Position numbers and translations under genes: made by a program | Assembly: GCA_036378675.1 (NCBI GenBank) | Contig: DASUWA010000005.1 | Location: 62,001-126,000 of the forward strand | Direction of reading: 5' to 3' | Origin: Acidimicrobiales bacterium | GTDB taxonomy: Bacteria > Actinomycetota > Acidimicrobiia > Acidimicrobiales > Palsa-688 | Length of the DNA: 64,000 bases | The notes under the pieces: model-generated | The model's database searches: none | The model's input: the letters and a program-made list of their open reading frames with translations, nothing else | What the model was told of the DNA's origin: nothing | Shown here: piece by piece, positions 1 through 64,000 of the stretch | How positions within the stretch are numbered: position 1 is the stretch's first letter | Layout of the letters: the number at the start of each line of letters is the position of its first letter

Positions 1-157
1 CTCCACCGGTATCTACGGCTATCCGCGCGACGACGCTGCGAGGATCGCGGTGTCGACCCTTCAGTCGGTCGCGGATCGCACTTCCGTTTCGCTCGCTCGG
101 CTGATCGCTTTCGATCCCGAAACGCTTCGGTTGTACGAGTCGTTGCTGGCGGGCTGA
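1..157 (+). CDS. macro domain protein, C-terminal fragment
   Basis: The window opens inside this gene; reading from base 2 gives 51 residues and a TGA at 155-157. The fragment begins STGIYGYP and continues with alternating hydrophobic and helical segments. That is the usual C-terminal part of bacterial macro domains of the O-acetyl-ADP-ribose deacetylase (YmdB-like) type, where S-x-G-x-Y/F-G-x-P binds the distal ribose and phosphates. Family members remove ADP-ribose or O-acetyl-ADP-ribose in the cytoplasm. The start and the N-terminal half are outside the window, so the exact activity cannot be judged. Confidence 0.7.
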   Translation, partial: STGIYGYPRDDAARIAVSTLQSVADRTSVSLARLIAFDPETLRLYESLLAG

Positions 158-234
158 TCCGGCGCGAGATCGCGGGCCGGAGGCGCCGGCGGAGGCGCCG
201 GGTTTCCGGGCGTTGGCGGTTCGTTGGTGCTCGG

Positions 235-785
235 TTAGCTGACGGCGAGAAGGCGCCGGCGCTCTGTGACCTTTGCCATGACCGTTCGTTTCACCCTTTC
301 GGCGGTCCAGTCGGCGGTCACCTCGATGACGTCCCAACCGGCAAGCGCCAAGTCGCTGATCCTCTTCCGATCCCGCCGAAAACGGCCCACCTGACCGTGG
401 TACTCCGTTCCCACCCACTCGACCGCCAGCCGTAGCTCAACGATCGCCCGATCGACGCGGTAGCTCCGGCTTCCGCAACGGATCTCAGCTTGCGGATGTG
501 AGCCACGACGCCGGCGATTCGAATGCCAGCCGGAGCGGTGAGGTGGATGGCGCCAACATCGCCCTCGAGGTTGCGATCTGGCTCCAGTTGCCAGAGACGT
601 GCAGCGGTGAGATGCGCGCCCCGCCGGAAGCGAACCAGCCGGCCCGATGCCACCGCCCGAGCCCTTGACCGTCGGCCGAAGCCCAGCTCCTCCAGTTGAC
701 GGGTCGAAGCCAGCCCGAGCTGGCGCCGGGCCAGCTGATCCATTTGGCGATGTAGGGCGGCACCCATGGCGTGAGCTTGCCCCAC
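235..785 (-). pseudogene. decayed AbiEi-like / DUF559 antitoxin-type gene
   Basis: Two reading frames are needed to follow one protein. From about 785 down to about 490, one frame encodes an N-terminal winged-helix typical of AbiEi-like proteins (DQLARRQLGLASTRQLEELG, then FRRGAHLTAARLWQLE). The C-terminal part (RAIVELRLAVEWVGTEYHG ... RFRRDRKRISDLALAGWDVI) lies in another frame and ends at 235. It matches the DUF559 vsr-like nuclease fold normally found at the end of these ~300-residue proteins. The joins are too short: part of the region after FRRG and most of the middle domain are missing, and a frameshift separates the halves. Intact relatives are antitoxin or abortive-infection-type proteins. 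This copy should be non-functional unless a truncated product is made. Confidence 0.65.
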
Positions 786-1034
786 GGGTGCGACTATTAA
801 CGTTTTTCTTGCAATTTGGCACCTATTAGGCGCCGAATCGTGAAAAAAGGGAAGCGGAGGCCAGCTCTCGACCGCCCGAGCTCGCCGGCGCTCCTCGGTT
901 AGCGTCCGAATTCAGGTGAAGTAATGCCGGTTCACGCGGCTGTGACCCGCCGGCGGGACCGGCTCGGCGGCTGCCGGTGGCCAGAAGGCCTGCGTGATGA
1001 GCGATCAACGCCTAACAGCAGTACCCTCGCGTAC

Positions 1035-1418
1035 ATGACCGCCAACATTTTCGGGCCCGACCTCGGGATCATCGTCCTGGTGATCCTCGTCGTGGTGCTC
1101 GGCGGGAGCCAGTTGCCGAAGATTGCCCGCAATGTCGGGACGGCCGGCCGGGAGTTCCGCAAGGCGCAGCAGGAAGCCGAAGAGGAAGCAGAGCGGGACA
1201 AGGCCGCCAAAGCCGCCCGGGAAGCAGCCAACGCGCCGGCGGGCCAGCTTGCCGCGGCGCCGTCCTCCGTGCCTACCGCGCCCGCATCGCCCGGTTCGCA
1301 ACAGGCCCCTGTGCCGGCCGGCACCACCGAGGATTCGATCCAGCTGACCCGGACAGAACTTGACGCACTCCTGAAGGCGCGCGAGGAGCAGGTTCGAGGC
1401 GAGGGCCCGACCAACTAG
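1035..1418 (+). CDS. tatA: TatA/MttA-family twin-arginine translocase subunit
   Basis: The 127-residue product has a short N-terminus, one transmembrane helix (about residues 7-24, LGIIVLVILVVVLGG) and an amphipathic helix containing LPKIARNVGTAGREFRKA. A long charged, Ala/Pro-rich tail follows. This is the TatA/Hcf106 architecture: TatA polymerises in the cytoplasmic membrane to let folded Tat substrates through. The usual Phe-Gly hinge before the amphipathic helix is Leu-Gly here. The ATG at 1035 was chosen because it puts the membrane helix at the N-terminus; an upstream in-frame start at 924 would add 37 residues unlike the family. No tatB or tatC lies nearby. The product could equally be called TatB-like, since the tail is long. 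Confidence 0.8.
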   Translation: MTANIFGPDLGIIVLVILVVVLGGSQLPKIARNVGTAGREFRKAQQEAEEEAERDKAAKAAREAANAPAGQLAAAPSSVPTAPASPGSQQAPVPAGTTEDSIQLTRTELDALLKAREEQVRGEGPTN

Positions 1419-1427
1419 TCCTCCGGC

Positions 1428-1447
1428 AGCCCGCCCCGCCGCGGGCT
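1428..1447. terminator. hairpin between convergent tatA and whiB
   Basis: A perfect 7-bp stem (AGCCCGC at 1428-1434 with GCGGGCT at 1441-1447) with a 6-nt loop lies between the convergent ends of the tatA-like gene and whiB. There is no long T run, so it may act as a weak bidirectional terminator or only as a 3'-end stabiliser. Confidence 0.45.
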
Positions 1448-1480
1448 ACCTAAATCGCGGTAAATCGCGTGAAGAGTTTC

Positions 1481-1726
1481 CTAGGACTCGACCGTTGCGC
1501 GGGCTCCGCGACGCTGGCGGGCAATCCGCCGGCGCTCACGCTCGGAGGCGCCGCCCCATACGCCGTGCTCAATCCTGTTGTACAGGGCGTATTCGAGACA
1601 CGGCGTCTTAACCGGGCAATCGGCGCAGATACGACGGGCTATCTCGACTCCCACCCCGTCGCTGGGGAAGAACGTCTCGGGCGGCAAGTCCCGGCACTTG
1701 CCATTTGCCATCCATGTGGTGTCCAA
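1481..1726 (-). CDS. WhiB-family iron-sulfur transcriptional regulator
   Basis: The 81-residue product has the four cluster cysteines C11, C34, C37 and C43 (KCRD ... ICADCPVKTPCLEYAL), the GVWGG turn at 55-59 and a basic RERRRIARQRR tail. These are the hallmarks of Wbl proteins, small [4Fe-4S] redox-sensitive regulators confined to Actinobacteria and their phages. The TTG at 1726 was chosen because a GGAGG lies 9 nt upstream and the product then begins MDTTWMANGKC; the ATG at 1711 is the alternative. The sequence resembles the WhiB1/WhmE-like single-domain type. Its target is unknown, and it is convergent with tatA. Confidence 0.92.
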   Translation of the reverse strand: MDTTWMANGKCRDLPPETFFPSDGVGVEIARRICADCPVKTPCLEYALYNRIEHGVWGGASERERRRIARQRRGARATVES

Positions 1727-2117
1727 CTTCAGAGACCTCCGTGGTCGACCCGCCGCCAAGTCATTCCGTTTCTCGTGTCGAGCACTGGTTGCATCCTGTA
1801 TCGGCGGCGAATGGGGGTTTCAATAACGGTAAGTACGTCAGAAACCGCCCGTTGGTTGCCTGGCCCCTTACGACCGACAACCTCTCCCATGCCCTGACGT
1901 TGCAAAACGGCACTTGTGTTCGAGGGCAACATCCTACCCGATGCTCCACCCGGACTCACGCTTTGGTCGCCCAATCCTCCGCCAACAGGCGCTTCTTCCC
2001 GGCCCCTCATAGCCCCTCATTCCCCAGATTCGCCAGCTAAACCAGCGTCGCTCCAGATTTCACCGCCGGGGCGGCGTTCACCTTCTACGCCGGCAGGCAC
2101 TGGTACCGTCCGCGCAT
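1727..2117. other. intergenic region between divergent whiB and AIM24 gene
   Basis: These 391 bases separate divergent genes and should hold the promoters of both. The whiB ribosome binding site is at its left edge. Short open frames here lack family resemblance, ribosome binding sites and consistent GC3 pattern. No tRNA or clear small RNA fold was recognised. Confidence 0.5.
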
Positions 2118-2912
2118 ATGGATCGGCTCCAGTGCCATTGGTGCAACGCTCAGAACGACCCAAGCCGGACCACCTGCGAAACCTGTGGTGCCCCGCTCGA
2201 TGCTCGTGATGTAGTCAGCGATTCGGGATGGCGGGAGGCACCTCGCCTGCGGGACATGACCGAATTCCGATTCTCGAACAGCACCTGCCAGGTCGAGGGG
2301 GAACTCGTTCCGGTCGCGGAGATCGCCCTGGCGTCCGGGGACTCGGTGTACTTCGAGCATCACGTCCTTCTTTGGAAGGACGAATCAACTCCGCTCTCAG
2401 CGCTGCCCATGTCGGGAGGAATCAAACGGCTGCTCGGCGGGATGCCGATGGTGGTGACGATCGCGCACGGTCCGGGACGAGTTGCGTTCTCGCGTGACGC
2501 CTCCGGTGAGCTCGTGGTCCTTCCATTGCATCCTGGGATGGAGATCGACGTGCGAGAGCACGCCTTCCTCGTTGCGTCCCATTCGATCAACTACTCGTTT
2601 CAGCGGATCACGGGCATGAACAACATCCTGCACGGCGAGGGCATGTACATGGACCGGTTCGTGACGGCAGGCGAACCCGGCATTCTTCTGCTGCACGGTT
2701 ACGGCAACGTGTTCGAGCGAACCTTGGGCGCCGGCGAGAAGATCATGGTCGAACCCGGGGGCTTCCTTTACAAGGACTCGTCGGTGACGATGAACACGGT
2801 TCAACAGAACGTCAAGACGGGCCTCATGCGGCATGGGATGTTTCTCGCCGAGATGACCGGGCCCGGACGGGTGGGGATCCAGTCCATGTACGTCCATCAC
2901 CACACTTCTTAG
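2118..2912 (+). CDS. AIM24-family protein with N-terminal zinc ribbon (copy 1)
   Basis: The 264-residue product starts with a zinc-ribbon knuckle pair (C6, C9, C20, C23; CHWC and CETC). A beta-rich domain of the AIM24 type then runs from about residue 45 to the end, with short Gly-rich turns such as GILLLHGYGNVFER and GEKIMVEPGGFLYKD. AIM24 domains are double beta-sandwich folds named after a yeast mitochondrial protein. Bacterial members have no established biochemical role. The zinc ribbon suggests docking to a partner. A paralogue follows immediately downstream, so the two probably share a transcript. The ATG at 2118 lacks an obvious ribosome binding site. Confidence 0.75.
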   Translation: MDRLQCHWCNAQNDPSRTTCETCGAPLDARDVVSDSGWREAPRLRDMTEFRFSNSTCQVEGELVPVAEIALASGDSVYFEHHVLLWKDESTPLSALPMSGGIKRLLGGMPMVVTIAHGPGRVAFSRDASGELVVLPLHPGMEIDVREHAFLVASHSINYSFQRITGMNNILHGEGMYMDRFVTAGEPGILLLHGYGNVFERTLGAGEKIMVEPGGFLYKDSSVTMNTVQQNVKTGLMRHGMFLAEMTGPGRVGIQSMYVHHHTS

Positions 2913-2940
2913 GCACACTTCTTAGGCACACTTCTTAGAC
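2901..2940. repeat. three tandem 13-bp repeats carrying stop codons
   Basis: The unit CACACTTCTTAGG occurs three times in tandem (the last copy ends GAC). The first copy contains the stop of the upstream AIM24 gene. Because 13 is not a multiple of three, the TAGs at 2910, 2923 and 2936 fall in all three forward frames. Confidence 0.85.
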
Positions 2941-2972
2941 ACCCGAGTCAAGGGAAAGCTCCGAGCCGCCAC

Positions 2973-3878
2973 ATGACCTCCCCGACTTCGATCTACACCT
3001 GCCGGTATTGCCGGTTGCAGAGCGACTTCAGCGCCGGCGCGCTGACCGCTTGCCCGCACTGCGGAGCGCCCGTCGACGTCGCCGCGGCGGTCAGCCGTTC
3101 CGGATGGGAGAAGCAGCCGCCGATCGCCGACATGGCCCGTATCCAGTTCGGCCAGTCGACGGTTCAAATCGAAGGCAAGTTCGTGCCCACCGCGGACTTC
3201 CGCCTCGCGGGCGGCGAGCGCATCTACTTCTCCCACCACACTCTCCTCTGGACGGAGCCGTCGGTTCAGATGGGAACGACGGCGATGGCCGGAGGGTGGA
3301 ACAGAATGCGGGCCGGCCTGCCTCTGGTGATGCTCGAAGCGGGAGCTTCCGGTCACATCGCTCTGTCCGAAGACGCGCCCGGCGAGATCCTCGCTCTTCC
3401 TCTCCAGCACGGGCAATCCGTCATCGTGCGCGAGCACAGATTCCTGGCCGCGACTACCAACGTCGGGTACACCTGGCAGCAATCGAACGTGTGGATCACG
3501 ACCGGCTCCGGAAACGAGCAAGAGACCCATTACCCGATGGGGGTGTTCCTCGATCTGTTTGGCGCCCAAGACGGTCCTGGGCTCCTTCTCCTTCACTCGC
3601 CTGGGAACACATTCATCCGAGATCTCGGTCCCGGCGAGACAATCTGCATTCAGCCGAGCTCGCTTCTCTATAAGGACCCGGGCGTCGGGATGCAGCTGCA
3701 TATCGAGTACCCAAATTCCGGCGGCGTCCAGTTCGGCTTTGGGCGCAACTACAGCTATCGCAACGTATGGCTGCGCATGTGGGGACCGGGGCGGGTCGCG
3801 GTGCAATCGGTGTTCGAGCGGCCGGAGGAGTCGGGCTACATCACCAGCTGCTCGCCGGCGACCACGATGTCATGGTGA
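2973..3878 (+). CDS. AIM24-family protein with N-terminal zinc ribbon (copy 2)
   Basis: This 301-residue paralogue of the preceding gene has the same order: a zinc ribbon (C10, C13, C27, C30), a SRSGWEKQP-type linker, then the AIM24 beta domain (GGERIYFSHHTLLW, GPGLLLLHSPGNTFIRDLG, GETICIQPSSLLYKD). It is about 37 residues longer, through a loop near residues 165-180 and a C-terminal extension with a YITSCSP segment. It starts 60 bp after copy 1 with only the tandem repeat between, so the two look like an operon made by local duplication. The function is unknown; family members are predicted beta-sandwich scaffold or membrane-associated proteins. Confidence 0.75.
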   Translation: MTSPTSIYTCRYCRLQSDFSAGALTACPHCGAPVDVAAAVSRSGWEKQPPIADMARIQFGQSTVQIEGKFVPTADFRLAGGERIYFSHHTLLWTEPSVQMGTTAMAGGWNRMRAGLPLVMLEAGASGHIALSEDAPGEILALPLQHGQSVIVREHRFLAATTNVGYTWQQSNVWITTGSGNEQETHYPMGVFLDLFGAQDGPGLLLLHSPGNTFIRDLGPGETICIQPSSLLYKDPGVGMQLHIEYPNSGGVQFGFGRNYSYRNVWLRMWGPGRVAVQSVFERPEESGYITSCSPATTMSW

Positions 3879-3941
3879 CGGGACACGGAGAGGGACGTTG
3901 GTGCCAAATGATCGCCTATGGCGGGCACTCTGAGCCCGTGG

Positions 3942-5831
<1,890 letters not shown>

Positions 5832-5843
5832 TCTTGAACGACC

Positions 5844-6125
5844 ATGTCGACCCAGCCCATAGAAGAGCAGGGCCCTCCGAAAGGTCACGTGCGGATCGTC
5901 TACCAGGGACCGGTCGCCCCCCACTGGCGGGTCGATTCGGACTTCGGCGACCGGAACGTGATCGAGGAGTTCCGTCAGCGGGCACTGGCCCGCCTGTTGC
6001 TGCTACCCCCGCACGACCCCCAGTTCAGGCGAAACCGCGAACGGGTGGTGCGAGACGCCGAGCGCGAGAATCTGATCCTGGAGTGGGACCTGGGCCAGCC
6101 CGAAGAAGACGCACAAGGCGATTGA
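5844..6125 (+). CDS. conserved small protein upstream of ppk
   Basis: The 93-residue protein has no recognised domain. It contains VRIVYQGPVAPHWRVDSDFG, then a helical, Arg-rich stretch (IEEFRQRALARLLLL ... RRNRERVVRDAERE) and an acidic tail. It lies 12 bp after leuA and 4 bp before ppk, in the same direction, so it is probably co-transcribed with ppk. Steady composition and tight packing support a real gene. Nothing in the sequence shows what it does. Confidence 0.65.
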   Translation: MSTQPIEEQGPPKGHVRIVYQGPVAPHWRVDSDFGDRNVIEEFRQRALARLLLLPPHDPQFRRNRERVVRDAERENLILEWDLGQPEEDAQGD

Positions 6126-6129
6126 TTCG

Positions 6130-8301
6130 ATGGTGAGGACCTCCGACAGTGCGGTGGAGCGCGTAGCGCTCGACGGCGCGGAGGCCAGCGCACCCACGAC
6201 GCGCTACATCAACCGGGAGCTGTCGACACTCGACTTCAACTCTCGGGTGCTTGCCCTAACCGAAAATCCTGAGTTGCCGGTGCTCGAGAGGGTCCGGTTC
6301 CTGGCGATCTTCAGCGCCAACATGGACGAGTTCTTCCAGGTCCGCGTCGCCGGACTGAAGGACCAGCAAGCCGCAGGCCTTTCGGGAACGGCTCCGGACG
6401 GGTTGTCCGTCTCGGACCAGCTGACGGCGATCCGGGATAGGACCAAGGACCTCGTCGAGCGCCGGCGGGTGGCTTTTCACGAACAGGTTGTACCGGAGCT
6501 CGCCGAGCACGGGCTCGAGTTCGTCTCGTTCGAAAGTCTTGACGATGATGACCGCACCTGGGTCGAGCACATGTTCGCCGAGAGGATCTTTCCCGTCCTG
6601 ACGCCGCTGGCAGTCGACCCGGGGCATCCTTTTCCATACATATCCAACCTGTCGCTCAACCTGGCGGTAATCGTCCGGGATCCCGTCGGCGGCGAGAGGC
6701 GGTTTGCTCGCGTGAAAGTCCCGCCCGTGCTTCCGGGGCTGATCACCATGCCGGACGGCCACAGGTTCGTCGTGTTGGAGCAGGTGATCGCCGCGCACCT
6801 GGCGTTGCTGTTCCCGGGGATGGAGATCGAGAGCTACTACGCCTTCCGGGTTACCCGGAACGCCGACCTCACCCTCGAGGAAGAAGAGGCGGACGACCTT
6901 CTCGAAGCGGTCGAGATGGAGCTGCGGCGCCGGCGCTTCGGCCGGGCGGTTCGCCTCGAGGTCGAATTGACGATGTCGGACGAGGTCCGCACGCTGTTGA
7001 CGCGTGAGCTGGACCTCGAGCCGGACGACGTGTACGACGTCGAGGGTCCGCTCGACCTGACCGCGCTGTGGGTGCTCTACGGGATGGACCGTCCAGAGTT
7101 GAAGGACGAGCCTTTCTCCCCCGTGACGCCAGCGAGGCTGTCTGCGACCGACGGTGAGTCGGTCGACATATTCGCCGCAATGCTCCAGGGCGACATCCTG
7201 GTCCAACATCCCTACGAAAGCTTCAGCGAGTCGGTCGAAGCATTCGTCGTCCAGGCGTCGCGCGACCCGGACGTGCTTGCGATCAAGCAGACGCTCTACC
7301 GAACTTCCGGCGACAGCGCGATCGTGCGCGCACTCATACGCGCCGCCGAGAGGGGCAAGCAGGTCGCGGCACTCGTTGAATTGAAGGCGCGAGGTGACGA
7401 GGCCGCCAACATCGGATGGGCGAAGGCGCTGGAGCAGGCGGGAGTGCACGTCGTGTACGGGTTGGTGGGGTTGAAGACCCACTCGAAGACGTCGCTGGTT
7501 GTCCGGCAGGAGGGTGACGGGATACGGCGCTACTGCCACATCGGCACCGGGAACTACAACGCGACTACAGCTCGCATGTACGAGGACATCGGGATGCTCT
7601 CGGCCGACGACGAGCTTGGCAACGACCTAACTGACCTGTTCAACTACCTGACCGGGTACAGCCGGCAGTTCGACTACCGGCGGATCATCGTTGCGCCGGC
7701 GAATCTGCGACCGCGGATCATCGAGCTCATCCAGCGAGAGGCGATGCTCGGGCCGCGCGGGCGCATCGTTTGGAAGCTCAACAATGTGGTCGACAAGCGG
7801 GTGATCGACGAGCTTTACAAGGCGTCCGAGGCCGGCGTGCAGATCGACCTCCTAGTGCGGGCGATCTGCTGCTTGCGGCCGGGAGTACCGGGGATGTCGG
7901 AGAATATAACGGTGCGAAGCATTGTCGGACGCTGGTTGGAGCACTCCAGGGTGTACTACTTCGGCGCCGGCAGCGATCCCGACGGCTCCGGGGGAGTAGG
8001 CCGCTCGGGAGGCGAGTACTACTTCGGGTCGGCTGACATGATGGACCGCAACTTGGACCGTCGCGTCGAGGTAGTCGTGCCGGTAGGCCCGGCGGAGTTG
8101 CAAGGTCGGCTGAGGGAGATCCTCGACGTTGAGCTCAGCGACGACGTGGGTTCGTGGCAGCTCGGCCCGTCCTCGGGCTGGCTGAAGGTGCCGACTCTCG
8201 AGGGCGTCAACGCGCAAAAGGTTTTGCAGGAGCGGGCAGTCGCCCGGTCCAGGCGCTGGCGGGAGTCCGAGGCGATCCACGGCGCCCGCACGCCGCAGTG
8301 A
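6130..8301 (+). CDS. ppk: polyphosphate kinase 1
   Basis: The 723-residue enzyme reversibly polymerises the terminal phosphate of ATP into polyphosphate. It follows the PPK1 order: an N-terminal helical domain (RYINRELSTLDFNSRVL near 25), a head domain, and two phospholipase D-like catalytic domains. The phosphorylated histidine lies in GLKTHSKTSL (H451), and the second essential histidine is in HIGTGNYN (H470). The 19-residue spacing equals that of H435/H454 in the E. coli enzyme. The Nudix gene downstream overlaps its stop codon. Polyphosphate storage fits the Pst/PhoRP system at 26-32 kb, though no PHO-like repeat was seen before this gene. Confidence 0.96.
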   Translation: MVRTSDSAVERVALDGAEASAPTTRYINRELSTLDFNSRVLALTENPELPVLERVRFLAIFSANMDEFFQVRVAGLKDQQAAGLSGTAPDGLSVSDQLTAIRDRTKDLVERRRVAFHEQVVPELAEHGLEFVSFESLDDDDRTWVEHMFAERIFPVLTPLAVDPGHPFPYISNLSLNLAVIVRDPVGGERRFARVKVPPVLPGLITMPDGHRFVVLEQVIAAHLALLFPGMEIESYYAFRVTRNADLTLEEEEADDLLEAVEMELRRRRFGRAVRLEVELTMSDEVRTLLTRELDLEPDDVYDVEGPLDLTALWVLYGMDRPELKDEPFSPVTPARLSATDGESVDIFAAMLQGDILVQHPYESFSESVEAFVVQASRDPDVLAIKQTLYRTSGDSAIVRALIRAAERGKQVAALVELKARGDEAANIGWAKALEQAGVHVVYGLVGLKTHSKTSLVVRQEGDGIRRYCHIGTGNYNATTARMYEDIGMLSADDELGNDLTDLFNYLTGYSRQFDYRRIIVAPANLRPRIIELIQREAMLGPRGRIVWKLNNVVDKRVIDELYKASEAGVQIDLLVRAICCLRPGVPGMSENITVRSIVGRWLEHSRVYYFGAGSDPDGSGGVGRSGGEYYFGSADMMDRNLDRRVEVVVPVGPAELQGRLREILDVELSDDVGSWQLGPSSGWLKVPTLEGVNAQKVLQERAVARSRRWRESEAIHGARTPQ

Positions 8302-8708
8302 GCGATCCCACCTTGGTGCTTGCCGCGGGAGGCGTCGTATGGCGCCGTTGCGACACGCGGATCGAGGTGGTGCTCGTGCACCGCCCGCGCTACGACGACT
8401 GGACTTTTCCGAAGGGGAAGCTGGACACTGGCGAGACCGACGAGCAAGCGGCGGTCCGTGAGGTGATGGAAGAGGCGAGCCTTGCCGTGCGGCTCGGGCC
8501 GGAGCTCCCCTCCACGACCTACCTGGACAAGAGCGGCAAGCACAAGCGAGTGCGCTACTGGGCGATGACGGTCGCCGACGGAACCGAGCCCGCCGGCGCC
8601 AACGAGGTCGACGACGCGCGGTGGGTCGAGCTCGACGAAGCCCGGTCGTTGCTCAGCTACCCGCGCGACGTCGAGCTGGTGGACGCACTGCAGCTCGCAG
8701 TGAGTTAG
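8298..8708 (+). CDS. Nudix hydrolase, MutT1 N-domain-like
   Basis: The 136-residue protein starts at the GTG that overlaps the ppk stop (GTGA). It carries a Nudix box, GKLDTGETDEQAAVREVMEE, which coordinates Mg2+ for cleavage of nucleoside diphosphate derivatives; the glycine late in the consensus is Ser here. HRPRYDDWTFPKGK is very like the N-terminal half of mycobacterial MutT1, which also lies next to ppk1. MutT1 hydrolyses 8-oxo-GTP and diadenosine polyphosphates and carries a C-terminal histidine phosphatase domain. That domain is absent here. A separate protein resembling it is encoded at 25825-26286. The substrate is therefore plausible but unproven. Confidence 0.88.
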   Translation: MSDPTLVLAAGGVVWRRCDTRIEVVLVHRPRYDDWTFPKGKLDTGETDEQAAVREVMEEASLAVRLGPELPSTTYLDKSGKHKRVRYWAMTVADGTEPAGANEVDDARWVELDEARSLLSYPRDVELVDALQLAVS

Positions 8709-8787
8709 CCGCGCCAGCCAACACCGGGAGTTGGACAACGGCCCCCCGTCCCGGCTAACGCCGGAAAACGAGGTGGCCGCCGTTCAC

Positions 8788-8840
8788 CTCCGGACTTCGC
8801 TGCAGCTCGAGTCTCACTGCTGGACACAGGACGACGTCCG
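8788..8840. repeat. 53-bp dispersed repeat, copy 1
   Basis: This 53-bp sequence starts CTCCGGACTTCGCTGCAG and ends ACAGGACGACGTCCG. It is identical, base for base as read here, to 24645-24697. Its ends form a short inverted pair (CGGAC/GTCCG). It lies between convergent genes (the Nudix gene and the PEP mutase-family gene). Confidence 0.9.
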
Positions 8841-8884
8841 CGAGTCAAACTTTTCGCATCCGGCCGACCCGGTCAGTCGTCCGA

Positions 8885-9700
8885 TCAGCCTTGGAGCGTG
8901 TCGAGCTGTTGCTGGAACCGAGCGATCGCATCGAAGTACAGGAATGGCCCCCAGCTGACGCGGGCTATGCCTAGCGCGGCCAGATCCGCCAGCGATGGCG
9001 TCTGGGGTGCGCGCACAACGTTCACCGGGCCGTGGATGTCTGAGATGAAGTGGCGCAGCGGATCCCTCTCCCACAGGGCGATCGGATAGACGCAGTCTGC
9101 TCCGGCCTCGAGGTAAGCAGTTGCCCGCCTGAGCGCCTCGGGAACGAGCTCCTCCTGGGTCCCGGGCCCAGCGCCCGCGAGGAATGGACCAAGGAAGACG
9201 TCGACCCTGGCATTGATCACGAGCGGGTATCCATCCTCCGACGCGGCCTGACGAACCGCCCTGAGCCACTCCGCATGCCGGTCCGGATCTCGGAGGCCTC
9301 CCGCCGAATGGTTGGTGTCCTCGAGGTTGCACCCCGCCGCCCCCGCGCTGCGCAGCGCAGCGACCAGCTCGACCGGTTGCATCCCGTACCCGGCCTCAGC
9401 GTCGACAGTCACGGGCACCTCGACCCCCCTCGCTATCCGCGCGGCTGCGGCGAACATCTCATCGGCTGGTGCACCCTCCTCGTCTGCGTAGCCGAGCGTC
9501 GCGGCCACTCCGCCGCTGGTGGTCGCGACCACGGGAAACCCGGCCGCGACCACGGCTTTCGCGGTGGCCACGTCCCATACGTTCGGAAGCAGGAGAGGAA
9601 CCCCGGGGCGATGCAGCGACCGCAACACTTCGCACCGGCCCTGGAGGTCGGTCGTTTGTGGAGCGGTCACGGGAATCACCCTAGGCCGCTCCGTGAGCAA
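8885..9700 (-). CDS. isocitrate lyase/PEP mutase-family enzyme
   Basis: The 271-residue product is a TIM-barrel protein of the ICL/PEPM superfamily, whose members make or break C-C or P-C bonds in 2-oxo acid-type substrates. Diagnostic stretches are LLLPNVWDVATAKAVVAAGF, the metal-binding VTVDAEAGYG and NLEDTNH. The isocitrate lyase KKCGH motif is absent. It therefore belongs with the short carboxyphosphonoenolpyruvate mutase or oxaloacetate-decarboxylase-like branch, whose substrates vary. The TTG at 9700 has GAGGAG 9 nt upstream; a GTG at 9670 is an alternative. It stands alone, and the precise substrate is unknown. Confidence 0.82.
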   Translation of the reverse strand: MLTERPRVIPVTAPQTTDLQGRCEVLRSLHRPGVPLLLPNVWDVATAKAVVAAGFPVVATTSGGVAATLGYADEEGAPADEMFAAAARIARGVEVPVTVDAEAGYGMQPVELVAALRSAGAAGCNLEDTNHSAGGLRDPDRHAEWLRAVRQAASEDGYPLVINARVDVFLGPFLAGAGPGTQEELVPEALRRATAYLEAGADCVYPIALWERDPLRHFISDIHGPVNVVRAPQTPSLADLAALGIARVSWGPFLYFDAIARFQQQLDTLQG

Positions 9701-9884
9701 ACGGTTCGGCTCCTCGAAGCCGTGGGCTTTAGGGATAGGACGCGCCTACCTGGCGCGGCCATTGTTCCCGGGGCCTGCCGGGGTTAGCGTAGAGGAGGGC
9801 CCCCGTCGTAACGCCACTCAAAGCCAAAATTTGTCTCTTAACGGTTCTAACGGGGCCGGCGCCGTCTAACAACGGTGAGGTTCC

Positions 9885-11360
9885 ATGTCGGCTACGGAAC
9901 TGGGGGATGTCGGAGAGCTCGTTCGGGCGCTATCGGTCGATCAGCACGGGATCGAGCCGATACCCGATGGCGACCGCGACTCGACGGCCTGGCAGCAGTT
10001 CTGGATCTGGTTCGGCGCCAATATCTCTCCGCTTCAATGGGTGGCCGGAGCGATCGGGCCTCAGCTTGGCCTGAGTTTGGTTCAGTCGATCGTGATCATG
10101 GCGGTTGGGCAGGCTGTGGGCGCGCTGATCTTCGGCGCTTTTACCCTGATGGGCAAGCGGACTGGCGTGTCGCAGTTCGCCATGGGCCGGATGGCGTTCG
10201 GCCGGAGGGGCAACAACCTCCCATCGATCATCAATGGCGTTATCACCCTGTCGTGGATCGGGCTGAACACCTACGTGGTCCTCAGCCTGGCCACCTACTG
10301 CCTCCACAAGCTCGGGTTGCCGAACAATCACACCACCGAATACAGCGTCGCAGCCGTGATCATGATCATCCAGATAGTCATCGGAACGCTCGGCTTCTAC
10401 GCCATTCGTACGTTCGAAAAGTGGACCGTCCCGATATTCGCTGCGGTAATGGCGGTGATGACGGTTCTGGCGTTCAGCAAGGGACACATTGTGTGGAACC
10501 GCTCGACCGTACACGGGTCCGGGCTCATCACCGCTTCGAGCGAGCTGATGACTGCGGTGGGGATCGGCCTGGGGCTCGGCTGGGCGCCCTGGGCTTCAGA
10601 CTATTCGCGGTTTACGCGGCGCGAGGTCACCGAGAAGCGCCTGTACTGGGCGTCCGCGAGTGGCACGTTTATCGCGGTGATTTGGCTCGGTGTTCTCGGC
10701 GCCGCGATGGCCAGCAGCTCGACCCGCAGCGACCCCGCTGAGCTCGTCGCCTCGCTATTCGGGGTGATGACGATCCCAGTCCTGCTGGTGATCATCCACG
10801 GCGCCGTCGCCGGGAACATCCAGTGTGTCTACTCGGCGCCGCTGTGCTTTCTGGCGGGCGGTATCAAGATTAAACGCTGGATGGGGAGCGTTATCAGCGG
10901 CGTGGTCGCCAGTGCCGTCATGGTTGGGTTCCTGGAGTCAACCAAGTTTGTTACCTCGTTCACCAACTACATGAACTCGTTCGTGATCTGGACGGCCGCG
11001 TGGGGGGTGATCGTGATCATCGACTTCTTCGTTCTCAACCGCGACCGGGCCGACGTGCCCGCGCTGTACGCGTCTGCTGCGACATCGCGTTATGGCGACA
11101 TTCGTTGGCGCTCGCTCGTCGCGCTGGGGGTCGGGCTGGTGGCGGGATGGACGCTCGAACACGGCAGTGCGTCGCTGTTCCAGGGTCCGATCTCGCGGGC
11201 TACTAACGGTGTGGACTTCTCGTGGCTGTCGTCGATCGCGTTTGGTGGGCTGGCGTATTGGTTGCTGTGCCGCCCTGGGCCGTATCTCGTCACCGCACCT
11301 TCGCTAGCCTCCAGCGATGGCGGCCAGGTCGTGGCCCAGGACAACGCGGCACCAGCATGA
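9885..11360 (+). CDS. NCS1-family nucleobase/cation symporter
   Basis: The 491-residue membrane protein has about 12 transmembrane helices and NCS1 landmarks: WIWFGANISPLQW in helix 1, QFAMGRMAFGRRGN, and SWIGLNTYVV. A GLGWAPWASDYSRF loop is typical of the cytosine and purine permease branch. It should import a nucleobase or related compound (cytosine, allantoin, hydantoin or thiamine-like) with a cation. A ribosome binding site (GGTGAGG) precedes the ATG at 9885. Its stop overlaps the start of the following LuxR-type regulator (ATGA), so the two are likely translated together. The substrate cannot be assigned from sequence alone. Confidence 0.9.
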   Translation: MSATELGDVGELVRALSVDQHGIEPIPDGDRDSTAWQQFWIWFGANISPLQWVAGAIGPQLGLSLVQSIVIMAVGQAVGALIFGAFTLMGKRTGVSQFAMGRMAFGRRGNNLPSIINGVITLSWIGLNTYVVLSLATYCLHKLGLPNNHTTEYSVAAVIMIIQIVIGTLGFYAIRTFEKWTVPIFAAVMAVMTVLAFSKGHIVWNRSTVHGSGLITASSELMTAVGIGLGLGWAPWASDYSRFTRREVTEKRLYWASASGTFIAVIWLGVLGAAMASSSTRSDPAELVASLFGVMTIPVLLVIIHGAVAGNIQCVYSAPLCFLAGGIKIKRWMGSVISGVVASAVMVGFLESTKFVTSFTNYMNSFVIWTAAWGVIVIIDFFVLNRDRADVPALYASAATSRYGDIRWRSLVALGVGLVAGWTLEHGSASLFQGPISRATNGVDFSWLSSIAFGGLAYWLLCRPGPYLVTAPSLASSDGGQVVAQDNAAPA

Positions 11361-14119
11361 GGCATGCCCCTCACCTGCCGGCCTCGGGGTTGCTCGACCG
11401 CGGCAGCGAGCGCGACGTCCTAGAAGAACTCGTGGGGCGAGTGCGCGCTGGCCAGAGTGGTGTGCTCGTACTTCGCGGCGAGGCCGGAATCGGCAAGACG
11501 GCCCTGCTTGACCATCTGGCAGCCGTTGCCGAGGGATGCCGGATTGCCCGGGCGGCGGGCGTCGAATCCGAGATGGAGCTCGCATTCGCCGGGTTGCACA
11601 CCCTGTGCGCGCCCATGCTCGACCGTCTCGCGCGTCTGCCGGGCCCGCAGCGCGACGCGTTGAACACGGCGTTCGGCATCAGCGCCGGTCCCCCGCCGGA
11701 TCGCTTCCTGGTCGGGTTGGCGGTCTTGAGTTTGTTGGCCGACGGCGCCGAGGAGCAGCCGATTGTGTGCGTAGTCGACGACGCGCAGTGGCTCGACCGA
11801 GTGTCCGCGCAGACCCTCGCCTTCGTGGCGCGACGGCTTTTGGCCGAGCGGGTGGGATTGGTGTTCGCGCTCCGCGGATCCGACGACGCTAACGAGCTCC
11901 AGGGGTTGCCGGAGCTCATGGTCGAAGGTTTGCCGCCCGCTGACGCCCGGCTTCTGCTCGACGCGACTATCCCCGGTCTGCTCGACGCCAAGGTGCGGGA
12001 TCGGATCCTGGGCGAGGCAGGTGGTAACCCCCTCGCGCTCCTTGAGCTGCCGCGCGGGTTGACACCGATGGCAGTGGCGGGGGGATTTGGGCTGCCCGGG
12101 GAAATGCCGCTGACCAGCCGTATCGAACAGGGCTTCGTTCGGCAACTGGAATCGTTGTCGACAGACACCCGGCTGCTGCTGCTCCTGGCGGCGGCGGAGC
12201 CGGTTGGCGACGTGACGCTGCTGTGGCGCGCCGCAGAGAGGATCGGCATCGGGCCCGAGGCGACGGCGCCGGCCGAGGCCGCTGGCTTGCTGGAGATTGG
12301 CGCCCGGGTGCGGTTCCGCCATCCGCTCGTCCGGTCAGCGGCTTACCGGGCCGCGCCGGAAGCCGCGCGACGCGAGGTCCACAGGGCGCTCGCCGGTGCG
12401 ACGGACGCGCGAGTGGACCCGGATCGACGAGCCTGGCATCTCGCTCGGGCTGCCGACGGGCCCGACGAGGTCGTGGCCGGCGAGCTGGAGCGATCGGCTG
12501 ACCGGGCGCAGGCACGCGGTGGGCTGTCTGCGGCCGCCGCGTTCCTGCAGCGTGCGGCCGAGCTGACGCCGGATCCCGCGGTGCGCGTCGAACGCTCTCT
12601 CGCGGCCGCCCAAGCGAAGCTCGACGTTGCCGATGCCGGGTCGGCGTCCGAGCTCTTAGCCGCCGCCGAGCTTGGGCCGGTCGACGGATTTCAGCGCGCC
12701 CGGCTGGACCGGTTGGGCGCGCAGATCGTGTTCGCCCGCCAGCGCGGGCGCGACGCGCCGCCGCTCCTGCTCGAGGCCGCGAGGGGGCTTGATCACCTCG
12801 ATGCAGCGATGGCCCGGGAGACCTACCTAGAGGCGATGGCGTCGGCGATGTTCGCTGGACGGTTGGGCGTGGGCCCCGATGAGCGCCAGGTGGCTGAGGC
12901 CGCCCGGGCGTCGAACCGACCGCAAGAGCCGGGCCCAGCCGACGTGCTTCTCGACGCGCTAGTGACGCGCTTCACTGAGGGGTACGCGGCCGCAGTCGAG
13001 CCGCTTTCGCAGGCCCTGCGCTTGTTCGTCGAACCCGAAGGCGTGGGATCGGACCGGCGGTGGTTGTGGCTGGCGTGCCGCCTCGCCCAAGATCTCTGGG
13101 ACGACGAGCTCTGGCACCTACTTGCGACCCGCGGCGTGCGCCGGGCGCGCGACACGGGCGAGCTTCACCTACTCCCGATCGCACTGAACTATCTCGCCGC
13201 GCTAAATGTCCATTCGGGCGCGTTCGCCACAGCTGCGGTGCTGATCGACGAGGTCGATGCGATCACGCAGGCGACCGGACTCCCGCCGCTCAAGTACTCG
13301 GCAGCCATGCTGGCCGCCTCTCGCGGCGACGAGGGGCCGGCCCAAGCGCTGTTCGAATGGGGTTGGCGGAATGCGACGGAGCGGGGCGAGGGCTCGGCGG
13401 TTGGGATGGTTTGGGGGCTTCGGGCGTTGCTGTACAACGGGCACGGCCACTACAGCGAGGCGCTCACGGCTGCGCGGCAGGCGTGCGAGCGCGAGGAGGT
13501 TATTGGCTACGGCTGGGCGCTGGTCGAGTTGATCGAGGCCGGTGTCCGCAGCGGTCGTTCCGATGCAGCCGTCGCCGCGCTCGAGTGCCTGACCGAACGC
13601 ACACAGGCGAGCGGCACCGAGTGGGCGCTGGGGATCGAAGCCCGCTGCCGGGGGCTACTCACCGACGACGAGTCCGTGTATCAGGAATCGGTTGAACGGC
13701 TGGCGCGGAGCCGTGCGACGGTCGAGTTGGCACGCAGCCGGCTCGTGTACGGCGAGTGGCTGCGTCGTGAGAACCGTCGCGTTGACGCCCGCGAGCAATT
13801 GCGCGCTTGCCACGAGATGTTTAGTCGCATGGGCGCAGAAGCGTTCGCCGAGCGCGCCCGGCGCGAGCTATTGGCGACTGGTGAGACGGTTCGCAAGCGT
13901 ACGGTCGATACCAGCGAGGATCTCACCGCGCAGGAAGCCGAAGTTGCCCGGCTCGCTCGCGAGGGGTACAGCAACCCGGAGATCGGCGCCCAGCTGTTCG
14001 TCAGCCCTCGGACCGTCGAGTACCACCTGCGCAAGGTATTCGCAAAGCTCGGAATAAGTTCGCGTAAAGAACTCCGCACGGCGCTCCCACGGGTCAAGCA
14101 AGGACCAATACCTGCCTAG
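11357..14119 (+). CDS. LAL-type LuxR regulator with AAA ATPase domain
   Basis: The 920-residue cytoplasmic regulator has an N-terminal P-loop NTPase with Walker A GEAGIGKTALL (about 41-51) and Walker B VCVVDDAQWLD. A long helical repeat-like middle follows. A C-terminal LuxR helix-turn-helix occupies about 855-910 (LTAQEAEVARLAREGYSNPEIG). This is the large ATP-binding LuxR (LAL/MalT-like) plan, in which ligand and ATP binding drive activation of transcription. The ATG at 11357 overlaps the permease stop. That start gives LLDRGSERDVLEEL close to the N-terminus, as in relatives. Coupling to the permease suggests the transported compound or its metabolite as the signal. That is inference. Confidence 0.9.
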   Translation: MRHAPHLPASGLLDRGSERDVLEELVGRVRAGQSGVLVLRGEAGIGKTALLDHLAAVAEGCRIARAAGVESEMELAFAGLHTLCAPMLDRLARLPGPQRDALNTAFGISAGPPPDRFLVGLAVLSLLADGAEEQPIVCVVDDAQWLDRVSAQTLAFVARRLLAERVGLVFALRGSDDANELQGLPELMVEGLPPADARLLLDATIPGLLDAKVRDRILGEAGGNPLALLELPRGLTPMAVAGGFGLPGEMPLTSRIEQGFVRQLESLSTDTRLLLLLAAAEPVGDVTLLWRAAERIGIGPEATAPAEAAGLLEIGARVRFRHPLVRSAAYRAAPEAARREVHRALAGATDARVDPDRRAWHLARAADGPDEVVAGELERSADRAQARGGLSAAAAFLQRAAELTPDPAVRVERSLAAAQAKLDVADAGSASELLAAAELGPVDGFQRARLDRLGAQIVFARQRGRDAPPLLLEAARGLDHLDAAMARETYLEAMASAMFAGRLGVGPDERQVAEAARASNRPQEPGPADVLLDALVTRFTEGYAAAVEPLSQALRLFVEPEGVGSDRRWLWLACRLAQDLWDDELWHLLATRGVRRARDTGELHLLPIALNYLAALNVHSGAFATAAVLIDEVDAITQATGLPPLKYSAAMLAASRGDEGPAQALFEWGWRNATERGEGSAVGMVWGLRALLYNGHGHYSEALTAARQACEREEVIGYGWALVELIEAGVRSGRSDAAVAALECLTERTQASGTEWALGIEARCRGLLTDDESVYQESVERLARSRATVELARSRLVYGEWLRRENRRVDAREQLRACHEMFSRMGAEAFAERARRELLATGETVRKRTVDTSEDLTAQEAEVARLAREGYSNPEIGAQLFVSPRTVEYHLRKVFAKLGISSRKELRTALPRVKQGPIPA

Positions 14120-14251
14120 ACCCTCTTCGGCCCTCCGGGCACTCGGGTTTCCGGAAGGAGTTCCTGCCCGGCCGTTGCGAGTCAGGCAGTTCGCCGGACT
14201 GATGCCGCGATCCGACCGAGGTACGAGGTTCGCGTGGCACACAGCTCGACT

Positions 14252-14274
14252 AGGGAGTTTCACAGACTCGATAG
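14252..14274 (+). promoter_or_regulatory. shared 23-bp upstream motif, copy 1
   Basis: The copy begins AGGGAGTTTCAC and ends AGACTCGATAG, 59 bp before the alpha/beta hydrolase start. It matches four other copies (19908, 20471, 22304, 23346), all upstream of genes of this island. It may be a promoter for an alternative sigma factor or an operator. Confidence 0.6.
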
Positions 14275-14333
14275 CTAGTCGATCGATGCAGGATTCAACT
14301 CGGGAAACCCAGCGATTGCAAGGAGCACTGTCA

Positions 14334-15299
14334 ATGTCACTGCTTACAAACAAGGTCGTTCTTGAGCCCGCCGTTCAGGAAGTGGCCGAGGCCACCTCAA
14401 AACCGCCGTTCGTCTATCAGCTGGACTATGCAGCCGCCCGCAAAGTCCTTGACGATCTTCAGGCCGCGACACCGGTCGTCAAGCTGCCTATCGACGAGGA
14501 GTGGACGACAGTGCCCTCCTCCTTCGGTGACGCACGTGTACGCATCATCAAGCCGCAGGGCGCCCAGGGCATCCTGCCCGCCATCGTCTACATGCACGGG
14601 GGTGGTTGGGTGCTGGGAAACGCCGGCACACACGATCGGCTTGTACGAGAGCTAGCGGTCGGCGCTAATGCTGCTTTGGCCTTTGTTGAGTATCCGAACT
14701 CGCCCGAAGCGCGCTACCCGGTAGCGATCGAGCAGGGATACGCCACCGCTCAATGGATCGCCCGCGAAGGCGCGTCCAAGGGCCTGGATCCCAGCCGGAT
14801 CGCGGTGGTCGGCGAGTCGGTTGGCGGCGACATGACTGCAGCCCTGGCCCTTATCGCCAAACAACGCGGCGACGTGCGCTTCGTCCACGTCGGCATGTAC
14901 TACCCGGTTACCGATGCTGCCATGAATACAGCCTCGTACGACGAGTTTGCTGACGGTCCCTGGCTCACCCGCAACGGCATGGAGTGGTTCTGGGACGCCT
15001 ATATCGCCGATCCGGCGCAACGGTTGGAGATCACAGCATCGCCAAATAACGCCACCATCGAGCAGCTAAGGGGGCTCCCCCCCACCCTCCTGATTGTCGA
15101 TGAGGCGGATGTGCTGCGAGACGAGGGCGAGGCCTACGCCGCCAAGCTACGTCTCGCGGGCGTCCAGGTCACGACCGTTCGCTACGACGGGACCTGTCAC
15201 GACTTCATGATGCTCAACGCGCTCAGCCAGACCAGGGCCACACGAGCCGCCATAGCCCAGGCCACCGCCTTCCTTCGTCAAGCCTTCCAAACCGATTGA
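14334..15299 (+). CDS. alpha/beta hydrolase, hormone-sensitive-lipase family
   Basis: The 321-residue esterase/lipase-like protein has the oxyanion-hole motif HGGGW at 88-92 and the nucleophile elbow GESVGG at 160-165 with Ser162. The acid is probably the Asp in LLIVDEADVLRDEG, and the base the His in GTCHDFMM. This is the HSL (abhydrolase_3) family, hydrolysing small acyl or aryl esters. The ATG at 14334 is preceded by AAGGAG, and no signal peptide is visible. It is the first gene of the 14-24 kb island, behind one copy of the shared upstream motif. The natural substrate is unknown. Confidence 0.9.
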   Translation: MSLLTNKVVLEPAVQEVAEATSKPPFVYQLDYAAARKVLDDLQAATPVVKLPIDEEWTTVPSSFGDARVRIIKPQGAQGILPAIVYMHGGGWVLGNAGTHDRLVRELAVGANAALAFVEYPNSPEARYPVAIEQGYATAQWIAREGASKGLDPSRIAVVGESVGGDMTAALALIAKQRGDVRFVHVGMYYPVTDAAMNTASYDEFADGPWLTRNGMEWFWDAYIADPAQRLEITASPNNATIEQLRGLPPTLLIVDEADVLRDEGEAYAAKLRLAGVQVTTVRYDGTCHDFMMLNALSQTRATRAAIAQATAFLRQAFQTD

Positions 15300-15487
15300 G
15301 CTGGCCTCGATGACCCCCGCCGGGCTCCCGACTCGGGCATTTTCGGCTACGGCGGCGAAATAGCGTTAGTGCCCCAGCTCCGCGTCCACCGAATCAGTGG
15401 CGTATCCGCCCCGGCTGGGTGCCGCAGCGGAAATGCGCGGCGAGCCGATGAGCTTGTTGCTGAGATGCGAGGTAATGGAGGAATTTC

Positions 15488-18400
15488 ATGACTCAGACTT
15501 TGGCCGGCCAGGGCGCGCTCGCCCAGGTGATCGCGACACGCGGGGGACACGCCGCACCCGAATCTCCTTTCGTGATCGAGCACCGAGAAGCGCTGATCTA
15601 CATGCTTTGCGAAGCCGCGGAGCTCGAGCACGCGCTCATGTGTGAGTACCTGTTCGCGGCATTCTCCTTGAAGCAAAGGACAGACGAGGGTTTGACAGTC
15701 GAGGAACTGGCTGCGGTGGATGGGTGGCGGAAGGCTGTATCGCATATCGCTACCCAGGAGATGCTCCACCTCGCGCTGGTGCAGAACATCCTGTCGGCGA
15801 TTGGCGCGGCGCCCCACCTGAGCCGCCCTAACCTCCCGCAACCCGCCGGCCACTATCCGCCAGGGGTGATACTGACTCTGCTGCCCTTCGGCGAGGCTGC
15901 CCTCGAGCACTTCATGTTCCTCGAGAGACCAGAGGGTATGGACCTCGCCGACGCCCCTGGCCTCGCCGCTGTCGAGCGGGCGGCCCCGGTGATGCAGGAA
16001 GGCGAGATCGTCCCCCGGTTACAGGATTTCGCAACGGTCGGGCACCTGTACCGGTCGATCGAGGAGGGCATCAAGCACCTTTGCGACAAGTACGGCGAGC
16101 CGTGGCTGTTCGTCGGGCCTCCCGAAGCGCAGGCCTCCGAGCCACACTTCGGGTGGTCGCAGCTCGTCCAGGTTGTCGATGCGGCTTCGGCGCAACAGGC
16201 GATCGACACCATCCTCGAGCAGGGGGAGGGTCCGCGTGGCGACTGGCGCAATGCCCACTTCGGGTCGTTCGTCGAGGTCCTCGACGAGTTCCAGGAGCTC
16301 AAGCGGGCGAACCCGGACTTCGAGCCGGCGCGCTCGGTCCTCCCGGCCACCGTCAGGCCAAGCGAAGGAGAGCAAAACACGCCTCTCATTGAAGATCATT
16401 TCACGGGTCGCTGCGTCGACCTGTTCAACGTCAGCTACGAGGTCCTACTGCAGACTCTGGCTCGCTACTTTGCGCACACCAAAGAGACCGAGCCCGAAAT
16501 GACGTCGCTAGCCAAGGTCACTCTCGGTCTGATGTTCAACGTGATCAAACCTCTCGGCCAATTAGTAACGGAGCTTCCCGTCGGGAACACCTTCCCGGGA
16601 ATGTCCGCGGGACCGAGCTTCGAACTGTTCTACGAGAGCGATTACGTCTTTCCTCACCGGGATGCGGCGTGGGCTTTGATCGAGGAGCGCATTCGCGAGG
16701 CAGCCGCGTTTTCGGATCGCCTCAGAAGCGAGGGACCACCTGACGTCGCCGCCCGCCTCGAACCGGTTAGCTCAGCGCTACTGATGCTCGCGCATCAACT
16801 TGCCACGTGCCGGGCGGGTTGGGGGGGTCGCAACCACACCGGTGAAGTGACGGTGCGCCACCGCCGCCGCGGCGCCGAGAGAGCCAGGGCCAATCCTGAG
16901 GTAGAAGGACCAGTTCGCCGGCTAATCGATGCGTTGAGGGCAGCTCTGCTGATCGAACAAACCCCTGCGGTGGAGGCACTGTTCAAAGCGGCGTCGGAGC
17001 CTAAAGAAGAAGCCGCCAAGGGGGCCTCGCGTCGGGCGCTGTTTGCGGAATGGGAGCGACGGTTCGAGCTTCTGGTCGACGTGGCCGACCTGCTCGTTGG
17101 CGTCAACGGAGATACCGAGATCGAACCGCCAGATTTTGGATCCGCGTCGGACCTGACGGCGGCTGTCGACTACCACAAGATCAGCCAGCTCGTGCTGGCC
17201 GTGCCCACCGAGGGACTCCTCGTCGATCCCCACCCGTCCCCGACGTATGCACCCGAGGAGCGGCGCCAACCGTTGGCCGGGATCGTGGACACATCCTCCG
17301 CCATAGCGCTCGTTGAGAAGATCACCCGATCACAGCCTCCTGACGAGAGCAGCAGCAGAGATCCGGGACGAGCCGAGGGCGGTCTTGCAGCGGCCGGCGA
17401 TGCCTCATCGATCTCGGCCCTAGCAGGGCTCTTTGCAGACGCCTACGACCTGACGCTGTCCGTCCTGGGGTGCGCTGTCGGATCCGAACGGGATGTCGTC
17501 GCCGCCCGCCACCGTCTTCGTGACATCCTGTCCAGGTTGCGATCGAGGGTGCTCCGGCCGATCGCCGAAGCGCTCTGCCAGCAGATCAGCGAGCCAATGG
17601 TGGCTCTCCGGGACAAATACCGTTCGCGTGGTACAGAAAGGCCCTCAGACGCCGATCAGAAGATCCGATCTCTTGCCGTCAAGGCGAGCGAGATCCGAGC
17701 CGCCCTAAAGGACGCCGCTCCTGAAGTCCTCGAAGCGACCGCTGCCTTGCAGGACCTAGCGCTCTCCTTCACGTGCAGAGATGACGGCGAGCGCACCCGG
17801 CTGCTCGACACATTCGCCAGCATCGGGGTGGTCCAGCCAATGTCGATCCAGCTTGTCCGCAATGGACCCTATTTGCTTACGAATGTCGAGCAACTGAACG
17901 ACGGGCTAGGGGACTCGATCCCGGGTCGGCCACAGATGGCTGTTTGCCGGTGCGGCCAATCAAGGGACAAACCGTGGTGCGACGGCAGCCACGCGCTGGC
18001 CGATTTCGAGGATTCCAAGGACCCGAAGCGGGTCCCCGATCGTCGCGACACCTACAAAGGCGTCTCGATCACCGTCTTCGACAATCGCGGGATCTGCCAG
18101 CACTCGGGCTATTGCACCGACCGGATCCCGGCCGCCTTCCGAGTCGACAAGGAGCCCTTCGTGGCCGCGAGCGGAGCGCGGGCCGACGAGATCATCAGGG
18201 CAGTCCGGGCTTGTCCGTCCGGCGCCTTGAGTTTCGCCATCGAAGATGGCGAGGAGCGCGACCAAGTCGACTGGCACAACCGGCGCCCGCCTCGCGTCAC
18301 GGTTTCCAAGGACGGGCCCTACCGAGTGACCGGGTCTGTTCCACTGTTAGAGGCGACGGGTGACCCGGTTGTCAGAAATACAGGCGTTTCTACCGAGCAC

Positions 18401-19195
18401 TACGCCCTATGCCGATGTGGCCAATCCCAGAACAAACCGTTCTGCAGCGGAATGCACTGGTACGTCCAGTTCCGCGACCCCCTACCGGACCCGTCCCGGT
18501 CTCCGAGCCTGTACGAGTGGAGCGGGGGCATCTTGGCGCTCAACCGGGTGACCCGGCTGCTGTTCGAGAAGTACATCCCGCAGGACGCTCTGCTGGCTCC
18601 GCTGTTCGCCGACGCGACAGCCGATCTACCCGAACGTCTAGCTTCGTTGATCGGGGACGCCCTCGGCGGGCCCTCGCTCCCGCCGGAAGATCACCCCGAT
18701 TGCGCCGGGATCATGTTCGCGCACGACGGAAACGCTTTTTCCGAGGCCGAGCGACAACGCTGGGTGAGCCTCATCTGGCAATCAGCGAGAGATACCGGCC
18801 TGCTCACCGACGCGAACTTCTCGGCTGCCTTCAGTTCCTACATCGAATGGGCATCCCGCCAGACCGACGCTTCGGTGACCAAGTGGGACTGGGGCCCGGC
18901 CGGACCCCCACAAGCGCCCACGGAACCAACTAGCGGCACGGAACAGGCTGAGCCAGAACTCCCGCGCCCGGACATGCCCCTCAGCTTCGGAACCCACATT
19001 CGCCCCCTCTTCCGAGAACGCGACCGTCAGTCGATGTCCTTCGCGTTCGATCTTTGGTCATACGACGACGTCAAGGAGCATGCCCGATCCATCCTCGATC
19101 GCTTGCGCTCTGGAAGCATGCCTTGCGACGGCGCGTGGCCGGAAGCCAGAACCGACGTGTTCCAACGATGGGTCGACCAAGAGACACCCGCCTAA
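15488..19195 (+). CDS. multidomain redox fusion: ferritin-like, CDGSH, 4Fe-4S, CDGSH, globin-like
   Basis: This 1235-residue protein joins several metal domains. Residues 1-400 resemble the VioB/iminophenylpyruvate-type ferritin-like domain, with candidate iron ligands E45, H48, E53, E91 and H94 (EMLH). A helical region (about 450-790) follows, then a CDGSH cluster motif (C820, C822, C831, H835). Next come a divergent 4Fe-4S mono-cluster domain (C870, C876, C909 before Pro) and a second CDGSH motif (C975, C977, C986, H990). Residues about 1005-1130 resemble group II truncated haemoglobins (DALGGP, EAERQRWVSLIW, YIEWASRQ, KWDWG). The last 75 residues (IRPLFRERDRQSM ... MPCDGAWPEA) are a recurrent tail without a haem motif. 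GGAGG lies 6 nt before the ATG. No signal peptide is seen, so it is cytoplasmic. The overall reaction is unknown; electron transfer or oxygen/iron chemistry is likely. Confidence 0.85.
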   Translation: MTQTLAGQGALAQVIATRGGHAAPESPFVIEHREALIYMLCEAAELEHALMCEYLFAAFSLKQRTDEGLTVEELAAVDGWRKAVSHIATQEMLHLALVQNILSAIGAAPHLSRPNLPQPAGHYPPGVILTLLPFGEAALEHFMFLERPEGMDLADAPGLAAVERAAPVMQEGEIVPRLQDFATVGHLYRSIEEGIKHLCDKYGEPWLFVGPPEAQASEPHFGWSQLVQVVDAASAQQAIDTILEQGEGPRGDWRNAHFGSFVEVLDEFQELKRANPDFEPARSVLPATVRPSEGEQNTPLIEDHFTGRCVDLFNVSYEVLLQTLARYFAHTKETEPEMTSLAKVTLGLMFNVIKPLGQLVTELPVGNTFPGMSAGPSFELFYESDYVFPHRDAAWALIEERIREAAAFSDRLRSEGPPDVAARLEPVSSALLMLAHQLATCRAGWGGRNHTGEVTVRHRRRGAERARANPEVEGPVRRLIDALRAALLIEQTPAVEALFKAASEPKEEAAKGASRRALFAEWERRFELLVDVADLLVGVNGDTEIEPPDFGSASDLTAAVDYHKISQLVLAVPTEGLLVDPHPSPTYAPEERRQPLAGIVDTSSAIALVEKITRSQPPDESSSRDPGRAEGGLAAAGDASSISALAGLFADAYDLTLSVLGCAVGSERDVVAARHRLRDILSRLRSRVLRPIAEALCQQISEPMVALRDKYRSRGTERPSDADQKIRSLAVKASEIRAALKDAAPEVLEATAALQDLALSFTCRDDGERTRLLDTFASIGVVQPMSIQLVRNGPYLLTNVEQLNDGLGDSIPGRPQMAVCRCGQSRDKPWCDGSHALADFEDSKDPKRVPDRRDTYKGVSITVFDNRGICQHSGYCTDRIPAAFRVDKEPFVAASGARADEIIRAVRACPSGALSFAIEDGEERDQVDWHNRRPPRVTVSKDGPYRVTGSVPLLEATGDPVVRNTGVSTEHYALCRCGQSQNKPFCSGMHWYVQFRDPLPDPSRSPSLYEWSGGILALNRVTRLLFEKYIPQDALLAPLFADATADLPERLASLIGDALGGPSLPPEDHPDCAGIMFAHDGNAFSEAERQRWVSLIWQSARDTGLLTDANFSAAFSSYIEWASRQTDASVTKWDWGPAGPPQAPTEPTSGTEQAEPELPRPDMPLSFGTHIRPLFRERDRQSMSFAFDLWSYDDVKEHARSILDRLRSGSMPCDGAWPEARTDVFQRWVDQETPA

Positions 19196-19364
19196 CCTGA
19201 GCTAACACCGTGCGTACCCTTGCCGTGCTCCGACCCTCCTGGCGCCGTGGTGTTCTCTGATCAGCGGTGTGCAGGCGGCGTTCCCGGCGGCCTTTAGGTA
19301 CAAGACGGTGCCGGGGCAATCCAGCTGCGGTGAGGTCCGCCATTAGGCGGACGCTCGTGCTGGT

Positions 19365-19538
19365 TCAGGGACTGCCGCCCATCCTGTCCGTGAGGACATC
19401 CCGAGTCACGCCGTAGCGTGCTGACAGGTCTTGCACCTCTTTGAGTTCGACTTCGTCAGGTAGAGAATGCTCCGCAAGTTCCGCAATATCCGGCAAATGA
19501 GCACTATGCAGTGTCGCCACCACGTCACTCCGTTGCAT
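19365..19538 (-). CDS. possible small protein, 57 residues
   Basis: An ATG frame on the minus strand with GAAGGGA about 8 nt upstream encodes a 57-residue acidic, helical peptide (MQRSDVVATLHSAHLPDIAE ... RYGVTRDVLTDRMGGSP). Its start overlaps the end of another small frame at 19525-19614, so the pair could be translated together. No family was recognised. It may be real, or a chance frame in decayed DNA. Confidence 0.3.
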   Translation of the reverse strand: MQRSDVVATLHSAHLPDIAELAEHSLPDEVELKEVQDLSARYGVTRDVLTDRMGGSP

Positions 19539-19614
19539 CGCACGTTCCCTTCAATCTGTCGGTACCAGTCTTCATGAAAGATGTCATGCCGTGTTCGGCG
19601 GCGATAGTGCTCAT
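19525..19614 (-). CDS. possible small protein, 29 residues
   Basis: An ATG with AGGAG four bases upstream opens a 29-codon frame (MSTIAAEHGMTSFMKTGTD ...). It runs 14 bp into the next small frame. Only the ribosome binding site and the overlap support it; the function is unknown. Confidence 0.25.
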   Translation of the reverse strand: MSTIAAEHGMTSFMKTGTDRLKGTCDATE

Positions 19615-19907
19615 GGTGCTCCTTGCAGACGCAAGCTCGACGCGAAGCATGGTCACCTGCGCACAGCTGTGATCGCATCAGTGGAATGCCCCAGTCGGGA
19701 GTGGCGTGATCCGTAACGCGAGCGACGTCCTCCCAGGGTCGAGGCCTTAGTAGGTCTGCACTCCGGGAGGGTCTCTGCAACTTGTCAGTAGATCTTGATG
19801 GCCGCCTTCCCCTGCCGGTATCCGACGGCCCGGGTTATGAAGAGTTAAGCGGCGATCTCGGCGATGTGCGTTGAAGAGCCGGCGTATCGTCAACGTGAGC
19901 GCGGACC

Positions 19908-19930
19908 GGGGTGTTCTACGGAGGCGATCC
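19908..19930 (+). promoter_or_regulatory. shared 23-bp upstream motif, copy 2
   Basis: This copy starts GGGGTGTTCTAC and ends GGAGGCGATCC. The following bases (GCGACGTTGA then ATGA) also match the region after copy 5, so leader sequence as well as the motif is shared between these two places. Confidence 0.6.
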
Positions 19931-19956
19931 AACGCCGTTTGCGCGACGTTGATGGT

Positions 19957-20031
19957 ATGAGTATTGAGTTGCATTTTGAAGACGCACAGACAACCAGAAA
20001 ATTGTCGTTGATCAACCGAGTTCAGAGGTGA
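19957..20031 (+). CDS. possible 24-residue upstream peptide
   Basis: An ATG 26 bp after motif copy 2 opens a 24-codon frame (MSIELHFEDAQTTRKLSL ...). It stops in a GTGA overlap with the next gene at 20028. The same arrangement occurs before the hydrolase at 23445. Translational coupling is the likely purpose if the frame is real. Confidence 0.3.
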   Translation: MSIELHFEDAQTTRKLSLINRVQR

Positions 20032-20348
20032 CGCCTTTTGCATCAAGCGCCGAACGAGGTGATACGCACCTTGCCGCGCGTCGGAAACCAGGCGCCAACC
20101 GAAAGAACAGCACTGTCCCTCACAATGACAGTCAGCCGCAGGTGTGGATCGTCAGCACCGCCGAGCTCCACAACGGCCTGGGGTTCGAGGTAAGACGGGT
20201 CTTTGTCAGCGAGCACAGTGCGCTCTACCACGTCGAGGAGCAGTACAGCGTCGCTCCCGTGCTCGACGAGACCGGCGAATGGGAAGGTAGTTCAGCTTTC
20301 GGGCCGCCCCGCGAGATTGCGATCCAGCGATTCAACGTTGAGTCTTGA
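20028..20348 (+). CDS. hypothetical protein, 106 residues
   Basis: The GTG at 20028 overlaps the stop of a short upstream frame. The first 35 residues are low-complexity and basic. The remainder (PQVWIVSTAELHNGLGFEVR ... SALYHVEEQYSVAPVLDETG) looks like a compact mixed alpha/beta domain with a PPREIAIQRFN end. No family was recognised. The true start may lie further in, for example at the GTG of QVWIV. It precedes the first NAD(P)-binding gene in the same direction, about 200 bp upstream. Confidence 0.4.
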   Translation: MTPFASSAERGDTHLAARRKPGANRKNSTVPHNDSQPQVWIVSTAELHNGLGFEVRRVFVSEHSALYHVEEQYSVAPVLDETGEWEGSSAFGPPREIAIQRFNVES

Positions 20349-20470
20349 GTTGTCTCAGCTGTGCGTCGCCGCCCCCGCCACCCCAACGTGTGCCTGCGGA
20401 CGGTGAATCGGGCCAGGTGGCTCGACATCTCGTCGGGGCGCTCCCCGGTGGTCCCGCGGGAAATCGGACT

Positions 20471-20493
20471 GGGGAGTTAGACGGACTCGATTC
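20471..20493 (+). promoter_or_regulatory. shared 23-bp upstream motif, copy 3
   Basis: This copy begins GGGGAGTTAGAC and ends GGACTCGATTC. It lies 55 bp before the first NmrA-like gene (ATG at 20549) and 19 bp before an in-frame ATG at 20513. Confidence 0.6.
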
Positions 20494-20548
20494 ACGAGGC
20501 GAAGCAGCGACGATGAACTCGTCCAATAATCCGAAAGGACGGATCATC

Positions 20549-21307
20549 ATGAAAGTCACCGTCATTGGGGGTACTGGCCTCATCGGTTCCAAGGTGGTTC
20601 TCGACCTCGAGCAAAAGGGGCACGACGCTCTCCCGGCCTCACCCAACTCCGGTGTGAACACTCTCACCGGCGAAGGACTGGGGCTTGCCTTCAAGGGTGC
20701 GGCGGTCGTCGTCGATGTGTCCAACTCTCCATCCTTCGAGGACGCGGCAGTGGTGGAGTTTTTCGAGACCTCGACCCGGCACATCCTCGACCAGGCCGCC
20801 AGTGCGGGAGTGGGTCACCTTGTGGCGTTGTCGGTCGTCGGGACTGAACGCCTGCCCGGCAGCGGGTACATGCGGGCGAAGGTCGCACAGGAGAACCTGA
20901 TCAAAAGATCTTCCATCCCCTACTCGATCGTGCACGCCACCCAGTTCTTCGAATTCATCGGCGGCATCGAGGACGCTGCCACCGAGGGGGGAAACGTGAG
21001 ATTGCCATCGGTGCTGTTCCAGCCCGTGGCCGCGGACGACGTCGCCTTGACCGTGAGCGAGGTCGCCGTTGGAGCTCCGCTCATGGGCACGCTCGAAGTG
21101 GCCGGGCCCGAACAGTTTCGCTTCGACGAGCTGGTCCGGAGGGACTTGATCGCACGCGGAGATCCGCGCCCTGTCGTGGAAGACCGTCACGCTCGATACT
21201 TCGGTACCGAACTCGACGAGCGCTCCTTGGTGCCCGATGCTGGGGCCCGGCTGGGCGGGACTCGATACGAGGACTGGTTGGCGCGGTCCGCGAGTAAGGC
21301 GTCGTAG
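20549..21307 (+). CDS. NmrA/atypical SDR-family NAD(P)-binding protein (copy 1)
   Basis: The 252-residue protein begins with a complete Rossmann glycine motif, GGTGLIG at 7-13. It continues with VVDVSNSPSFEDAAVVEFF, a GVGHLVALSVVGTERLPGSGY strand-turn and a C-terminal half rich in VAGPEQFRFDEL. This is the plan of atypical SDRs related to NmrA and SDR_a5, which often act as NAD(P)-dependent reductases or redox-sensing regulators. The ATG at 20549 has AAAGGA 9 nt upstream; the ATG at 20513 would add 12 residues. Two bases separate its stop from the next small gene. A diverged paralogue lies at 22548. Confidence 0.82.
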   Translation: MKVTVIGGTGLIGSKVVLDLEQKGHDALPASPNSGVNTLTGEGLGLAFKGAAVVVDVSNSPSFEDAAVVEFFETSTRHILDQAASAGVGHLVALSVVGTERLPGSGYMRAKVAQENLIKRSSIPYSIVHATQFFEFIGGIEDAATEGGNVRLPSVLFQPVAADDVALTVSEVAVGAPLMGTLEVAGPEQFRFDELVRRDLIARGDPRPVVEDRHARYFGTELDERSLVPDAGARLGGTRYEDWLARSASKAS

Positions 21308-21309
21308 AG

Positions 21310-21582
21310 ATGCGCAGCGTGCTAGCGGGATCCGGCGAGCCGGCCGGCGATACCTTTTTCGCTTCCTTCCCAGACGGATGGTGGCCTGACCCCAACGACA
21401 ATGACGCTTATGTTCACGTTCGCGTCAGTAAACAAGTCCGGCCTACGGGATCGGTGACGGTGTATCTCCCGAACGGGACCGCCCTCCTCGTACCATCTCA
21501 GGCTCTCGTACGCCTCGCCCCGGTGGAACGCCAGCCGGCCGAACTTACCGCACTCGCACGAAACGCAGGCAACCCGACGTGA
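21310..21582 (+). CDS. hypothetical protein, 90 residues
   Basis: The gene starts two bases after the preceding stop and so belongs to the same transcript. The product has no recognised domain. It contains FFASFPDGWWPDPNDNDAY, then a beta-hairpin-like segment (HVRVSKQVRPTGSVTVYL) and a hydrophobic ALLVPSQALVRLAP. No signal peptide or membrane helix is evident. Its role is unknown; its place among NAD(P)-binding and hydrolase genes suggests an accessory stress function. Confidence 0.55.
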   Translation: MRSVLAGSGEPAGDTFFASFPDGWWPDPNDNDAYVHVRVSKQVRPTGSVTVYLPNGTALLVPSQALVRLAPVERQPAELTALARNAGNPT

Positions 21583-21698
21583 GCCCAGGTCCGGCGCGCG
21601 TTACGCGCCCTGGTCATGCGGGGTCCGGCGTTGTCACCCCACGATGCTCGGGATCGCGGTTCGTTGACCCCATCGCCGTTAATCGAAAAGGAGTTGCC

Positions 21699-21965
21699 AT
21701 GCCCGAAACATGCCGTGATCTCACCGACGCCGAACAAAAAGTTGTCCGAGAGGTCCTCGACGAGGGCGTTCTTGTATCGGGTCTCGTTCCGATCGGCGGT
21801 GAGACCTGGGCGATATACGGGTCCATCCCCGTCGACGGCGAGGTGATTGTCGCCGAGTTTGACAACCGCGCTGACGCCGAGTCAGCACTTGAGCAGATCG
21901 GGGCAGCAGAGCGGGACAACGCCCCCTTCGAATCGTCACCAATCGATGAGAAGGGATCATTATGA
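21699..21965 (+). CDS. hypothetical protein, 88 residues
   Basis: The ATG at 21699 has AAGGAG five bases upstream. The product (MPETCRDLTDAEQKVVREVL ... GGETWAIYGSIPVDGEVIVAEF) is a small acidic alpha/beta protein of unknown family. Its end overlaps the next start by four bases (ATGA), which signals coupled translation. It is part of the run of small genes between the two NAD(P)-binding paralogues. Confidence 0.6.
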   Translation: MPETCRDLTDAEQKVVREVLDEGVLVSGLVPIGGETWAIYGSIPVDGEVIVAEFDNRADAESALEQIGAAERDNAPFESSPIDEKGSL

Positions 21966-22219
21966 GTGATGCCGACGACCAGTTAACCGATTCTCCCGCC
22001 GTGCTTGACCGGCGCAGACTTTTCGAAGAGGTCAGGGTTCGCTTATCCGCTGTCACCGACAGCCTCTCTGACTTCAAAATGGAAGCCGGACAGCTACGGA
22101 CAACCTCTCAAGAGCTTCTCGCAGTCGTCCACCGTATCGAGTGGCTCGCCGACCTCAGCACTCCTGGGCCGTTCACGAGATCGGCATCCAGCGCTTCGCT
22201 GACCACGCTTGACCTCTGA
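21962..22219 (+). CDS. hypothetical protein, 85 residues
   Basis: The gene starts in an ATGA overlap with the preceding one and has AAGGGA upstream. The product is mostly helical with heptad-like spacing (RRLFEEVRVRLSAVTDSLSD ... QLRTTSQELLAVVHRIEWL). That suggests a small coiled coil that may pair with a partner. No family was recognised. Confidence 0.55.
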   Translation: MSDADDQLTDSPAVLDRRRLFEEVRVRLSAVTDSLSDFKMEAGQLRTTSQELLAVVHRIEWLADLSTPGPFTRSASSASLTTLDL

Positions 22220-22303
22220 TCCTGCTCGGGAGCCACCGTTCCAAGTCTGAAGCGTCTGACCGGGCCTCGAAGTATCTGGCGGTCGATCCTTTGGGCCTCA
22301 ACT

Positions 22304-22326
22304 GGGGTGTTACCAGGACTCGATTG
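22304..22326 (+). promoter_or_regulatory. shared 23-bp upstream motif, copy 4
   Basis: This copy begins GGGGTGTTACCA and ends GGACTCGATTG, 51 bp before the small gene at 22378. Confidence 0.6.
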
Positions 22327-22377
22327 TTTGGCGTTCCCGCGAGCATGTGTTTGTCGATCCACGAGGAAGGGGAGCCA

Positions 22378-22551
22378 ATGTCTGACCAACATTCGACAGC
22401 TTCGATCGGTCACGCTTTCGTTGGACAACCAGCGAGCGGGAGCGCCCGCGACCGAACACTCCAGGACGGCCGGCCTTGGGAACACGCGATCGATAACGTG
22501 CCGGTGAGCGATGCGCCGACAGTGCCCCGAGAAAGCACGGAAGCGACATGA
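22378..22551 (+). CDS. hypothetical protein, 57 residues
   Basis: A ribosome binding site (GAAGGGG) precedes the ATG, and the end overlaps the next start by four bases (ATGA). The product is hydrophilic, Ser/Asp-rich and without recognisable domain (MSDQHSTASIGHAFVGQPAS ...), probably disordered. It may serve mainly to couple translation of the NAD(P)-binding paralogue downstream. Confidence 0.45.
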   Translation: MSDQHSTASIGHAFVGQPASGSARDRTLQDGRPWEHAIDNVPVSDAPTVPRESTEAT

Positions 22552-23390
22552 AGAGAATCGTCGTCGTCGGAGGCATCGATTTCGTAGCCTCTATGGTCGT
22601 CGAGAAACTCCGCGGCCGGGGTTACGAGGCTGTGGCGGCCTTAGATGCAAACACTCTCACGGGCGAACGACTTGCCAAGGCCGTCCGAGGAGCGGCGGTC
22701 GTCATTGTTGTGTGTAAGTCGCAGTCCCGCGATGACGCGGCGCTCCTCAGGTTTTTTGAAACCTCGACCCGCAACATCCTCGATTACTCCCTGAGGGCGG
22801 GCGTAGGCCATCTCGTCGCGTTTTCCGTGGTCGGCGGCGACCGCCTGCCAGATAGCGGTTACCTGCGAGCGAAGAACCGAGAAGAGGAGCTCATTGCGAA
22901 CTCATCGATCCCGTTTTCCATGGTTCGCACCACGCAGCTCTTTGAGAGCATTGCCGGGATAGCGGATGACGCCACACATTATTCGACGGTCCTGCTCCCG
23001 CCCGTGCTGGTCCAACCGGTTGCTGCCAGCGACGTGGCTTCTACCGTGACCACGATTGCGTTGGCCGGTCCCGTTGTGGGCGCCATTGAAGTGGCCGGCC
23101 CCGAGCAGTTTTGCTTCAACGAGCTCGTGCAGCGACACCTAATCGGTCGCGGAGTTCAACGGGTCGTCGTCGGGGATCCGTACGCCCACTACCTCGGGAC
23201 TGAACTCGACCACCAGTCACTCTTGCCCGGCGACAGCGCCGTTCTCGGCACGACGTGCTACGAGGAGTGGTTCACAGGGAGCGCGGGCAAGGCTCGCGGC
23301 GATGTTTCGATGGACGGGTCTCAGTCTCGCGTAGGTGTCGGGACTAGGGAGTCCAACGGAGGCGATCCAGGGCGAGCTGTGCGACGGTGA
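22548..23390 (+). CDS. NmrA-like paralogue with degraded NAD-binding motif (copy 2)
   Basis: The 280-residue protein is collinear with the gene at 20549 (shared FFETSTR-ILD, AGVGHLVA-SVVG, VAGPEQF-FNEL and YEEWF-type ends). Its first glycine motif, however, reads GGIDFVA instead of GGTGLIG, so the second and third glycines of GxxGxxG are Asp11 and Ala14. It probably binds the cofactor poorly or not at all and may act as a regulator or a partner of copy 1. The last ~35 residues are low-complexity and contain motif copy 5, so the C-terminus looks extended into a control region. The start overlaps the previous gene (ATGA). Confidence 0.78.
   Translation: MKRIVVVGGIDFVASMVVEKLRGRGYEAVAALDANTLTGERLAKAVRGAAVVIVVCKSQSRDDAALLRFFETSTRNILDYSLRAGVGHLVAFSVVGGDRLPDSGYLRAKNREEELIANSSIPFSMVRTTQLFESIAGIADDATHYSTVLLPPVLVQPVAASDVASTVTTIALAGPVVGAIEVAGPEQFCFNELVQRHLIGRGVQRVVVGDPYAHYLGTELDHQSLLPGDSAVLGTTCYEEWFTGSAGKARGDVSMDGSQSRVGVGTRESNGGDPGRAVRR
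23346..23368 (+). promoter_or_regulatory. shared 23-bp upstream motif, copy 5
   Basis: This copy begins AGGGAGTCCAAC and ends GGAGGCGATCC. With the preceding bases it forms a GGACT-AGGG-AGTCC dyad. It lies inside the 3' end of the paralogue gene, 76 bp before the hydrolase start. Confidence 0.6.
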
Positions 23391-23394
23391 AGCC

Positions 23395-23448
23395 ATGACA
23401 GAGGACACGACGATGTCGTTCCACCGAGCAAGGAGGAGTTCACCGTGA
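23395..23448 (+). CDS. possible 17-residue upstream peptide
   Basis: An ATG 26 bp after motif copy 5 opens a 17-codon frame (MTEDTTMSFHRARRSSP) whose stop overlaps the hydrolase GTG (GTGA). The AAGGAGGAG of the hydrolase lies inside it. The same geometry is seen at 19957-20031. Confidence 0.3.
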   Translation: MTEDTTMSFHRARRSSP

Positions 23449-24362
23449 CGTCAATCTCCGAACGGGAGCGGGGGGAGATCGAGGCCGCGAACGCGTCCGG
23501 CAAGAAGCCGGTCGTGTTGATCCACGGCCTATGGCTGTTGCCGAGCAGCTGGGCAAACTGGGCCGACTTCCTCCGGCAGGCCGGCTACGCACCGCTGACG
23601 CCGGACTGGCCCGACGATCCGGCAACGGTTGAAGCGGCCCGGGCGAACCCGAAGGTCTTCGCTAGGAAGACCTTGAAGCAGGTCGCCGATCACACCACAC
23701 AGATAATCGACGGGTTGGATGAGAAACCAGTGGTCATGGGGCATTCGACTGGGGGCTTGTTGGCCCAGATGCTCGCGGGCCGGGGTCTCTCGGCTGCCAC
23801 GGTGGCGATCGACCCCGGAGTCTTCCGCGGCGTCCTGCCCCTGCCGCCCCCAGTGCTCAGGTCGTCGGGTCCGTTCCTGATCAACCCGCTCACGCGCGGC
23901 CGCTCGATCACGCTTACGTTCAAGCAGTTCACCTACGGCTGGGCAAACGCGCTGGATGCGCGTGAGGCGAAGGACCTTTACCACACCTTTCACGTCGCCG
24001 GCTCTGGGATCTCCCTCACACAGATGGGCTTCGCCAACGTCAACCCGTGGACGCAAGCGAAGGTGAACACGAAGAACCCCGATCGAGGCCCGCTGCTGAT
24101 TATCGAGGGCGAGAGGGATCACACCGTACCGTGGGCGCTCGCCAATGCGGCCTACAAGCGGCAAGCCCGCAATCCTGGAGTCACGGAGATCGTGAAGATC
24201 CCGAGCCGAGGGCACGCCCTCACAATCGACCACGGCTGGCGTGAGGTCGCCCAGACTGCGCTGAACTTCATCCAGCGGGTACTAGGCAGCGACGTCGTGC
24301 CTAATGAAGACACGCAACGGGTAGGCGACGGCGCCTTTCACTCCTTTCGGTCGCCAGCCTGA
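23445..24362 (+). CDS. alpha/beta hydrolase
   Basis: The 305-residue protein has the canonical hydrolase elements: HGLWLLPSSW after strand 3, nucleophile elbow GHSTGG, acid in GERDHTVP and catalytic His in SRGHALTID. Relatives are annotated as lysophospholipase- or non-haem peroxidase-like hydrolases. The GTG start at 23445 has a strong AAGGAGGAG six bases upstream. The last ~20 residues are not conserved-looking. It ends the island and faces the sortase gene convergently across a 440-bp gap. The substrate is unknown. Confidence 0.88.
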   Translation: MTSISERERGEIEAANASGKKPVVLIHGLWLLPSSWANWADFLRQAGYAPLTPDWPDDPATVEAARANPKVFARKTLKQVADHTTQIIDGLDEKPVVMGHSTGGLLAQMLAGRGLSAATVAIDPGVFRGVLPLPPPVLRSSGPFLINPLTRGRSITLTFKQFTYGWANALDAREAKDLYHTFHVAGSGISLTQMGFANVNPWTQAKVNTKNPDRGPLLIIEGERDHTVPWALANAAYKRQARNPGVTEIVKIPSRGHALTIDHGWREVAQTALNFIQRVLGSDVVPNEDTQRVGDGAFHSFRSPA

Positions 24363-24802
24363 GGAGTGCGTCTGATTCCGCGGGGATTCAGCTTGCGTCG
24401 CCGCTTTCCGTCCGGAGAGCACTGATCTGTGGGCGCTTCTCGTCGCAGTTGATGGGCAGATGGCCGTCTGGCCTGAAGGACTAATCTCGCAGGACCCTGG
24501 TGAAAGGCTAAGAGTTTCCAGAGGTCGTAGATCCTTGGGGTAGCGGTGTTTTCGGCTCCGTTTCTGCCGTCGCCTCGCCGCCTTGACCGAACGGAGTGAG
24601 AGGCGGCTCTGCGACCCTTGTGGGCCCATGAAGCGGCCGTCGAGCTCCGGACTTCGCTGCAGCTCGAGTCTCACTGCTGGACACAGGACGACGTCCGAGG
24701 GCCGAGGACGAGAGGAGCGACCGGGCCGCCGTCGTTTTCCTGCGCAGCAGGGACGCGGCGGGCCGGTTGAGCTCCAGGACCTCGAGCCCAACGGCGACGG
24801 AC
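24363..24802. other. intergenic region between convergent genes
   Basis: These 440 bases separate the hydrolase and sortase ends. They contain copy 2 of the 53-bp repeat (24645-24697) and otherwise no frame with family resemblance. Long antisense-looking frames here are side effects of high GC. No strong intrinsic terminator was recognised. Confidence 0.5.
24645..24697. repeat. 53-bp dispersed repeat, copy 2
   Basis: Identical to 8788-8840. Like copy 1 it sits between two convergent genes. The flanks are only loosely alike (a GGCCG a few bases upstream in both), so the 53 bp is close to the full extent of the repeat. Confidence 0.9.
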
Positions 24803-25720
24803 TCAGATGTTCTGAGGCAGAAGAAGCGAGACGTTCTCGAAGCAGAACCAGAGCGGCACGAGACTCACGCCGATACCGACGACGTAGGCGGCGAGACGCC
24901 ACCAACGACGGGTGCGGTTGATGAAGATGCGAGCGATCGCCCACAGACCGGCGACGAGCAGGCCGTAGAGGATCGCCGGCGTCCACGCGTTCGAGTTGCC
25001 GTGCCCGAGGGTCTTGTCGGCGACGAGCTTCGGGGCCGACTGAACCGTCGGCGGCGCTGGGGCCGGCAAGGGGGCCTGGCCGTACAGCTGAGCAGTAACG
25101 ATCAGCCGGTTGGTCGCCGAGAAACGCGGGTTACAGGTGGTCAGCGTCAACTGCGCGATCGGCGTCGGGTCCAGCACCGACACGTCCGTCGGGGTGACGA
25201 CGAAGCTGCGGGTCACCCTGTAGTCCCATCGCCTCCCCTGGGTGTCGGTGAGGAAGATGTCGTCTCCGTCCTTCATCTGGTTGAGGTCGAAGAAGGGCGC
25301 CCCGTAGGTCGTGCGATGGCCGGCGATGGCGGCGTTGCCGATCTGCCCGGGCATCACGGTCTCGGGATAGTGGCCGGGCCCTCTGCGCAGGTCGGCCTCG
25401 CCGATCCCCTGAACCACGTACTTGTCCACTCCGATCCTGGGGATGACCAGGTGGTCGATCGCGCCTCCCGGCGGTAGGTCCGAGTTCGTTGCCCCGGCGC
25501 CCGACCCCAGCGTGGGGGCGTCGGACCCGGAGGTCTTGCTCGCGGAAACGGCGGAGGAGAACGACCGCTTGAGGTTGGACTGGCTGTGCGCCTCCGCGAT
25601 GTTGGTCCCGAGCAGTTCGTATGCCACGAAAAGCAGAACGATCACCCCAAGGGTGATGAGACCGAGCCCGATTTCCCGCACGCCGCGGCGCAGGGGGCCC
25701 ATCGGGACTGGTTCTGACAT
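24803..25720 (-). CDS. class E sortase
   Basis: The 305-residue protein has an N-terminal transmembrane helix (about 17-36), a Ser/Gly-rich linker and the sortase beta-barrel (about 85-210). The catalytic triad is visible: H135 in AGHRTTYG, C196 in LTTCNP and R205 in NRL. Two further membrane helices near 232-252 and 265-290 follow. Sortases attach LPxTG/LAxTG-type surface proteins to the cell wall. The sequence around the catalytic residues fits the actinobacterial class E. C-terminal membrane helices are an addition found in part of that class. No obvious sorting-signal substrate is encoded in the window. Confidence 0.88.
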   Translation of the reverse strand: MSEPVPMGPLRRGVREIGLGLITLGVIVLLFVAYELLGTNIAEAHSQSNLKRSFSSAVSASKTSGSDAPTLGSGAGATNSDLPPGGAIDHLVIPRIGVDKYVVQGIGEADLRRGPGHYPETVMPGQIGNAAIAGHRTTYGAPFFDLNQMKDGDDIFLTDTQGRRWDYRVTRSFVVTPTDVSVLDPTPIAQLTLTTCNPRFSATNRLIVTAQLYGQAPLPAPAPPTVQSAPKLVADKTLGHGNSNAWTPAILYGLLVAGLWAIARIFINRTRRWWRLAAYVVGIGVSLVPLWFCFENVSLLLPQNI

Positions 25721-25824
25721 GCGGCAAGGGTAAGCGGGCGCGGCGCTCGGCGGCTGTCACCTGATACATGCATTCGGGTGAACGCCCGGGGCGGGACGTC
25801 CTGAACGCATGGCAAACTTCGGGT

Positions 25825-26286
25825 ATGCCGGTTCTCCTCATCCGCCATGCGGATGCCGGGCCGCGCCGCGACTGGCAGGGAACCGACCAGGAGCGGGGAC
25901 TTTCGAAGAAGGGCCGGCGACAGGCGGACGCTCTGGTTCGGGTGGTGGAGAAGTACGGGCCGGTGAGGTTGTTGTCGAGCCCGTACCTGCGTTGCGTTCA
26001 CACCCTGGAGCCGGCGGCGGCCGCCCTCGGTTTGGCCATCGAGGTCCACGAGGAGCTCGCGGAGGGCCGCGCGGAGGACGCGCTCAAGCTGATCCGGGCT
26101 CTAGCAGGCGAGGACGTCGCGCTGTGCACCCACGGGGACGTCATCCCCGAGGTGCTGACCGCGCTCGCCGACGAGGATCGCCTCGACCTAGGTTCCGAGC
26201 CCCGCCAGGCGAAAGGATCCGTCTGGGTGCTCGAGCCTTCGGGCGAGCGATTCGTGGGCGCCGAGTACCTGCCGCCGTCGTACTAG
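25825..26286 (+). CDS. SixA-like histidine phosphatase, MutT1 C-domain-like
   Basis: The 153-residue protein begins MPVLLIRHADAG, with the phosphohistidine RH motif of the histidine phosphatase superfamily. It also has SSPYLRCVHTLEPAAAALGL, CTHGDVIPEVL and KGSVWVLEPSGERFVGAEYL. These stretches match the C-terminal domain of mycobacterial MutT1 more closely than E. coli SixA. It may therefore dephosphorylate a nucleotide or small phosphoester rather than a phosphorelay protein. The Nudix half of MutT1 is encoded separately at 8298-8708. It is divergent from the sortase gene across 104 bp. Confidence 0.8.
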   Translation: MPVLLIRHADAGPRRDWQGTDQERGLSKKGRRQADALVRVVEKYGPVRLLSSPYLRCVHTLEPAAAALGLAIEVHEELAEGRAEDALKLIRALAGEDVALCTHGDVIPEVLTALADEDRLDLGSEPRQAKGSVWVLEPSGERFVGAEYLPPSY

Positions 26287-26367
26287 CGGCCGGACCGTCC
26301 CTATAAGAGGGCAGCCTGGGTGACCGGCGTCACCTGGCTTCGCGCCCTGGCCGACGCTTTGCCAACT

Positions 26368-26411
26368 GTTAAGGCTGAGTACACCTAGTGGTCATTAGTA
26401 GTTCATCTGGC
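26368..26411 (+). promoter_or_regulatory. PHO-box-like array upstream of pstS
   Basis: Four contiguous 11-nt units begin GTTAAGG, GTACACC, GGTCATT and GTTCATC. They match the direct-repeat PHO box of Actinobacteria (11-nt period, consensus near GTTCACC). The array ends 43 bp before the pstS start, and PhoP encoded at 31560 is the likely binder. Confidence 0.7.
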
Positions 26412-26454
26412 TGGGTAACCCTGACGCGTCCCCGAATAAGAGGTGAGAACCACA

Positions 26455-27582
26455 GTGAAGCGACTTGTCCCTCTCGCGCTGGTCGTGACGGCCGGTCTCG
26501 CAGGAGCTTGTAGTTCGAGCACAAAATCGAATACGTCTTCGACCACGGCATCGACCACACCACCGACGACAGTGGCCACGCCGTCCACTTCCAATCCGAG
26601 CACCGCGCAGACACTCAACGAATCCGGGTCCAGTCTTCTGTTCCCGTTCCTCCAGCAGCTGGTTACCCCGCTAAAGACACAGTTCTCCAACGTGACCTTG
26701 GCCGCCTCGGCCGGCGGGTCCGGGAAGGGGATCAGCGACGCCATCGCGGGTGTAACCCAGATGGGCGGCTCCGACGCCTACCTGTCGAACAGCCAACTGA
26801 CGACCAACCCCGGGTTGTTGAACATCCCGATCGCAGTTTCCTCTCAGGCGGTCAACTACAACCTTCCCGGCGTGAAGGACCTGAAGCTGACCGGCGACGT
26901 TCTCGCCAAGGTCTACCAGGGTTCGATCACCAAGTGGAACGACCAAGCGATCGCTTCGCTCAACCCCGGCGTCACCCTTCCGGCTACGACGATCGTGCCG
27001 GTCCGACGTGTCGATTCCTCGGGTGACACGTTCCTCTTCACCAGCTTCTTGTCAGCCACGAACGCCACTTGGAAGAACGGCCCCGCGTTCGGGACGACGG
27101 TCACCTGGCCGGCGGCCCCCGGTGAGCTGACAGCGAGCGGAAACCCGGGCATGGTCCAGACCTGCAAAGCCACCCCCGGTTGCGTCGCCTACATCGGCAT
27201 CAGCGCCGAGGCAACAGCGCAGACGGCGGGGCTCGGTGAGGCGTTGCTGCAGAATCAGGCCGGAAACTACCTGCAGCCCAATACGAGCACCGTGAACGCC
27301 GCTGTCACTGCCGGCGCCAGCAACGTACCGGACAATCTCGCGGCCTCGCTGATCTATGAGCCGGGCGCGCAGTCTTACCCGATCGTGAACTTCGAGTACA
27401 TCATCGTCAAGAACAAGCAGGCCACTGCCGATCTCGCCACCGCGATCCGCGACTTCCTGGTGTTCGCGATCGATCCCAACGGCGGTAGCACCCCGACCTT
27501 CCTGGCGAAGGACCAGTTCGTCGCGCTGCCGTCTTCGGTGCTCCCGAAGGTGAACGCCGCGATTGCGTCGATAAGCAGCTAA
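26455..27582 (+). CDS. pstS: phosphate-binding lipoprotein PstS
   Basis: The 375-residue product is the extracytoplasmic phosphate receptor of the Pst ABC transporter. A signal peptide ends in a lipobox-like LAGAC (Cys19), then comes a Ser/Thr linker. The PstS domain shows NESGSSLLFPFLQQL, GGSGKGISDAIAG, SDAYLS, SITKWND and VRRVDSSGDTFLFTSFL, residues that surround phosphate in the family. The GTG at 26455 is favoured over the GTG at 26443 because AGGTGAG lies 8 nt upstream. It is the first gene of pstSCA behind the PHO-like array. Confidence 0.95.
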   Translation: MKRLVPLALVVTAGLAGACSSSTKSNTSSTTASTTPPTTVATPSTSNPSTAQTLNESGSSLLFPFLQQLVTPLKTQFSNVTLAASAGGSGKGISDAIAGVTQMGGSDAYLSNSQLTTNPGLLNIPIAVSSQAVNYNLPGVKDLKLTGDVLAKVYQGSITKWNDQAIASLNPGVTLPATTIVPVRRVDSSGDTFLFTSFLSATNATWKNGPAFGTTVTWPAAPGELTASGNPGMVQTCKATPGCVAYIGISAEATAQTAGLGEALLQNQAGNYLQPNTSTVNAAVTAGASNVPDNLAASLIYEPGAQSYPIVNFEYIIVKNKQATADLATAIRDFLVFAIDPNGGSTPTFLAKDQFVALPSSVLPKVNAAIASISS

Positions 27583-27589
27583 GGGGGCA

Positions 27590-28678
27590 GTGCGTTTGAT
27601 CGGGAGATTCCAACTCTCCCGGCGTCCCGCCGTCGGTAGCGCCCGGCTGACGAGCTTTCACCGCTTGCCAGCCCGGGCGCGCCGGCGCCTGGAACTGACC
27701 CGAACCGACCGGATCGCCGGCGGGATCCTCACCATCGCGGGGATCGCCCCGGTGGCCGGCCTGGCCTTCCTGGCCTACGAGATGTTCAAGTCGGCGTATC
27801 CGGCGATCGTCTTCAACGGCTGGGGCTTTTTCACCGGCAAGATCTTCAGCCTCGGAAACCTTTACGGCGGCGCCGACGAGGTCCGCCACGGCTACCACGC
27901 CGCGTCCGGCGCGCACTACGGGATCCTGCCCCTGATATTCGGGACGCTGGTCTGCTCGCTGATCGCCCTGGCCATCGCACTGCCGGTCTCGGTCGGCGGG
28001 GCGATCCTTCTCGTGGAGAAGATCCCGCAGCGGTTCCAGTACTCGCTCGGGGTGTTCCTGGATCTCCTGGCCGGCATACCGAGCGTGATCTTCGGTTTGT
28101 GGGGCCTCTACACGCTCGGTCCGCTGCTCGCCCGAAACGTGTACCCGTTGCTCGCGGACCTGCACATCCCCTGGATCAAACGGCCGGTCGGCTCGGGTCA
28201 GGGGCTGCTCACAGCGTCCGTCGTCCTGGCGGTAATGGTTATCCCGATCATCGCTTCCATAACCAGGGAGCTGGTCCGCTCGGTCCCGGCAACCGCCAAG
28301 GAGGGCGCCATAGGGCTGGGGTTGACCTCGTCGGAGATGGTGCGCGTCGTGACCTTGCCCTACATCCGCACCGGGGTCATCGCCGCAACGATCCTCGGGT
28401 GGGGCCGCGCGCTCGGCGAGACCATCGCCGTTCTCATCATCAGCGGGAACTTCCTGAACGCCTACCCCCACAGCGTGTTCGCCCCGTTTTCGACGATGGC
28501 CGCGACGATCGCGTCCTTCCTCGACGGAGCGCTCACCGACTCCACCAAAATGGGAATCCACTCGCTTGCCGAGCTCGGCCTCGTGCTTCTGGGGATCACA
28601 CTCATCACCAACTTCGGCGGCCGGCTGCTGACAAGGCGCTTCGCCGACACCGGCCTACCCGTCGGCAGGGGTGTCTAA
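27590..28678 (+). CDS. pstC: phosphate ABC transporter permease PstC
   Basis: The 362-residue permease has six predicted membrane helices after a ~40-residue basic N-terminus. It carries the inner-membrane component loop (REGAIGLGLTSSEM-like, here TAKEGAIGLGLTSSEM) that docks to the ATPase. GIPSVIFGLWGLY and GWGRALGETIAVLIISG are PstC signatures. It lies 7 bp after pstS and abuts pstA. The GTG at 27590 is only 2 nt from AAGGGGG, so a TTG at 27596, 8 nt from it, may be the true start. Confidence 0.95.
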   Translation: MRLIGRFQLSRRPAVGSARLTSFHRLPARARRRLELTRTDRIAGGILTIAGIAPVAGLAFLAYEMFKSAYPAIVFNGWGFFTGKIFSLGNLYGGADEVRHGYHAASGAHYGILPLIFGTLVCSLIALAIALPVSVGGAILLVEKIPQRFQYSLGVFLDLLAGIPSVIFGLWGLYTLGPLLARNVYPLLADLHIPWIKRPVGSGQGLLTASVVLAVMVIPIIASITRELVRSVPATAKEGAIGLGLTSSEMVRVVTLPYIRTGVIAATILGWGRALGETIAVLIISGNFLNAYPHSVFAPFSTMAATIASFLDGALTDSTKMGIHSLAELGLVLLGITLITNFGGRLLTRRFADTGLPVGRGV

Positions 28679-29524
28679 ATGAGCGGTAGCCGGATGTGGA
28701 AGGACCGCATCTTCTGGGGATTGGGTTGGCTCGCGCTCGGCTTGATCGCGACGCCGGCGATATGGGTGCTCGTGAGCATCTTCCACCAGGCGGCGCCGGC
28801 GTTCGGGTGGTCGCTGTTCACCCAGTCGACGCATGGGATCGGCCTGCAGAACGCCCTCTACGGCACCCTCCTCATGCTCCTCGGCGTCCTCATCGTCGCC
28901 GGTGGCATCGGGGTGGCAGCCGGGATATACCTCGCGGAGTTCGCCGCCGGGAGGACGGAACGGTCGCTGCGCTTCTTCTCCGAAGTCCTCTCCGGGGTCC
29001 CCTCGATCGTCGTGGGGTACGTCGGATACCTGGCTCTGGTGATCCAGTTCCACTGGGGCTTCTCCCTGGCTGCGGCGGTGCTCGCCCTTTCCATCCTGGT
29101 AGTGCCGTACGTGGTGAGGACCACGGAGGTGGCGGTCAGGCAGGTCCCGACTGCCTTGCGGGAGGCGTCAGCGGGCCTCGGGATCGGTCGTTGGCGCACA
29201 GTGCGTTCGGTGCTCATCCCGCCGGCGCTGCCGGGGATCGTCAGCGGACTCGTGGTCGCCCTCGCCATCTCGACCGGTGAGACCGCGCCGCTTCTTTTCA
29301 CCGCCGGCTTCAGCGACTCGAACCCGCAACTCAGCCTGTTCCACCATCCCCTCGGTTACCTGACCGGGGTGACCTACAACGACCTCGCCCTTCCCGGCCA
29401 GCGAGCCCACGCGACCGCAGCGGCGGCCGGCGCGGTGACGCTGATCATCCTCCTCATCCTGATCGGTTTGGGGCAGGTGATTTCCAGGCGCTCGCGCCGC
29501 AGCATCGAGCGTATGTCCCTATAA
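28679..29524 (+). CDS. pstA: phosphate ABC transporter permease PstA
   Basis: The 281-residue partner permease begins one base after the pstC stop (TAAATG). It has six membrane helices, FFSEVLSGVPSIVVGYVGY, the ATPase-docking loop REASAGLGIGRWRTVRSVLI and AISTGETAPLLFTAGF. Together with PstC it forms the membrane channel of the high-affinity phosphate transporter. Its end is convergent with pstB, 21 bp away, which is unusual because pstB normally follows in the same direction. Confidence 0.95.
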   Translation: MSGSRMWKDRIFWGLGWLALGLIATPAIWVLVSIFHQAAPAFGWSLFTQSTHGIGLQNALYGTLLMLLGVLIVAGGIGVAAGIYLAEFAAGRTERSLRFFSEVLSGVPSIVVGYVGYLALVIQFHWGFSLAAAVLALSILVVPYVVRTTEVAVRQVPTALREASAGLGIGRWRTVRSVLIPPALPGIVSGLVVALAISTGETAPLLFTAGFSDSNPQLSLFHHPLGYLTGVTYNDLALPGQRAHATAAAAGAVTLIILLILIGLGQVISRRSRRSIERMSL

Positions 29525-29545
29525 GGAGTGAAGCGTGGAAAACGG

Positions 29546-30403
29546 TCAGCCGAAGCGGCCGGCCACGTAGTCCGCGGTCCGCTGGTCTTTCGGGTTCGAG
29601 AAGATGTCCTCGGTGCGGCCCGACTCGACAAGGACACCGGTCCGATTGCCGTCCTCCACCTGAGCGGTGAAGAACGCGGTCACATCCGCCACCCGTAGAG
29701 CCTGGGCGAGGTTGTGGGTCACGATCACGATCGTGTACTCGGAGGCGATCTCGCGCATCAGCTCCTCGATCGACCGGGTGGCGATCGGGTCGAGCGCGGA
29801 AGCGGGCTCGTCCATGAGGATCACGTCCGGCGACACGGCGATAGCCCGAGCGATGCACAGCCGCTGCTGCTGTCCACCCGAAAGGGTGAAGGCGCTCTTC
29901 TTCAGCTTGTCCTTCACCTCGTCCCACAGTGCAGCCCGACGCAGCGACGATTCGACCAGGTCGTCAAGGTCCGCTCGGCGGACGCCGCCCAGCCGCGGCG
30001 CGAAGGCGACGTTGTCGTAGATCGACTTCGGGAACGGGTTCGGCCGCTGGAAGACCATCCCGATCTTCCGGCGGACGTCGATCGGCCGGACCGACGCTCC
30101 ATACAGGTCGCTGTTGCGGTAGAGGATGTCGCCCTCGATCTTGGTGCCCGGCACCAGGTCGTTCATCCGGTTCAGGCAGCGCAGGAAGGTCGTCTTCCCG
30201 CAGCCCGACGGCCCGATGAGAGCGGTGATCTCCTTCTGGTAGATGTCCAGGCTCACCGACTGAAGCGCCTTGACGTCCCCGTAGTAGAAGGACAGGTCCT
30301 TGACTCCGAACACGCAGTCACGGACCAGGAGGTCGTGGTGCTCGAGCTGGTCGACCTGGTCGGGGGCAAGTCCTCCCGCCTCGACCGCCTCTTCCTGCGA
30401 CAT
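29546..30403 (-). CDS. pstB: phosphate ABC transporter ATPase PstB, inverted
   Basis: The 285-residue ATPase powers Pst import and contains Walker [11 protein letters not shown], the PstB-specific RMNDLVPG, Q-loop [16 protein letters not shown], signature LSGGQQQRL and Walker [14 protein letters not shown]. It is on the strand opposite to pstSCA, so it must have its own promoter. The ATG at 30403 was preferred over a TTG at 30460, because that TTG lies inside the PHO-like repeats at 30455-30487, which would otherwise be transcribed coding DNA. No phoU is adjacent. Confidence 0.94.
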
Positions 30404-30454
30404 TGGCCCCAGTGTTGCGGCTGCCCCACCGCTCACCTGGGAAAAAGGAAGAAC

Positions 30455-30487
30455 GTTCAACGACTGTTTACCTGTTGGTCACCTTCC
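30455..30487. promoter_or_regulatory. PHO-box-like array between pstB and phoR
   Basis: Three contiguous 11-nt units begin GTTCAAC, GTTTACC and GGTCACC. The array lies between the divergent pstB (start 30403) and phoR (start 30527). The units are closer to the GTTCACC consensus than those before pstS, and the orientation reads toward phoR. Confidence 0.72.
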
Positions 30488-30526
30488 CCTACCGCGACGG
30501 ACGCACTTGTTACCTACGCTGATTTC

Positions 30527-31573
30527 GTGCCGTCCTACCCTGTGGCGTGGACCGAGCGCTCAGAGGCCTCTGACATCGAGCTCGGAAAGGTCCTGGACCT
30601 GGTCACCGAGGGGGTCGTGATACTCGACGCCGGAGGTGACGTCAGCTTCCGTTCGGCTGTCGCCGACCGTCTGCTCGGTAACGGACCGGCGGCACTGCTC
30701 GCCGGCGACGCAGTCGAGGAACTCGCCAAGGAGGTCGCCAACACCGGAGCCCCCCAGGAACGCCGGCTCGAGCTGTCGATCCCGACCCGGCGGGACCTAC
30801 TGATACGCGGCTACCCCCTCCGGGAAGGCTCGGTCGTGGCGATCATCGAGGACGTATCCGAACGGCAGAGGCTCGAGTCCGTACGGCGCGATTTCGTCGC
30901 CAACGTCAGCCACGAGCTGAAGACGCCGGTCGGTGCCCTGTCGCTCCTCGCCGAGGCGCTCGACGGGGAGGACGACCTGGAGGTAGTCGTACGGCTGGCG
31001 GCCCGCATCGGGCAGGAATCGGAGCGACTGGTACGGATCATCGACGACCTCCTCGACCTGTCCCGCATCGAAGCGGGCCTGCCCGCCGAGCCGGAGGACG
31101 TACCCGTCCCGTCGGTGGTGCGCGAGTCGATCGAGTCGATCGCGCCCGTTGCGGCCAGCCTCGGCGTGGTCCTGCATTTCGACGAGCCGCCGGTGGTCAG
31201 CGTTCGCGGGGACCGGAGGGACCTTGTGTCGGCGCTGTCGAACCTGATCGACAACGCGGTCAAATACTCGGAGCCCGGCGGCACAGTAACGGTCGTCGCG
31301 AAGGTCGAAGAGGGACGGGTCGCACTGGCGGTCGCGGACACGGGAGTCGGGATACCTGCTCGCGACCTCGAGCGGATCTTCGAGCGGTTCTACCGCGTGG
31401 ACCGGGCCCGGTCGAGGCTTACCGGCGGTACCGGGCTGGGGTTGTCGATTGTTCGCCACGTCGCCGCCAACCACGGTGGAGGGGTGAGCGTGGAGTCGGT
31501 TGAGGGCGAAGGTTCGACGTTCACGTTGAGCCTTCCATTATCAGGAGAGGTCGAAGCGATTGCCCGTGACTGA
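30527..31573 (+). CDS. phoR: PhoR/SenX3-type histidine kinase without membrane segment
   Basis: The 348-residue kinase has a PAS-like N-terminal domain (about 15-110), then HisKA with the phosphorylated His129 in FVANVSHELKTP. The ATP-binding domain follows, with N box NLIDNAVKYSEPGG, G1 DTGVGIP and G2 TGGTGLGLSIV. It pairs with the adjacent PhoP/RegX3-like regulator to control phosphate-starvation genes. No transmembrane helix is predicted in the frame as read from the GTG at 30527, so it appears cytoplasmic, whereas SenX3 and PhoR are usually membrane-anchored. TACGCT lies 6 nt before the GTG, suggesting a leaderless transcript. The 3' end overlaps phoP. Confidence 0.9.
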   Translation: MPSYPVAWTERSEASDIELGKVLDLVTEGVVILDAGGDVSFRSAVADRLLGNGPAALLAGDAVEELAKEVANTGAPQERRLELSIPTRRDLLIRGYPLREGSVVAIIEDVSERQRLESVRRDFVANVSHELKTPVGALSLLAEALDGEDDLEVVVRLAARIGQESERLVRIIDDLLDLSRIEAGLPAEPEDVPVPSVVRESIESIAPVAASLGVVLHFDEPPVVSVRGDRRDLVSALSNLIDNAVKYSEPGGTVTVVAKVEEGRVALAVADTGVGIPARDLERIFERFYRVDRARSRLTGGTGLGLSIVRHVAANHGGGVSVESVEGEGSTFTLSLPLSGEVEAIARD

Positions 31574-32285
31574 CCCTTACTCGGTGCTGGTCGTCGAGGA
31601 CGAGGAGTCCTTCGTCGAAGCGCTGGTCGTGGGCCTGAAGCGCGAGGGATTTCTCGTGACCGTCGCACGCGACGGCGTCGAGGCCATCGAGAGGTTCGAC
31701 AAGGTTCGCCCGGACCTGATGCTGCTCGACGTTTGGCTCCCCCGTAAGTCCGGGATCGATGTGTGCCGCGAGATCCGATCACGGAGCCGGGTGCCGATCA
31801 TCATGGTCACCGCGAAGAGCAGCGAGATCGACACCGTCGTCGGCCTCGAGGTCGGCGCCGACGACTACGTCACCAAGCCCTACCGCCTACGGGAGCTGGT
31901 CGCCAGAATGCGGGCCGTCCTGCGCCGGTCGCCGACGGCTCACTCGGAGGACGAGCCCGGCGAGGTCATGGAGGTCGAAGGGCTCAGCCTGGATCCGGAG
32001 CGGCACGAGGTCCACTTGCGGGGCGAGAAGGTGGCAATGCCTCTCAAGGAGTTCGAGCTGCTCGAGCTGCTGATGTCGAACGCCGGGCGGGTGTTGACCC
32101 GGGAGACGCTGATCGACAGGGTGTGGGGTCCCCACTACGTGGGTGACACCAAGACCCTGGACGTGCACGTGAAGCGCCTGCGCTCGAAGATCGAGGACGA
32201 CCCTTCGAGGCCGTCGAGGATCACGACCGTCCGAGGGCTCGGCTACAAGTTCGAATCCGGAGCTGCCGCCCGGGCGGAGGGCTAG
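31560..32285 (+). CDS. phoP: PhoP/RegX3-type OmpR-family response regulator
   Basis: The 241-residue regulator has a receiver domain with acidic pocket (VEDEE), phosphoacceptor Asp57 in LLDVWLP and Lys in VTKPYRLREL. A winged-helix DNA-binding domain follows, with MPLKEFELLELLMSNAG and the C-terminal VHVKRLRSKIE ... TTVRGLGYKFE. Such regulators bind PHO-type direct repeats; two arrays lie nearby. The TTG at 31560 has GAGAGG about 9 nt upstream and overlaps the end of phoR; a GTG at 31566 is an alternative. Its end overlaps the convergent gene at 32282 by four bases. Confidence 0.93.
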   Translation: MPVTDPYSVLVVEDEESFVEALVVGLKREGFLVTVARDGVEAIERFDKVRPDLMLLDVWLPRKSGIDVCREIRSRSRVPIIMVTAKSSEIDTVVGLEVGADDYVTKPYRLRELVARMRAVLRRSPTAHSEDEPGEVMEVEGLSLDPERHEVHLRGEKVAMPLKEFELLELLMSNAGRVLTRETLIDRVWGPHYVGDTKTLDVHVKRLRSKIEDDPSRPSRITTVRGLGYKFESGAAARAEG

Positions 32286-33190
32286 CGCCGGCGGAAGCGG
32301 AACGACTTACCCGAGGATGCCCGCTGCGGGAGGATGTCGTCGTAGCTAGGCATCCAAGGCTCAACGGCGACCTGCGGCCGGGGGGCCTGCTGCGAAGCCT
32401 GGGGCGGGGCAGCCGGTCCTCCCTTGCCTGCGGGAGCCTCGGCTTCGGGAGCAGGGCTGTCCGCCGGCTTGCGCTTGCGGAGGGGGACCGTCGGCTGCTC
32501 GGCTGCGGTGGGCGCCAGCCGGGCGAGGTTGTCACCCTGCGCACCGGACATGCGGCCGATTCCAGCCAATCCGGAGCTGGGGTTCAGCGAGCGGCCCGGC
32601 ATCACCACGTCGTCGTCGGCGTTGCTGATGCCGCCGAGGCCGCCGACCAGTCCACCGCTGAAGCTTGGGGCACGAACGCCTGAACCCATCACACCACCGG
32701 TGGAGGCCGCCACACCCCCCGAGCCCGGGCGCACAGTCCCAACCTGGCCCCCTTGCGGAGCAGGGCTCGGGTTGGGGCTGAACGGGAGACGCGGACGCCC
32801 GGACGTCGGGGGGCGCACGGCATCAGGATTCGGAACAGGGGCGGGTTCCGCGTCCTGAGAGGCAGCGGGGGAAGGTCGGGGAGAAGGCGCGGGGCGACCG
32901 CCCGGGGGCATCCCCTGATCTGCGCCTGACGGTGGGCCCGGGGGACGGACGCCAGGCGGCGGGCCACCCTGTGGGGAGGGCAGGCCGGGAACCTGCTGAC
33001 CTGGGGCGCGCACCGTCGGGATTCGGGGGCGTGGCGCCGGGGCGGCGGGCTGCTCGACTGCATCGGCTTCGGGGGCGCCGGCGTCCGCAGCTGGGTCGGG
33101 GGATTCCTCCGCAGCCTTGACAAGATCCGCCAAGGTCGCTTGTAGGGCCTGACGGTCGAAGTTACGGCCACCGCCGTCCTCTGCTGGCAT
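32282..33190 (-). CDS. Pro/Gly/Ala-rich hypothetical protein
   Basis: The 302-residue protein is dominated by Pro, Gly, Ala and Ser and is probably disordered for most of its length. Only the ends look ordered. The N-terminus (FDRQALQATLADLVKAAEES) is helical, and the C-terminus (EPWMPSYDDILPQRASSG, then KSFRFRRR) is a basic short linear motif. It lies 63 bp downstream of the zincin_2 gene on the same strand and may be co-transcribed with it. No function can be assigned. The basic tail could bind nucleic acid or membrane. Confidence 0.6.
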   Translation of the reverse strand: MPAEDGGGRNFDRQALQATLADLVKAAEESPDPAADAGAPEADAVEQPAAPAPRPRIPTVRAPGQQVPGLPSPQGGPPPGVRPPGPPSGADQGMPPGGRPAPSPRPSPAASQDAEPAPVPNPDAVRPPTSGRPRLPFSPNPSPAPQGGQVGTVRPGSGGVAASTGGVMGSGVRAPSFSGGLVGGLGGISNADDDVVMPGRSLNPSSGLAGIGRMSGAQGDNLARLAPTAAEQPTVPLRKRKPADSPAPEAEAPAGKGGPAAPPQASQQAPRPQVAVEPWMPSYDDILPQRASSGKSFRFRRR

Positions 33191-33253
33191 ATGGTCTCTA
33201 TCGGCACTGTGACCGCGTCCTTGAGAGGACAGACGGGCGATCCACCAGGTCTT

Positions 33254-34522
33254 TCAGTCAGGCAGATCTATCCTGGCCAGCCACAATCCCGGGGCGCCCA
33301 CCTCGGCCGTTGTGGGGAGCTCCTTGGCGCTCGCCCAGAGGCGGGCGAGGCCTTCTTCGCCGGCCCGCTCGACGACGCCACGAACGAACTCCCTTCCCTG
33401 CTCGTAGGCCGCCTCGTCGAGGCTCACTCCGAACAGCTTCGCCAGGATCCGTGTTCCGCTGCTCTCCTCGAGCCGCCTCCTACGTAGGGCCTCGGTGAGG
33501 GGGCCGTAGGACCCGATCAGGCGCCGGCCGACAGAGTCCATCTCGTGGTCGACGTAGCCGGTCACCACCGACAGCAGGGAGCGAATCTGGGTTTTGATGC
33601 GGCGCTGTTCGTCGTTTTCCATTTCGCCGAGGAGGGTCTCTGGGTCTCCCAGAAGCTCCTGCATCGACGAGAGGTCGGTGGGATCGACGCCGCCGAGCTT
33701 CTCCTCGAGCATCGAAGGATTCGGATCGAAAGCGGCGACGTACGCGTCGATCAGCTCGTCGAGCCGTGCCCTGACGTGCGGACGGCCCAGCACCGCGTGG
33801 TTCACCGTCTCGCGAACGCAGATCCAAAGGCGGGCGTCGTCGGCGTTCAGGCTCCAGTCCGAGGCGAACGAGTCGATCGCTTCAGGCACCATCAGCAGCT
33901 CGTCGCTCGGTGGGCGGGGAATCGGAAGGTCGTACTGGCCCATCGCGCGTGCTGCGAGCTGGCCGACCATCGAACCGGCCTGCAGCCCGAACAGGAACGG
34001 GCCAAGCACCTGGGGTAGGTTCGAGAACAGCTGTGACATGGGATCCTGTGACATGGGATCCTGGGACATGGGATCCTGGGACATGGGGTCGCCGGGGCCG
34101 TCCGCAGCTTCAGCACCTGCTTCCGGCACGCCGGGCGGGGACAACCCCGGGGTCATCGCCGAGTTCATCCGCTCGGCCAGTGCCTCCAGGCGGGGCTTCC
34201 AAGCATCGAGGGTTCGGAGCGCCCACTCGGGTTGATTCACCGCGCGAACTCTGAGAACTCCGCTGGACGAAACTGCCAGGCCGGTAGCCTCGGCGACGTG
34301 CAGTTCCGCGACTCGGATCAGCTCCTCGAGCCTCACCCGGGCGACGGGATCGACGTTCTGCTGGGGCTCGCCGCCGGTGGCCGCCCAGGTCGCCATCTGG
34401 CCGGCTATCTCCCAGTTGACCGGTCCCTGCGTCGCGAACAGCCGCGCAAGATCCCGCATGAGATCGCTGAACGGGCCGCCTGCGAAGGGACCGCCGGGGC
34501 CGAAGAACTCGGGATTGCTCAC
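33254..34522 (-). CDS. zincin_2/DUF2342 family protein
   Basis: The 422-residue protein belongs to the actinobacterial family described as zinc-dependent metalloproteases or F420-biosynthesis-associated proteins. Landmarks are MGQYDLPIPRPPSDELLMVP, WICVRETVNHAVLGRPHVR, and SLLSVVTGYVDHEMDSVGRR near the putative metal site. A strict HExxH is not visible, so peptidase activity is uncertain. The N-terminal part carries four DPMSQ repeats encoded by 15-bp tandem repeats. In mycobacteria its homologue is next to UPF0182 and PDZ-Lon genes; both occur here within 15 kb. The GTG start is divergent from the SDR gene at 34578. Confidence 0.8.
   Translation of the reverse strand: MSNPEFFGPGGPFAGGPFSDLMRDLARLFATQGPVNWEIAGQMATWAATGGEPQQNVDPVARVRLEELIRVAELHVAEATGLAVSSSGVLRVRAVNQPEWALRTLDAWKPRLEALAERMNSAMTPGLSPPGVPEAGAEAADGPGDPMSQDPMSQDPMSQDPMSQLFSNLPQVLGPFLFGLQAGSMVGQLAARAMGQYDLPIPRPPSDELLMVPEAIDSFASDWSLNADDARLWICVRETVNHAVLGRPHVRARLDELIDAYVAAFDPNPSMLEEKLGGVDPTDLSSMQELLGDPETLLGEMENDEQRRIKTQIRSLLSVVTGYVDHEMDSVGRRLIGSYGPLTEALRRRRLEESSGTRILAKLFGVSLDEAAYEQGREFVRGVVERAGEEGLARLWASAKELPTTAEVGAPGLWLARIDLPD
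34031..34090 (-). repeat. four in-frame 15-bp tandem repeats (DPMSQ)
   Basis: Four consecutive 15-bp units (CTGTGACATGGGATC and one- or two-base variants) lie inside the zincin_2 gene and encode DPMSQ four times. Near-identity between units suggests recent slippage, and copy number could vary without breaking the frame. Confidence 0.9.
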
Positions 34523-34577
34523 CGGCCGGTGATCCTCAGGTCTTCGACAACTTCAGTCACTGAGGCATCGTAGGGCT

Positions 34578-35666
34578 GTGCGATCCGTTGTCGTCACCGG
34601 GGTGGGAGGTTCGCTCGGACAGCGAGTGGCCCGGCTGCTCGCCGAACACCACGACGTCGACCGGATCGTCGGGATCGACATGGTTGCGCCCGCATTCAGC
34701 CACCCGAAGCTCGAGTTCCGGATGGTCGACCTCTCGGTGCCAGGTGGTGCGGACGGGCAGCTGCGCGAATCTTTCAGGGGCGTTGACGGCATTCTCCACC
34801 TCGCCTGGAGGACCCCTGACGAGCGCGGCCGCCCGAGTGATGTGGCAGAGGCGGCCGTCGCCAACCGGACATCTTTGTCCCGGGTCCTGCAAGCCGCCGC
34901 GGAGGCCGACGTGGTTTCGGTCGTGTTCGTATCGAGCGCCACCGTCTACGGGGCGTGGCCCGACAACAAGGTTCCCCTGACCGAGGACACCCCTCTCCGT
35001 CCCAACCCGGAGTTCGGTTTCGCCGTCGCCAAGGCGGAGGCGGAACGGGTCGCCGCCGACTGGGCCGCCGCGCACGCCGCGGTCGATATGGTCGTGCTCA
35101 GGCCGGCGGTCACGCTCGGTTCACCCGGACGACCGCTGTACCAGGCACTCGGCGCCACGAGGACCCCACGCTCCGCTGACAGCTCCCGCCCGGTGCAATA
35201 CCTGCACGTGGACGACCTCGCCGCCGCCGTGGTGGTGGCGTGGGAGCGGCATTTGAGGGGAGTTTTCAACGTCGCCCCCGACGCTGGCGTCCCCGAGGAC
35301 CAGGCCCGCGCGTTGGCCGGCGGCGTCGCCAAGCTGACCCTGCCGTCGCGGGTGGCTCAGGAGGTTTCGGACCTGGCGTGGCGGTTTTGGCGATCGGGCG
35401 TGCCGAAGGAGGCGAGGGCGTACGCGATCCACCCGTGGGTCGTCGCTCCGGACAAGCTCAAGGCCGAAGGATGGGCTCCCGCGTATTCGAGCGAGGAGGC
35501 ACTCGTGGCCACGGATGCACGCCCGCACTGGGACGACCTGCCACCGGGGAAGCGACAGAACTACAACCTGATCGTCGCGGTGATCGCAGTCGCCGGAGTT
35601 GTAGCAGGCGCCGGCGCGCTGGTCGCAGCGATCAGGTCGCGGCGCCGGCGACGGAACCGCGCCTAG
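34578..35666 (+). CDS. membrane-anchored NAD-dependent epimerase/dehydratase-like SDR
   Basis: The 362-residue extended SDR has the glycine motif GVGGSLG near the N-terminus and VVFVSSATVYGAW. At the catalytic position it has FGFAVAK, so the usual Tyr of YxxxK is Phe. A C-terminal transmembrane helix (about 333-352) with a basic RRRRRNRA end follows. Relatives act on nucleotide sugars or other polar substrates. With the Tyr missing, ordinary SDR catalysis is doubtful. The GTG start faces the zincin_2 gene across 55 bp, and the 3' end overlaps the convergent HtrA-like gene by four bases. Confidence 0.8.
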   Translation: MRSVVVTGVGGSLGQRVARLLAEHHDVDRIVGIDMVAPAFSHPKLEFRMVDLSVPGGADGQLRESFRGVDGILHLAWRTPDERGRPSDVAEAAVANRTSLSRVLQAAAEADVVSVVFVSSATVYGAWPDNKVPLTEDTPLRPNPEFGFAVAKAEAERVAADWAAAHAAVDMVVLRPAVTLGSPGRPLYQALGATRTPRSADSSRPVQYLHVDDLAAAVVVAWERHLRGVFNVAPDAGVPEDQARALAGGVAKLTLPSRVAQEVSDLAWRFWRSGVPKEARAYAIHPWVVAPDKLKAEGWAPAYSSEEALVATDARPHWDDLPPGKRQNYNLIVAVIAVAGVVAGAGALVAAIRSRRRRRNRA

Positions 35667-36910
35667 TAGCCGTCGGGCTGGTTCGAAACCAACACCGACG
35701 CGGTCCTGGCGAGGCCGTCGTGGATGTAGCTGATGGGAGCTTGTTTTCCGGGCGTGCACACGGAGAGAAGGTGGGTGAACGTTCCAGTCGAGGTGACCGG
35801 CGACCCGTTGAACGACGTGATGATGTCGTTGGGGTTGAGCCCGATCCGGCTGGCGGGGCTTCCCGGGAGGACCTGACCGACCTGCGCCCCGCCCGACAGG
35901 CCGAGCTGGCGGGCGACTGCGGTCGAGAGGTCCGCCGCGTCGGAGATCCCCAGCCACGGGTGGTCGACCTTGCCGCCTGACAGCAGCTCCTGCGAGACAC
36001 GAACGGCCATGTCGACAGGTACGGCGAAGACGAGTCCCTGATCGGTCGCGTTGGTCGGGTCGAGCGCAACGGTTATGCCAACGACGCGTCCTTGGCCGTC
36101 GACGAGAGGTCCGCCGCCTATCGATTCGGGCACCTGCGAAGCCGCCGCCGCGATCATGTTCTGCATGACGAGTCCGCCGGCGACATCAACCTGACGGTCC
36201 TCGGCGGTGACCGACCCGGCGAAAACGGATCCTCCCGCCGACGTCCTCGCCCCGATCGCAAGTACCGGGCTGGCGACTCTGAGCTGTGCCACCGAACCCA
36301 GTGCGGGGATCAGCCCCTCCCGGCTCGCGACCGACAGCAGAGCAATTCCGCTTATCGGATCAGAGCCGACCAAGTGGGCTCTTTCAGTCTCGCCGGAGAG
36401 ATACGACACGGTGATCGCACCCCCACCGTCGAAGAGAGCGCTGTCCGTGACGATGTAGGAGTTCGAACTTCCCTGCAGGAACATGAGCCCGGAACCCGTC
36501 GCCGGACCGCTCGCACCGTTGACGCTCACAGACACGACCGATTGGGCGAGGGTGTCGTCGATCTGGGTCCAGTCGATCGATGCCGCGCTCCCCGCGCTAT
36601 CGGAGGTGAGCGTGAGCCCGGGCCCACCTGATGTGACCGAGCGCACGACTGTTGTCTGCTGCTCAAAGACCCCCGTGACCATGCCCACGCCCGATGCGAC
36701 GAAGGCTCCTACGAAGCCGGCGACGACCGCCACGACCCATATCCGGTGGCCCCCGGATCGTTCCGACCCGAGGCCCCCAGATGGCGGTCCATCGGTGAAT
36801 TTTCCGGGCCCCCCGCCACCCGTTCCGGGGGCAAGATGCATCTCCGAGGGATGCCGCCACAGCCTGTCGTCTGGCGGTAACAACGGCGTGAGCGGGCGCT
36901 CTTCCTCCAT
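35663..36910 (-). CDS. HtrA-like membrane protein with all catalytic residues lost
   Basis: The 415-residue protein has the DegP/HtrA layout: a cytoplasmic N-terminus with DDRLWRHPSE, one membrane helix (about 56-80), a chymotrypsin-like domain (about 115-305) and a PDZ domain (about 310-410). The catalytic positions are changed. The His of TNxH is Ala158 (YIVTDSAL), the Asp is Gly188 (DPISGIALL), and the Ser of GNSGGP is Gly265 (SIGGGPL). It should fold like a protease but not cleave, suggesting a binding or scaffold role outside the membrane. The ATG at 36910 is a choice; upstream in-frame starts exist. It is divergent from moaE. Confidence 0.85.
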   Translation of the reverse strand: MEEERPLTPLLPPDDRLWRHPSEMHLAPGTGGGGPGKFTDGPPSGGLGSERSGGHRIWVVAVVAGFVGAFVASGVGMVTGVFEQQTTVVRSVTSGGPGLTLTSDSAGSAASIDWTQIDDTLAQSVVSVSVNGASGPATGSGLMFLQGSSNSYIVTDSALFDGGGAITVSYLSGETERAHLVGSDPISGIALLSVASREGLIPALGSVAQLRVASPVLAIGARTSAGGSVFAGSVTAEDRQVDVAGGLVMQNMIAAAASQVPESIGGGPLVDGQGRVVGITVALDPTNATDQGLVFAVPVDMAVRVSQELLSGGKVDHPWLGISDAADLSTAVARQLGLSGGAQVGQVLPGSPASRIGLNPNDIITSFNGSPVTSTGTFTHLLSVCTPGKQAPISYIHDGLARTASVLVSNQPDGY

Positions 36911-37028
36911 GCCGTCGTCTGGTTCCACAGGTTTCGAGCCTAACGAGGACAGGTCGAAGTTGGACGTCGCGCGCCGCCCGGTTGAAAGCGGGCACACGGG
37001 CGAGCGCCGCCGCCGTAGCATTGTCTGC

Positions 37029-37553
37029 GTGCAAAGCGCGGCCGCGCACGGACCGAGCAGGGTTGGAGAAGAGGGCGCGAACGTCTGGGTGGTACTGACT
37101 GATGCCCCCCTGTCGTACGAGCGCGCCGCGGAGTGGGTCACTCGGCCTGACTGTGGGGCCGTCGTTCTTTTCGGCGGAACGGTGAGGGACCATTCGGAAG
37201 GACGGCCGGGCGTTAGCGAGCTCGAGTACGAGGCCTACGAAGGGCAGGTGGAGCGCCGCCTCGAGGAGATCGCAGCGGAAGCGAAGTCGAAGTGGCCGAG
37301 CGTAGGAAGGGTCGCGCTCCTACACCGCATAGGCGTGCTGGCGGTGACCGATTGCTCGGTAATCGTCGCCGTGTCCGCGGGTCATCGTGCTGAGGGGTTC
37401 GAAGCGGCGCGCTACTGCATCGACACGTTGAAGCGGACGGTTCCGATCTGGAAGCGTGAACGTTGGAGCGGCGGCGAGGATTGGGGAACCGGCTCGGCAC
37501 CGGTCGAAGAGGTTGCTTCACCGGTCGGGGATGCTGCTGGGGCGGGGACGTGA
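37029..37553 (+). CDS. moaE: molybdopterin synthase catalytic subunit MoaE
   Basis: The 174-residue protein matches MoaE: WVVLTDAPLSYERAAEWV, GAVVLFGGTVRDHSEGRPG, LEYEAYEGQ, HRIGVLAVTDCSVIVAVSAGHR and the active-site KRTVPIWKRE. With MoaD it inserts sulfur into precursor Z to form molybdopterin. The GTG at 37029 is preceded by TAGCAT and 7 nt, which would make a leaderless mRNA. A GTG at 37089 gives a shorter form starting near WVVL. No moaD or other molybdenum cofactor genes are adjacent. The stop overlaps the next gene (GTGA). Confidence 0.92.
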   Translation: MQSAAAHGPSRVGEEGANVWVVLTDAPLSYERAAEWVTRPDCGAVVLFGGTVRDHSEGRPGVSELEYEAYEGQVERRLEEIAAEAKSKWPSVGRVALLHRIGVLAVTDCSVIVAVSAGHRAEGFEAARYCIDTLKRTVPIWKRERWSGGEDWGTGSAPVEEVASPVGDAAGAGT

Positions 37554-37915
37554 GCGCGTCGTCGGGTGTCGTCCTCGCCAACCTCGCGTACCTCATCGGC
37601 GCGGTCGTGCTAGCCGTGATCGGCGGAACCGTCGTGTGGTTGCGTCATCGACAACCGAAGTCGGTGGACGCGAATGTCGCGTCGTTCAACCGAGGGCTTC
37701 GCGCGCTTGCACCTGAGACTTTGACCCTCGAGCAACCGAGCCGGGCGGTTGGCGAAAACCCGGTGAGGATCCAGCCGCGTCCAGGTGGGCTGCGGATTAT
37801 CCGAAGTGAGCCCGACGAGGTCGAGGGCGGGGACACGGGCTCCGGCGACATCGGGTCCGGTGACATCGGGCCCAGTGACATCGGCTCAGGTGAATCGGGA
37901 TCGGCAAATGGCTAG
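37550..37915 (+). CDS. single-pass membrane protein upstream of mreB
   Basis: The 121-residue protein starts in a GTGA overlap with moaE. It has one N-terminal membrane helix (about 9-26, VVLANLAYLIGAVVLAVIGG), a basic stop-transfer RHRQPK and a cytoplasmic tail ending in four GSGDI-like repeats. Its end overlaps mreB by eight bases, so it is probably translated with MreB. Co-expression suggests, but does not show, a role in MreB anchoring. No family was recognised. Confidence 0.65.
   Translation: MSASSGVVLANLAYLIGAVVLAVIGGTVVWLRHRQPKSVDANVASFNRGLRALAPETLTLEQPSRAVGENPVRIQPRPGGLRIIRSEPDEVEGGDTGSGDIGSGDIGPSDIGSGESGSANG
37839..37898 (+). repeat. four 15-bp repeats (GSGDI-like)
   Basis: Four 15-bp units encode GSGDI, GSGDI, GPSDI and GSGES at the C-terminus of the membrane protein before mreB. 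They are in frame, like the 15-bp units in the zincin_2 gene, but of unrelated sequence. Confidence 0.85.
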
Positions 37916-38900
37916 AGACCTGGCCATCGACCTCGGCACCGCCAACACTTTGGTCTACTCGCGAGCTCGCGGAATCGTTCTGAACGAACCGACCGTCATC
38001 GCGCTGAACTCGCGCACTCAAGACGTGCTGGCGATGGGTCACGAGGCCTGGCAGATGATCGGCCGGACGCCCGGCTACATCGTGGCGGTGAGGCCTTTGC
38101 GCAAGGGCGCGATCACCGACTTCGACATTACCCAGCGGATGATCCGCCTGTTGCTTCAACGGGCAGGTGTGTCGCGCTTCAACCGGCCGCGCGTTCTGAT
38201 CTGTGTTCCGTCCGCGATCACGGAGGTCGAAAGACGCGCGGTGGAAGAAGCCGCGAGAGGCGCCGGCGCGAACGGGGCATACCTGATCGAGCAGCCGATG
38301 GCCGCTGCGATCGGGGCCGGGCTTCCGATCCACGAACCGCTCGGCAACATGGTCGTCGACGTCGGCGGCGGGACGACCGAAACGGCCGTCATTTCCCTTG
38401 GCGGGATCGTCTCGCTCGAAGCGATCAGGGTCGGTAGCTTCGACATCGACGCATCGATCCAGACGTACGTCCGGCGCGAGTACGGCATCGCAGTGGGTGA
38501 GAGAACGGCCGAAGAGATCAAGCTCGCCATCGGTTCGGCTTGGCCGACTGACGACTCGGTGAAGGCGGAGGTTCGCGGCCGCGACCTGATGACCGGGCTT
38601 CCTAAGACTGTGATCCTCGCACCGGAAGAAGTCCGCGAGGCGATCGAGGAACAGGTCGGCGCGATCGTCGACTCGGTCGTGAAATGCCTCGGCAATTCGC
38701 CGCCTGAGCTCGCCCAGGACCTGATCAGCCAGGGCATCCACCTCGTCGGCGGTGGCGGGATGCTCAGCGGGCTCGACCGGCGGCTCTCCGAGGAGACGTC
38801 TCTTCCCGTGCACCTTGTTGACGCGCCGCTGGAGTGCGTTGTCCTTGGCGCCGGCAAGTGCCTCGAGGAGTTCGACGCGGTCAAAGACCTGTTCATGTAA
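37908..38900 (+). CDS. mreB: MreB/Mbl-family actin homologue
   Basis: The 330-residue protein has the actin-fold signatures: phosphate 1 DLAIDLGTANTLVY, RPLRKGAITDFDITQRM, phosphate 2 MVVDVGGGTTETAVISLGG and the adenosine loop IHLVGGGGMLSGL. MreB forms membrane-associated filaments that organise wall synthesis and cell shape. mreC and mreD are not adjacent, and the gene instead follows moaE and a small membrane protein. Many actinobacteria lack MreB, so its presence narrows the lineage. The ATG at 37908 lies inside the end of the preceding frame. A composite hairpin element follows the stop. Confidence 0.94.
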   Translation: MARDLAIDLGTANTLVYSRARGIVLNEPTVIALNSRTQDVLAMGHEAWQMIGRTPGYIVAVRPLRKGAITDFDITQRMIRLLLQRAGVSRFNRPRVLICVPSAITEVERRAVEEAARGAGANGAYLIEQPMAAAIGAGLPIHEPLGNMVVDVGGGTTETAVISLGGIVSLEAIRVGSFDIDASIQTYVRREYGIAVGERTAEEIKLAIGSAWPTDDSVKAEVRGRDLMTGLPKTVILAPEEVREAIEEQVGAIVDSVVKCLGNSPPELAQDLISQGIHLVGGGGMLSGLDRRLSEETSLPVHLVDAPLECVVLGAGKCLEEFDAVKDLFM

Positions 38901-38904
38901 CGAC

Positions 38905-38965
38905 GGCCGGCGTGGGGTTGGGGACCCCACGCTTCGGAGGAGGGCGGGTTGGGGCCCCGCCCGGG
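38905..38965. repeat. composite two-hairpin palindromic element, copy 1 (reverse orientation)
   Basis: Two hairpins fill the space between the convergent mreB and HEAT-repeat gene ends. One has an 8-bp stem GCGTGGGG/CCCCACGC (38910-38917 with 38925-38932). The other has a 7-bp stem GGGCGGG/CCCGCCC (38942-38948 with 38956-38962). CGGCCGG lies outside and CGGAGGAG between. Read on the minus strand, it has the same order as the copies at 48.8 and 58.95 kb. Confidence 0.75.
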
Positions 38966-39595
38966 CTATGTAACAGTCCCCGTTAGGTCCTCCGCGGCTT
39001 GACGGACCTGCCAGTCGCGGTCCTCGAGCGCGCGTTGCAACGCTGCGTCGACCTCGTCGCCGCTGAACGGTGCCAAGGCGATAACCGCGCGCCGGCGAAC
39101 GGCGGGTTTGTCGGTGGTCGCGTCGAGGATCGCGGGAAGTCCCGCCGGGTCGCCTATTGCGCCGAGCGCCGCGACGGCGGCTTCCCTGCACAGCGGCTCA
39201 CGGTGTTGCCGGACGATGTCGGACAGCCTCTCGACCGCCGGGGCTGATGCCTCACCTAGCTCGCCGAGCGCGAAGCAGGCCGCTTCGACGACTGGCGCGT
39301 CGCGATCGTTCAAGGTTTGACGCAGCAGCGGAAGGGCTCGGTCAGGTTCGAGCGTTGCGGCGAGTTCGGCGGCCCGCGCTCGGACGCGGGCGTCACGGTC
39401 GCCGCTCGCGGCTCGGACATCCGGTTCTTGCAGGGCGCCCATCCGCGCCAGGGCGCCGAGCGCGGTTGCTCGGACCGACCCGGAGTCGTCCGTCAGTGCC
39501 TGCCTTGCTGCCTGCTGGTCTTCGCGGTGGCCGGCGATCGCAGCAGCCTTTCGCCTGTCACTCTCCCCAGCCTGCGGCTGAGCTTCGTTCGTCAC
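38966..39595 (-). CDS. HEAT-repeat protein
   Basis: The 209-residue protein is built of about five HEAT/PBS-lyase-type helical repeats (RATALGALARMG, VRARAAELAATLE, VEAACFALGELG, CREAAVAALGAIG, VRRRAVIALAPF). A charged N-terminus precedes them. Such solenoids bind other proteins; no enzyme motif is visible. It starts with GTG six bases after the stop of a small membrane-protein gene on the same strand. The two are probably one operon. Confidence 0.85.
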   Translation of the reverse strand: MTNEAQPQAGESDRRKAAAIAGHREDQQAARQALTDDSGSVRATALGALARMGALQEPDVRAASGDRDARVRARAAELAATLEPDRALPLLRQTLNDRDAPVVEAACFALGELGEASAPAVERLSDIVRQHREPLCREAAVAALGAIGDPAGLPAILDATTDKPAVRRRAVIALAPFSGDEVDAALQRALEDRDWQVRQAAEDLTGTVT

Positions 39596-39601
39596 GGGCT
39601 A

Positions 39602-39841
39602 TCAGCCAGAGGCGGCGTGGTGGAAGAGAGCCGCGATCGCCCAAACCGCGATGCCGAGCACGCCGGCCGCGGCGGCGCCCAGCACGATGGCGACGAAGAA
39701 CATGGTCAGCACCGCGCGGGCCCGTTCCCTGCTCCCGGGACGCTCCCAACGAATCGCATCGCTGGTCGCCGGCGGCATGCGGGCCGGCTCGCCCCACGGA
39801 GACGGTGTCGCGCCGGTCCGAGTCACCGGGGCCGCCTCCAT
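39602..39841 (-). CDS. small membrane protein upstream of the HEAT-repeat gene
   Basis: The 79-residue protein has a ~43-residue polar N-terminus and one C-terminal membrane helix (about 47-72, MFFVAIVLGAAAAGVLGIAV) ending in HHAASG. An ATG opens the frame, and the stop is six bases before the HEAT-repeat start. It could recruit the HEAT protein to the membrane. That is inference from the operon only. The first ~25 residues antiparallel the start region of the divergent PDZ-Lon gene. Confidence 0.6.
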   Translation of the reverse strand: MEAAPVTRTGATPSPWGEPARMPPATSDAIRWERPGSRERARAVLTMFFVAIVLGAAAAGVLGIAVWAIAALFHHAASG

Positions 39842-39928
39842 TGAGCGACTCCCGGCATGGCAGGCTGTGGGGCCTCCGATCGGGAAAGCAGGTACGTGGC
39901 CACTAGCGATATGCCATTTGCAAGAGGG

Positions 39929-41125
39929 ATGGCGACGAAGGCGATGGTACAGGAGGGTACGTGGTCGCGACGGCTGAACCCGTTCACTTGGATCATGACT
40001 GTCGTCCTTGTGGCAGTGCTTCTCGGGGATGGTCTCGCATGGCTGGCGCTCCGCGCTGATAACTACTACGTGTTCTCCCCAGGAACCGCACCGGTCATCA
40101 CGACGAGCGCCTCGTGCAAGGACACGGGAAGCGGGAACCTGTCGTTTCCGAACGGGACCCCTTGCGCCCGCCTGGCTGTGCCTCCCAACCTCAGCCACCA
40201 GATCGCCGGTGGGTTGTTCATGGTCGACGTATACGTCGGGCAGGCGACCCCACTCGACTACCTCCGTTCCAAGCTCGGGCCGGTCGGAGCGCTCGAGGAA
40301 GGCACGCAACTAGTTCCGAGGAGAGCTGTGCTCGGCTCCACTCCACAGTCGCAGCTCACATGCCAGGACACCCAGCAGATGCAGGGTTCGACTTCTTCGG
40401 CCGCAGTCGTAGCAGTCCGGCGCCTCGGCTACACGGTCAACGAGAACAACCTCGGCGCCCAGCTCTATCAGATCCAGCCAGGCTCGGCTGCTGCGGTCGC
40501 CGGCGTGCAATGCGGCGACGTGGTCACGTCGATCAACGGCAAAACGGTTCACACCGCCCAGGACCTGGTCAACATCATCCGCACCCACAAGCCGGGCGAC
40601 CAGGTCACCGTCACCGCGGACCGGACCGACAGCCAGGGCCGCAAGAGGACGGTCACCGTCACTCCTCATCTGACCGGGACGCCGAAGATCGGGACTCAGG
40701 CGGCGAACCCGCAGAAGCCGTTCCTTGGTGTTGTAGCGCAGGACGACACGACCTTCTCATTCCCGTTCGGCGTGAACATCAACGTGGGAGACATCGGCGG
40801 GCCATCGGCCGGTCTGGCTCTGACCCTCGGTCTCATCGACGTGCTGTCGGGCGGCCAGCTCACCGGGGGGCACCTGGTGGCCGCGACAGGCACCATCTCG
40901 ATCGACGGAACGGTGGGCGACGTCGGCGGAGTGGCCCAGAAGGCGGTGGCGGTGAGGAAAGCCGGGGCGCAGGTGTTTCTGGTCCCGCCGCAAGAGTTCA
41001 ATGCGGCGCGCCGCCACGCCGGCGGGATGAAGGTCTACGCGGTATCGACGCTGCAGCAGGCGCTGAACGACCTCGAATTGCTGGGAGGCCATGTGCCGGC
41101 GCCTCCGAGCGGACAAAATAGGTGA
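39929..41125 (+). CDS. PDZ-Lon membrane protease (YlbL-like)
   Basis: The ~398-residue protein has one N-terminal membrane helix (WIMTVVLVAVLLGDGLAWL), an extracytoplasmic region, a PDZ domain (LYQIQPGSAAAVAGVQCGDV ...) and a Lon-type S16 proteolytic domain. The Ser-Lys dyad is intact: Ser293 in GGPSAGLALTL and Lys338 in VAQKAVAV, counted from this start. YlbL-like proteins are surface-exposed proteases linked to envelope quality control. The start is uncertain: ATGs at 39857, 39911, 39929 and 39944 are all in frame, and none has a well-placed ribosome binding site. The homologue in mycobacteria neighbours UPF0182, encoded 4.6 kb downstream here. Confidence 0.88.
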   Translation: MATKAMVQEGTWSRRLNPFTWIMTVVLVAVLLGDGLAWLALRADNYYVFSPGTAPVITTSASCKDTGSGNLSFPNGTPCARLAVPPNLSHQIAGGLFMVDVYVGQATPLDYLRSKLGPVGALEEGTQLVPRRAVLGSTPQSQLTCQDTQQMQGSTSSAAVVAVRRLGYTVNENNLGAQLYQIQPGSAAAVAGVQCGDVVTSINGKTVHTAQDLVNIIRTHKPGDQVTVTADRTDSQGRKRTVTVTPHLTGTPKIGTQAANPQKPFLGVVAQDDTTFSFPFGVNINVGDIGGPSAGLALTLGLIDVLSGGQLTGGHLVAATGTISIDGTVGDVGGVAQKAVAVRKAGAQVFLVPPQEFNAARRHAGGMKVYAVSTLQQALNDLELLGGHVPAPPSGQNR

Positions 41126-41132
41126 CACAGGA

Positions 41133-43826
41133 ATGTCACTTACCGACACGCAGATCCAATTCGCAGCCGAGTTCGTCACTCTCATAGTCGCGGCCTCAGG
41201 GATTGCGATCGCGGTTCTCAGGCCGCCAGGCGTGCGGCCGGCCGGAATTGTCATCGGGTCGATCCCGTACAGGGAGATGTCCAGCGCGGCGGCCTTGGCG
41301 GTTCTCGGTTTCCTCATCGCCGGCGCGGCGGCCTTCGCGCACGGGTCGCTGATCGTCACAGGCGACCCGGAGGGGGCGCTCGGTGTGGCGAGGATCGCGT
41401 CCGGGATCGCCCTTATCCCTCTGGCTTTCGCGTGGGGTGGGGGAGTCCGGCTCCGGATCCTTCTCGTGCTCGCCTTGCTCTGCTGGATAGCGGCGGGCGT
41501 CACCGAGCTCTACGACGTGTCCAAGTCCGGCCTGGAAGTCGACGGGCTTCTCGTTGCTGGAAGCCTGCTTCTCGGCGGGGCGATCATCTGGGTCAGCCGG
41601 AACTCGGTAGCTGCCAAAGTCGCGGCCAGCGCAGCGACGACCCTCCTGCTCGTGGTCGTTGTCCTGGCCGTCGCGCTGTCAGCGGTCATCTCCTCGTCGC
41701 TGCAGCGGGATGACCTGAAACAGCTGTCGTCGAGCGCGCGCACCGAGAACGCGCAGATGGTGGCGGTGGCGAACAATGCAGTAAAAGACGCCCGGTTCGG
41801 CGCTCTCGCGATCGGGACGACGTTCAACAATCCAACCAACGATCCGCTGATAGTGATCGGCAACGACCCGCCCGGTTCGCAGCCGCCCGCAGCCGCGGCC
41901 AAGCAGGTCTCGACTGCTCTCAAGACGCTTGCTTCGCTGTATCCCTCCGGTTTCGCCTATTCCGACCCATATGCGACAGTCGTCGGGGCGGCGGGCAGCA
42001 TGGACAGCAGTTCGGCCGGCCAGCTGTCGAAGGACCTCGGTGTTCCCGCTCTCTCCTGCGTCACGGGAGAGACGAGTCAAGGTGTGTACGTCGAAGGAAA
42101 TGGCGCATGGGCGGCCGCCGCATTCCCGATATGCCTGACCGGTGGCCGGCTTCTCGGCGCGGTGATCGACGCGGTACCGCTCGACTCCAGCTATCTAGCA
42201 GGTCGATCAGCGGCTGACCCGGTCCCGACGCTCGCGCTCGTTTCTCTCCAGTCGTTGCTGTCGTTCACTGGGCCCAGACCGTCGGCCGCCGCGCTGGTTG
42301 CCGCGGGCACACCCGGAGGGACGAGGGTCGTCGGGGACAGCCTGGTCAGCACGGTGCCAGTGTCGGTTGCCTCGTCGTCGCCGCCGCTTTCGGTACTGCT
42401 CGTGGCGCCGGCGACTAACGAGCTGTCCACACGCACACAGCTCTACCGGACCTTGTTCCTCATCGCTCTCGGCGGGACGGTGCTGGCGCTCGGACTCGCC
42501 GTTTTCGTCGGGGACCGGATCACGTCCGGCGTGCGCCGGCTCACCCAGGTGGCGTCGCGAATCGGTCGCGGGGACTCGGCGCTGCGTGCCGATGTGCGCG
42601 GTGATGACGAGGTCGCGACGCTCGCGGCGGTGTTCAACTCCATGCTCGATTCCGTCCAAGATCAGGCCAACGCTCTCCAAGCCGCGGCCGACGTCGAGAC
42701 CCGCCTGCGGAACCGTATGGAGGCCGTGGTTGCCGGCATGACCGATGCCCTTGTCGCGGTCGACAGCTCCGGACGGGTGACCGACTTCAACCGCGCTGCG
42801 GAGGAACTCACCGGAGTGAGCGCGACAGCCGCGGTCGGGCAGTCGGTGGACAAGGTGGTGTCGGCGACCGGAGAAGACGGCGTCCCGCTCGGTCCGCGGT
42901 TGGTCGATCCTGGCCCCACCCCCTGGGCGAGGATCGCGTCCGTCGAATCACCGGAGAACGGTTCGGTCCCGGTCGCGGTCTCGTCCGGTGCCGTCAGGGG
43001 CCCGAACGGGGAGATGATCGGTAACGTTTTCCTGCTGCGCGACCTTCGCCGCGAGCGCGAGGTCGAGCGAATGAAGGACGAGTTCCTGTCGCGCATCGGC
43101 CACGAGTTGCGCACCCCGCTGACACCCATCAAGGCCTACGCGGATCTCCTGCTCCGCAAGCAGAGCGTCCCGCCCGAGCAGGCCGGGACCTGGTACAGCG
43201 AGATCCGGCGTTCCTCCGACCAGCTGCAACGGATCGTCGAAATGCTCGAGTTTTCGGCGTCGAGCGGTGCGGGTCGAATGCTGATGCGCTTCGAGCCGGT
43301 CGACGTTCGCGGTCTCGTCAACAGCGTCGCGGCGACTTGGGCGGAAAGGATCCCCAGCAATCTGACGATCGGGAGAAAGGTCGCACGGGAACTTCCCGTG
43401 CTTCTCGTCGACAAACGGTGGCTGGGAAAGGCTCTCGACGAACTGATCGGAAACGCGGTGAAGTTCTCGCCGAACGGCGGGCGGATCGTGGTGTCGGCGT
43501 CGATGGTCCCGGGGGCGCCGACGAACGGCGCCAGGAGCGGGAAGGATTTCGTGGAGATATCTGTGACGGACCACGGAGTTGGTATGGCGCGAGATCAGGC
43601 GGAGCGGATGTTCGGCGACTTCGTCCAGGGGGATGCGTCGGACACCCGTGCGTTTGGCGGCTTGGGGCTCGGTCTCACCCTTGCCCAGAGGGTCGTCGAA
43701 GGCCACGGAGGGTCGATCAGCTGCAGGTCCGAGATAGGACGCGGGAGCACTTTTTACATGCGGATTCCGGTGCCTGATCAGGCGGACATGATCACCCATC
43801 GCGACAAGTCGACCGCCCTAGGCTGA
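41133..43826 (+). CDS. large membrane sensor histidine kinase
   Basis: The 897-residue kinase has several N-terminal membrane helices (about 8-200), an extracytoplasmic sensor region (about 205-440) and another helix near 445-465. A HAMP linker, a PAS domain (VVAGMTDALVAVDSSGRVTD), HisKA with His657 (FLSRIGHELRTPLTPIKAY) and an ATPase domain (ELIGNAVKFSPNGG, GLGLGLTLAQRV) complete it. It is an orphan: no response regulator is adjacent. It lies 8 bp after the PDZ-Lon gene and 6 bp before the DivIVA-MuF gene, so these three look like an envelope-linked operon. The signal is unknown. Confidence 0.88.
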   Translation: MSLTDTQIQFAAEFVTLIVAASGIAIAVLRPPGVRPAGIVIGSIPYREMSSAAALAVLGFLIAGAAAFAHGSLIVTGDPEGALGVARIASGIALIPLAFAWGGGVRLRILLVLALLCWIAAGVTELYDVSKSGLEVDGLLVAGSLLLGGAIIWVSRNSVAAKVAASAATTLLLVVVVLAVALSAVISSSLQRDDLKQLSSSARTENAQMVAVANNAVKDARFGALAIGTTFNNPTNDPLIVIGNDPPGSQPPAAAAKQVSTALKTLASLYPSGFAYSDPYATVVGAAGSMDSSSAGQLSKDLGVPALSCVTGETSQGVYVEGNGAWAAAAFPICLTGGRLLGAVIDAVPLDSSYLAGRSAADPVPTLALVSLQSLLSFTGPRPSAAALVAAGTPGGTRVVGDSLVSTVPVSVASSSPPLSVLLVAPATNELSTRTQLYRTLFLIALGGTVLALGLAVFVGDRITSGVRRLTQVASRIGRGDSALRADVRGDDEVATLAAVFNSMLDSVQDQANALQAAADVETRLRNRMEAVVAGMTDALVAVDSSGRVTDFNRAAEELTGVSATAAVGQSVDKVVSATGEDGVPLGPRLVDPGPTPWARIASVESPENGSVPVAVSSGAVRGPNGEMIGNVFLLRDLRREREVERMKDEFLSRIGHELRTPLTPIKAYADLLLRKQSVPPEQAGTWYSEIRRSSDQLQRIVEMLEFSASSGAGRMLMRFEPVDVRGLVNSVAATWAERIPSNLTIGRKVARELPVLLVDKRWLGKALDELIGNAVKFSPNGGRIVVSASMVPGAPTNGARSGKDFVEISVTDHGVGMARDQAERMFGDFVQGDASDTRAFGGLGLGLTLAQRVVEGHGGSISCRSEIGRGSTFYMRIPVPDQADMITHRDKSTALG

Positions 43827-43831
43827 CAGGG

Positions 43832-45658
43832 ATGGTCCCTGACCCTGCCCTTACGCCTGAACTGATCCAGGCGAGGACCTTCACGTCAGGCTTTCGCGGT
43901 TATGACCAGTCGGAGGTACGTGATTTTCTGGCCCGGATCGCAGCCGAAGTGCGGGCATTGCGCGAGCGGGCCGATCAACTCGAGTCGGCTTGGCGTTCGG
44001 CGGAGGAGCGCGCGGCCAGACCGCCCGTGCTCGACGAAGACACATTGATGGCGGCCGTAGGAGACGAGACGGCTGCGATACTCCGCACTGCGCGCGCGGC
44101 TGCGCAGGATCTGCGAAATAAGGCCGCTGATGAGTCTGAACGCGCGGTCGCGGAAGCCAGAGAAGAGGCCGAACGAATCAGAGCCGACGCGGAGACAGTC
44201 CTCGTCGAAGAACGTAAGAGGGCGGAGGAAGCGGCCTCCGGGATAGTCGAGGCCGCACGCGGCGATGCTTCTGAACTCCTCGACCGCGCCAACGCGGAAG
44301 CCGAAGCCATCAAGTCGAAGGCGGAACAGGAACGTGCGCTCACGGTGGAAGGGGCCAACGCGACCCGGGAACGCATTCTCGAGGACCTCGGTCGCCGGCG
44401 GAGGGTCGCGACCGTCCAGATCGAGCAGCTGCGCGCCGGGAGGGAGCGACTTCTCGAGGCGTACGCGGTGGTACGCAGAACGCTCGAGGAGGCTCAGGAG
44501 GATCTCACCAAGGCGGATGCCGAGGCCCGTGCGGCCGCAGACGAGGTCGGTAGGCGCATGCAGCAAGAGCACCAGGAGGAGCTGGAGCACGACTCGCATG
44601 ACGTCGAGACCGCCGAGGCGAGCGCGGTTGAGACTGAAGCAGCCGGCGAACGAGAAATCGACTCCGAGGATGCAACGGCGGTTCTGCCGGCCGTCGAAGC
44701 CGAGGAAGCTGTAGAAGCCGAGGAACCGGTCGACGCGGTCGAATCGGTGGCGAGCAGGACTAGCCCGGTCGAGGAGCTGTTCGCGCGCATCCGCGCGGGT
44801 AAGGACGAGCCCACGGTCGCGCTCGAGCGGGTGCTGTCAAGCGCTACAGGGGGCGAGCCCGAAGCGGGAACTGAGTCACCCCGAGACGCGGAGGCCGCCC
44901 CGGATGCCGCCGGGGTGAGCGCAGCTGAGACGCCAGCCGGGCAAGAGGACGTCGTGGCAGAGGAAACCGGCCCCGGCGAAATCAGCCCCGACAAGTGGCT
45001 CGAGCGTCGGGAGTCCCGACTCGTCGATCTCGAGACCGGACTGACCCGAAAGCTGAAGCGCGCATTGCAGGACGAGCAGAACGATCTGCTCGACCGGTTG
45101 CGGGGGTTGCGCGGCGAGCCGACGTCAGAGAATCTGCTACCCGACCTCGACTCGCACAACGCTCGGTACGCAAGGACTTCGGTGCCCGTCCTGGAAGAGG
45201 CCGCCTCGGCCGGCGCGGCGTTCGCCCGCGAGGTGGTCGGCTCGCCGAGGACGACTGCCGCGCCAACCGACGTCTCCGACCTCGCGACCGATGCCGCGTC
45301 GGTCATCGTCGTGCCCCTTCGCCGGCGCCTCGAGCACCTCATCACGGCCGGTGCCGGGGAGGAGCAGTCGGTCCTGGTGGAGTCCCTCGGGGCGGCCTAC
45401 CGGGAGTGGAAGAGCCACCGCATCGAGCGGGTGGCGGGCGACGCCCTGGCGGCCGCGTTCTCGCGGGGAACATGGAACGCCACGCCCGACGGCACGCTGT
45501 TCCGCTGGGTCGTGGAGGACGCCGACGGGCCCTGCCCGGACTGCGACGACGACGCACTCGCCGGCGAGCTGCCGAAGGGTGAGCCTTTCCCGACCGGCCA
45601 GCCCTACCCGCCGGCGCACTCCGGCTGCCGCTGCCTGCTGGTACCCGTCAGCAGCTGA
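43832..45658 (+). CDS. DivIVA-domain coiled-coil protein with MuF-like C-terminus
   Basis: The 608-residue protein starts with a DivIVA/Wag31-type domain (LIQARTFTSGFRGYDQSEVRDF), which senses membrane curvature at poles and septa. About 220 residues of charged coiled coil (about 35-255), an acidic Ala/Glu linker and a helical region follow. The last ~75 residues resemble phage Mu gpF-like head morphogenesis domains: ERVAGDALAAAFSRGTW, then FRWVVEDADGPCPDC and PPAHSGCRCLLVP. The likely zinc ligands are C568, C571, H596, C599 and/or C601. The combination is unusual. It probably follows the sensor kinase in one transcript. Confidence 0.8.
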   Translation: MVPDPALTPELIQARTFTSGFRGYDQSEVRDFLARIAAEVRALRERADQLESAWRSAEERAARPPVLDEDTLMAAVGDETAAILRTARAAAQDLRNKAADESERAVAEAREEAERIRADAETVLVEERKRAEEAASGIVEAARGDASELLDRANAEAEAIKSKAEQERALTVEGANATRERILEDLGRRRRVATVQIEQLRAGRERLLEAYAVVRRTLEEAQEDLTKADAEARAAADEVGRRMQQEHQEELEHDSHDVETAEASAVETEAAGEREIDSEDATAVLPAVEAEEAVEAEEPVDAVESVASRTSPVEELFARIRAGKDEPTVALERVLSSATGGEPEAGTESPRDAEAAPDAAGVSAAETPAGQEDVVAEETGPGEISPDKWLERRESRLVDLETGLTRKLKRALQDEQNDLLDRLRGLRGEPTSENLLPDLDSHNARYARTSVPVLEEAASAGAAFAREVVGSPRTTAAPTDVSDLATDAASVIVVPLRRRLEHLITAGAGEEQSVLVESLGAAYREWKSHRIERVAGDALAAAFSRGTWNATPDGTLFRWVVEDADGPCPDCDDDALAGELPKGEPFPTGQPYPPAHSGCRCLLVPVSS

Positions 45659-45706
45659 CGGGTCGCGAACCGACACCGTTTTCCTCCTTGTAGGCTCGCC
45701 GACCGC

Positions 45707-48700
45707 ATGCGAACCCCCGCCGACATGCCGCCTCGACGGCTGCCGCGCACCACCCGACGTGCCCGGATAATCATCGCCGCCGTCGTGGTGCTGGTGATCA
45801 TCCTGATCGCCTCCTTGAGCGGACTGGCGCGGTTCTGGACCGACTATCTCTGGTTCCAGTCGGTCGGGTTCACATCGGTCTTCCGCGGCGTGCTGTTGAC
45901 CAAGGTGCTTCTCGCGCTGGTCTTCATCGCCATCTTCTTCTTCCTCATGTGGGGCAACCTCATCCTCGCCGACCGGTATGCCCCGCTGGACGTGACCTCG
46001 GGCGGCGCCGACGAGCTGGTCGTGCGTTACCGTGAGTACGTCTACCCCCAGGGTCGCTGGGTCCGACTGGGGACGGCGTTCATCTTCGCCCTCTTGGGAG
46101 GCATCGGCGCCAACCGGGAGTGGAACAACTGGGATCTCCTCCGCTACCACCTCAGCTTCGGCGCCAAGGACCCGCAGTTCCACAAGGACATCGGCTTCTA
46201 CGTCTTCGAGCTGCCGTTCATCAAGTTCTTGCTGGGATGGGCGTTCGAGGCTCTGATCATCGTTCTGGTTATCACGGCGGTCGCCCACTACCTGAACGGG
46301 GGCATCCACCTCCAGGGAGAACGCCGGGTGACCGCCGCGGTCAAGACCCACCTGTCTGTGCTCCTCGGCGCGCTCGCCATCATCAAGGGCGTCGACTACT
46401 ACTTCCAGCGTCTGGAGCTTGTGCTCGACCGGAACCACGTGGTGAACGGTGCCACCGCAACCGACGTGCATGCGACCATCCCGGCGCGCACCCTGCTCAT
46501 CGCGATCGCGGTCATAGCGGCAGGGCTCTTCTTCTACAACATCCGCCAGAAGGGATGGACCCTGCCGATCGCGGCGGTCGCGCTATGGGCGCTGGTGTAC
46601 CTGCTCGTCGGCGACGCCTACCCGGCGATCTACCAGGCCCTGCGGGTCAGCCCTTCGGAGCTCACCAAGGAGTCGTCTTTCATCCAGCGCAACATCAACG
46701 CGACCCGCGCCGCGTATGGGCTCGACAAGGCCCAGGTCGATTCGGGGTACTCGTACAGCCCGACTGTGAACGGATCGCAGATTCAGGCGAGCACTCCCGT
46801 AGCGCTCGCCAACCAGCAGACCCTTGCAAACGTGCGGCTTCTCGACCCCGCGGTGCAGCTGAAGAACACCTTCGATAAGTACCAGGCGCTGCGCCAGTAC
46901 TACGGGTTCAACGACCTCGACCTCGACCGGTACGTGCTCGCCGACCCGACCGGTCAGGCCCAGTCTGGCCAGCTGACCGCAACCATCGCGTCGGTTCGTG
47001 AGCTCAACACGTCGGTCCCGTCAGGATTCGTTAACCAACACCTGAACTACACGCACGGTTACGGAGCGGTGCTCGCTCCGATCAGCGAGGCGGGGGTGAA
47101 CGCGGACGGCACGCCGAATTTCAGCCTTTCCAACCTTCCTCCGAACGGCAACCCGCAGCTCAGCCCCAACGGCTCGCAGGTCTATTACGGAGTCGGTTCG
47201 GACACCGGCGGTTACGTGATCGCCGCGTCCAAGACGCGCGAGCTCGACTACGAGAGCTCGAGCGGAGCCGAGGTGACTACCCGTTATGCCGGGCGCGGCG
47301 GTGTCGACGCTGGGAGCATCTTCCGGAGGGCCGCGTTCGCGCTTCGCTTCACGGATGCCAACTTCATCCTCTCCGGCCAGCTCACCCCATCGTCGAAGGT
47401 GATGTTCATACGGAACATCAACGATCGGGTGCGCAAAGCGGCCCCGTTCCTCAAGTACGACTCCGATCCGTACGCCGTGGTGCTCGACGGCCAGGTCTAT
47501 TGGGTGGTGGACGCGTACACGACGACCGACAACTACCCCTACTCGCAAAACGCCAACACCGATCGCGTGGGAACGACGAGCGGGTTGTCCTCGACGTTCA
47601 ACTACGTGCGCAACTCGGTGAAGGTCGTCGTCAGCTCGTACGACGGGTCGATGCACTTCTTCGTCACCAATACCGACGACCCGATCATCAAGGTGTACCA
47701 GCGGGCCTTCTCCGACTTGTTCACCCCGATCTCGAAGGCCGATTCGATGATCCCGGGGATCGTCGAGCACTTCCGCTATCCCGAGGACATCTTCCGCGTG
47801 CAGACCAACATGTACGGGCGGTACCACTTGACCGCCGCGTCCGACTTCTACACGCAGGCGCAGGCGTGGGCGGTCTCGCCGGATCCCGGGAGCGGAACCC
47901 TTTCGCAGTCCAGTCAGATCGGGCAGACGGTCCTCGGCAGCAACGGGCAGCTGCAGCCGGCTCCGGTCGCGAGGCTTCAACCCCAGTACATCCTCGCCCA
48001 TCTTCCCAGGTCGACGCAGCAGAGCTTCATGCTGCTGACACCGTTCGTCCCGGTGTCGACCTCCGCCGAGCGGCAGAACCTCACCGCCTTCATGACCGCT
48101 TCCTCGGACCCCCAGGATTACGGCGCCCTGCGCGTATTCGAGACGCCGGCGGGCCAGACGGTTGACGGCCCGGCGCTCATCGCCAACGCCATACGGTCGA
48201 ACGTGGCCATCTCGACTGAGCTCTCCTATTTGAACCAGAACGGGTCGACGGTCGAGCTGGGAGAAGTCGCCGTTGTGCCGATAGATCAGAGCCTTCTCTA
48301 CGTGCAACCGGTGTACGTGGAGTCGTCGAGCAACCAGATCCCGACGCTGAAGGACGTGATCGTCGTCTACGGCGGTCAGGCCTACCACAGTTCGAACGCG
48401 TCGCTCGACAACGCACTTTGCCAGGTGATCAACAGCGATGGCAGCAAGCCGTTCTCCTCGTATTGCGGCACCGCAGCCGCCACCGCGGCATCGACGATCC
48501 CGTCGAACGTGCCGACTCCGGGAAGCAACGGACCCGGTTCGACCACCACCACGACACCGACCACCCTCGCCCCAAATGGTGGAATCCCACCGCCGCCGCC
48601 GGGGTCGACGGTCGCATCCCTGCTCAACTCGGCGAAGGTCACCCTCGACGCGGCTAACACGGCGTTGAAGAACGGCGACCTGGCGACATATCAGAAGGAC

Positions 48701-48751
48701 GTCAACCAGGCCGAGATCTACATCGAGCAGGCCCAGACCCTGTCGAAGTAA
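45707..48751 (+). CDS. UPF0182 family membrane protein
   Basis: The 1014-residue protein matches the UPF0182 family of Actinobacteria. It has seven N-terminal membrane helices (first about 21-40) and a large extracytoplasmic domain (LQPQYILAHLPRSTQQSFMLL, FVNQHLNYTHGYG, NNWDLLRYHLSFG, DPQFHKDIGFYVFELP). The C-terminus has a Thr/Pro linker and a helical TPR-like end (LLNSAKVTLDAANTAL). The molecular function is not established. Mycobacterial homologues lie beside a PDZ-Lon protease and a zincin_2 gene, as here, supporting a shared envelope role. The ATG at 45707 has no clear ribosome binding site. Confidence 0.92.
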   Translation: MRTPADMPPRRLPRTTRRARIIIAAVVVLVIILIASLSGLARFWTDYLWFQSVGFTSVFRGVLLTKVLLALVFIAIFFFLMWGNLILADRYAPLDVTSGGADELVVRYREYVYPQGRWVRLGTAFIFALLGGIGANREWNNWDLLRYHLSFGAKDPQFHKDIGFYVFELPFIKFLLGWAFEALIIVLVITAVAHYLNGGIHLQGERRVTAAVKTHLSVLLGALAIIKGVDYYFQRLELVLDRNHVVNGATATDVHATIPARTLLIAIAVIAAGLFFYNIRQKGWTLPIAAVALWALVYLLVGDAYPAIYQALRVSPSELTKESSFIQRNINATRAAYGLDKAQVDSGYSYSPTVNGSQIQASTPVALANQQTLANVRLLDPAVQLKNTFDKYQALRQYYGFNDLDLDRYVLADPTGQAQSGQLTATIASVRELNTSVPSGFVNQHLNYTHGYGAVLAPISEAGVNADGTPNFSLSNLPPNGNPQLSPNGSQVYYGVGSDTGGYVIAASKTRELDYESSSGAEVTTRYAGRGGVDAGSIFRRAAFALRFTDANFILSGQLTPSSKVMFIRNINDRVRKAAPFLKYDSDPYAVVLDGQVYWVVDAYTTTDNYPYSQNANTDRVGTTSGLSSTFNYVRNSVKVVVSSYDGSMHFFVTNTDDPIIKVYQRAFSDLFTPISKADSMIPGIVEHFRYPEDIFRVQTNMYGRYHLTAASDFYTQAQAWAVSPDPGSGTLSQSSQIGQTVLGSNGQLQPAPVARLQPQYILAHLPRSTQQSFMLLTPFVPVSTSAERQNLTAFMTASSDPQDYGALRVFETPAGQTVDGPALIANAIRSNVAISTELSYLNQNGSTVELGEVAVVPIDQSLLYVQPVYVESSSNQIPTLKDVIVVYGGQAYHSSNASLDNALCQVINSDGSKPFSSYCGTAAATAASTIPSNVPTPGSNGPGSTTTTTPTTLAPNGGIPPPPPGSTVASLLNSAKVTLDAANTALKNGDLATYQKDVNQAEIYIEQAQTLSK

Positions 48752-48754
48752 TTA

Positions 48755-48897
48755 ACCCGGCCGGGCACCCCGCAGGCCCGGCCTCCTCGGGAGCATGGGG
48801 GCCCCTGCCCCATGCCCGGCCGTAACACTGACCCGACTGGGGCCCCTAAACCCCAGTCTCCTCCGGAGCATGGGGGCCCCTGCCCCATGCCCGGCCG
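48755..48897. repeat. composite two-hairpin palindromic element, two tandem copies
   Basis: Two tandem units lie between the convergent UPF0182 and AlkB-like genes. Each has a first hairpin (CCGGGC/GCCCGG in unit 1; GACTGGGG/CCCCAGTC at 48835-48858 in unit 2), then CTCC-GGAG. An identical second hairpin follows: GCATGGGG, loop GCCCCTG, CCCCATGC (48793-48815 and 48868-48890), ending CCGGCCGT. The last bases touch the AlkB stop codon. Confidence 0.85.
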
Positions 48898-49563
48898 TCA
48901 GTCGTGTATAGCTATTACGTCGCGGTCCGGCGGGGCCCATTCGCGTTCGTAGCCGCCCTTCTTGGCCCAGCGGATGGAGGCGCTGATCCTCGGGCCGGCG
49001 CCCCGAGCGACCTTGGGGACCGCGTGCTCCCAGTGCAGCTGGCAGGTGCCGCCCATCACGAGCAGATCTCCCGAGTTGGGCCGCAGGTCGATCGACTTTC
49101 CGCCTCCGGATGGTCTCAGAAGGAAAGGACGCGCCGAACCGATCGTCACGATCGCGACCAGGGTGTCATCTAGGTGCCGCAGCTCGCGGTCGGAGTGGAA
49201 CGCCACGCTGTCGCGCCCGTCGCGGTAGTAGTTCAGCCCGACGGCGCCGAACCGTACGTGGTAATGCCGCCCGACGGCCTTGCGGAACGAGTCGAGCGCC
49301 GGATCGGGAAGGTCATCGCCGGACCCGTACCAGCGGCTGACGCGCGGCTCGTCGACCAGCCGGTCGTACATCCACCTGCGGTGATGCTGCCAGTCGACCG
49401 TCTCTGCCAGGCGCTCCATAAGGTCGTCGGCTCCCCCGAGCCAACCCCTCGAGACATCCACCCAGGCCCCGGCTCCGAGCTCGGTCCGCTCGAAGCCCGC
49501 GTCGGCGTGAACCTTCGCCGGGCCGCCGGCGAAGAGGCTGCCCTGGATCGGAGCCGTCGCCAC
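48898..49563 (-). CDS. AlkB-like 2-oxoglutarate/Fe(II) dioxygenase
   Basis: The 221-residue enzyme carries the iron-binding HxD in VAFHSDRE, the distal His in WEHAVPKV and the 2-oxoglutarate-binding Arg in PRISASIRW. LNYYRDGRDS and the GDLLVMGG strand match the AlkB family, which removes alkyl groups from nucleic acid bases by oxidation. Length is typical. The GTG at 49563 is preceded by TAGACT and 6 nt, indicating a leaderless transcript. The start of the LhgO gene's 3' end lies just upstream on the same strand (10 bp), so co-transcription is also possible. Confidence 0.9.
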   Translation of the reverse strand: MATAPIQGSLFAGGPAKVHADAGFERTELGAGAWVDVSRGWLGGADDLMERLAETVDWQHHRRWMYDRLVDEPRVSRWYGSGDDLPDPALDSFRKAVGRHYHVRFGAVGLNYYRDGRDSVAFHSDRELRHLDDTLVAIVTIGSARPFLLRPSGGGKSIDLRPNSGDLLVMGGTCQLHWEHAVPKVARGAGPRISASIRWAKKGGYEREWAPPDRDVIAIHD

Positions 49564-49572
49564 ACAGCCAGT

Positions 49573-50763
49573 CTAACCGAACACGTGTTCTACCTCGCCA
49601 GCGATCAGCTCGGCGATCGCCAGCGACGACGTCGCCGCGGGCGAGGGTGCGTTCCGCACCGTGATTATCTGGCCGCGCCCGCCCGCCCGGCTGATGCGGA
49701 AGTCGTCCACCAGCGAACCGTCGGGGTCGACCGCCTGGGCGCGCACGCCGGCGGGAGCCCGGATTAGGTGCGCGTCGTCGAGCTCGGGGACCAGCCGGCG
49801 CGCCTCGTTCGCGAAAACCCGTTTGGAAAAAGAGCCGCGCAGCTCGCTCACTCCCGCCCTCCAGTGCCTCCGGGCCATCGCCTTGAAGCCCGGATACCGC
49901 AGCGCGTCGGCGGTGTCCCTCAACGACACGTCCCGCCTGCGGTAGCCCTCCCTCGACAGAGCCAGGACCGCGTTCGGCCCGACGTCCACGCCGCCGGCAA
50001 TCCTTCTGGTCAGGTGAACCCCGAGGAACGGATAGGCCGGATCGGGCACGGGATATATCAATCCCCGGACGAGGTGCTCTGCGGCAGTGGACAGCCGCCA
50101 GTATTCGCCGCGGAAAGGGATGATCGCCGGCCCGTCAACGTCGCCCGCGAGCTTGGCGATCCGATCGGTTTGAAGACCCGCGCAGATCACTGCGCGGTCC
50201 GCCTTGACCTCGCCGGCGGGGCCGGAGAAGACGACTTCCGTCGGCGTGCTGCGAACCCCGGTCACCTCGAAACCGAGCCGCACGTCGATGTCTCTGGCCA
50301 GACCGCGGGCGACTTGTGCAAAGTCGACGATCGCGGTGCGCGGCGAGTGCAGCGCGGCGACGCCTTTCGCGTGAGGTTCCGCGTCGGCGAGGGCGGAGGA
50401 GTCGAGCCAGCGAATGTCGGGGACCGAGTTCTCGAATGCCCTGCGCTCTATCTCCCTCAGCAGGGGAACTTCTCGAGAGTCCCGGGCGACCACGACCTTC
50501 CCGCACTCCTCGTACGGGATCCCGTTCCGCTCGCAGTAATCCTTCAGCAAGGTGCGGCCTCTGGTGCAGAGTTGAGCCTTCAGCGACCCCGGCGGGTAGT
50601 AAACACCTGCATGCACGACGCCCGAGTTGTGAGAGGTCTGGTGGCCGGCGACGACGGGCTCTTTTTCCAGCACCGTCACACTGGCGTCGGGATTGAGCCG
50701 CTGAAGCTCTCGTGCGGTGGCTAGCCCGATGATCCCCGCGCCAATAACGACGAACCGGAACAT
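49573..50763 (-). CDS. lhgO: L-2-hydroxyglutarate oxidase
   Basis: The 396-residue FAD enzyme begins MFRFVVIGAGIIGLATAREL (dinucleotide-binding fold). It contains TSHNSGVVHAGVYYPPGSLKA, VPDPAYPFLGVHLTR and the C-terminal RNAPSPAATSSLAIAE, all characteristic of LhgO (YgaF). The enzyme oxidises L-2-hydroxyglutarate, a by-product of side reactions, to 2-oxoglutarate and passes electrons on to the membrane pool. The ATG at 50763 is chosen because the Rossmann motif then sits at the N-terminus. It is divergent from a nucleotidyltransferase-like gene only 9 bp away, so at least one of the two starts is probably leaderless. Confidence 0.92.
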   Translation of the reverse strand: MFRFVVIGAGIIGLATARELQRLNPDASVTVLEKEPVVAGHQTSHNSGVVHAGVYYPPGSLKAQLCTRGRTLLKDYCERNGIPYEECGKVVVARDSREVPLLREIERRAFENSVPDIRWLDSSALADAEPHAKGVAALHSPRTAIVDFAQVARGLARDIDVRLGFEVTGVRSTPTEVVFSGPAGEVKADRAVICAGLQTDRIAKLAGDVDGPAIIPFRGEYWRLSTAAEHLVRGLIYPVPDPAYPFLGVHLTRRIAGGVDVGPNAVLALSREGYRRRDVSLRDTADALRYPGFKAMARRHWRAGVSELRGSFSKRVFANEARRLVPELDDAHLIRAPAGVRAQAVDPDGSLVDDFRISRAGGRGQIITVRNAPSPAATSSLAIAELIAGEVEHVFG

Positions 50764-50772
50764 ACTGGTGCC

Positions 50773-51495
50773 ATGATGCCCCAGGCGGTGGCCAGCCCGG
50801 TCGACGGCTACGTCGACGCCTTGGGGCAGGTGGGCGGGGAACAGGTATCCGCGGTGTACGCGGTCGGCTCGCTCGCCCTGGACGACTTCAGCGCGAAGCA
50901 GAGCAACGTAGACCTCGTCGTCGTGGGCGATCCGCGGCTCGACGTGTCGCAGCGAAGATGGCTGCGGCGCGCCGAGAGATCCCTCCGGCGGGCTGGCAGG
51001 CCCGCGCAGGTGTGGCACACCAACTGGGAGGAAGTAGCGGGTGGGCCCGACGCGGTAGAGGAACCTTCACCGCTTGCCACGCCGATGACGTGGACGATCC
51101 TTCGCAACGACCCGATGCCCCTCCGCGGCCCGGACTGGCCGGTGTCGTGGACCGATCAGGACGTGTTGCGTCGCTGGGCGCTGGAACGATTGCGCGCTTT
51201 GGCGGCTGGCCCCAACGGGCTGCTCGTGTTGAGGCGCGACGTCGGACCGCTGGTGCTGGAGGCCGCCAGGCTGGCGCACATGGCGATCACCGGCAGGGTT
51301 CTGTCGAAGTCGGAGGCGGGCGAGTCGATCACGGGGATCGTGTCGAGCCGCCACCGCCGGGTTGTTGTCGACTCTGTCGGCTACCGGCAGGGTGCGCAGA
51401 CCTCGATGTACTGGGGTCCCTTCGAGCGCAAGTACGACGCACTCGCGTTGGTGCGAGATCTGCTGCATGCCGCCGACGACTCGGCCGGCAGTTAG
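50773..51495 (+). CDS. nucleotidyltransferase-like protein with altered active site
   Basis: The 240-residue protein has the aminoglycoside-adenylyltransferase-like pattern AVGSLALDDFSAKQSNVDLVVV near residues 31-51, with Gly32-Ser33. The first metal-binding Asp of the DxD pair is Asn45; the second, Asp47, is kept. The C-terminal half (VLRRWALERLRALAAGPNG ... VLEAARLAHMAITG) is helical like the DUF4111 part of AadA relatives. With one catalytic Asp replaced it may be inactive or bind nucleotide only. No resistance role should be assumed. It faces lhgO divergently. Confidence 0.65.
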   Translation: MMPQAVASPVDGYVDALGQVGGEQVSAVYAVGSLALDDFSAKQSNVDLVVVGDPRLDVSQRRWLRRAERSLRRAGRPAQVWHTNWEEVAGGPDAVEEPSPLATPMTWTILRNDPMPLRGPDWPVSWTDQDVLRRWALERLRALAAGPNGLLVLRRDVGPLVLEAARLAHMAITGRVLSKSEAGESITGIVSSRHRRVVVDSVGYRQGAQTSMYWGPFERKYDALALVRDLLHAADDSAGS

Positions 51496-52512
51496 TTACC
51501 AGCCTCGAAGATCGACCGGCCAGGTCTCGATCACTTGGTTTGTCGCGGCGTCGAAAACGTGAAGGCTCTCGTGGTAGGCGACGGTCGGATCGACATGGGC
51601 CGGGACGACGCGCACTTTGTCTCCGATTCTGGGTAGCGCCTTGCCTTCGGGGGGTGAAAACGTCACATGCTCGTCGGAGCAGAACCACACCAGCCCGCCG
51701 TCGAGCATCGACGGATTGCCGTGGTCCATTCCCAGGGCCTTGAGCCCGCAATCGGCGACGGCCCATCCGGACTTGTTCACCGATATAACAGTGGCGATCA
51801 CGGTTAGCGCATTGGCGAATGGCAGTCCGAGGGTGGCGTAAGCGGTGTCCATAAGCGCGTACGACCCTGCCTGGATCTCGGTCGCGACGGCGTTGATGTC
51901 GTAGCTACCGGTGCCGCCAGCGGACACGATCTCCCCGCCGACCTCCTCGTGGGCCTTGGCCAGTATGGCCATGGCGTCCTCCACCTGGCGGGTCCGCTCG
52001 GCGCGGTCGGCCAGGCCGACCGCGTGACCCTCATATCCCATCACGCCGCGTACGCCGAGCCCCGCTCGGCGGGCGGTGTCGGCGAGCGCGCCGGCTTCAG
52101 ACGGATCGCAGCCGCACCGAGGAAGGCCGACGTTCACGTCGATGAGAACTTCGGGGATGCCCGCGGCCCGAGCGGCTTCGAGGGTTTCGGGCGAATCGAT
52201 CGCAATACTGATCCTGGCGCGGTCGTTGAGACCTGAGAGCCGCTTTGCGTCGACAACCTCGTTGGCAAGGAGGAGGTCCTCACCCAGGCTGGCGGCCGCC
52301 ATGCCCTCCATCTCTCTGAGGGTGGCGCAGCAGAAGTTCGCGTGCCCGGCTTCGGCCTGCCGGCGGGCGAGTTCGGTGCATTTGTGCGCTTTGACGTGGG
52401 GGCGCAACCGGGTCCCTGGTAATGCCTCTGACATCGTGGCAATGTTGTCCCGGAAGGCGGCGGCGTCAACGAGGAGCGCCGGCGTTTGAAGATCGTCAAT
52501 CTGGGGCGGCAC
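51496..52512 (-). CDS. D-threonine aldolase-like PLP enzyme
   Basis: The 338-residue enzyme has the alanine-racemase-like PLP barrel with the Schiff-base Lys41 in RPHVKAHK. It also has NVGLPRCGCDP, SAGGTGSYDI and a C-terminal D-serine dehydratase-like domain. At the metal site the motif PxHxC of D-serine dehydratases reads PAHVD, with His306 and Asp308. A His-Asp pair is what metal-dependent D-threonine aldolases use. D-threonine aldolase, splitting D-3-hydroxy amino acids to glycine and an aldehyde, is thus the better name. The GTG at 52512 is preceded by TAAGGT 8 nt upstream, and no ribosome binding site is seen. Confidence 0.85.
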   Translation of the reverse strand: MPPQIDDLQTPALLVDAAAFRDNIATMSEALPGTRLRPHVKAHKCTELARRQAEAGHANFCCATLREMEGMAAASLGEDLLLANEVVDAKRLSGLNDRARISIAIDSPETLEAARAAGIPEVLIDVNVGLPRCGCDPSEAGALADTARRAGLGVRGVMGYEGHAVGLADRAERTRQVEDAMAILAKAHEEVGGEIVSAGGTGSYDINAVATEIQAGSYALMDTAYATLGLPFANALTVIATVISVNKSGWAVADCGLKALGMDHGNPSMLDGGLVWFCSDEHVTFSPPEGKALPRIGDKVRVVPAHVDPTVAYHESLHVFDAATNQVIETWPVDLRGW

Positions 52513-52642
52513 TGAGCCAGACCTTAGTTGTCCGGTAGTTGTCCGGCCCCAGCGCAGGTGCGTGGAGCGTTCGTTCGTGTCCTTCGCTACAGTTGGCGCC
52601 GTTAGGGGTGGCAGGCGCTCTGAAGATCGGGGGGTTTCGTTT

Positions 52643-54028
52643 TTGCACCTTGTTGCCGTCGGGGGTAGCGACGCGGGCGTAAGCGCGGCGCTCAGGGCGC
52701 GCCACGTGGCGCCTTCCGTCGACTTAACGGTCATTTCGGCTGAGCCGGTGGCGAACTTCTCTACCAGCGGCATTCCGTTCTTCTTGTCGGGAGAGGTTCC
52801 CGATGCGGGGAGCCTGGCCGGCCAGGCAGGGTCCGGTCTCGAGGAGGCAGGTGTCGACCTGCTCCTCGATTCCACGGTGTTGTTCATAGACGCCGAAGCC
52901 CGGAAGGTCACCCTTCGCGACTCGAAAGGGCGGGAATCGGCCATCTCGTACGACGAGTTGATACTTGCGACGGGGGCGCTACCGGAGATCCCCGATATCG
53001 AGGGGCTATGCGGTGAGGACGGGCTGAGGCCCGAGGATGGCGTCCACGTCGTGCGCTCGGTCACCGACACTCTGGCGGTCGCACGGACCTTGTCCCGAAT
53101 CGAACCCCAGACCGCCGTGATCATCGGAGCCGGGTATGTCGGAGTGGAGCTGGCGGAGGCGTTCGCGCTGCGCGGCATGTCGGTGACGCTCCTCGAGAGT
53201 CGCGCGGAGGTGCTCTCGGTAGTCGACCGAGCGATCGGCGCGATGGTGCGGGGCCAGCTCGAAGAACGCGGGGTCGAGGTGCTGACCGGAACCGCGCCGC
53301 GCAGCATCAGGCCTACCGGTCGGGACGAGGGCCGTTTTCGAATCGAGGCAATGCGAGGCGAGAACGTCCTGGCCCGGCGGGCCGACATCGTGCTCCTGGC
53401 GGCGGGCACCCTGCCGAACTCCGAGTTGGCAAGGTCGATCGGGGCGAAGCTCGGCAGGTCGGGCGCCGTGAGCGTGGATGGGGGCATGCGGACTTCGGTT
53501 CCTCATGTCTTCGCGGCCGGAGACTGCGCAGTCACCCACCACCGACTGCTTGGGGACGCCTATCTCCCTTACGGGACCACCGCGCACAAGCAGGGTCGCG
53601 TTGCCGGCGAGAACGCCGCCGGGGGATCGCGCAGGTTCTCGGGCACGCTGGGGACGCAGCTGGTGAAGGTGTTCGACCACGCTGTCGGGCGCACCGGGTT
53701 GCTCGATGCCGAGGCGCTCGCGGCCGGGTTCGATCCGCTCACCGTCCGCGTCGATACCGACGACCGCAGCTCCTACTACCCGGGATCCCGCGAGCTTTCC
53801 GTGATGTTGACCGGGGACCTGCGCACGCGGAGGCTGATCGGTGCGCAGTTCTTCGGGCACGTCAGAAGCGAGATAGCCAGTAGGGTCGACGTCGCTTCAA
53901 CGGCGATCTTCAATGGCTTGACCGTCGATCAGATAGAGGAACTCGATCTCTCCTACACGCCGCCGCTTGGACAAGTCTGGAATCCGTTGGTGCTTGCCGC
54001 GGAGAAATGGCGGGACGACAAGGCCTAG
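52643..54028 (+). CDS. FAD-dependent pyridine nucleotide-disulfide oxidoreductase, Cys-less
   Basis: The 461-residue flavoprotein has the FAD motif MHLVAVGGSDAGVSAA, the NAD motif AVIIGAGYVGVELAEAF, the FAD-closing VFAAGDCAVTHH and a C-terminal dimerisation domain (GAQFFGH, LDLSYTPPLGQVWNPL). This is the CoA-disulfide reductase/NADH oxidase/NADH-dependent sulfur reductase group. The redox-active Cys, normally in NxxxCGxP, is Ser42 (NFSTSGIPFF), so a disulfide reductase mechanism is unlikely. The TTG at 52643 has a G6 run 7-8 nt upstream and puts the FAD motif at the N-terminus. Confidence 0.85.
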   Translation: MHLVAVGGSDAGVSAALRARHVAPSVDLTVISAEPVANFSTSGIPFFLSGEVPDAGSLAGQAGSGLEEAGVDLLLDSTVLFIDAEARKVTLRDSKGRESAISYDELILATGALPEIPDIEGLCGEDGLRPEDGVHVVRSVTDTLAVARTLSRIEPQTAVIIGAGYVGVELAEAFALRGMSVTLLESRAEVLSVVDRAIGAMVRGQLEERGVEVLTGTAPRSIRPTGRDEGRFRIEAMRGENVLARRADIVLLAAGTLPNSELARSIGAKLGRSGAVSVDGGMRTSVPHVFAAGDCAVTHHRLLGDAYLPYGTTAHKQGRVAGENAAGGSRRFSGTLGTQLVKVFDHAVGRTGLLDAEALAAGFDPLTVRVDTDDRSSYYPGSRELSVMLTGDLRTRRLIGAQFFGHVRSEIASRVDVASTAIFNGLTVDQIEELDLSYTPPLGQVWNPLVLAAEKWRDDKA

Positions 54029-54650
54029 GCGCAGCAGGCGAGGAAGCTGGATTGTTGGGGCGGCTGCCACCTGCGTGGTTGCAGCCTTTTCCGGTTGCTC
54101 GACGAGCCCGGGGGCGCCGAAACCCGAGGGTGTCACGGCCACGCCCACCAATGCGGCGCCGACCACCGTTGCACCCACGACCACCACGGTTGACCCGGGA
54201 ACGCTTCCTCAAACGAGGGCGCTGCCGAGCCAAGACGATCCGGCTTTCCGAGCGCGGGTACAGGCGTTGTGGCGAGCGATCGTCGACGGCAATCCTTCCG
54301 AGGGCGCGCCTGCCTTCTTCCCCTTGCAGGCATACCTTCAGGTAAAGGCGATCTCCGACCCGGTCCACGACGACCAGACCAGGCTGATCGCCAACTACGA
54401 CGAGGACATCCTGTCCTTGCACGCCTCGGTCGCTGCGGCTGGGGGGCAGGCGAGCTTCGAATCGGTCCAAGTCCCGCCCACCGCCGAATGGATCCTCCCT
54501 GGCGTCGAATACAACAAAGGGAGCTACTGGCGTGTCTACGGCACCGCCGTCACCTACATGGCCGGCGGTCAGCGGCACACCTTCGAAATCCACTCGCTCA
54601 CCTCGTGGCGCGGCGAGTGGTACGTGGTTCACCTCGGGGCAATTCGCTGA
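53994..54650 (+). CDS. putative lipoprotein
   Basis: The ~218-residue product has a basic N-terminus (RRSRRGS), a hydrophobic stretch and a lipobox-like FSGC (about Cys34). A Thr/Pro linker (PTTVAPTTTT) and a small folded domain (FRARVQALWRAIVDGNPSEG ... WYVVHLGAIR) follow. It is probably exported and lipid-anchored. No family was recognised. No ATG is available before the hydrophobic segment; TTGs at 53994 or 53967 are the options, both overlapping the end of the flavoprotein gene. The exact start is therefore uncertain, although the frame is clearly coding. Confidence 0.7.
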   Translation: MPRRNGGTTRPRRSRRGSWIVGAAATCVVAAFSGCSTSPGAPKPEGVTATPTNAAPTTVAPTTTTVDPGTLPQTRALPSQDDPAFRARVQALWRAIVDGNPSEGAPAFFPLQAYLQVKAISDPVHDDQTRLIANYDEDILSLHASVAAAGGQASFESVQVPPTAEWILPGVEYNKGSYWRVYGTAVTYMAGGQRHTFEIHSLTSWRGEWYVVHLGAIR

Positions 54651-54671
54651 TTTTTAGCGGCGGATATTTAG

Positions 54672-55139
54672 TTAGGTCGCGTGCAGCCGCGCGTGGCTCT
54701 CCTCCCAGGAGAGTCCTTCGAGCTGCCCCTCGATGATCGACCTGAAGCGCGGGCAACCCACCGGCGCGTCGGCGGGACACCGCTTGGCGTGCTCCAGCGC
54801 CACTCGTGCGACCCGGAGGCGTTTCTCTTGCTCGGAAAGCTCGGCCAGCTTGTGGTCGACGATCTCTCGCCATGTCCGGCGTTGGCCACCGGCTACCAGC
54901 CATCCGATCTCGGCCAGCGTGAACCCGACTTCTTGGAGGAAGAGGATCGTCCCGACGTCGATAACCGCGGAGACCGCGTAACGCCGGTGACCGGACGCCC
55001 GAGCCTCGGGTCGGACAAGGCCGAGATCGTCGTAATAGCGAAGGGCGCTCGTCGTCACCCCGGTCCGTTCGGACAGCTCGCCGATCGAGAGCAGGATTCG
55101 CTTGCGGGATGATTTCGAACGGTTCTTCTCGGAGGGCAT
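54672..55139 (-). CDS. MerR-family transcriptional regulator
   Basis: The 155-residue regulator has the MerR winged helix (LLSIGELSERTGVTTSALRYYDDLG, then GHRRY), a dimerising helix and a C-terminal Cys pair (C121, C129; CPADAPVGCP) that could sense a thiol-reactive or metal signal. MerR proteins bind dyads within over-long promoter spacers and untwist the DNA to activate. Such a dyad lies directly in front, between this gene and the divergent methyltransferase. The ATG at 55139 is chosen; a TTG at 55148 lies inside the dyad. Confidence 0.9.
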   Translation of the reverse strand: MPSEKNRSKSSRKRILLSIGELSERTGVTTSALRYYDDLGLVRPEARASGHRRYAVSAVIDVGTILFLQEVGFTLAEIGWLVAGGQRRTWREIVDHKLAELSEQEKRLRVARVALEHAKRCPADAPVGCPRFRSIIEGQLEGLSWEESHARLHAT

Positions 55140-55169
55140 TGACTTCAAGTGTACTTGAAGTTGTTAACT
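55139..55169 (+). promoter_or_regulatory. MerR-type promoter/operator
   Basis: TTGACT (55139-55144) and TTAACT (55164-55169) are separated by 19 bp, the diagnostic over-long spacer of MerR-activated promoters. The dyad ACTTCAAGT-GT-ACTTGAAGT (55142-55161) fills the spacer. Six bases after the -10 box comes the GTG of the methyltransferase, so its transcript is probably leaderless. Confidence 0.85.
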
Positions 55170-55175
55170 CCTCCC

Positions 55176-55805
55176 GTGAGCTTGAAACGCCGTCTGATAT
55201 GGAGCGTCGTGAAGCAGTTCCACAACCCGAGAGGAATGGGCGGGCACGTGGTCGGGTGGATCATGGCGCACCGATCGTCGAACGTGCAGCGCAGTCTGTG
55301 GGCTGTCGAGTTGATGGACGTTCAGCCGGACGACAAGGTCATGGAGCTCGGCTGCGGACCGGGCCTTGCCGTTGCCGCGCTCGCAGAGCGCGCCGATCGC
55401 GGCCTTGTCGTTGGAGTCGATCACTCGGACGTGATGATCCGTCACGCGCGGAGGCGGAACGCGACAGCGGTCGAATCGGGACGGGTCGACTTGGTGTGTG
55501 CGAGCGTCGAGCGACTCGACGTAGAGGGTGGTCCGTTTGACGCGGTTCTTTCGGTGAACAGCGTGGGCTTCTGGCCGGAGCCGGCTGACCGGTTGGCCGA
55601 GATTCGCCGGCTGATGCGCCCCGGCGGCCGGATCGCCCTGGTTTCCCAGCCGCGCTGCCCCGGCGCCGACGCGACGACGTCGGCCGCTGCGAGGAGGGAG
55701 TTGGTCTCGCTGCTATCGGCCGCGGGCTACGAGGTAATCAGATGTGAGCAGCTCAACCTCGACCCTCCGGTGGTGTGCGTGCTCGCTGTCAGCAATCTGA
55801 GTTAG
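55176..55805 (+). CDS. class I SAM-dependent methyltransferase (MerR target)
   Basis: The 209-residue protein has motif I VMELGCGPGLAVAAL, the acidic end of strand 2 (VVGVDHSDVMIRHA) and FDAVLSVNSVGFWPEPADRL, typical of methyltransferase fold enzymes of the ubiE/UbiG group. The GTG at 55176 is six bases from the -10 of the MerR-type promoter; a GTG at 55149 lies inside the operator and is rejected. Control by a Cys-containing MerR protein suggests a detoxification or stress role, for example methylation of a small toxic compound. The substrate is not determined. Confidence 0.85.
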   Translation: MSLKRRLIWSVVKQFHNPRGMGGHVVGWIMAHRSSNVQRSLWAVELMDVQPDDKVMELGCGPGLAVAALAERADRGLVVGVDHSDVMIRHARRRNATAVESGRVDLVCASVERLDVEGGPFDAVLSVNSVGFWPEPADRLAEIRRLMRPGGRIALVSQPRCPGADATTSAAARRELVSLLSAAGYEVIRCEQLNLDPPVVCVLAVSNLS

Positions 55806-55808
55806 GGA

Positions 55809-56168
55809 TCAGATCTCGATGACGTAACCATCGGGGTCGGCAACGTACGCGTAGCCCACCCCCGGAGCGTGCTCGCCTCTGCTGATCAACTTTCCGCCGG
55901 CCGCTTCAACCGCTCCGATTGCTGCTTCAAGTTGGACCGATGGCTTCAACCGGAACCCGAAGTGTCCGACTCCGCCGTCCACGCCGACCGGTCCGTCGCC
56001 GCTCGGGTTCAGCGTTATGAGATCCTTCGACCCCGGTGTGTTGAGGAACACCAGCTCGCCGTCGCGGAACAGTTCCTGCATTCCGAACACGCCCTGGTAG
56101 AAGCGAAGTGAAGCGGCCAGATCTGAGACACGCAGGTGGAGGTGGGTCAGTCCCTCGGTCTCGATCAT
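55809..56168 (-). CDS. glyoxalase/VOC-family protein
   Basis: The 119-residue protein is one vicinal-oxygen-chelate unit (two beta-alpha-beta-beta-beta modules): THLHLRVSDLAASLRFYQGVFG, then VGHFGFRLKP and YAYVADPDGYVIEI. Metal ligands are likely the His in HLHL and the Glu in VIEI, as in glyoxalase I-like enzymes. The family covers isomerases, dioxygenases and fosfomycin-type thiol transferases, so no substrate is claimed. It is convergent with the methyltransferase, with three bases between the stops. Confidence 0.88.
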   Translation of the reverse strand: MIETEGLTHLHLRVSDLAASLRFYQGVFGMQELFRDGELVFLNTPGSKDLITLNPSGDGPVGVDGGVGHFGFRLKPSVQLEAAIGAVEAAGGKLISRGEHAPGVGYAYVADPDGYVIEI

Positions 56169-56239
56169 CGCTGGAGTTATAGCGCTATTCGGCGCCGAGA
56201 TCCACGACTAATGCCCGCCGGGATGCGTCTCGACTGAGC

Positions 56240-57016
56240 TCAGGGCTCCCACGAGAAGACCGCCGCGGTCGTCTCATCACGGAATGGGACGTCAAGTTCT
56301 TCCAGCTCGGCCGCGATCTCGGGGTCATGCGAAGGGTCAAGGCACAGCCGTCGCCGGACGAAAGCGACGTACTCGCCGGCGTCCATGACCCCTTTGACGG
56401 ACGGGCGGGTTTCGTGCACGACATCCGCGTTGATCCCGATTTCGTGCAGTACCTCGCCGAACATGCCGGATGTCGGCCCGTCGGGTCGCGCCAGCCCCCA
56501 GAACCGCATCCAGAGCGGGGCGAGCGGAACGGACGGATGTGAGGCGGTGAGCTCCACCACCACTCGCTTCGATGCGTGGCCGGTCAGCGCAGTAAGAAAG
56601 GGCACGATCGTCGCGACGTTGTATGCGACATTGCGGCAGACCGCTACATCGCATCGCGGGACCTGATCGGCGACGTCTGGCCATATGCCGAGGATCTCGG
56701 TGTGCGCTGCTCCGGTGCTCTCAGCGGCGCCGGCGAATTTCTCGAGCATCTCGGGCAGGTTGTCGACTCCAACCAATTTCGTTGCCGGCGGTACGAGCGG
56801 CACGCTTGCCGCCCCACCCCCGCATCCGACGTCCAGGACGGATCCGTGACCCTCCAACGCCGCTTGTGCGGTGCGGTGCAATGCGCCGAAGGAGCCTCCA
56901 CCCGAACCGAACAGCGCGGGCGGGAAGCCCCACGGAGACTCGGGAGCCTGGGCGAGGATTGAGTCGGGGATCTTCCAGCCGTGAAGCGCAGAGGCCCAAC
57001 GGTCTGCTGCGCTCAA
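56240..57016 (-). CDS. class I SAM-dependent methyltransferase
   Basis: The 258-residue protein has motif I SVLDVGCGGGAASVPLV, strand 2 KLVGVDNLPEML and VPRCDVAVCRNVAYNV, then RVVVELTASHP. Its TTG start overlaps the stop of the IclR-type gene by four bases (TTGA), so translation is likely coupled to it. It is therefore the second gene of the iclR transcript. The substrate is unknown. An alternative start was not found close by. Confidence 0.78.
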   Translation of the reverse strand: MSAADRWASALHGWKIPDSILAQAPESPWGFPPALFGSGGGSFGALHRTAQAALEGHGSVLDVGCGGGAASVPLVPPATKLVGVDNLPEMLEKFAGAAESTGAAHTEILGIWPDVADQVPRCDVAVCRNVAYNVATIVPFLTALTGHASKRVVVELTASHPSVPLAPLWMRFWGLARPDGPTSGMFGEVLHEIGINADVVHETRPSVKGVMDAGEYVAFVRRRLCLDPSHDPEIAAELEELDVPFRDETTAAVFSWEP

Positions 57017-57912
57017 CTTACGTTCGCCGATCCGCCAAGTGCCCCGGTGAGTCGTTGGGTCACCTCGACCAGGGAGCGGCCCAGGAAGGTCACTCCGGCG
57101 CCGCTCTGCTGCGAGGGAACGGGTACGAGACTCAGCATCAGCGCGACCTTGCCCGTGGAGTCGAAAACGGGTGCGTCAACGTGGCTCACGTCATATTCGC
57201 GAGCGGTTGCGATCGACGACAGGAACCACTCCTCGCTGTGTACCAGCTCCTGGGTGAGCGCGTCGGCGAGATCGCTGAGCCGGCCGCCGCGCCCGCCGGT
57301 CTCGGCGGCTCGGATGAGAGTTGCCAGCTCCTGCAATCGAATGTCGGGCAGAACATGCAGACCGACTGCGTACCCTCGCCGCCGGGTTGCTTCAAGTGCT
57401 CGGGTGTAGCGGCGGCGCGACTCTGGTGGGAGCTCGGACAGCCACCTCTCCCTTTCCGCCGGCGCCGAAAACGCCACCAGCCCCGCGCCATACGGTGGCC
57501 TCGTCGGCAGCTCCATCCCGACGGTCATCGGCGTCGAAGGGATCCGAACGTTGCGCACCTGATGCGCAACCGTGACGTGGTCGGCATCGACCAGGAAGGC
57601 GATCACGTGCCCGCCGGTCCTCGCCGCCAGCTCCGACATCGCCGGCCTGGCGACGTCCAGCGCGGGGTAGCGCGACGAGGCGGCGGAGCCGAGGCGAAGC
57701 ATCCCCGGGCCCAGGATGTACTCCTTACTGGTCGGGTCCCGAAGCAGCCAGCCGCTTCGGAGGAGGGTGGCGAGCATCGAGTGGCAGCTCGCCTTGTGGA
57801 CCCCCAACCGGCGAGAGATCTCGGCCAGCGAAAGGCCACGTCCCGGATCGGCGGCCAGCATCTCCAAAAGATCTACGACCCTGTCGGTCTGGGGCGAGGG
57901 ACGCGGTGCCAC
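57013..57912 (-). CDS. IclR-family transcriptional regulator
   Basis: The 299-residue regulator has an N-terminal winged helix (VVDLLEMLAADPGRGLSLAEISRRLGVHKASCHSMLATL) and a C-terminal IclR effector domain (TVAHQVRNVRIPSTPMTVGMEL, YGAGLVAFSAPAERERWL). IclR proteins control catabolic operons by binding substrate-like effectors. It is divergent from the SDR gene at 58012, with an imperfect inverted repeat between them. The GTG at 57912 gives MAPRPSPQTDRVVDLL; an ATG at about 57968 would extend across the repeat and is rejected. Confidence 0.9.
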   Translation of the reverse strand: MAPRPSPQTDRVVDLLEMLAADPGRGLSLAEISRRLGVHKASCHSMLATLLRSGWLLRDPTSKEYILGPGMLRLGSAASSRYPALDVARPAMSELAARTGGHVIAFLVDADHVTVAHQVRNVRIPSTPMTVGMELPTRPPYGAGLVAFSAPAERERWLSELPPESRRRYTRALEATRRRGYAVGLHVLPDIRLQELATLIRAAETGGRGGRLSDLADALTQELVHSEEWFLSSIATAREYDVSHVDAPVFDSTGKVALMLSLVPVPSQQSGAGVTFLGRSLVEVTQRLTGALGGSANVS

Positions 57913-57925
57913 ACCCGCGAAGATA

Positions 57926-57961
57926 GTCGCATATTGCGACCATTGTGGCGAGATATACGAC
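57926..57961. promoter_or_regulatory. putative IclR operator
   Basis: An inverted pair lies between the divergent iclR-type and SDR genes: GTCGCATATTGCG on the left and CGAGATATACGAC on the right (reverse complement GTCGTATATCTCG). Ten of 13 positions match, with an 10-nt spacer. The left arm also contains its own small dyad (GTCGC/GCGAC). Confidence 0.5.
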
Positions 57962-58011
57962 CATGCCATGATGTCTCGGAGCCGGCGCGGCCACACATGG
58001 GAGGGCCAGGT

Positions 58012-58923
58012 ATGGCAGTTCTGGAGGGCAAGGTCGGGGTAGTCACCGGCGGCGCGGGCGGCATAGGAAAGGCGATCGGGCGGCGTTTCAGCGAAGAAGG
58101 CATGAAGGTCGTTCTGGCAGATGTACTCGAGGAACCCCTTGACCAGGCGGTCGCGGAGCTCCGGGCGGAGGGACTCGACGTCGCAGGTGTGCTTACCGAC
58201 GTCACCGACTACTCGTCGGTCGAGCATCTCGCCAAGCAGGCCCTTTTCCTGTACGGCGCGGTGCATGTCGTGTGCAACAACGCAGGCACCGGTGGCGTCT
58301 CGGAGGGTTACCTCTGGGAGCACGACCTCGCCGACTGGCGCTGGGGGATCGACGTCAACGTCTTGGGCGTGATCCACGGGATCAAGGCATTCGTGCCGAT
58401 TCTGCTCGAGCAGGACGAGGGCCACGTGGTCAACACCTGCTCGGGAAACGGGAGCCTTGCTCCGATCGCGCGCGGCGCTCTCGGCGGCCCCGCGATGGCG
58501 GTGTACCCGCTGACCAAGGCGGCGGTCCTGTGCGTTACCGAGAGCCTTTACACCCACCTGCAGCTCGCCGGCTCGAAGGTGCAGGCCCACGCTCTGTTTC
58601 CCTCGGGCTTCTTGAACACCGGGATCTGGGAATCCTGGCGCAACCGACCCGGGCAATACGCCCCGACGCAGGAACGCCGGACGCCGGAGCAGACTCTCGA
58701 CGCGGTCCTGGATCGTTTCGAGTCGGCGGGGATGAAAGTGGAGTTCACCCCCCTCGAGAACGTGGCGGCGCAGGTGGTGGACGGAATCAAAGAAGGCAGG
58801 TTCTGGATGATGGGACCGCCATCTGCCGGCGACGACGTCATCACCAAGAAGGCGGCATCGATCGTGGCGCGATCGGCGCCCGACTACCTGATCGACACGC
58901 TGGCAAAGGAGGCTGCGAAATGA
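58012..58923 (+). CDS. short-chain dehydrogenase/reductase
   Basis: The 303-residue SDR has the cofactor motif TGGAGGIG near 13-20, CNNAGTGG, the catalytic Ser region (NTCSGNGSLAP) and YPLTK with the Tyr-Lys pair. The C-terminal part (YLIDTLAKEAAK) is longer than classical SDRs. It should be an NAD(P)-dependent alcohol or ketone oxidoreductase. GGAGGGCCAGGT precedes the ATG. It is the first gene of a forward run that continues with an acetoacetate decarboxylase-like protein, two amidohydrolases and an NTF2-like protein, probably controlled by the divergent IclR regulator. Confidence 0.9.
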   Translation: MAVLEGKVGVVTGGAGGIGKAIGRRFSEEGMKVVLADVLEEPLDQAVAELRAEGLDVAGVLTDVTDYSSVEHLAKQALFLYGAVHVVCNNAGTGGVSEGYLWEHDLADWRWGIDVNVLGVIHGIKAFVPILLEQDEGHVVNTCSGNGSLAPIARGALGGPAMAVYPLTKAAVLCVTESLYTHLQLAGSKVQAHALFPSGFLNTGIWESWRNRPGQYAPTQERRTPEQTLDAVLDRFESAGMKVEFTPLENVAAQVVDGIKEGRFWMMGPPSAGDDVITKKAASIVARSAPDYLIDTLAKEAAK

Positions 58924-58927
58924 CCCG

Positions 58928-59002
58928 GACGGGGCCCCAAAGACACCCATCTGGCCCCATCCTCTGCAGAGCGTGGGGGCCCCAGCCCCACGCCGGGCCG
59001 TC
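58928..59002. repeat. composite two-hairpin palindromic element, copy 4
   Basis: After the SDR stop come GGGGCC/GGCCCC arms, the palindrome CTCTGCAGAG and a hairpin with an 8-bp stem, GCGTGGGG/CCCCACGC (58971-58978 with 58986-58993), loop GCCCCAG. CCGGGCCG then follows. The order matches the units at 48.8 kb. Unlike the other copies it lies between genes on the same strand. Confidence 0.75.
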
Positions 59003-59019
59003 AACTGGAGGTACGCGAA

Positions 59020-59805
59020 ATGACAGTTAGGTATGGACCTCGTCCGCCGGAGAAGCGGGTCGACCACGAGATCGACGCGACCAAGGCGCCGATCGCAACG
59101 GAAGCCGTGACGATCACCTACCTCACCGAGCCGTCGATCGTCGAAGAGGTTCTGCCGAAGCCTCTGGAACCGGCGGCCGAGCCGATCGTGCGCATATCCC
59201 TGCAACGGGTGGTCATCGACGGGAGGCCTCCGTTCGGTTCGGCGGTCTTCTCGGTTGCCGCACGGCACGGGGACGTCGAAGGGGACTACCCGCTGTTCAT
59301 GCCGCAATCGACGGAGCAGTCGGTCATCGGCGGGCGCGAGACGTTCGGCGAGCCGAAGAAGCTCGGCGAGATAACCGTCGATCGCGAAGGCGACCACGTA
59401 CGCGCCCGGGTAGCCAGGCTCGGCTACCAACTGATCGGCGTGAACGGACGGGTCACCGGTGCGCTCGACCCCCCGCCCGACCAGGTGAACGTCGAGTTCT
59501 ACTTCAAGTTCCTGCGCGCTCCGGACGGCGAAGGCATCACCGATCCGCATCTCGTCTACGGCAGCTACCACCGCCACTACGAGGTGTTCGAATCGGTCGA
59601 CGGCGACGTGCAGCTAGGTGATTCTCCGCTGGATCCTGTCGCCGATCTGTCCGTCAAAGAGGTTCGCTCGATCACATGGTGCAGGCGGCGCACGATTCAA
59701 ACCGCCCGAATCGCCGAGCGAATCCCTCAGGACTGGATTCTCCCCTTCGTGCACCAGCGTTACGACGACGTCGCGCTGCTCGCAGCGCCTCGCCGCGAGT
59801 CATGA
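59020..59805 (+). CDS. acetoacetate decarboxylase-family protein
   Basis: The 261-residue protein matches the acetoacetate decarboxylase fold, with GDYPLFMPQSTEQSVIGGRE followed by ETFGEPKKLGEI. The Schiff-base lysine of the family corresponds to Lys113 or Lys114 here. In many actinobacterial catabolic clusters such proteins act on beta-keto or related ring-derived acids rather than acetoacetate. It sits between the SDR and the amidohydrolases, 96 bp after the SDR stop with a hairpin element between. The exact substrate is open. Confidence 0.85.
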   Translation: MTVRYGPRPPEKRVDHEIDATKAPIATEAVTITYLTEPSIVEEVLPKPLEPAAEPIVRISLQRVVIDGRPPFGSAVFSVAARHGDVEGDYPLFMPQSTEQSVIGGRETFGEPKKLGEITVDREGDHVRARVARLGYQLIGVNGRVTGALDPPPDQVNVEFYFKFLRAPDGEGITDPHLVYGSYHRHYEVFESVDGDVQLGDSPLDPVADLSVKEVRSITWCRRRTIQTARIAERIPQDWILPFVHQRYDDVALLAAPRRES

Positions 59806-59815
59806 CAGCCCGGTA

Positions 59816-61051
59816 ATGAACCCGATCATCAACAGGGACGACCGCTACACGATCATCTCCGCCGACTGCCACGCGGGCGCCGATATCCAGCACTACCGGC
59901 CGTACCTGGACCCCGCGTACCGCGAAGAGTTCGACAGCTGGGCGTCATCGTTCATCAACCCGTTCGCCGACCTGACCGAACCGGACGCGGAGCGCAACTG
60001 GAACACCGAACGAAGGATTGCTGACCTCGACCGCGAGGGAGTCTGCGGAGAGATCATCTTTCCCAACACCGTGCCGCCGTTCTTCCCGAGAGGGAGCCTG
60101 GCCGCACCTCCCCCGGTTGACGCGCGCGAGCTCGAGCTGAGGTGGGCGGGACTTCGGGCGCACAACCGGTGGCTCGCCGACTTCTGCGCCGAGGCACCTG
60201 AACGGCGCGCCGGCGTCGGGCAGATCCTGCTCGGCGACCTCGACGAGGCGGTAGCCGGCGTGCACGAGATCGCGAAGGCCGGCCTGCGAGGCGGGGTTCT
60301 GCTTCCCGGCGTGGCGCCGGGAACTGGCGTTCCACCGCTCTACGCGGAGCACTGGGAGCCGCTGTGGCGCGTGTGCGCGGAGACCGGTGTCGTCGTGAAC
60401 CACCACGGTGGCAACGCCGGCCCCTCTCCGAACTGGGAATGGGGCAGCGACTTCGCGATCTGGGTGTACGAGACGCATTGGTGGGCGCACCGAGTGTTGT
60501 GGCACCTGATCTTCAGCGGAGTCCTCGAGCGCTACCCCGAGCTGACTCTGGTGCTGACCGAGCAAGGATCCGGCTGGGTGCCGGCGACCCTCGACTCGCT
60601 GGACGTGACCGCAGCCCGATACGGGCGGCCCGGTTCGGCGATCAACCGGTTCGCGGGGCCCACCGCCGGTTCGCTTCCATTGAAGCCGAGCGACTACTGG
60701 AGGCGCCAGTGCTACGTGGGGGCGAGCTTCATGCGCCCTGTCGAGTGCGCCCTGCGCGACCGCATCGGGATCGACCGGATCATGTGGGGCACCGACTATC
60801 CCCACTACGAAGGGACGTCCCCGTATACGCGGGAGGCCCTGCGACACACGTTCAGCGACGTCGACCCCGCGGACGTCGCGGCGATGGTCGGAGGCAACGC
60901 AGCGAAGGTTTACGGCTTCGACCTGGATGCGCTCGCTCCCCTAGCCGCCAAGATCGGCCCGACCGCCCACGAGGTCTCCACTCCTCTCGATGCCGTCCCG
61001 GCCGGGGCGAGCAGCACAGCTTTCGAACCCGACCCGATCCGGGCTTGGTGA
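59816..61051 (+). CDS. amidohydrolase_2-family protein (first of two)
   Basis: The 411-residue TIM-barrel protein belongs to the amidohydrolase_2 (ACMSD-like) family, often metal-dependent decarboxylases or hydrolases of aromatic-derived acids. Visible elements are TIISADCHAG at the N-terminus, NHHGGNAG with a candidate metal His pair, LTEQGSGW and the active-site Asp region MWGTDYPHYEG. The ATG at 59816 is 10 bp after the preceding stop. It is about the same length as the next gene and shares its layout, so the two probably arose by duplication and may form a heteromer or act in sequence. Confidence 0.85.
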   Translation: MNPIINRDDRYTIISADCHAGADIQHYRPYLDPAYREEFDSWASSFINPFADLTEPDAERNWNTERRIADLDREGVCGEIIFPNTVPPFFPRGSLAAPPPVDARELELRWAGLRAHNRWLADFCAEAPERRAGVGQILLGDLDEAVAGVHEIAKAGLRGGVLLPGVAPGTGVPPLYAEHWEPLWRVCAETGVVVNHHGGNAGPSPNWEWGSDFAIWVYETHWWAHRVLWHLIFSGVLERYPELTLVLTEQGSGWVPATLDSLDVTAARYGRPGSAINRFAGPTAGSLPLKPSDYWRRQCYVGASFMRPVECALRDRIGIDRIMWGTDYPHYEGTSPYTREALRHTFSDVDPADVAAMVGGNAAKVYGFDLDALAPLAAKIGPTAHEVSTPLDAVPAGASSTAFEPDPIRAW

Positions 61052-61064
61052 AAGGAAACCACCG

Positions 61065-62330
61065 TTGGACCCCTACCTGATCATCTCTGCCGACTGCCAC
61101 GCAGAACTTCCGACCGAGCGGTACCGCGAGTACCTGGATCCCGACTTCCGCGAGGAGTTCGAGGCGTACCTTCGGGAAAAAGAGGAGTTGTCGCGCCTGG
61201 GCGACTTCATGGATGCAGAGTTCGCGGAGAAGTGGTTCGAAGAAAACGGTGAGGGAATCGCCGGGGGATGGGATGTCGCCCGCCGTGACAAGGAGCTGGA
61301 CGGGGACGGCGTTGCCGGGGAGGTCATCTTCCCGGATGCCGACGCGGTGACAGGCGTGGCAGGCGCGCCGTTCGGAGCAGGGCTGGGCCAGACGGGCGAC
61401 CTCGACCCGGGACGCGCTTTCGCAGGGGCGCGCGCACACAACCGCTGGCTGGCGGAGTTCTGCTCACACAGCCCCGAGCGGCGCGCAGGTGTAGCCGTCG
61501 TGCCGATCTTGCAGGACATCGACGCCGCCGTCGGAGAGATCACCCGTGCGGCCGAAGCGGGGCTGCGCGGAGGGATACTCATCCCCGCCACGTGGGGCAA
61601 GTATCCCCCGTACCACGACCGGCGCTACGACCCGGTATGGGCCGCTTGCCAGGACCTCCAGATGCCGGTGCACACCCACTCGGGACCGGCGCCGCGGGAG
61701 GACTACGGCGAGCACCTGGGGATCTACGTCACCGAGGTCCGCTGGTGGGGAGTTCGCCCGATGTGGTTCGCGTTGTGGTCGGGGGTGTTCGAACGCTTCC
61801 CGAGGTTGCGTTGGGGTGTCACCGAATGCGGCGCATTCTGGGCCAACGACCTGCTGTGGCTGATGGACACCCGTTACCTCCGTGAGCACTCGGCGAAAAA
61901 GATGAGCCACAAGATGGAGGGCGACCTCACCATGCCCCCGAGCGCGTACTTCGACCGCAACTGCTTCATCGGGGCGACCACCACGGAGCGAAGGGAGCTC
62001 GCCCGCCGCTACGAGATCGGGGTCTCCAACTTGCTGTGGGGAAACGATTTCCCCCATCCCGAGGGCACCTGGCCGCACACCCTCGAATGGCTGAAGCGCT
62101 CATTCCACGACATACCCGTCGAGGAGACCCGCGAGATGCTCGGACTCGCCGCGGCGGAGGTGTACACCTTCGACGCCGACGCGCTCGCCCCGCTGGTCAA
62201 GCGGATAGGCCCGACTCCGGGCGACCTCGGTCAGGACGACTCGGTCAGCATCCCCAAATGGGAGGCGGCCCGAACGGCTGGAAGGCACTGGTTAAGTGGT
62301 GCCGAGGCACTGGCGGATATCGTCGACTGA
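61065..62330 (+). CDS. amidohydrolase_2-family protein (second of two)
   Basis: The 421-residue paralogue of the preceding protein shares YLIISADCHAE, REYLDPDFREEFEAY, RAHNRWLAEFCSHSPERRAGV and LLWGNDFPHPEGTW. Its metal-site His segment reads MPVHTHSGP instead of NHHGG, so the two copies are not interchangeable. The TTG at 61065 has AAAGGA 8 nt upstream, and the gene starts 13 bp after the first copy. A decarboxylase or C-C hydrolase activity on a catabolic intermediate is likely, but not shown. Confidence 0.85.
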   Translation: MDPYLIISADCHAELPTERYREYLDPDFREEFEAYLREKEELSRLGDFMDAEFAEKWFEENGEGIAGGWDVARRDKELDGDGVAGEVIFPDADAVTGVAGAPFGAGLGQTGDLDPGRAFAGARAHNRWLAEFCSHSPERRAGVAVVPILQDIDAAVGEITRAAEAGLRGGILIPATWGKYPPYHDRRYDPVWAACQDLQMPVHTHSGPAPREDYGEHLGIYVTEVRWWGVRPMWFALWSGVFERFPRLRWGVTECGAFWANDLLWLMDTRYLREHSAKKMSHKMEGDLTMPPSAYFDRNCFIGATTTERRELARRYEIGVSNLLWGNDFPHPEGTWPHTLEWLKRSFHDIPVEETREMLGLAAAEVYTFDADALAPLVKRIGPTPGDLGQDDSVSIPKWEAARTAGRHWLSGAEALADIVD

Positions 62331-62331
62331 T

Positions 62332-62739
62332 ATGCAAACTGCCATGGGAGTTAGGGAACTGGCCGAAACCTCGCTGCGTCTGACCAAGGAAGGCGATCGC
62401 GACGGCTGGCTGGCGCTGTTCACCGACGACGCCGTCGTGGAGGACCCGGTCGGTGTGTCGCCCTTCGACGGGGGAGTGGGGGGAAATCGGGGGAAGGAAG
62501 CGATCGCCCGTTTTCGCGACACGGTCATCGCGACGATGGAGGACTTCGAGTACGAGATCGAGCGCTGCTACGTCTGTGGCGACGAAGCTGCGGCAGTGGT
62601 GACCTTCCACATCACCACTGCGGGGGGGACCATGGACATGGACGTCGTTAACATCTACAAGACCGACGGTAAAGGTCGCCTCACTTCGCTCCGGTCGTTC
62701 TGGGACGGATCGCTTCAAGGCGGTCAGCGGAAGTCCTGA
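62332..62739 (+). CDS. SnoaL/NTF2-like protein
   Basis: The 135-residue protein has the cone-shaped NTF2 pattern: LAETSLRLTKEGDRDGWLAL, FTDDAVVEDPVG, a GGNRGKEAIARF segment and VVTFHITTAGGTMDMDVVNI. Members include ketosteroid isomerase-like and SnoaL cyclase-like enzymes acting on polyketide or steroid-like rings. It starts one base after the second amidohydrolase stop and overlaps the end of the convergent FAH gene by 16 bp. An ATG at 62344 is an alternative start. Confidence 0.82.
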   Translation: MQTAMGVRELAETSLRLTKEGDRDGWLALFTDDAVVEDPVGVSPFDGGVGGNRGKEAIARFRDTVIATMEDFEYEIERCYVCGDEAAAVVTFHITTAGGTMDMDVVNIYKTDGKGRLTSLRSFWDGSLQGGQRKS

Positions 62740-63566
62740 ACCATCTCCCCGATCCCTTCGATGTAGCTGCGTAGCCGGTCACCCGGCTTGAGGAACACCT
62801 GAGGGTCGCGGCCCATGCCGACGCCCGGTGGCGTCCCGGTGAAGATCACATCTCCGGGGTAGAGCGTCACCACCTTGGACAGGTAGGCGACGAGCTCCGG
62901 TACCGGAAAGATCATGTCCGACGTTCGTGCCTTTTGCATCGGCGCGCCGTTCACATCGCAACCGATGGCCAGATCGTCGCGGTCTGCCAGTTCGTCCGGG
63001 GTTACCAGGACCGGACCCTGTGGCGCGAACCCCGGGTATGACTTGCCAAGAGAGAACTGCGGCAACGGGCCGGACCGCTGAAGCTTACGCTCCGAGATGT
63101 CCTGCCCGATCGTCACTCCCGCGACATGAGACCACGCTCGCTCGGGTTCGACTCGGTGGGACTCGCTGCCGATCACCACCACGAGCTCGCACTCCCAGTC
63201 GACGTTGCCGAAGGGCGGAAGATCGATCGTGCTGTGCGCTCCCCCGAACGCACTCACGTATTTGGTGAAGAACAGCGGGTCGTCCGGTGGCTTCACCCCC
63301 GACTCGGCCGCGTGATCCACGTAATTGAGGGCTACCGCGAACACCTGCCTAGGACGCGGGCTCGGCGGGCCGGCGTTTGCCGGGTCGAAAGGCTCTGCTG
63401 CCATGGTGTCGGCGTCTTTTTCCAGAGCCCACGCGGTGAAATCGTCCCAACGGTCGTAGACCGCGGCCGGGTCAGGGCTGAAACGCCCGTTGCTCGCGTT
63501 GGCGACGTCGCAGGCGACGTCGCCGGAGACGACCTTCAGGCGGCCGTTGATGTTGGCGGTTCGCAT
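62724..63566 (-). CDS. fumarylacetoacetate hydrolase-family protein
   Basis: The 280-residue protein has the FAH-family C-terminal catalytic domain: FAVALNYVDHAAE, the metal-binding DWECELVVVIG, VTIGQDISERKLQ and GDVIFTGTPPGVGMG. Such enzymes hydrolyse or decarboxylate ring-cleavage products in meta-cleavage-type pathways. It fits the catabolic cluster to its left although it is encoded on the other strand. Its ATG lies five bases after the stop of the DUF445 gene, so it may be transcribed with that gene. Confidence 0.88.
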   Translation of the reverse strand: MRTANINGRLKVVSGDVACDVANASNGRFSPDPAAVYDRWDDFTAWALEKDADTMAAEPFDPANAGPPSPRPRQVFAVALNYVDHAAESGVKPPDDPLFFTKYVSAFGGAHSTIDLPPFGNVDWECELVVVIGSESHRVEPERAWSHVAGVTIGQDISERKLQRSGPLPQFSLGKSYPGFAPQGPVLVTPDELADRDDLAIGCDVNGAPMQKARTSDMIFPVPELVAYLSKVVTLYPGDVIFTGTPPGVGMGRDPQVFLKPGDRLRSYIEGIGEMVQDFR

Positions 63567-63571
63567 CGCGG

Positions 63572-64000
63572 CTAGACGCTAGCCAGGCCGTGCAGCGCCA
63601 GACCGGCGAGCGCTCCGACGATCGTTCCGTTGATCCGGATGTACTGGAGGTCGGGCCCGAGCAGAAGCTCCAGGCGCCGTGAGGTCTCGACCGCGTCCCA
63701 ACGGGCGATGGTGCCGCTGACAAGAGCCACCAGTTCGCTCTCATAGCTCGTCAGGACAAGCCTGGCGGCTGCGTCCAGGCCGCGCTCGGCAGCCCGCTGT
63801 AGCGCGGGGTCGTGTTGCAGGCGTTCGCCGGTCTGGACCACCAGCCCGGATATGCGAGATCGGAGCTCCGAGTTCGGGTCGTCGGTCTGCTCGGCGATCT
63901 GTTCCTTGACGTCTCGCCAAACCGCCGCGGCGAAGTTGCGCACCTGGGGCTGGGACAGAAGTTCGGCCTTCAGCTTCTCGCCGCGCAAGCGCATCTCCTG
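63572..64000 (-). CDS. DUF445 family membrane protein, C-terminal part
   Basis: The gene continues past the window edge, so only the last ~142 residues are seen. They show the DUF445 pattern: a long helical region (KLKAELLSQPQVRNFAAAVW, LRSRISGLVVQTGERLQHDP) and the end LELLLGPDLQYIRINGTIVGALAGLALH with a C-terminal membrane helix. DUF445 proteins are membrane proteins of unknown function. The start is outside the window. Confidence 0.8.
   Translation of the reverse strand, partial: QEMRLRGEKLKAELLSQPQVRNFAAAVWRDVKEQIAEQTDDPNSELRSRISGLVVQTGERLQHDPALQRAAERGLDAAARLVLTSYESELVALVSGTIARWDAVETSRRLELLLGPDLQYIRINGTIVGALAGLALHGLASV

What the first reader, a model, noticed from the sequence alone, without database searches (positions are those of the whole stretch)
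14252..23368. Five copies of an unrecognised 23-bp motif upstream of island genes
Copies at 14252, 19908, 20471, 22304 and 23346 align without gaps. All start RGGGWGT and end in ASKCGATNN, with ACGGA or CAGGA-like bases between. The six bases before each are also alike (near CGGACT), giving a partial GACT-RGGG-AGTY dyad. Every copy is 19-76 bp before a gene of the 14-24 kb island: both alpha/beta hydrolases, both NmrA-like operons and a small unknown gene. I found no such copy elsewhere in the window. It does not match spacing for SigB/SigF (GTTT-N15-GGGTAT) or common ECF promoters, so it could be a new promoter class or operator defining a stress regulon.
Basis: partly seen in the sequence, partly recalled or inferred. 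Interest (0 to 1): 0.8.

Follow-up and report, generated by a model that had tools for sequence, protein, structure and literature searches.

The report
Operator-promoter of a LAL-type activator
The repeated 23-bp motif is very probably the landing site of the large ATP-binding (LAL/LuxR-type) gene activator encoded next to it, and the same site, fused to an ordinary promoter, recurs beside related activators in many actinobacteria, so it can be used to read off what these poorly understood regulators control.

Summary
The five copies are real, and a sixth lies on the minus strand at 19672-19696. In the 4.1-Mb genome, matches with at most 2 mismatches occur only in this island. The gene just upstream (11222-14119) is a LAL regulator: Walker A, AAA_16, LuxR-type HTH. 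Unseeded dyad search around 79 foreign LAL genes returned CAGGG-N5-CCCTG first (13 near, 0 far, p=5e-11). The refined box, GACCAGGGANTNTCCCTGGNGCGA, grades into the window copies. Columns not used to find the boxes show a -10 element: A and T four apart in one register in 42 of 44 foreign promoters (mean 1.9 per single offset) and in 6 of 6 window copies. The GCGA(T) tail therefore occupies the -35 position. One recognition-helix residue of the LAL protein tracks one operator base (His with C 12/12, Arg with G 18/18, p=1e-8). Downstream genes elsewhere include NmrA-like proteins 57% identical to the window's, epoxide/alpha-beta hydrolases, glyoxalase-like proteins, oxidoreductases and ECF sigma factors. 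Best reading: activator-dependent sigma-70-type promoters of a local LAL regulon. Binding, inducer and activation direction are untested.

The parts
11222..14119 (+). LAL-type transcriptional activator gene (ORF 965 aa; true start probably near 11357-11390 because the 5' end overlaps the upstream permease): Walker A GEAGIGKT, AAA_16 domain, C-terminal LuxR/GerE HTH with recognition helix SPRTVEYHLRKVF
14248..14272 (+). LAL box copy 1 (GACTAGGGAGTTTCACAGACTCGAT); tail over the -35
   Evidence: rank 1 of 127,950 window positions with a matrix made without the window
14289..14294 (+). -10 element of copy 1 (CAGGAT)
14334..15299 (+). alpha/beta hydrolase gene (Abhydrolase_3), start 62 nt after box 1; preferred start of ORF 14175-15299
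15488..19195 (+). large iron-protein gene (VioB-like ferritin-like domain + 4Fe-4S mono-cluster + CDGSH domains), no box of its own, possibly read through from box 1
19672..19696 (-). LAL box copy 6, not in the finding (GACTGGGGCATTCCACTGATGCGAT)
19649..19654 (-). -10 element of copy 6 (GACCAT)
19525..19614 (-). small ORF (29 aa) with AAGGAG ribosome-binding site, 58 nt after box 6
19904..19928 (+). LAL box copy 2 (GACCGGGGTGTTCTACGGAGGCGAT)
19945..19950 (+). -10 element of copy 2 (GACGTT)
20028..20348 (+). small gene of unknown family (106 aa), likely target of box 2
20467..20491 (+). LAL box copy 3 (GACTGGGGAGTTAGACGGACTCGAT)
20509..20514 (+). -10 element of copy 3 (GACGAT)
20549..21307 (+). 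NmrA-like gene, 57% identical to the NmrA-like gene behind a box next to a LAL gene in Mycobacterium (L034); followed by ORFs 21310-21582, 21579-21965, 21962-22219
22300..22324 (+). LAL box copy 4 (AACTGGGGTGTTACCAGGACTCGAT)
22341..22346 (+). -10 element of copy 4 (GAGCAT)
22378..23390 (+). small ORF (57 aa, 22378-22551) overlapping the second NmrA-like gene (22548-23390, 56% identical to the first)
23342..23366 (+). LAL box copy 5 (GACTAGGGAGTCCAACGGAGGCGAT), inside the 3' end of the preceding ORF
23383..23388 (+). -10 element of copy 5 (GACGGT)
23445..24362 (+). alpha/beta hydrolase gene (Abhydrolase_6), start 79 nt after box 5

Best explanation
Each copy is an activator-dependent promoter. 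Its upstream part (GACYRGGGWGTYNNNCGG) is the binding site of a LAL-type LuxR-family activator, a dyad whose ideal form is CCAGGG-N5-CCCTGG. Its tail (KCGAT) occupies the -35 position, and a weak -10 (xANNNT) follows at normal spacing. The cognate activator is most probably the adjacent 965-aa LAL protein, which would need a ligand and ATP to bind its sites and recruit sigma-70-type RNA polymerase. It would thereby switch on the island's hydrolases, NmrA-like proteins and small genes. Shown from sequence: motif, its genome-wide specificity, fixed promoter geometry, recurrence next to LAL genes in other genera, and helix-operator covariation. Inferred: actual binding, activation rather than repression, the ligand, and that this LAL rather than a paralog is the cognate one.
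For: Island-only occurrence in the genome. LAL gene immediately upstream. Unseeded dyad search around 79 foreign LAL genes: CAGGG-N5-CCCTG is the top of 7245 dyads, 13 within 1 kb, 0 beyond 4 kb, p=4.6e-11. A matrix grown only from those foreign dyads ranks copy 1 first, and copies 5, 6, 2 and 4 in the top 15, of 127,950 window positions. Whole genomes: of 15 exact CCAGGG-N5-CCCTGGNGCGA matches in 12 genomes (about 98 Mb), 12 lie within 3.3 kb and 13 within 10 kb of a LAL gene. The mycobacterial form: 9 of 12 matches within 2.7 kb of a LAL gene, no match for the reversed control. -10 register in 42/44 foreign and 6/6 window promoters. Box-to-start spacing mostly 53-68 nt. His/Arg to C/G covariation, 30 of 30, Fisher p=1.2e-8, at the residue that aligns with DosR Lys179, a base-contacting residue (PMC4082495; the alignment position is from my own knowledge of the DosR sequence). 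Same downstream gene: NmrA-like, 57% identity.
Against: The closest LAL homologs (R. jostii L006, Kribbella L007 and L046, Pseudonocardia L026, Solirubrobacter L009; 60-62% identity) have no clear box nearby; Solirubrobacter soli L008 has one about 5 kb away. Most other LALs with the VEYH helix of the window's protein show no such box. With a matrix of exact foreign dyads alone the window copies rank only 14th and below, and copy 3 is not in the top 15. The main foreign matrix was seeded with the window sites. The genomes were chosen because they held boxes near a LAL gene. The covariation test is not corrected for phylogeny, though the contrast recurs within Kribbella and Streptomyces. No binding or expression data.
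Confidence: 0.84

Rival explanations
1. The boxes are bound by one of the genome's other LAL paralogs (about ten at 41-54% identity), not by the adjacent one; the promoter logic is the same.
For: Paralogs at C27, C23, C16 and C66. The C16 paralog has two boxes of the same family nearby (L119 10467- and 15696+) and an Arg helix like the others.
Against: The window boxes share a private variant (CTRGGGWGT...ASKCGAT) that occurs nowhere else in the genome at up to 2 mismatches, and all sit within 10 kb of the adjacent LAL gene.
Confidence: 0.1
2. Promoter of an alternative (ECF-type) sigma factor: GGACT as -35 and CGAT as -10.
For: GGACT-N17-CGAT looks ECF-like in some copies, and ECF sigma genes occur behind related boxes in other genera.
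Against: The best-preserved relatives are near-perfect dyads, which sigma factors do not need; a second, properly spaced -10 follows in 42/44; ECF genes are themselves targets of the boxes; Pfam scans of the island and nearest neighbouring genes in the window found no sigma factor.
Confidence: 0.03
3. Same regulator, but the box is a repressor operator covering the -35.
For: Overlap with the -35 is compatible with repression.
Against: The -35 is far from TTGACA and the -10 is weak, as expected for activator dependence; the well-studied PimM-type regulators with boxes at the -35 are activators (PMC9774167).
Confidence: 0.08
4. Copies of a mobile or duplicated intergenic sequence without regulatory role.
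For: Two NmrA-like genes of the island are 56% identical paralogs.
Against: Identity falls to 30% immediately outside the 25-bp box while the -10 stays in register; the box recurs in unrelated genera next to LAL genes.
Confidence: 0.01

Closest known systems
PimM / PAS-LuxR box (CTVGGGAWWTCCCBAG)
   Same: LuxR-type HTH; 16-bp palindrome with GGGA...TCCC; lies over the -35 (PMC9774167)
   Different: Regulator is a small PAS-LuxR protein, not a LAL; half-sites one base closer (core N4 instead of N5); no GCGA tail reported in the passages read; controls polyene biosynthesis
FkbN (LAL regulator of tacrolimus biosynthesis)
   Same: LAL protein; predicted site of two 7-nt inverted repeats resembling the PimM site (PMC6022917)
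TpdR of Rhodococcus jostii TMP1
   Same: LAL activator of a catabolic operon, inducible by a small molecule (PMC6099782)
   Different: 788 aa; proposed site is a direct repeat TnnAAnnGCGGAnTC, unlike this box
MilO (LuxR family, mildiomycin)
   Same: Cluster-situated LuxR-family activator (PMC11784345)
   Different: Three direct repeats TGTC-N3-CGGT, 142 bp upstream of the start site
DosR of Mycobacterium tuberculosis
   Same: LuxR/NarL-type HTH, detected with the window HTH in PDB (1zlj); Lys179, Lys182, Asn183 contact bases (PMC4082495)
   Different: Response regulator, different domain architecture and operator

Membership tests
[quoted passage not shown]
   ORF of 965 aa, about 910-920 aa homologous length
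[quoted passage not shown]
   AAA_16 E=8.5e-17; GEAGIGKT at residues 86-93
[quoted passage not shown]
   GerE E=3.8e-14, residues 901-951
[quoted passage not shown]
   no expression data
PAS-LuxR (PimM) operator | 16-bp CTVGGGAWWTCCCBAG with a 4-base centre between the GGG and CCC blocks | tested here: not met
   The family dyad here is CAGGG-N5-CCCTG; the window copies have a degenerate right half
PAS-LuxR (PimM) operator | Box in the -35 region | tested here: met
   -10 register puts the box tail at the -35; so it works like a PimM box without being one
ECF or SigB/SigF promoter | Non-palindromic -35/-10 pair 15-17 bp apart and no further -10 | tested here: not met
   Dyad plus a separate -10 downstream
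Sigma-70-type activator-dependent promoter | -10 xANNNT at the normal distance from the box/-35 | tested here: met
   A-N3-T at +39/43 or +40/44 in 42/44 foreign and 6/6 window copies

The most novel reading that the evidence does not exclude
A large actinobacterial subfamily of LAL regulators shares one operator-promoter layout (25-bp dyad with the tail as -35, -10 at fixed distance) and a readable specificity code: Arg or His at the third position of SPR/STH-TVEWH selects G or C in the half-site. This would let the linked detoxification-like regulons of many of these orphan regulators be predicted from sequence.
Probability: 0.65. Interest if true: 0.72.

Novelty: new variant of a known kind. 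Interest (0 to 1): 0.62.

Why it matters
LAL regulators are large and multiply represented (14 in Streptomyces coelicolor by PMC3282765; about ten paralogs of this subfamily here), yet few have a known site, ligand or target. A shared box with a fixed promoter geometry and a one-residue/one-base correspondence makes their regulons predictable and testable, and suggests that they commonly control small islands of hydrolases, NmrA-like and glyoxalase-like proteins, oxidoreductases and sometimes ECF sigma factors.

Tried and rejected
SigB/SigF or ECF promoter: rejected on dyad and separate -10. Duplicated intergenic DNA: rejected, flanks only 30% identical. Seeded EM log-likelihood against permuted seeds: uninformative, because permuted seeds converge on GC-rich codon repeats. 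Exact-dyad matrix alone: too strict for the window's half-degenerate copies. Search for window-type boxes next to other LALs with VEYH helices: nothing convincing except Solirubrobacter soli L008 17927. First indexing of the helix-operator table was off by one base and was redone. Literature terms for an existing description of this box gave nothing matching; only open-licence papers were searchable, so absence is weak evidence.

Full report
Observation. The five copies exist at the stated positions and align without gaps. A consensus search found them plus a sixth copy on the minus strand at 19672-19696 (0.31 expected). In the whole genome, matches with up to two mismatches are these five only. 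With three mismatches the sixth stands out, and one other match lies 2.4 kb from a paralogous LAL gene. Flanks are not conserved (30%) whereas the box is (73%).

Regulator. The ORF directly upstream of copy 1 (11222-14119) encodes a LAL-type protein: Walker A GEAGIGKT, AAA_16 and a C-terminal LuxR HTH. About ten paralogs lie in this genome, and more than 500 candidate stretches in public genomes encode relatives, of which 79 loci were kept.

Independent derivation of the box. Without using the window sites, I counted all 5-mer dyads in the 1 kb on either side of the 79 foreign LAL genes against DNA more than 4 kb away. The top dyad of 7245 was CAGGG-N5-CCCTG, 13 near and 0 far, in nine loci (p=4.6e-11). 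Expectation-maximisation on LAL flanks gives GACCAGGGANTNTCCCTGGNGCGA; intermediate forms such as GACCAGGGATTACCACGGACGCGATC (Kribbella) and GACCAGGGAGTTCCACTGGGGCGA (Rhodococcus rhodnii) connect it to the window copies. A matrix grown only from the foreign dyads ranks window copy 1 first of 127,950 positions and five of the six copies in the top 15. A matrix of exact dyads alone is too strict. The window sites are thus asymmetric members with a good left half.

Genome-wide association. In 12 genomes (about 98 Mb), 15 exact matches to CCAGGG-N5-CCCTGGNGCGA were found; 12 lie within 3.3 kb and 13 within 10 kb of one of 42 LAL genes. These genomes were chosen because they have boxes near a LAL gene, so the informative part is how few matches lie elsewhere. 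For the mycobacterial form GACTACGGACTTTCMAGGGNTC, 12 matches in nine genomes, 9 within 2.7 kb of a LAL gene, reversed control zero.

Promoter geometry. Aligning 50 promoters on the box, the only other strongly conserved columns are A at +39/+40 and T at +43/+44. An A-N3-T at one of these two offsets is present in 42 of 44 foreign promoters; at single offsets, 26 carry it at +40 and 17 at +39, against a mean of 1.9 over all offsets scanned. All six window copies have it: CAGGAT, GACGTT, GACGAT, GAGCAT, GACGGT, GACCAT. This is the -11A/-7T signature of a -10 element; it places the GCGA(T) tail at the -35. Start codons lie mostly 53-68 nt after the box in other genera and 54-79 nt (once about 100) in the window.

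Specificity code. For the 30 LAL genes with a strong box, the third residue of the SPR/STH-TVEWH recognition-helix motif is His in all 12 with CYACGG and Arg in all 18 with CCAGGG-type boxes (Fisher p=1.2e-8; sequences). The contrast recurs within Kribbella (L055 against L072) and Streptomyces (L050 against L027, L033), so it is not only one mycobacterial clade. The position corresponds, by the TV alignment, to DosR Lys179, reported to contact bases (PMC4082495; position from my own knowledge). The window protein has Arg and its boxes have G. This covariation is the strongest sequence evidence that the LAL proteins bind these boxes.

Regulon content. Genes directly behind boxes elsewhere: NmrA-like (several Mycobacterium), glyoxalase-like, epoxide hydrolase, short-chain dehydrogenase, pyridine nucleotide-disulphide oxidoreductase, AhpC/TSA-like, alpha/beta hydrolase, tannase-like, metallo-beta-lactamase fold, and ECF sigma factors. 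The mycobacterial NmrA-like protein is 57% identical to that behind window copy 3. A role in handling electrophiles or xenobiotics is an inference from these families.

Limits. No binding or expression evidence. The closest LAL homologs mostly lack a nearby box, and most VEYH-type LALs have no recognisable one; they may use diverged sites. The adjacent LAL is the likely, not proven, cognate regulator. The covariation is not phylogeny-corrected. Literature searching was limited to open papers; FkbN and PimM sites are the nearest described.

Noticed in passing
window 15488-19195 (+): A 1235-aa protein joins a VioB-like ferritin-like domain, a 4Fe-4S mono-cluster domain and CDGSH iron-sulphur domains in one chain; a striking combination inside the island.
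   Followed up: no
window 20028-20348 and 21962-22219: Two small proteins of no known family end alike (IAIQRFNVES and IGIQRFADHA) and may be paralogs within the island.
   Followed up: no
L076 13601, L051 9776, L055 9319, L019 11912: LAL boxes directly precede ECF sigma factor genes in Mycobacterium, Rhodococcus, Kribbella and Streptomyces, suggesting a LAL-to-ECF cascade.
   Followed up: partly
L119 (own genome C16) 10467 minus and 15696 plus: A second island of the same kind in the same genome: a paralogous LAL gene with boxes before a pyridine nucleotide-disulphide oxidoreductase and an alpha/beta hydrolase.
   Followed up: partly
L043, L028, L035, L065, L073: Boxes often occur as back-to-back pairs 50-130 bp apart driving divergent genes.
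   Followed up: no
window 7178-7207: CCAGGATGTCGCCCTGG dyad inside the polyphosphate kinase gene; no -10 in register, probably chance.
   Followed up: partly
window 2118-3878: Two adjacent AIM24-family genes.
   Followed up: no
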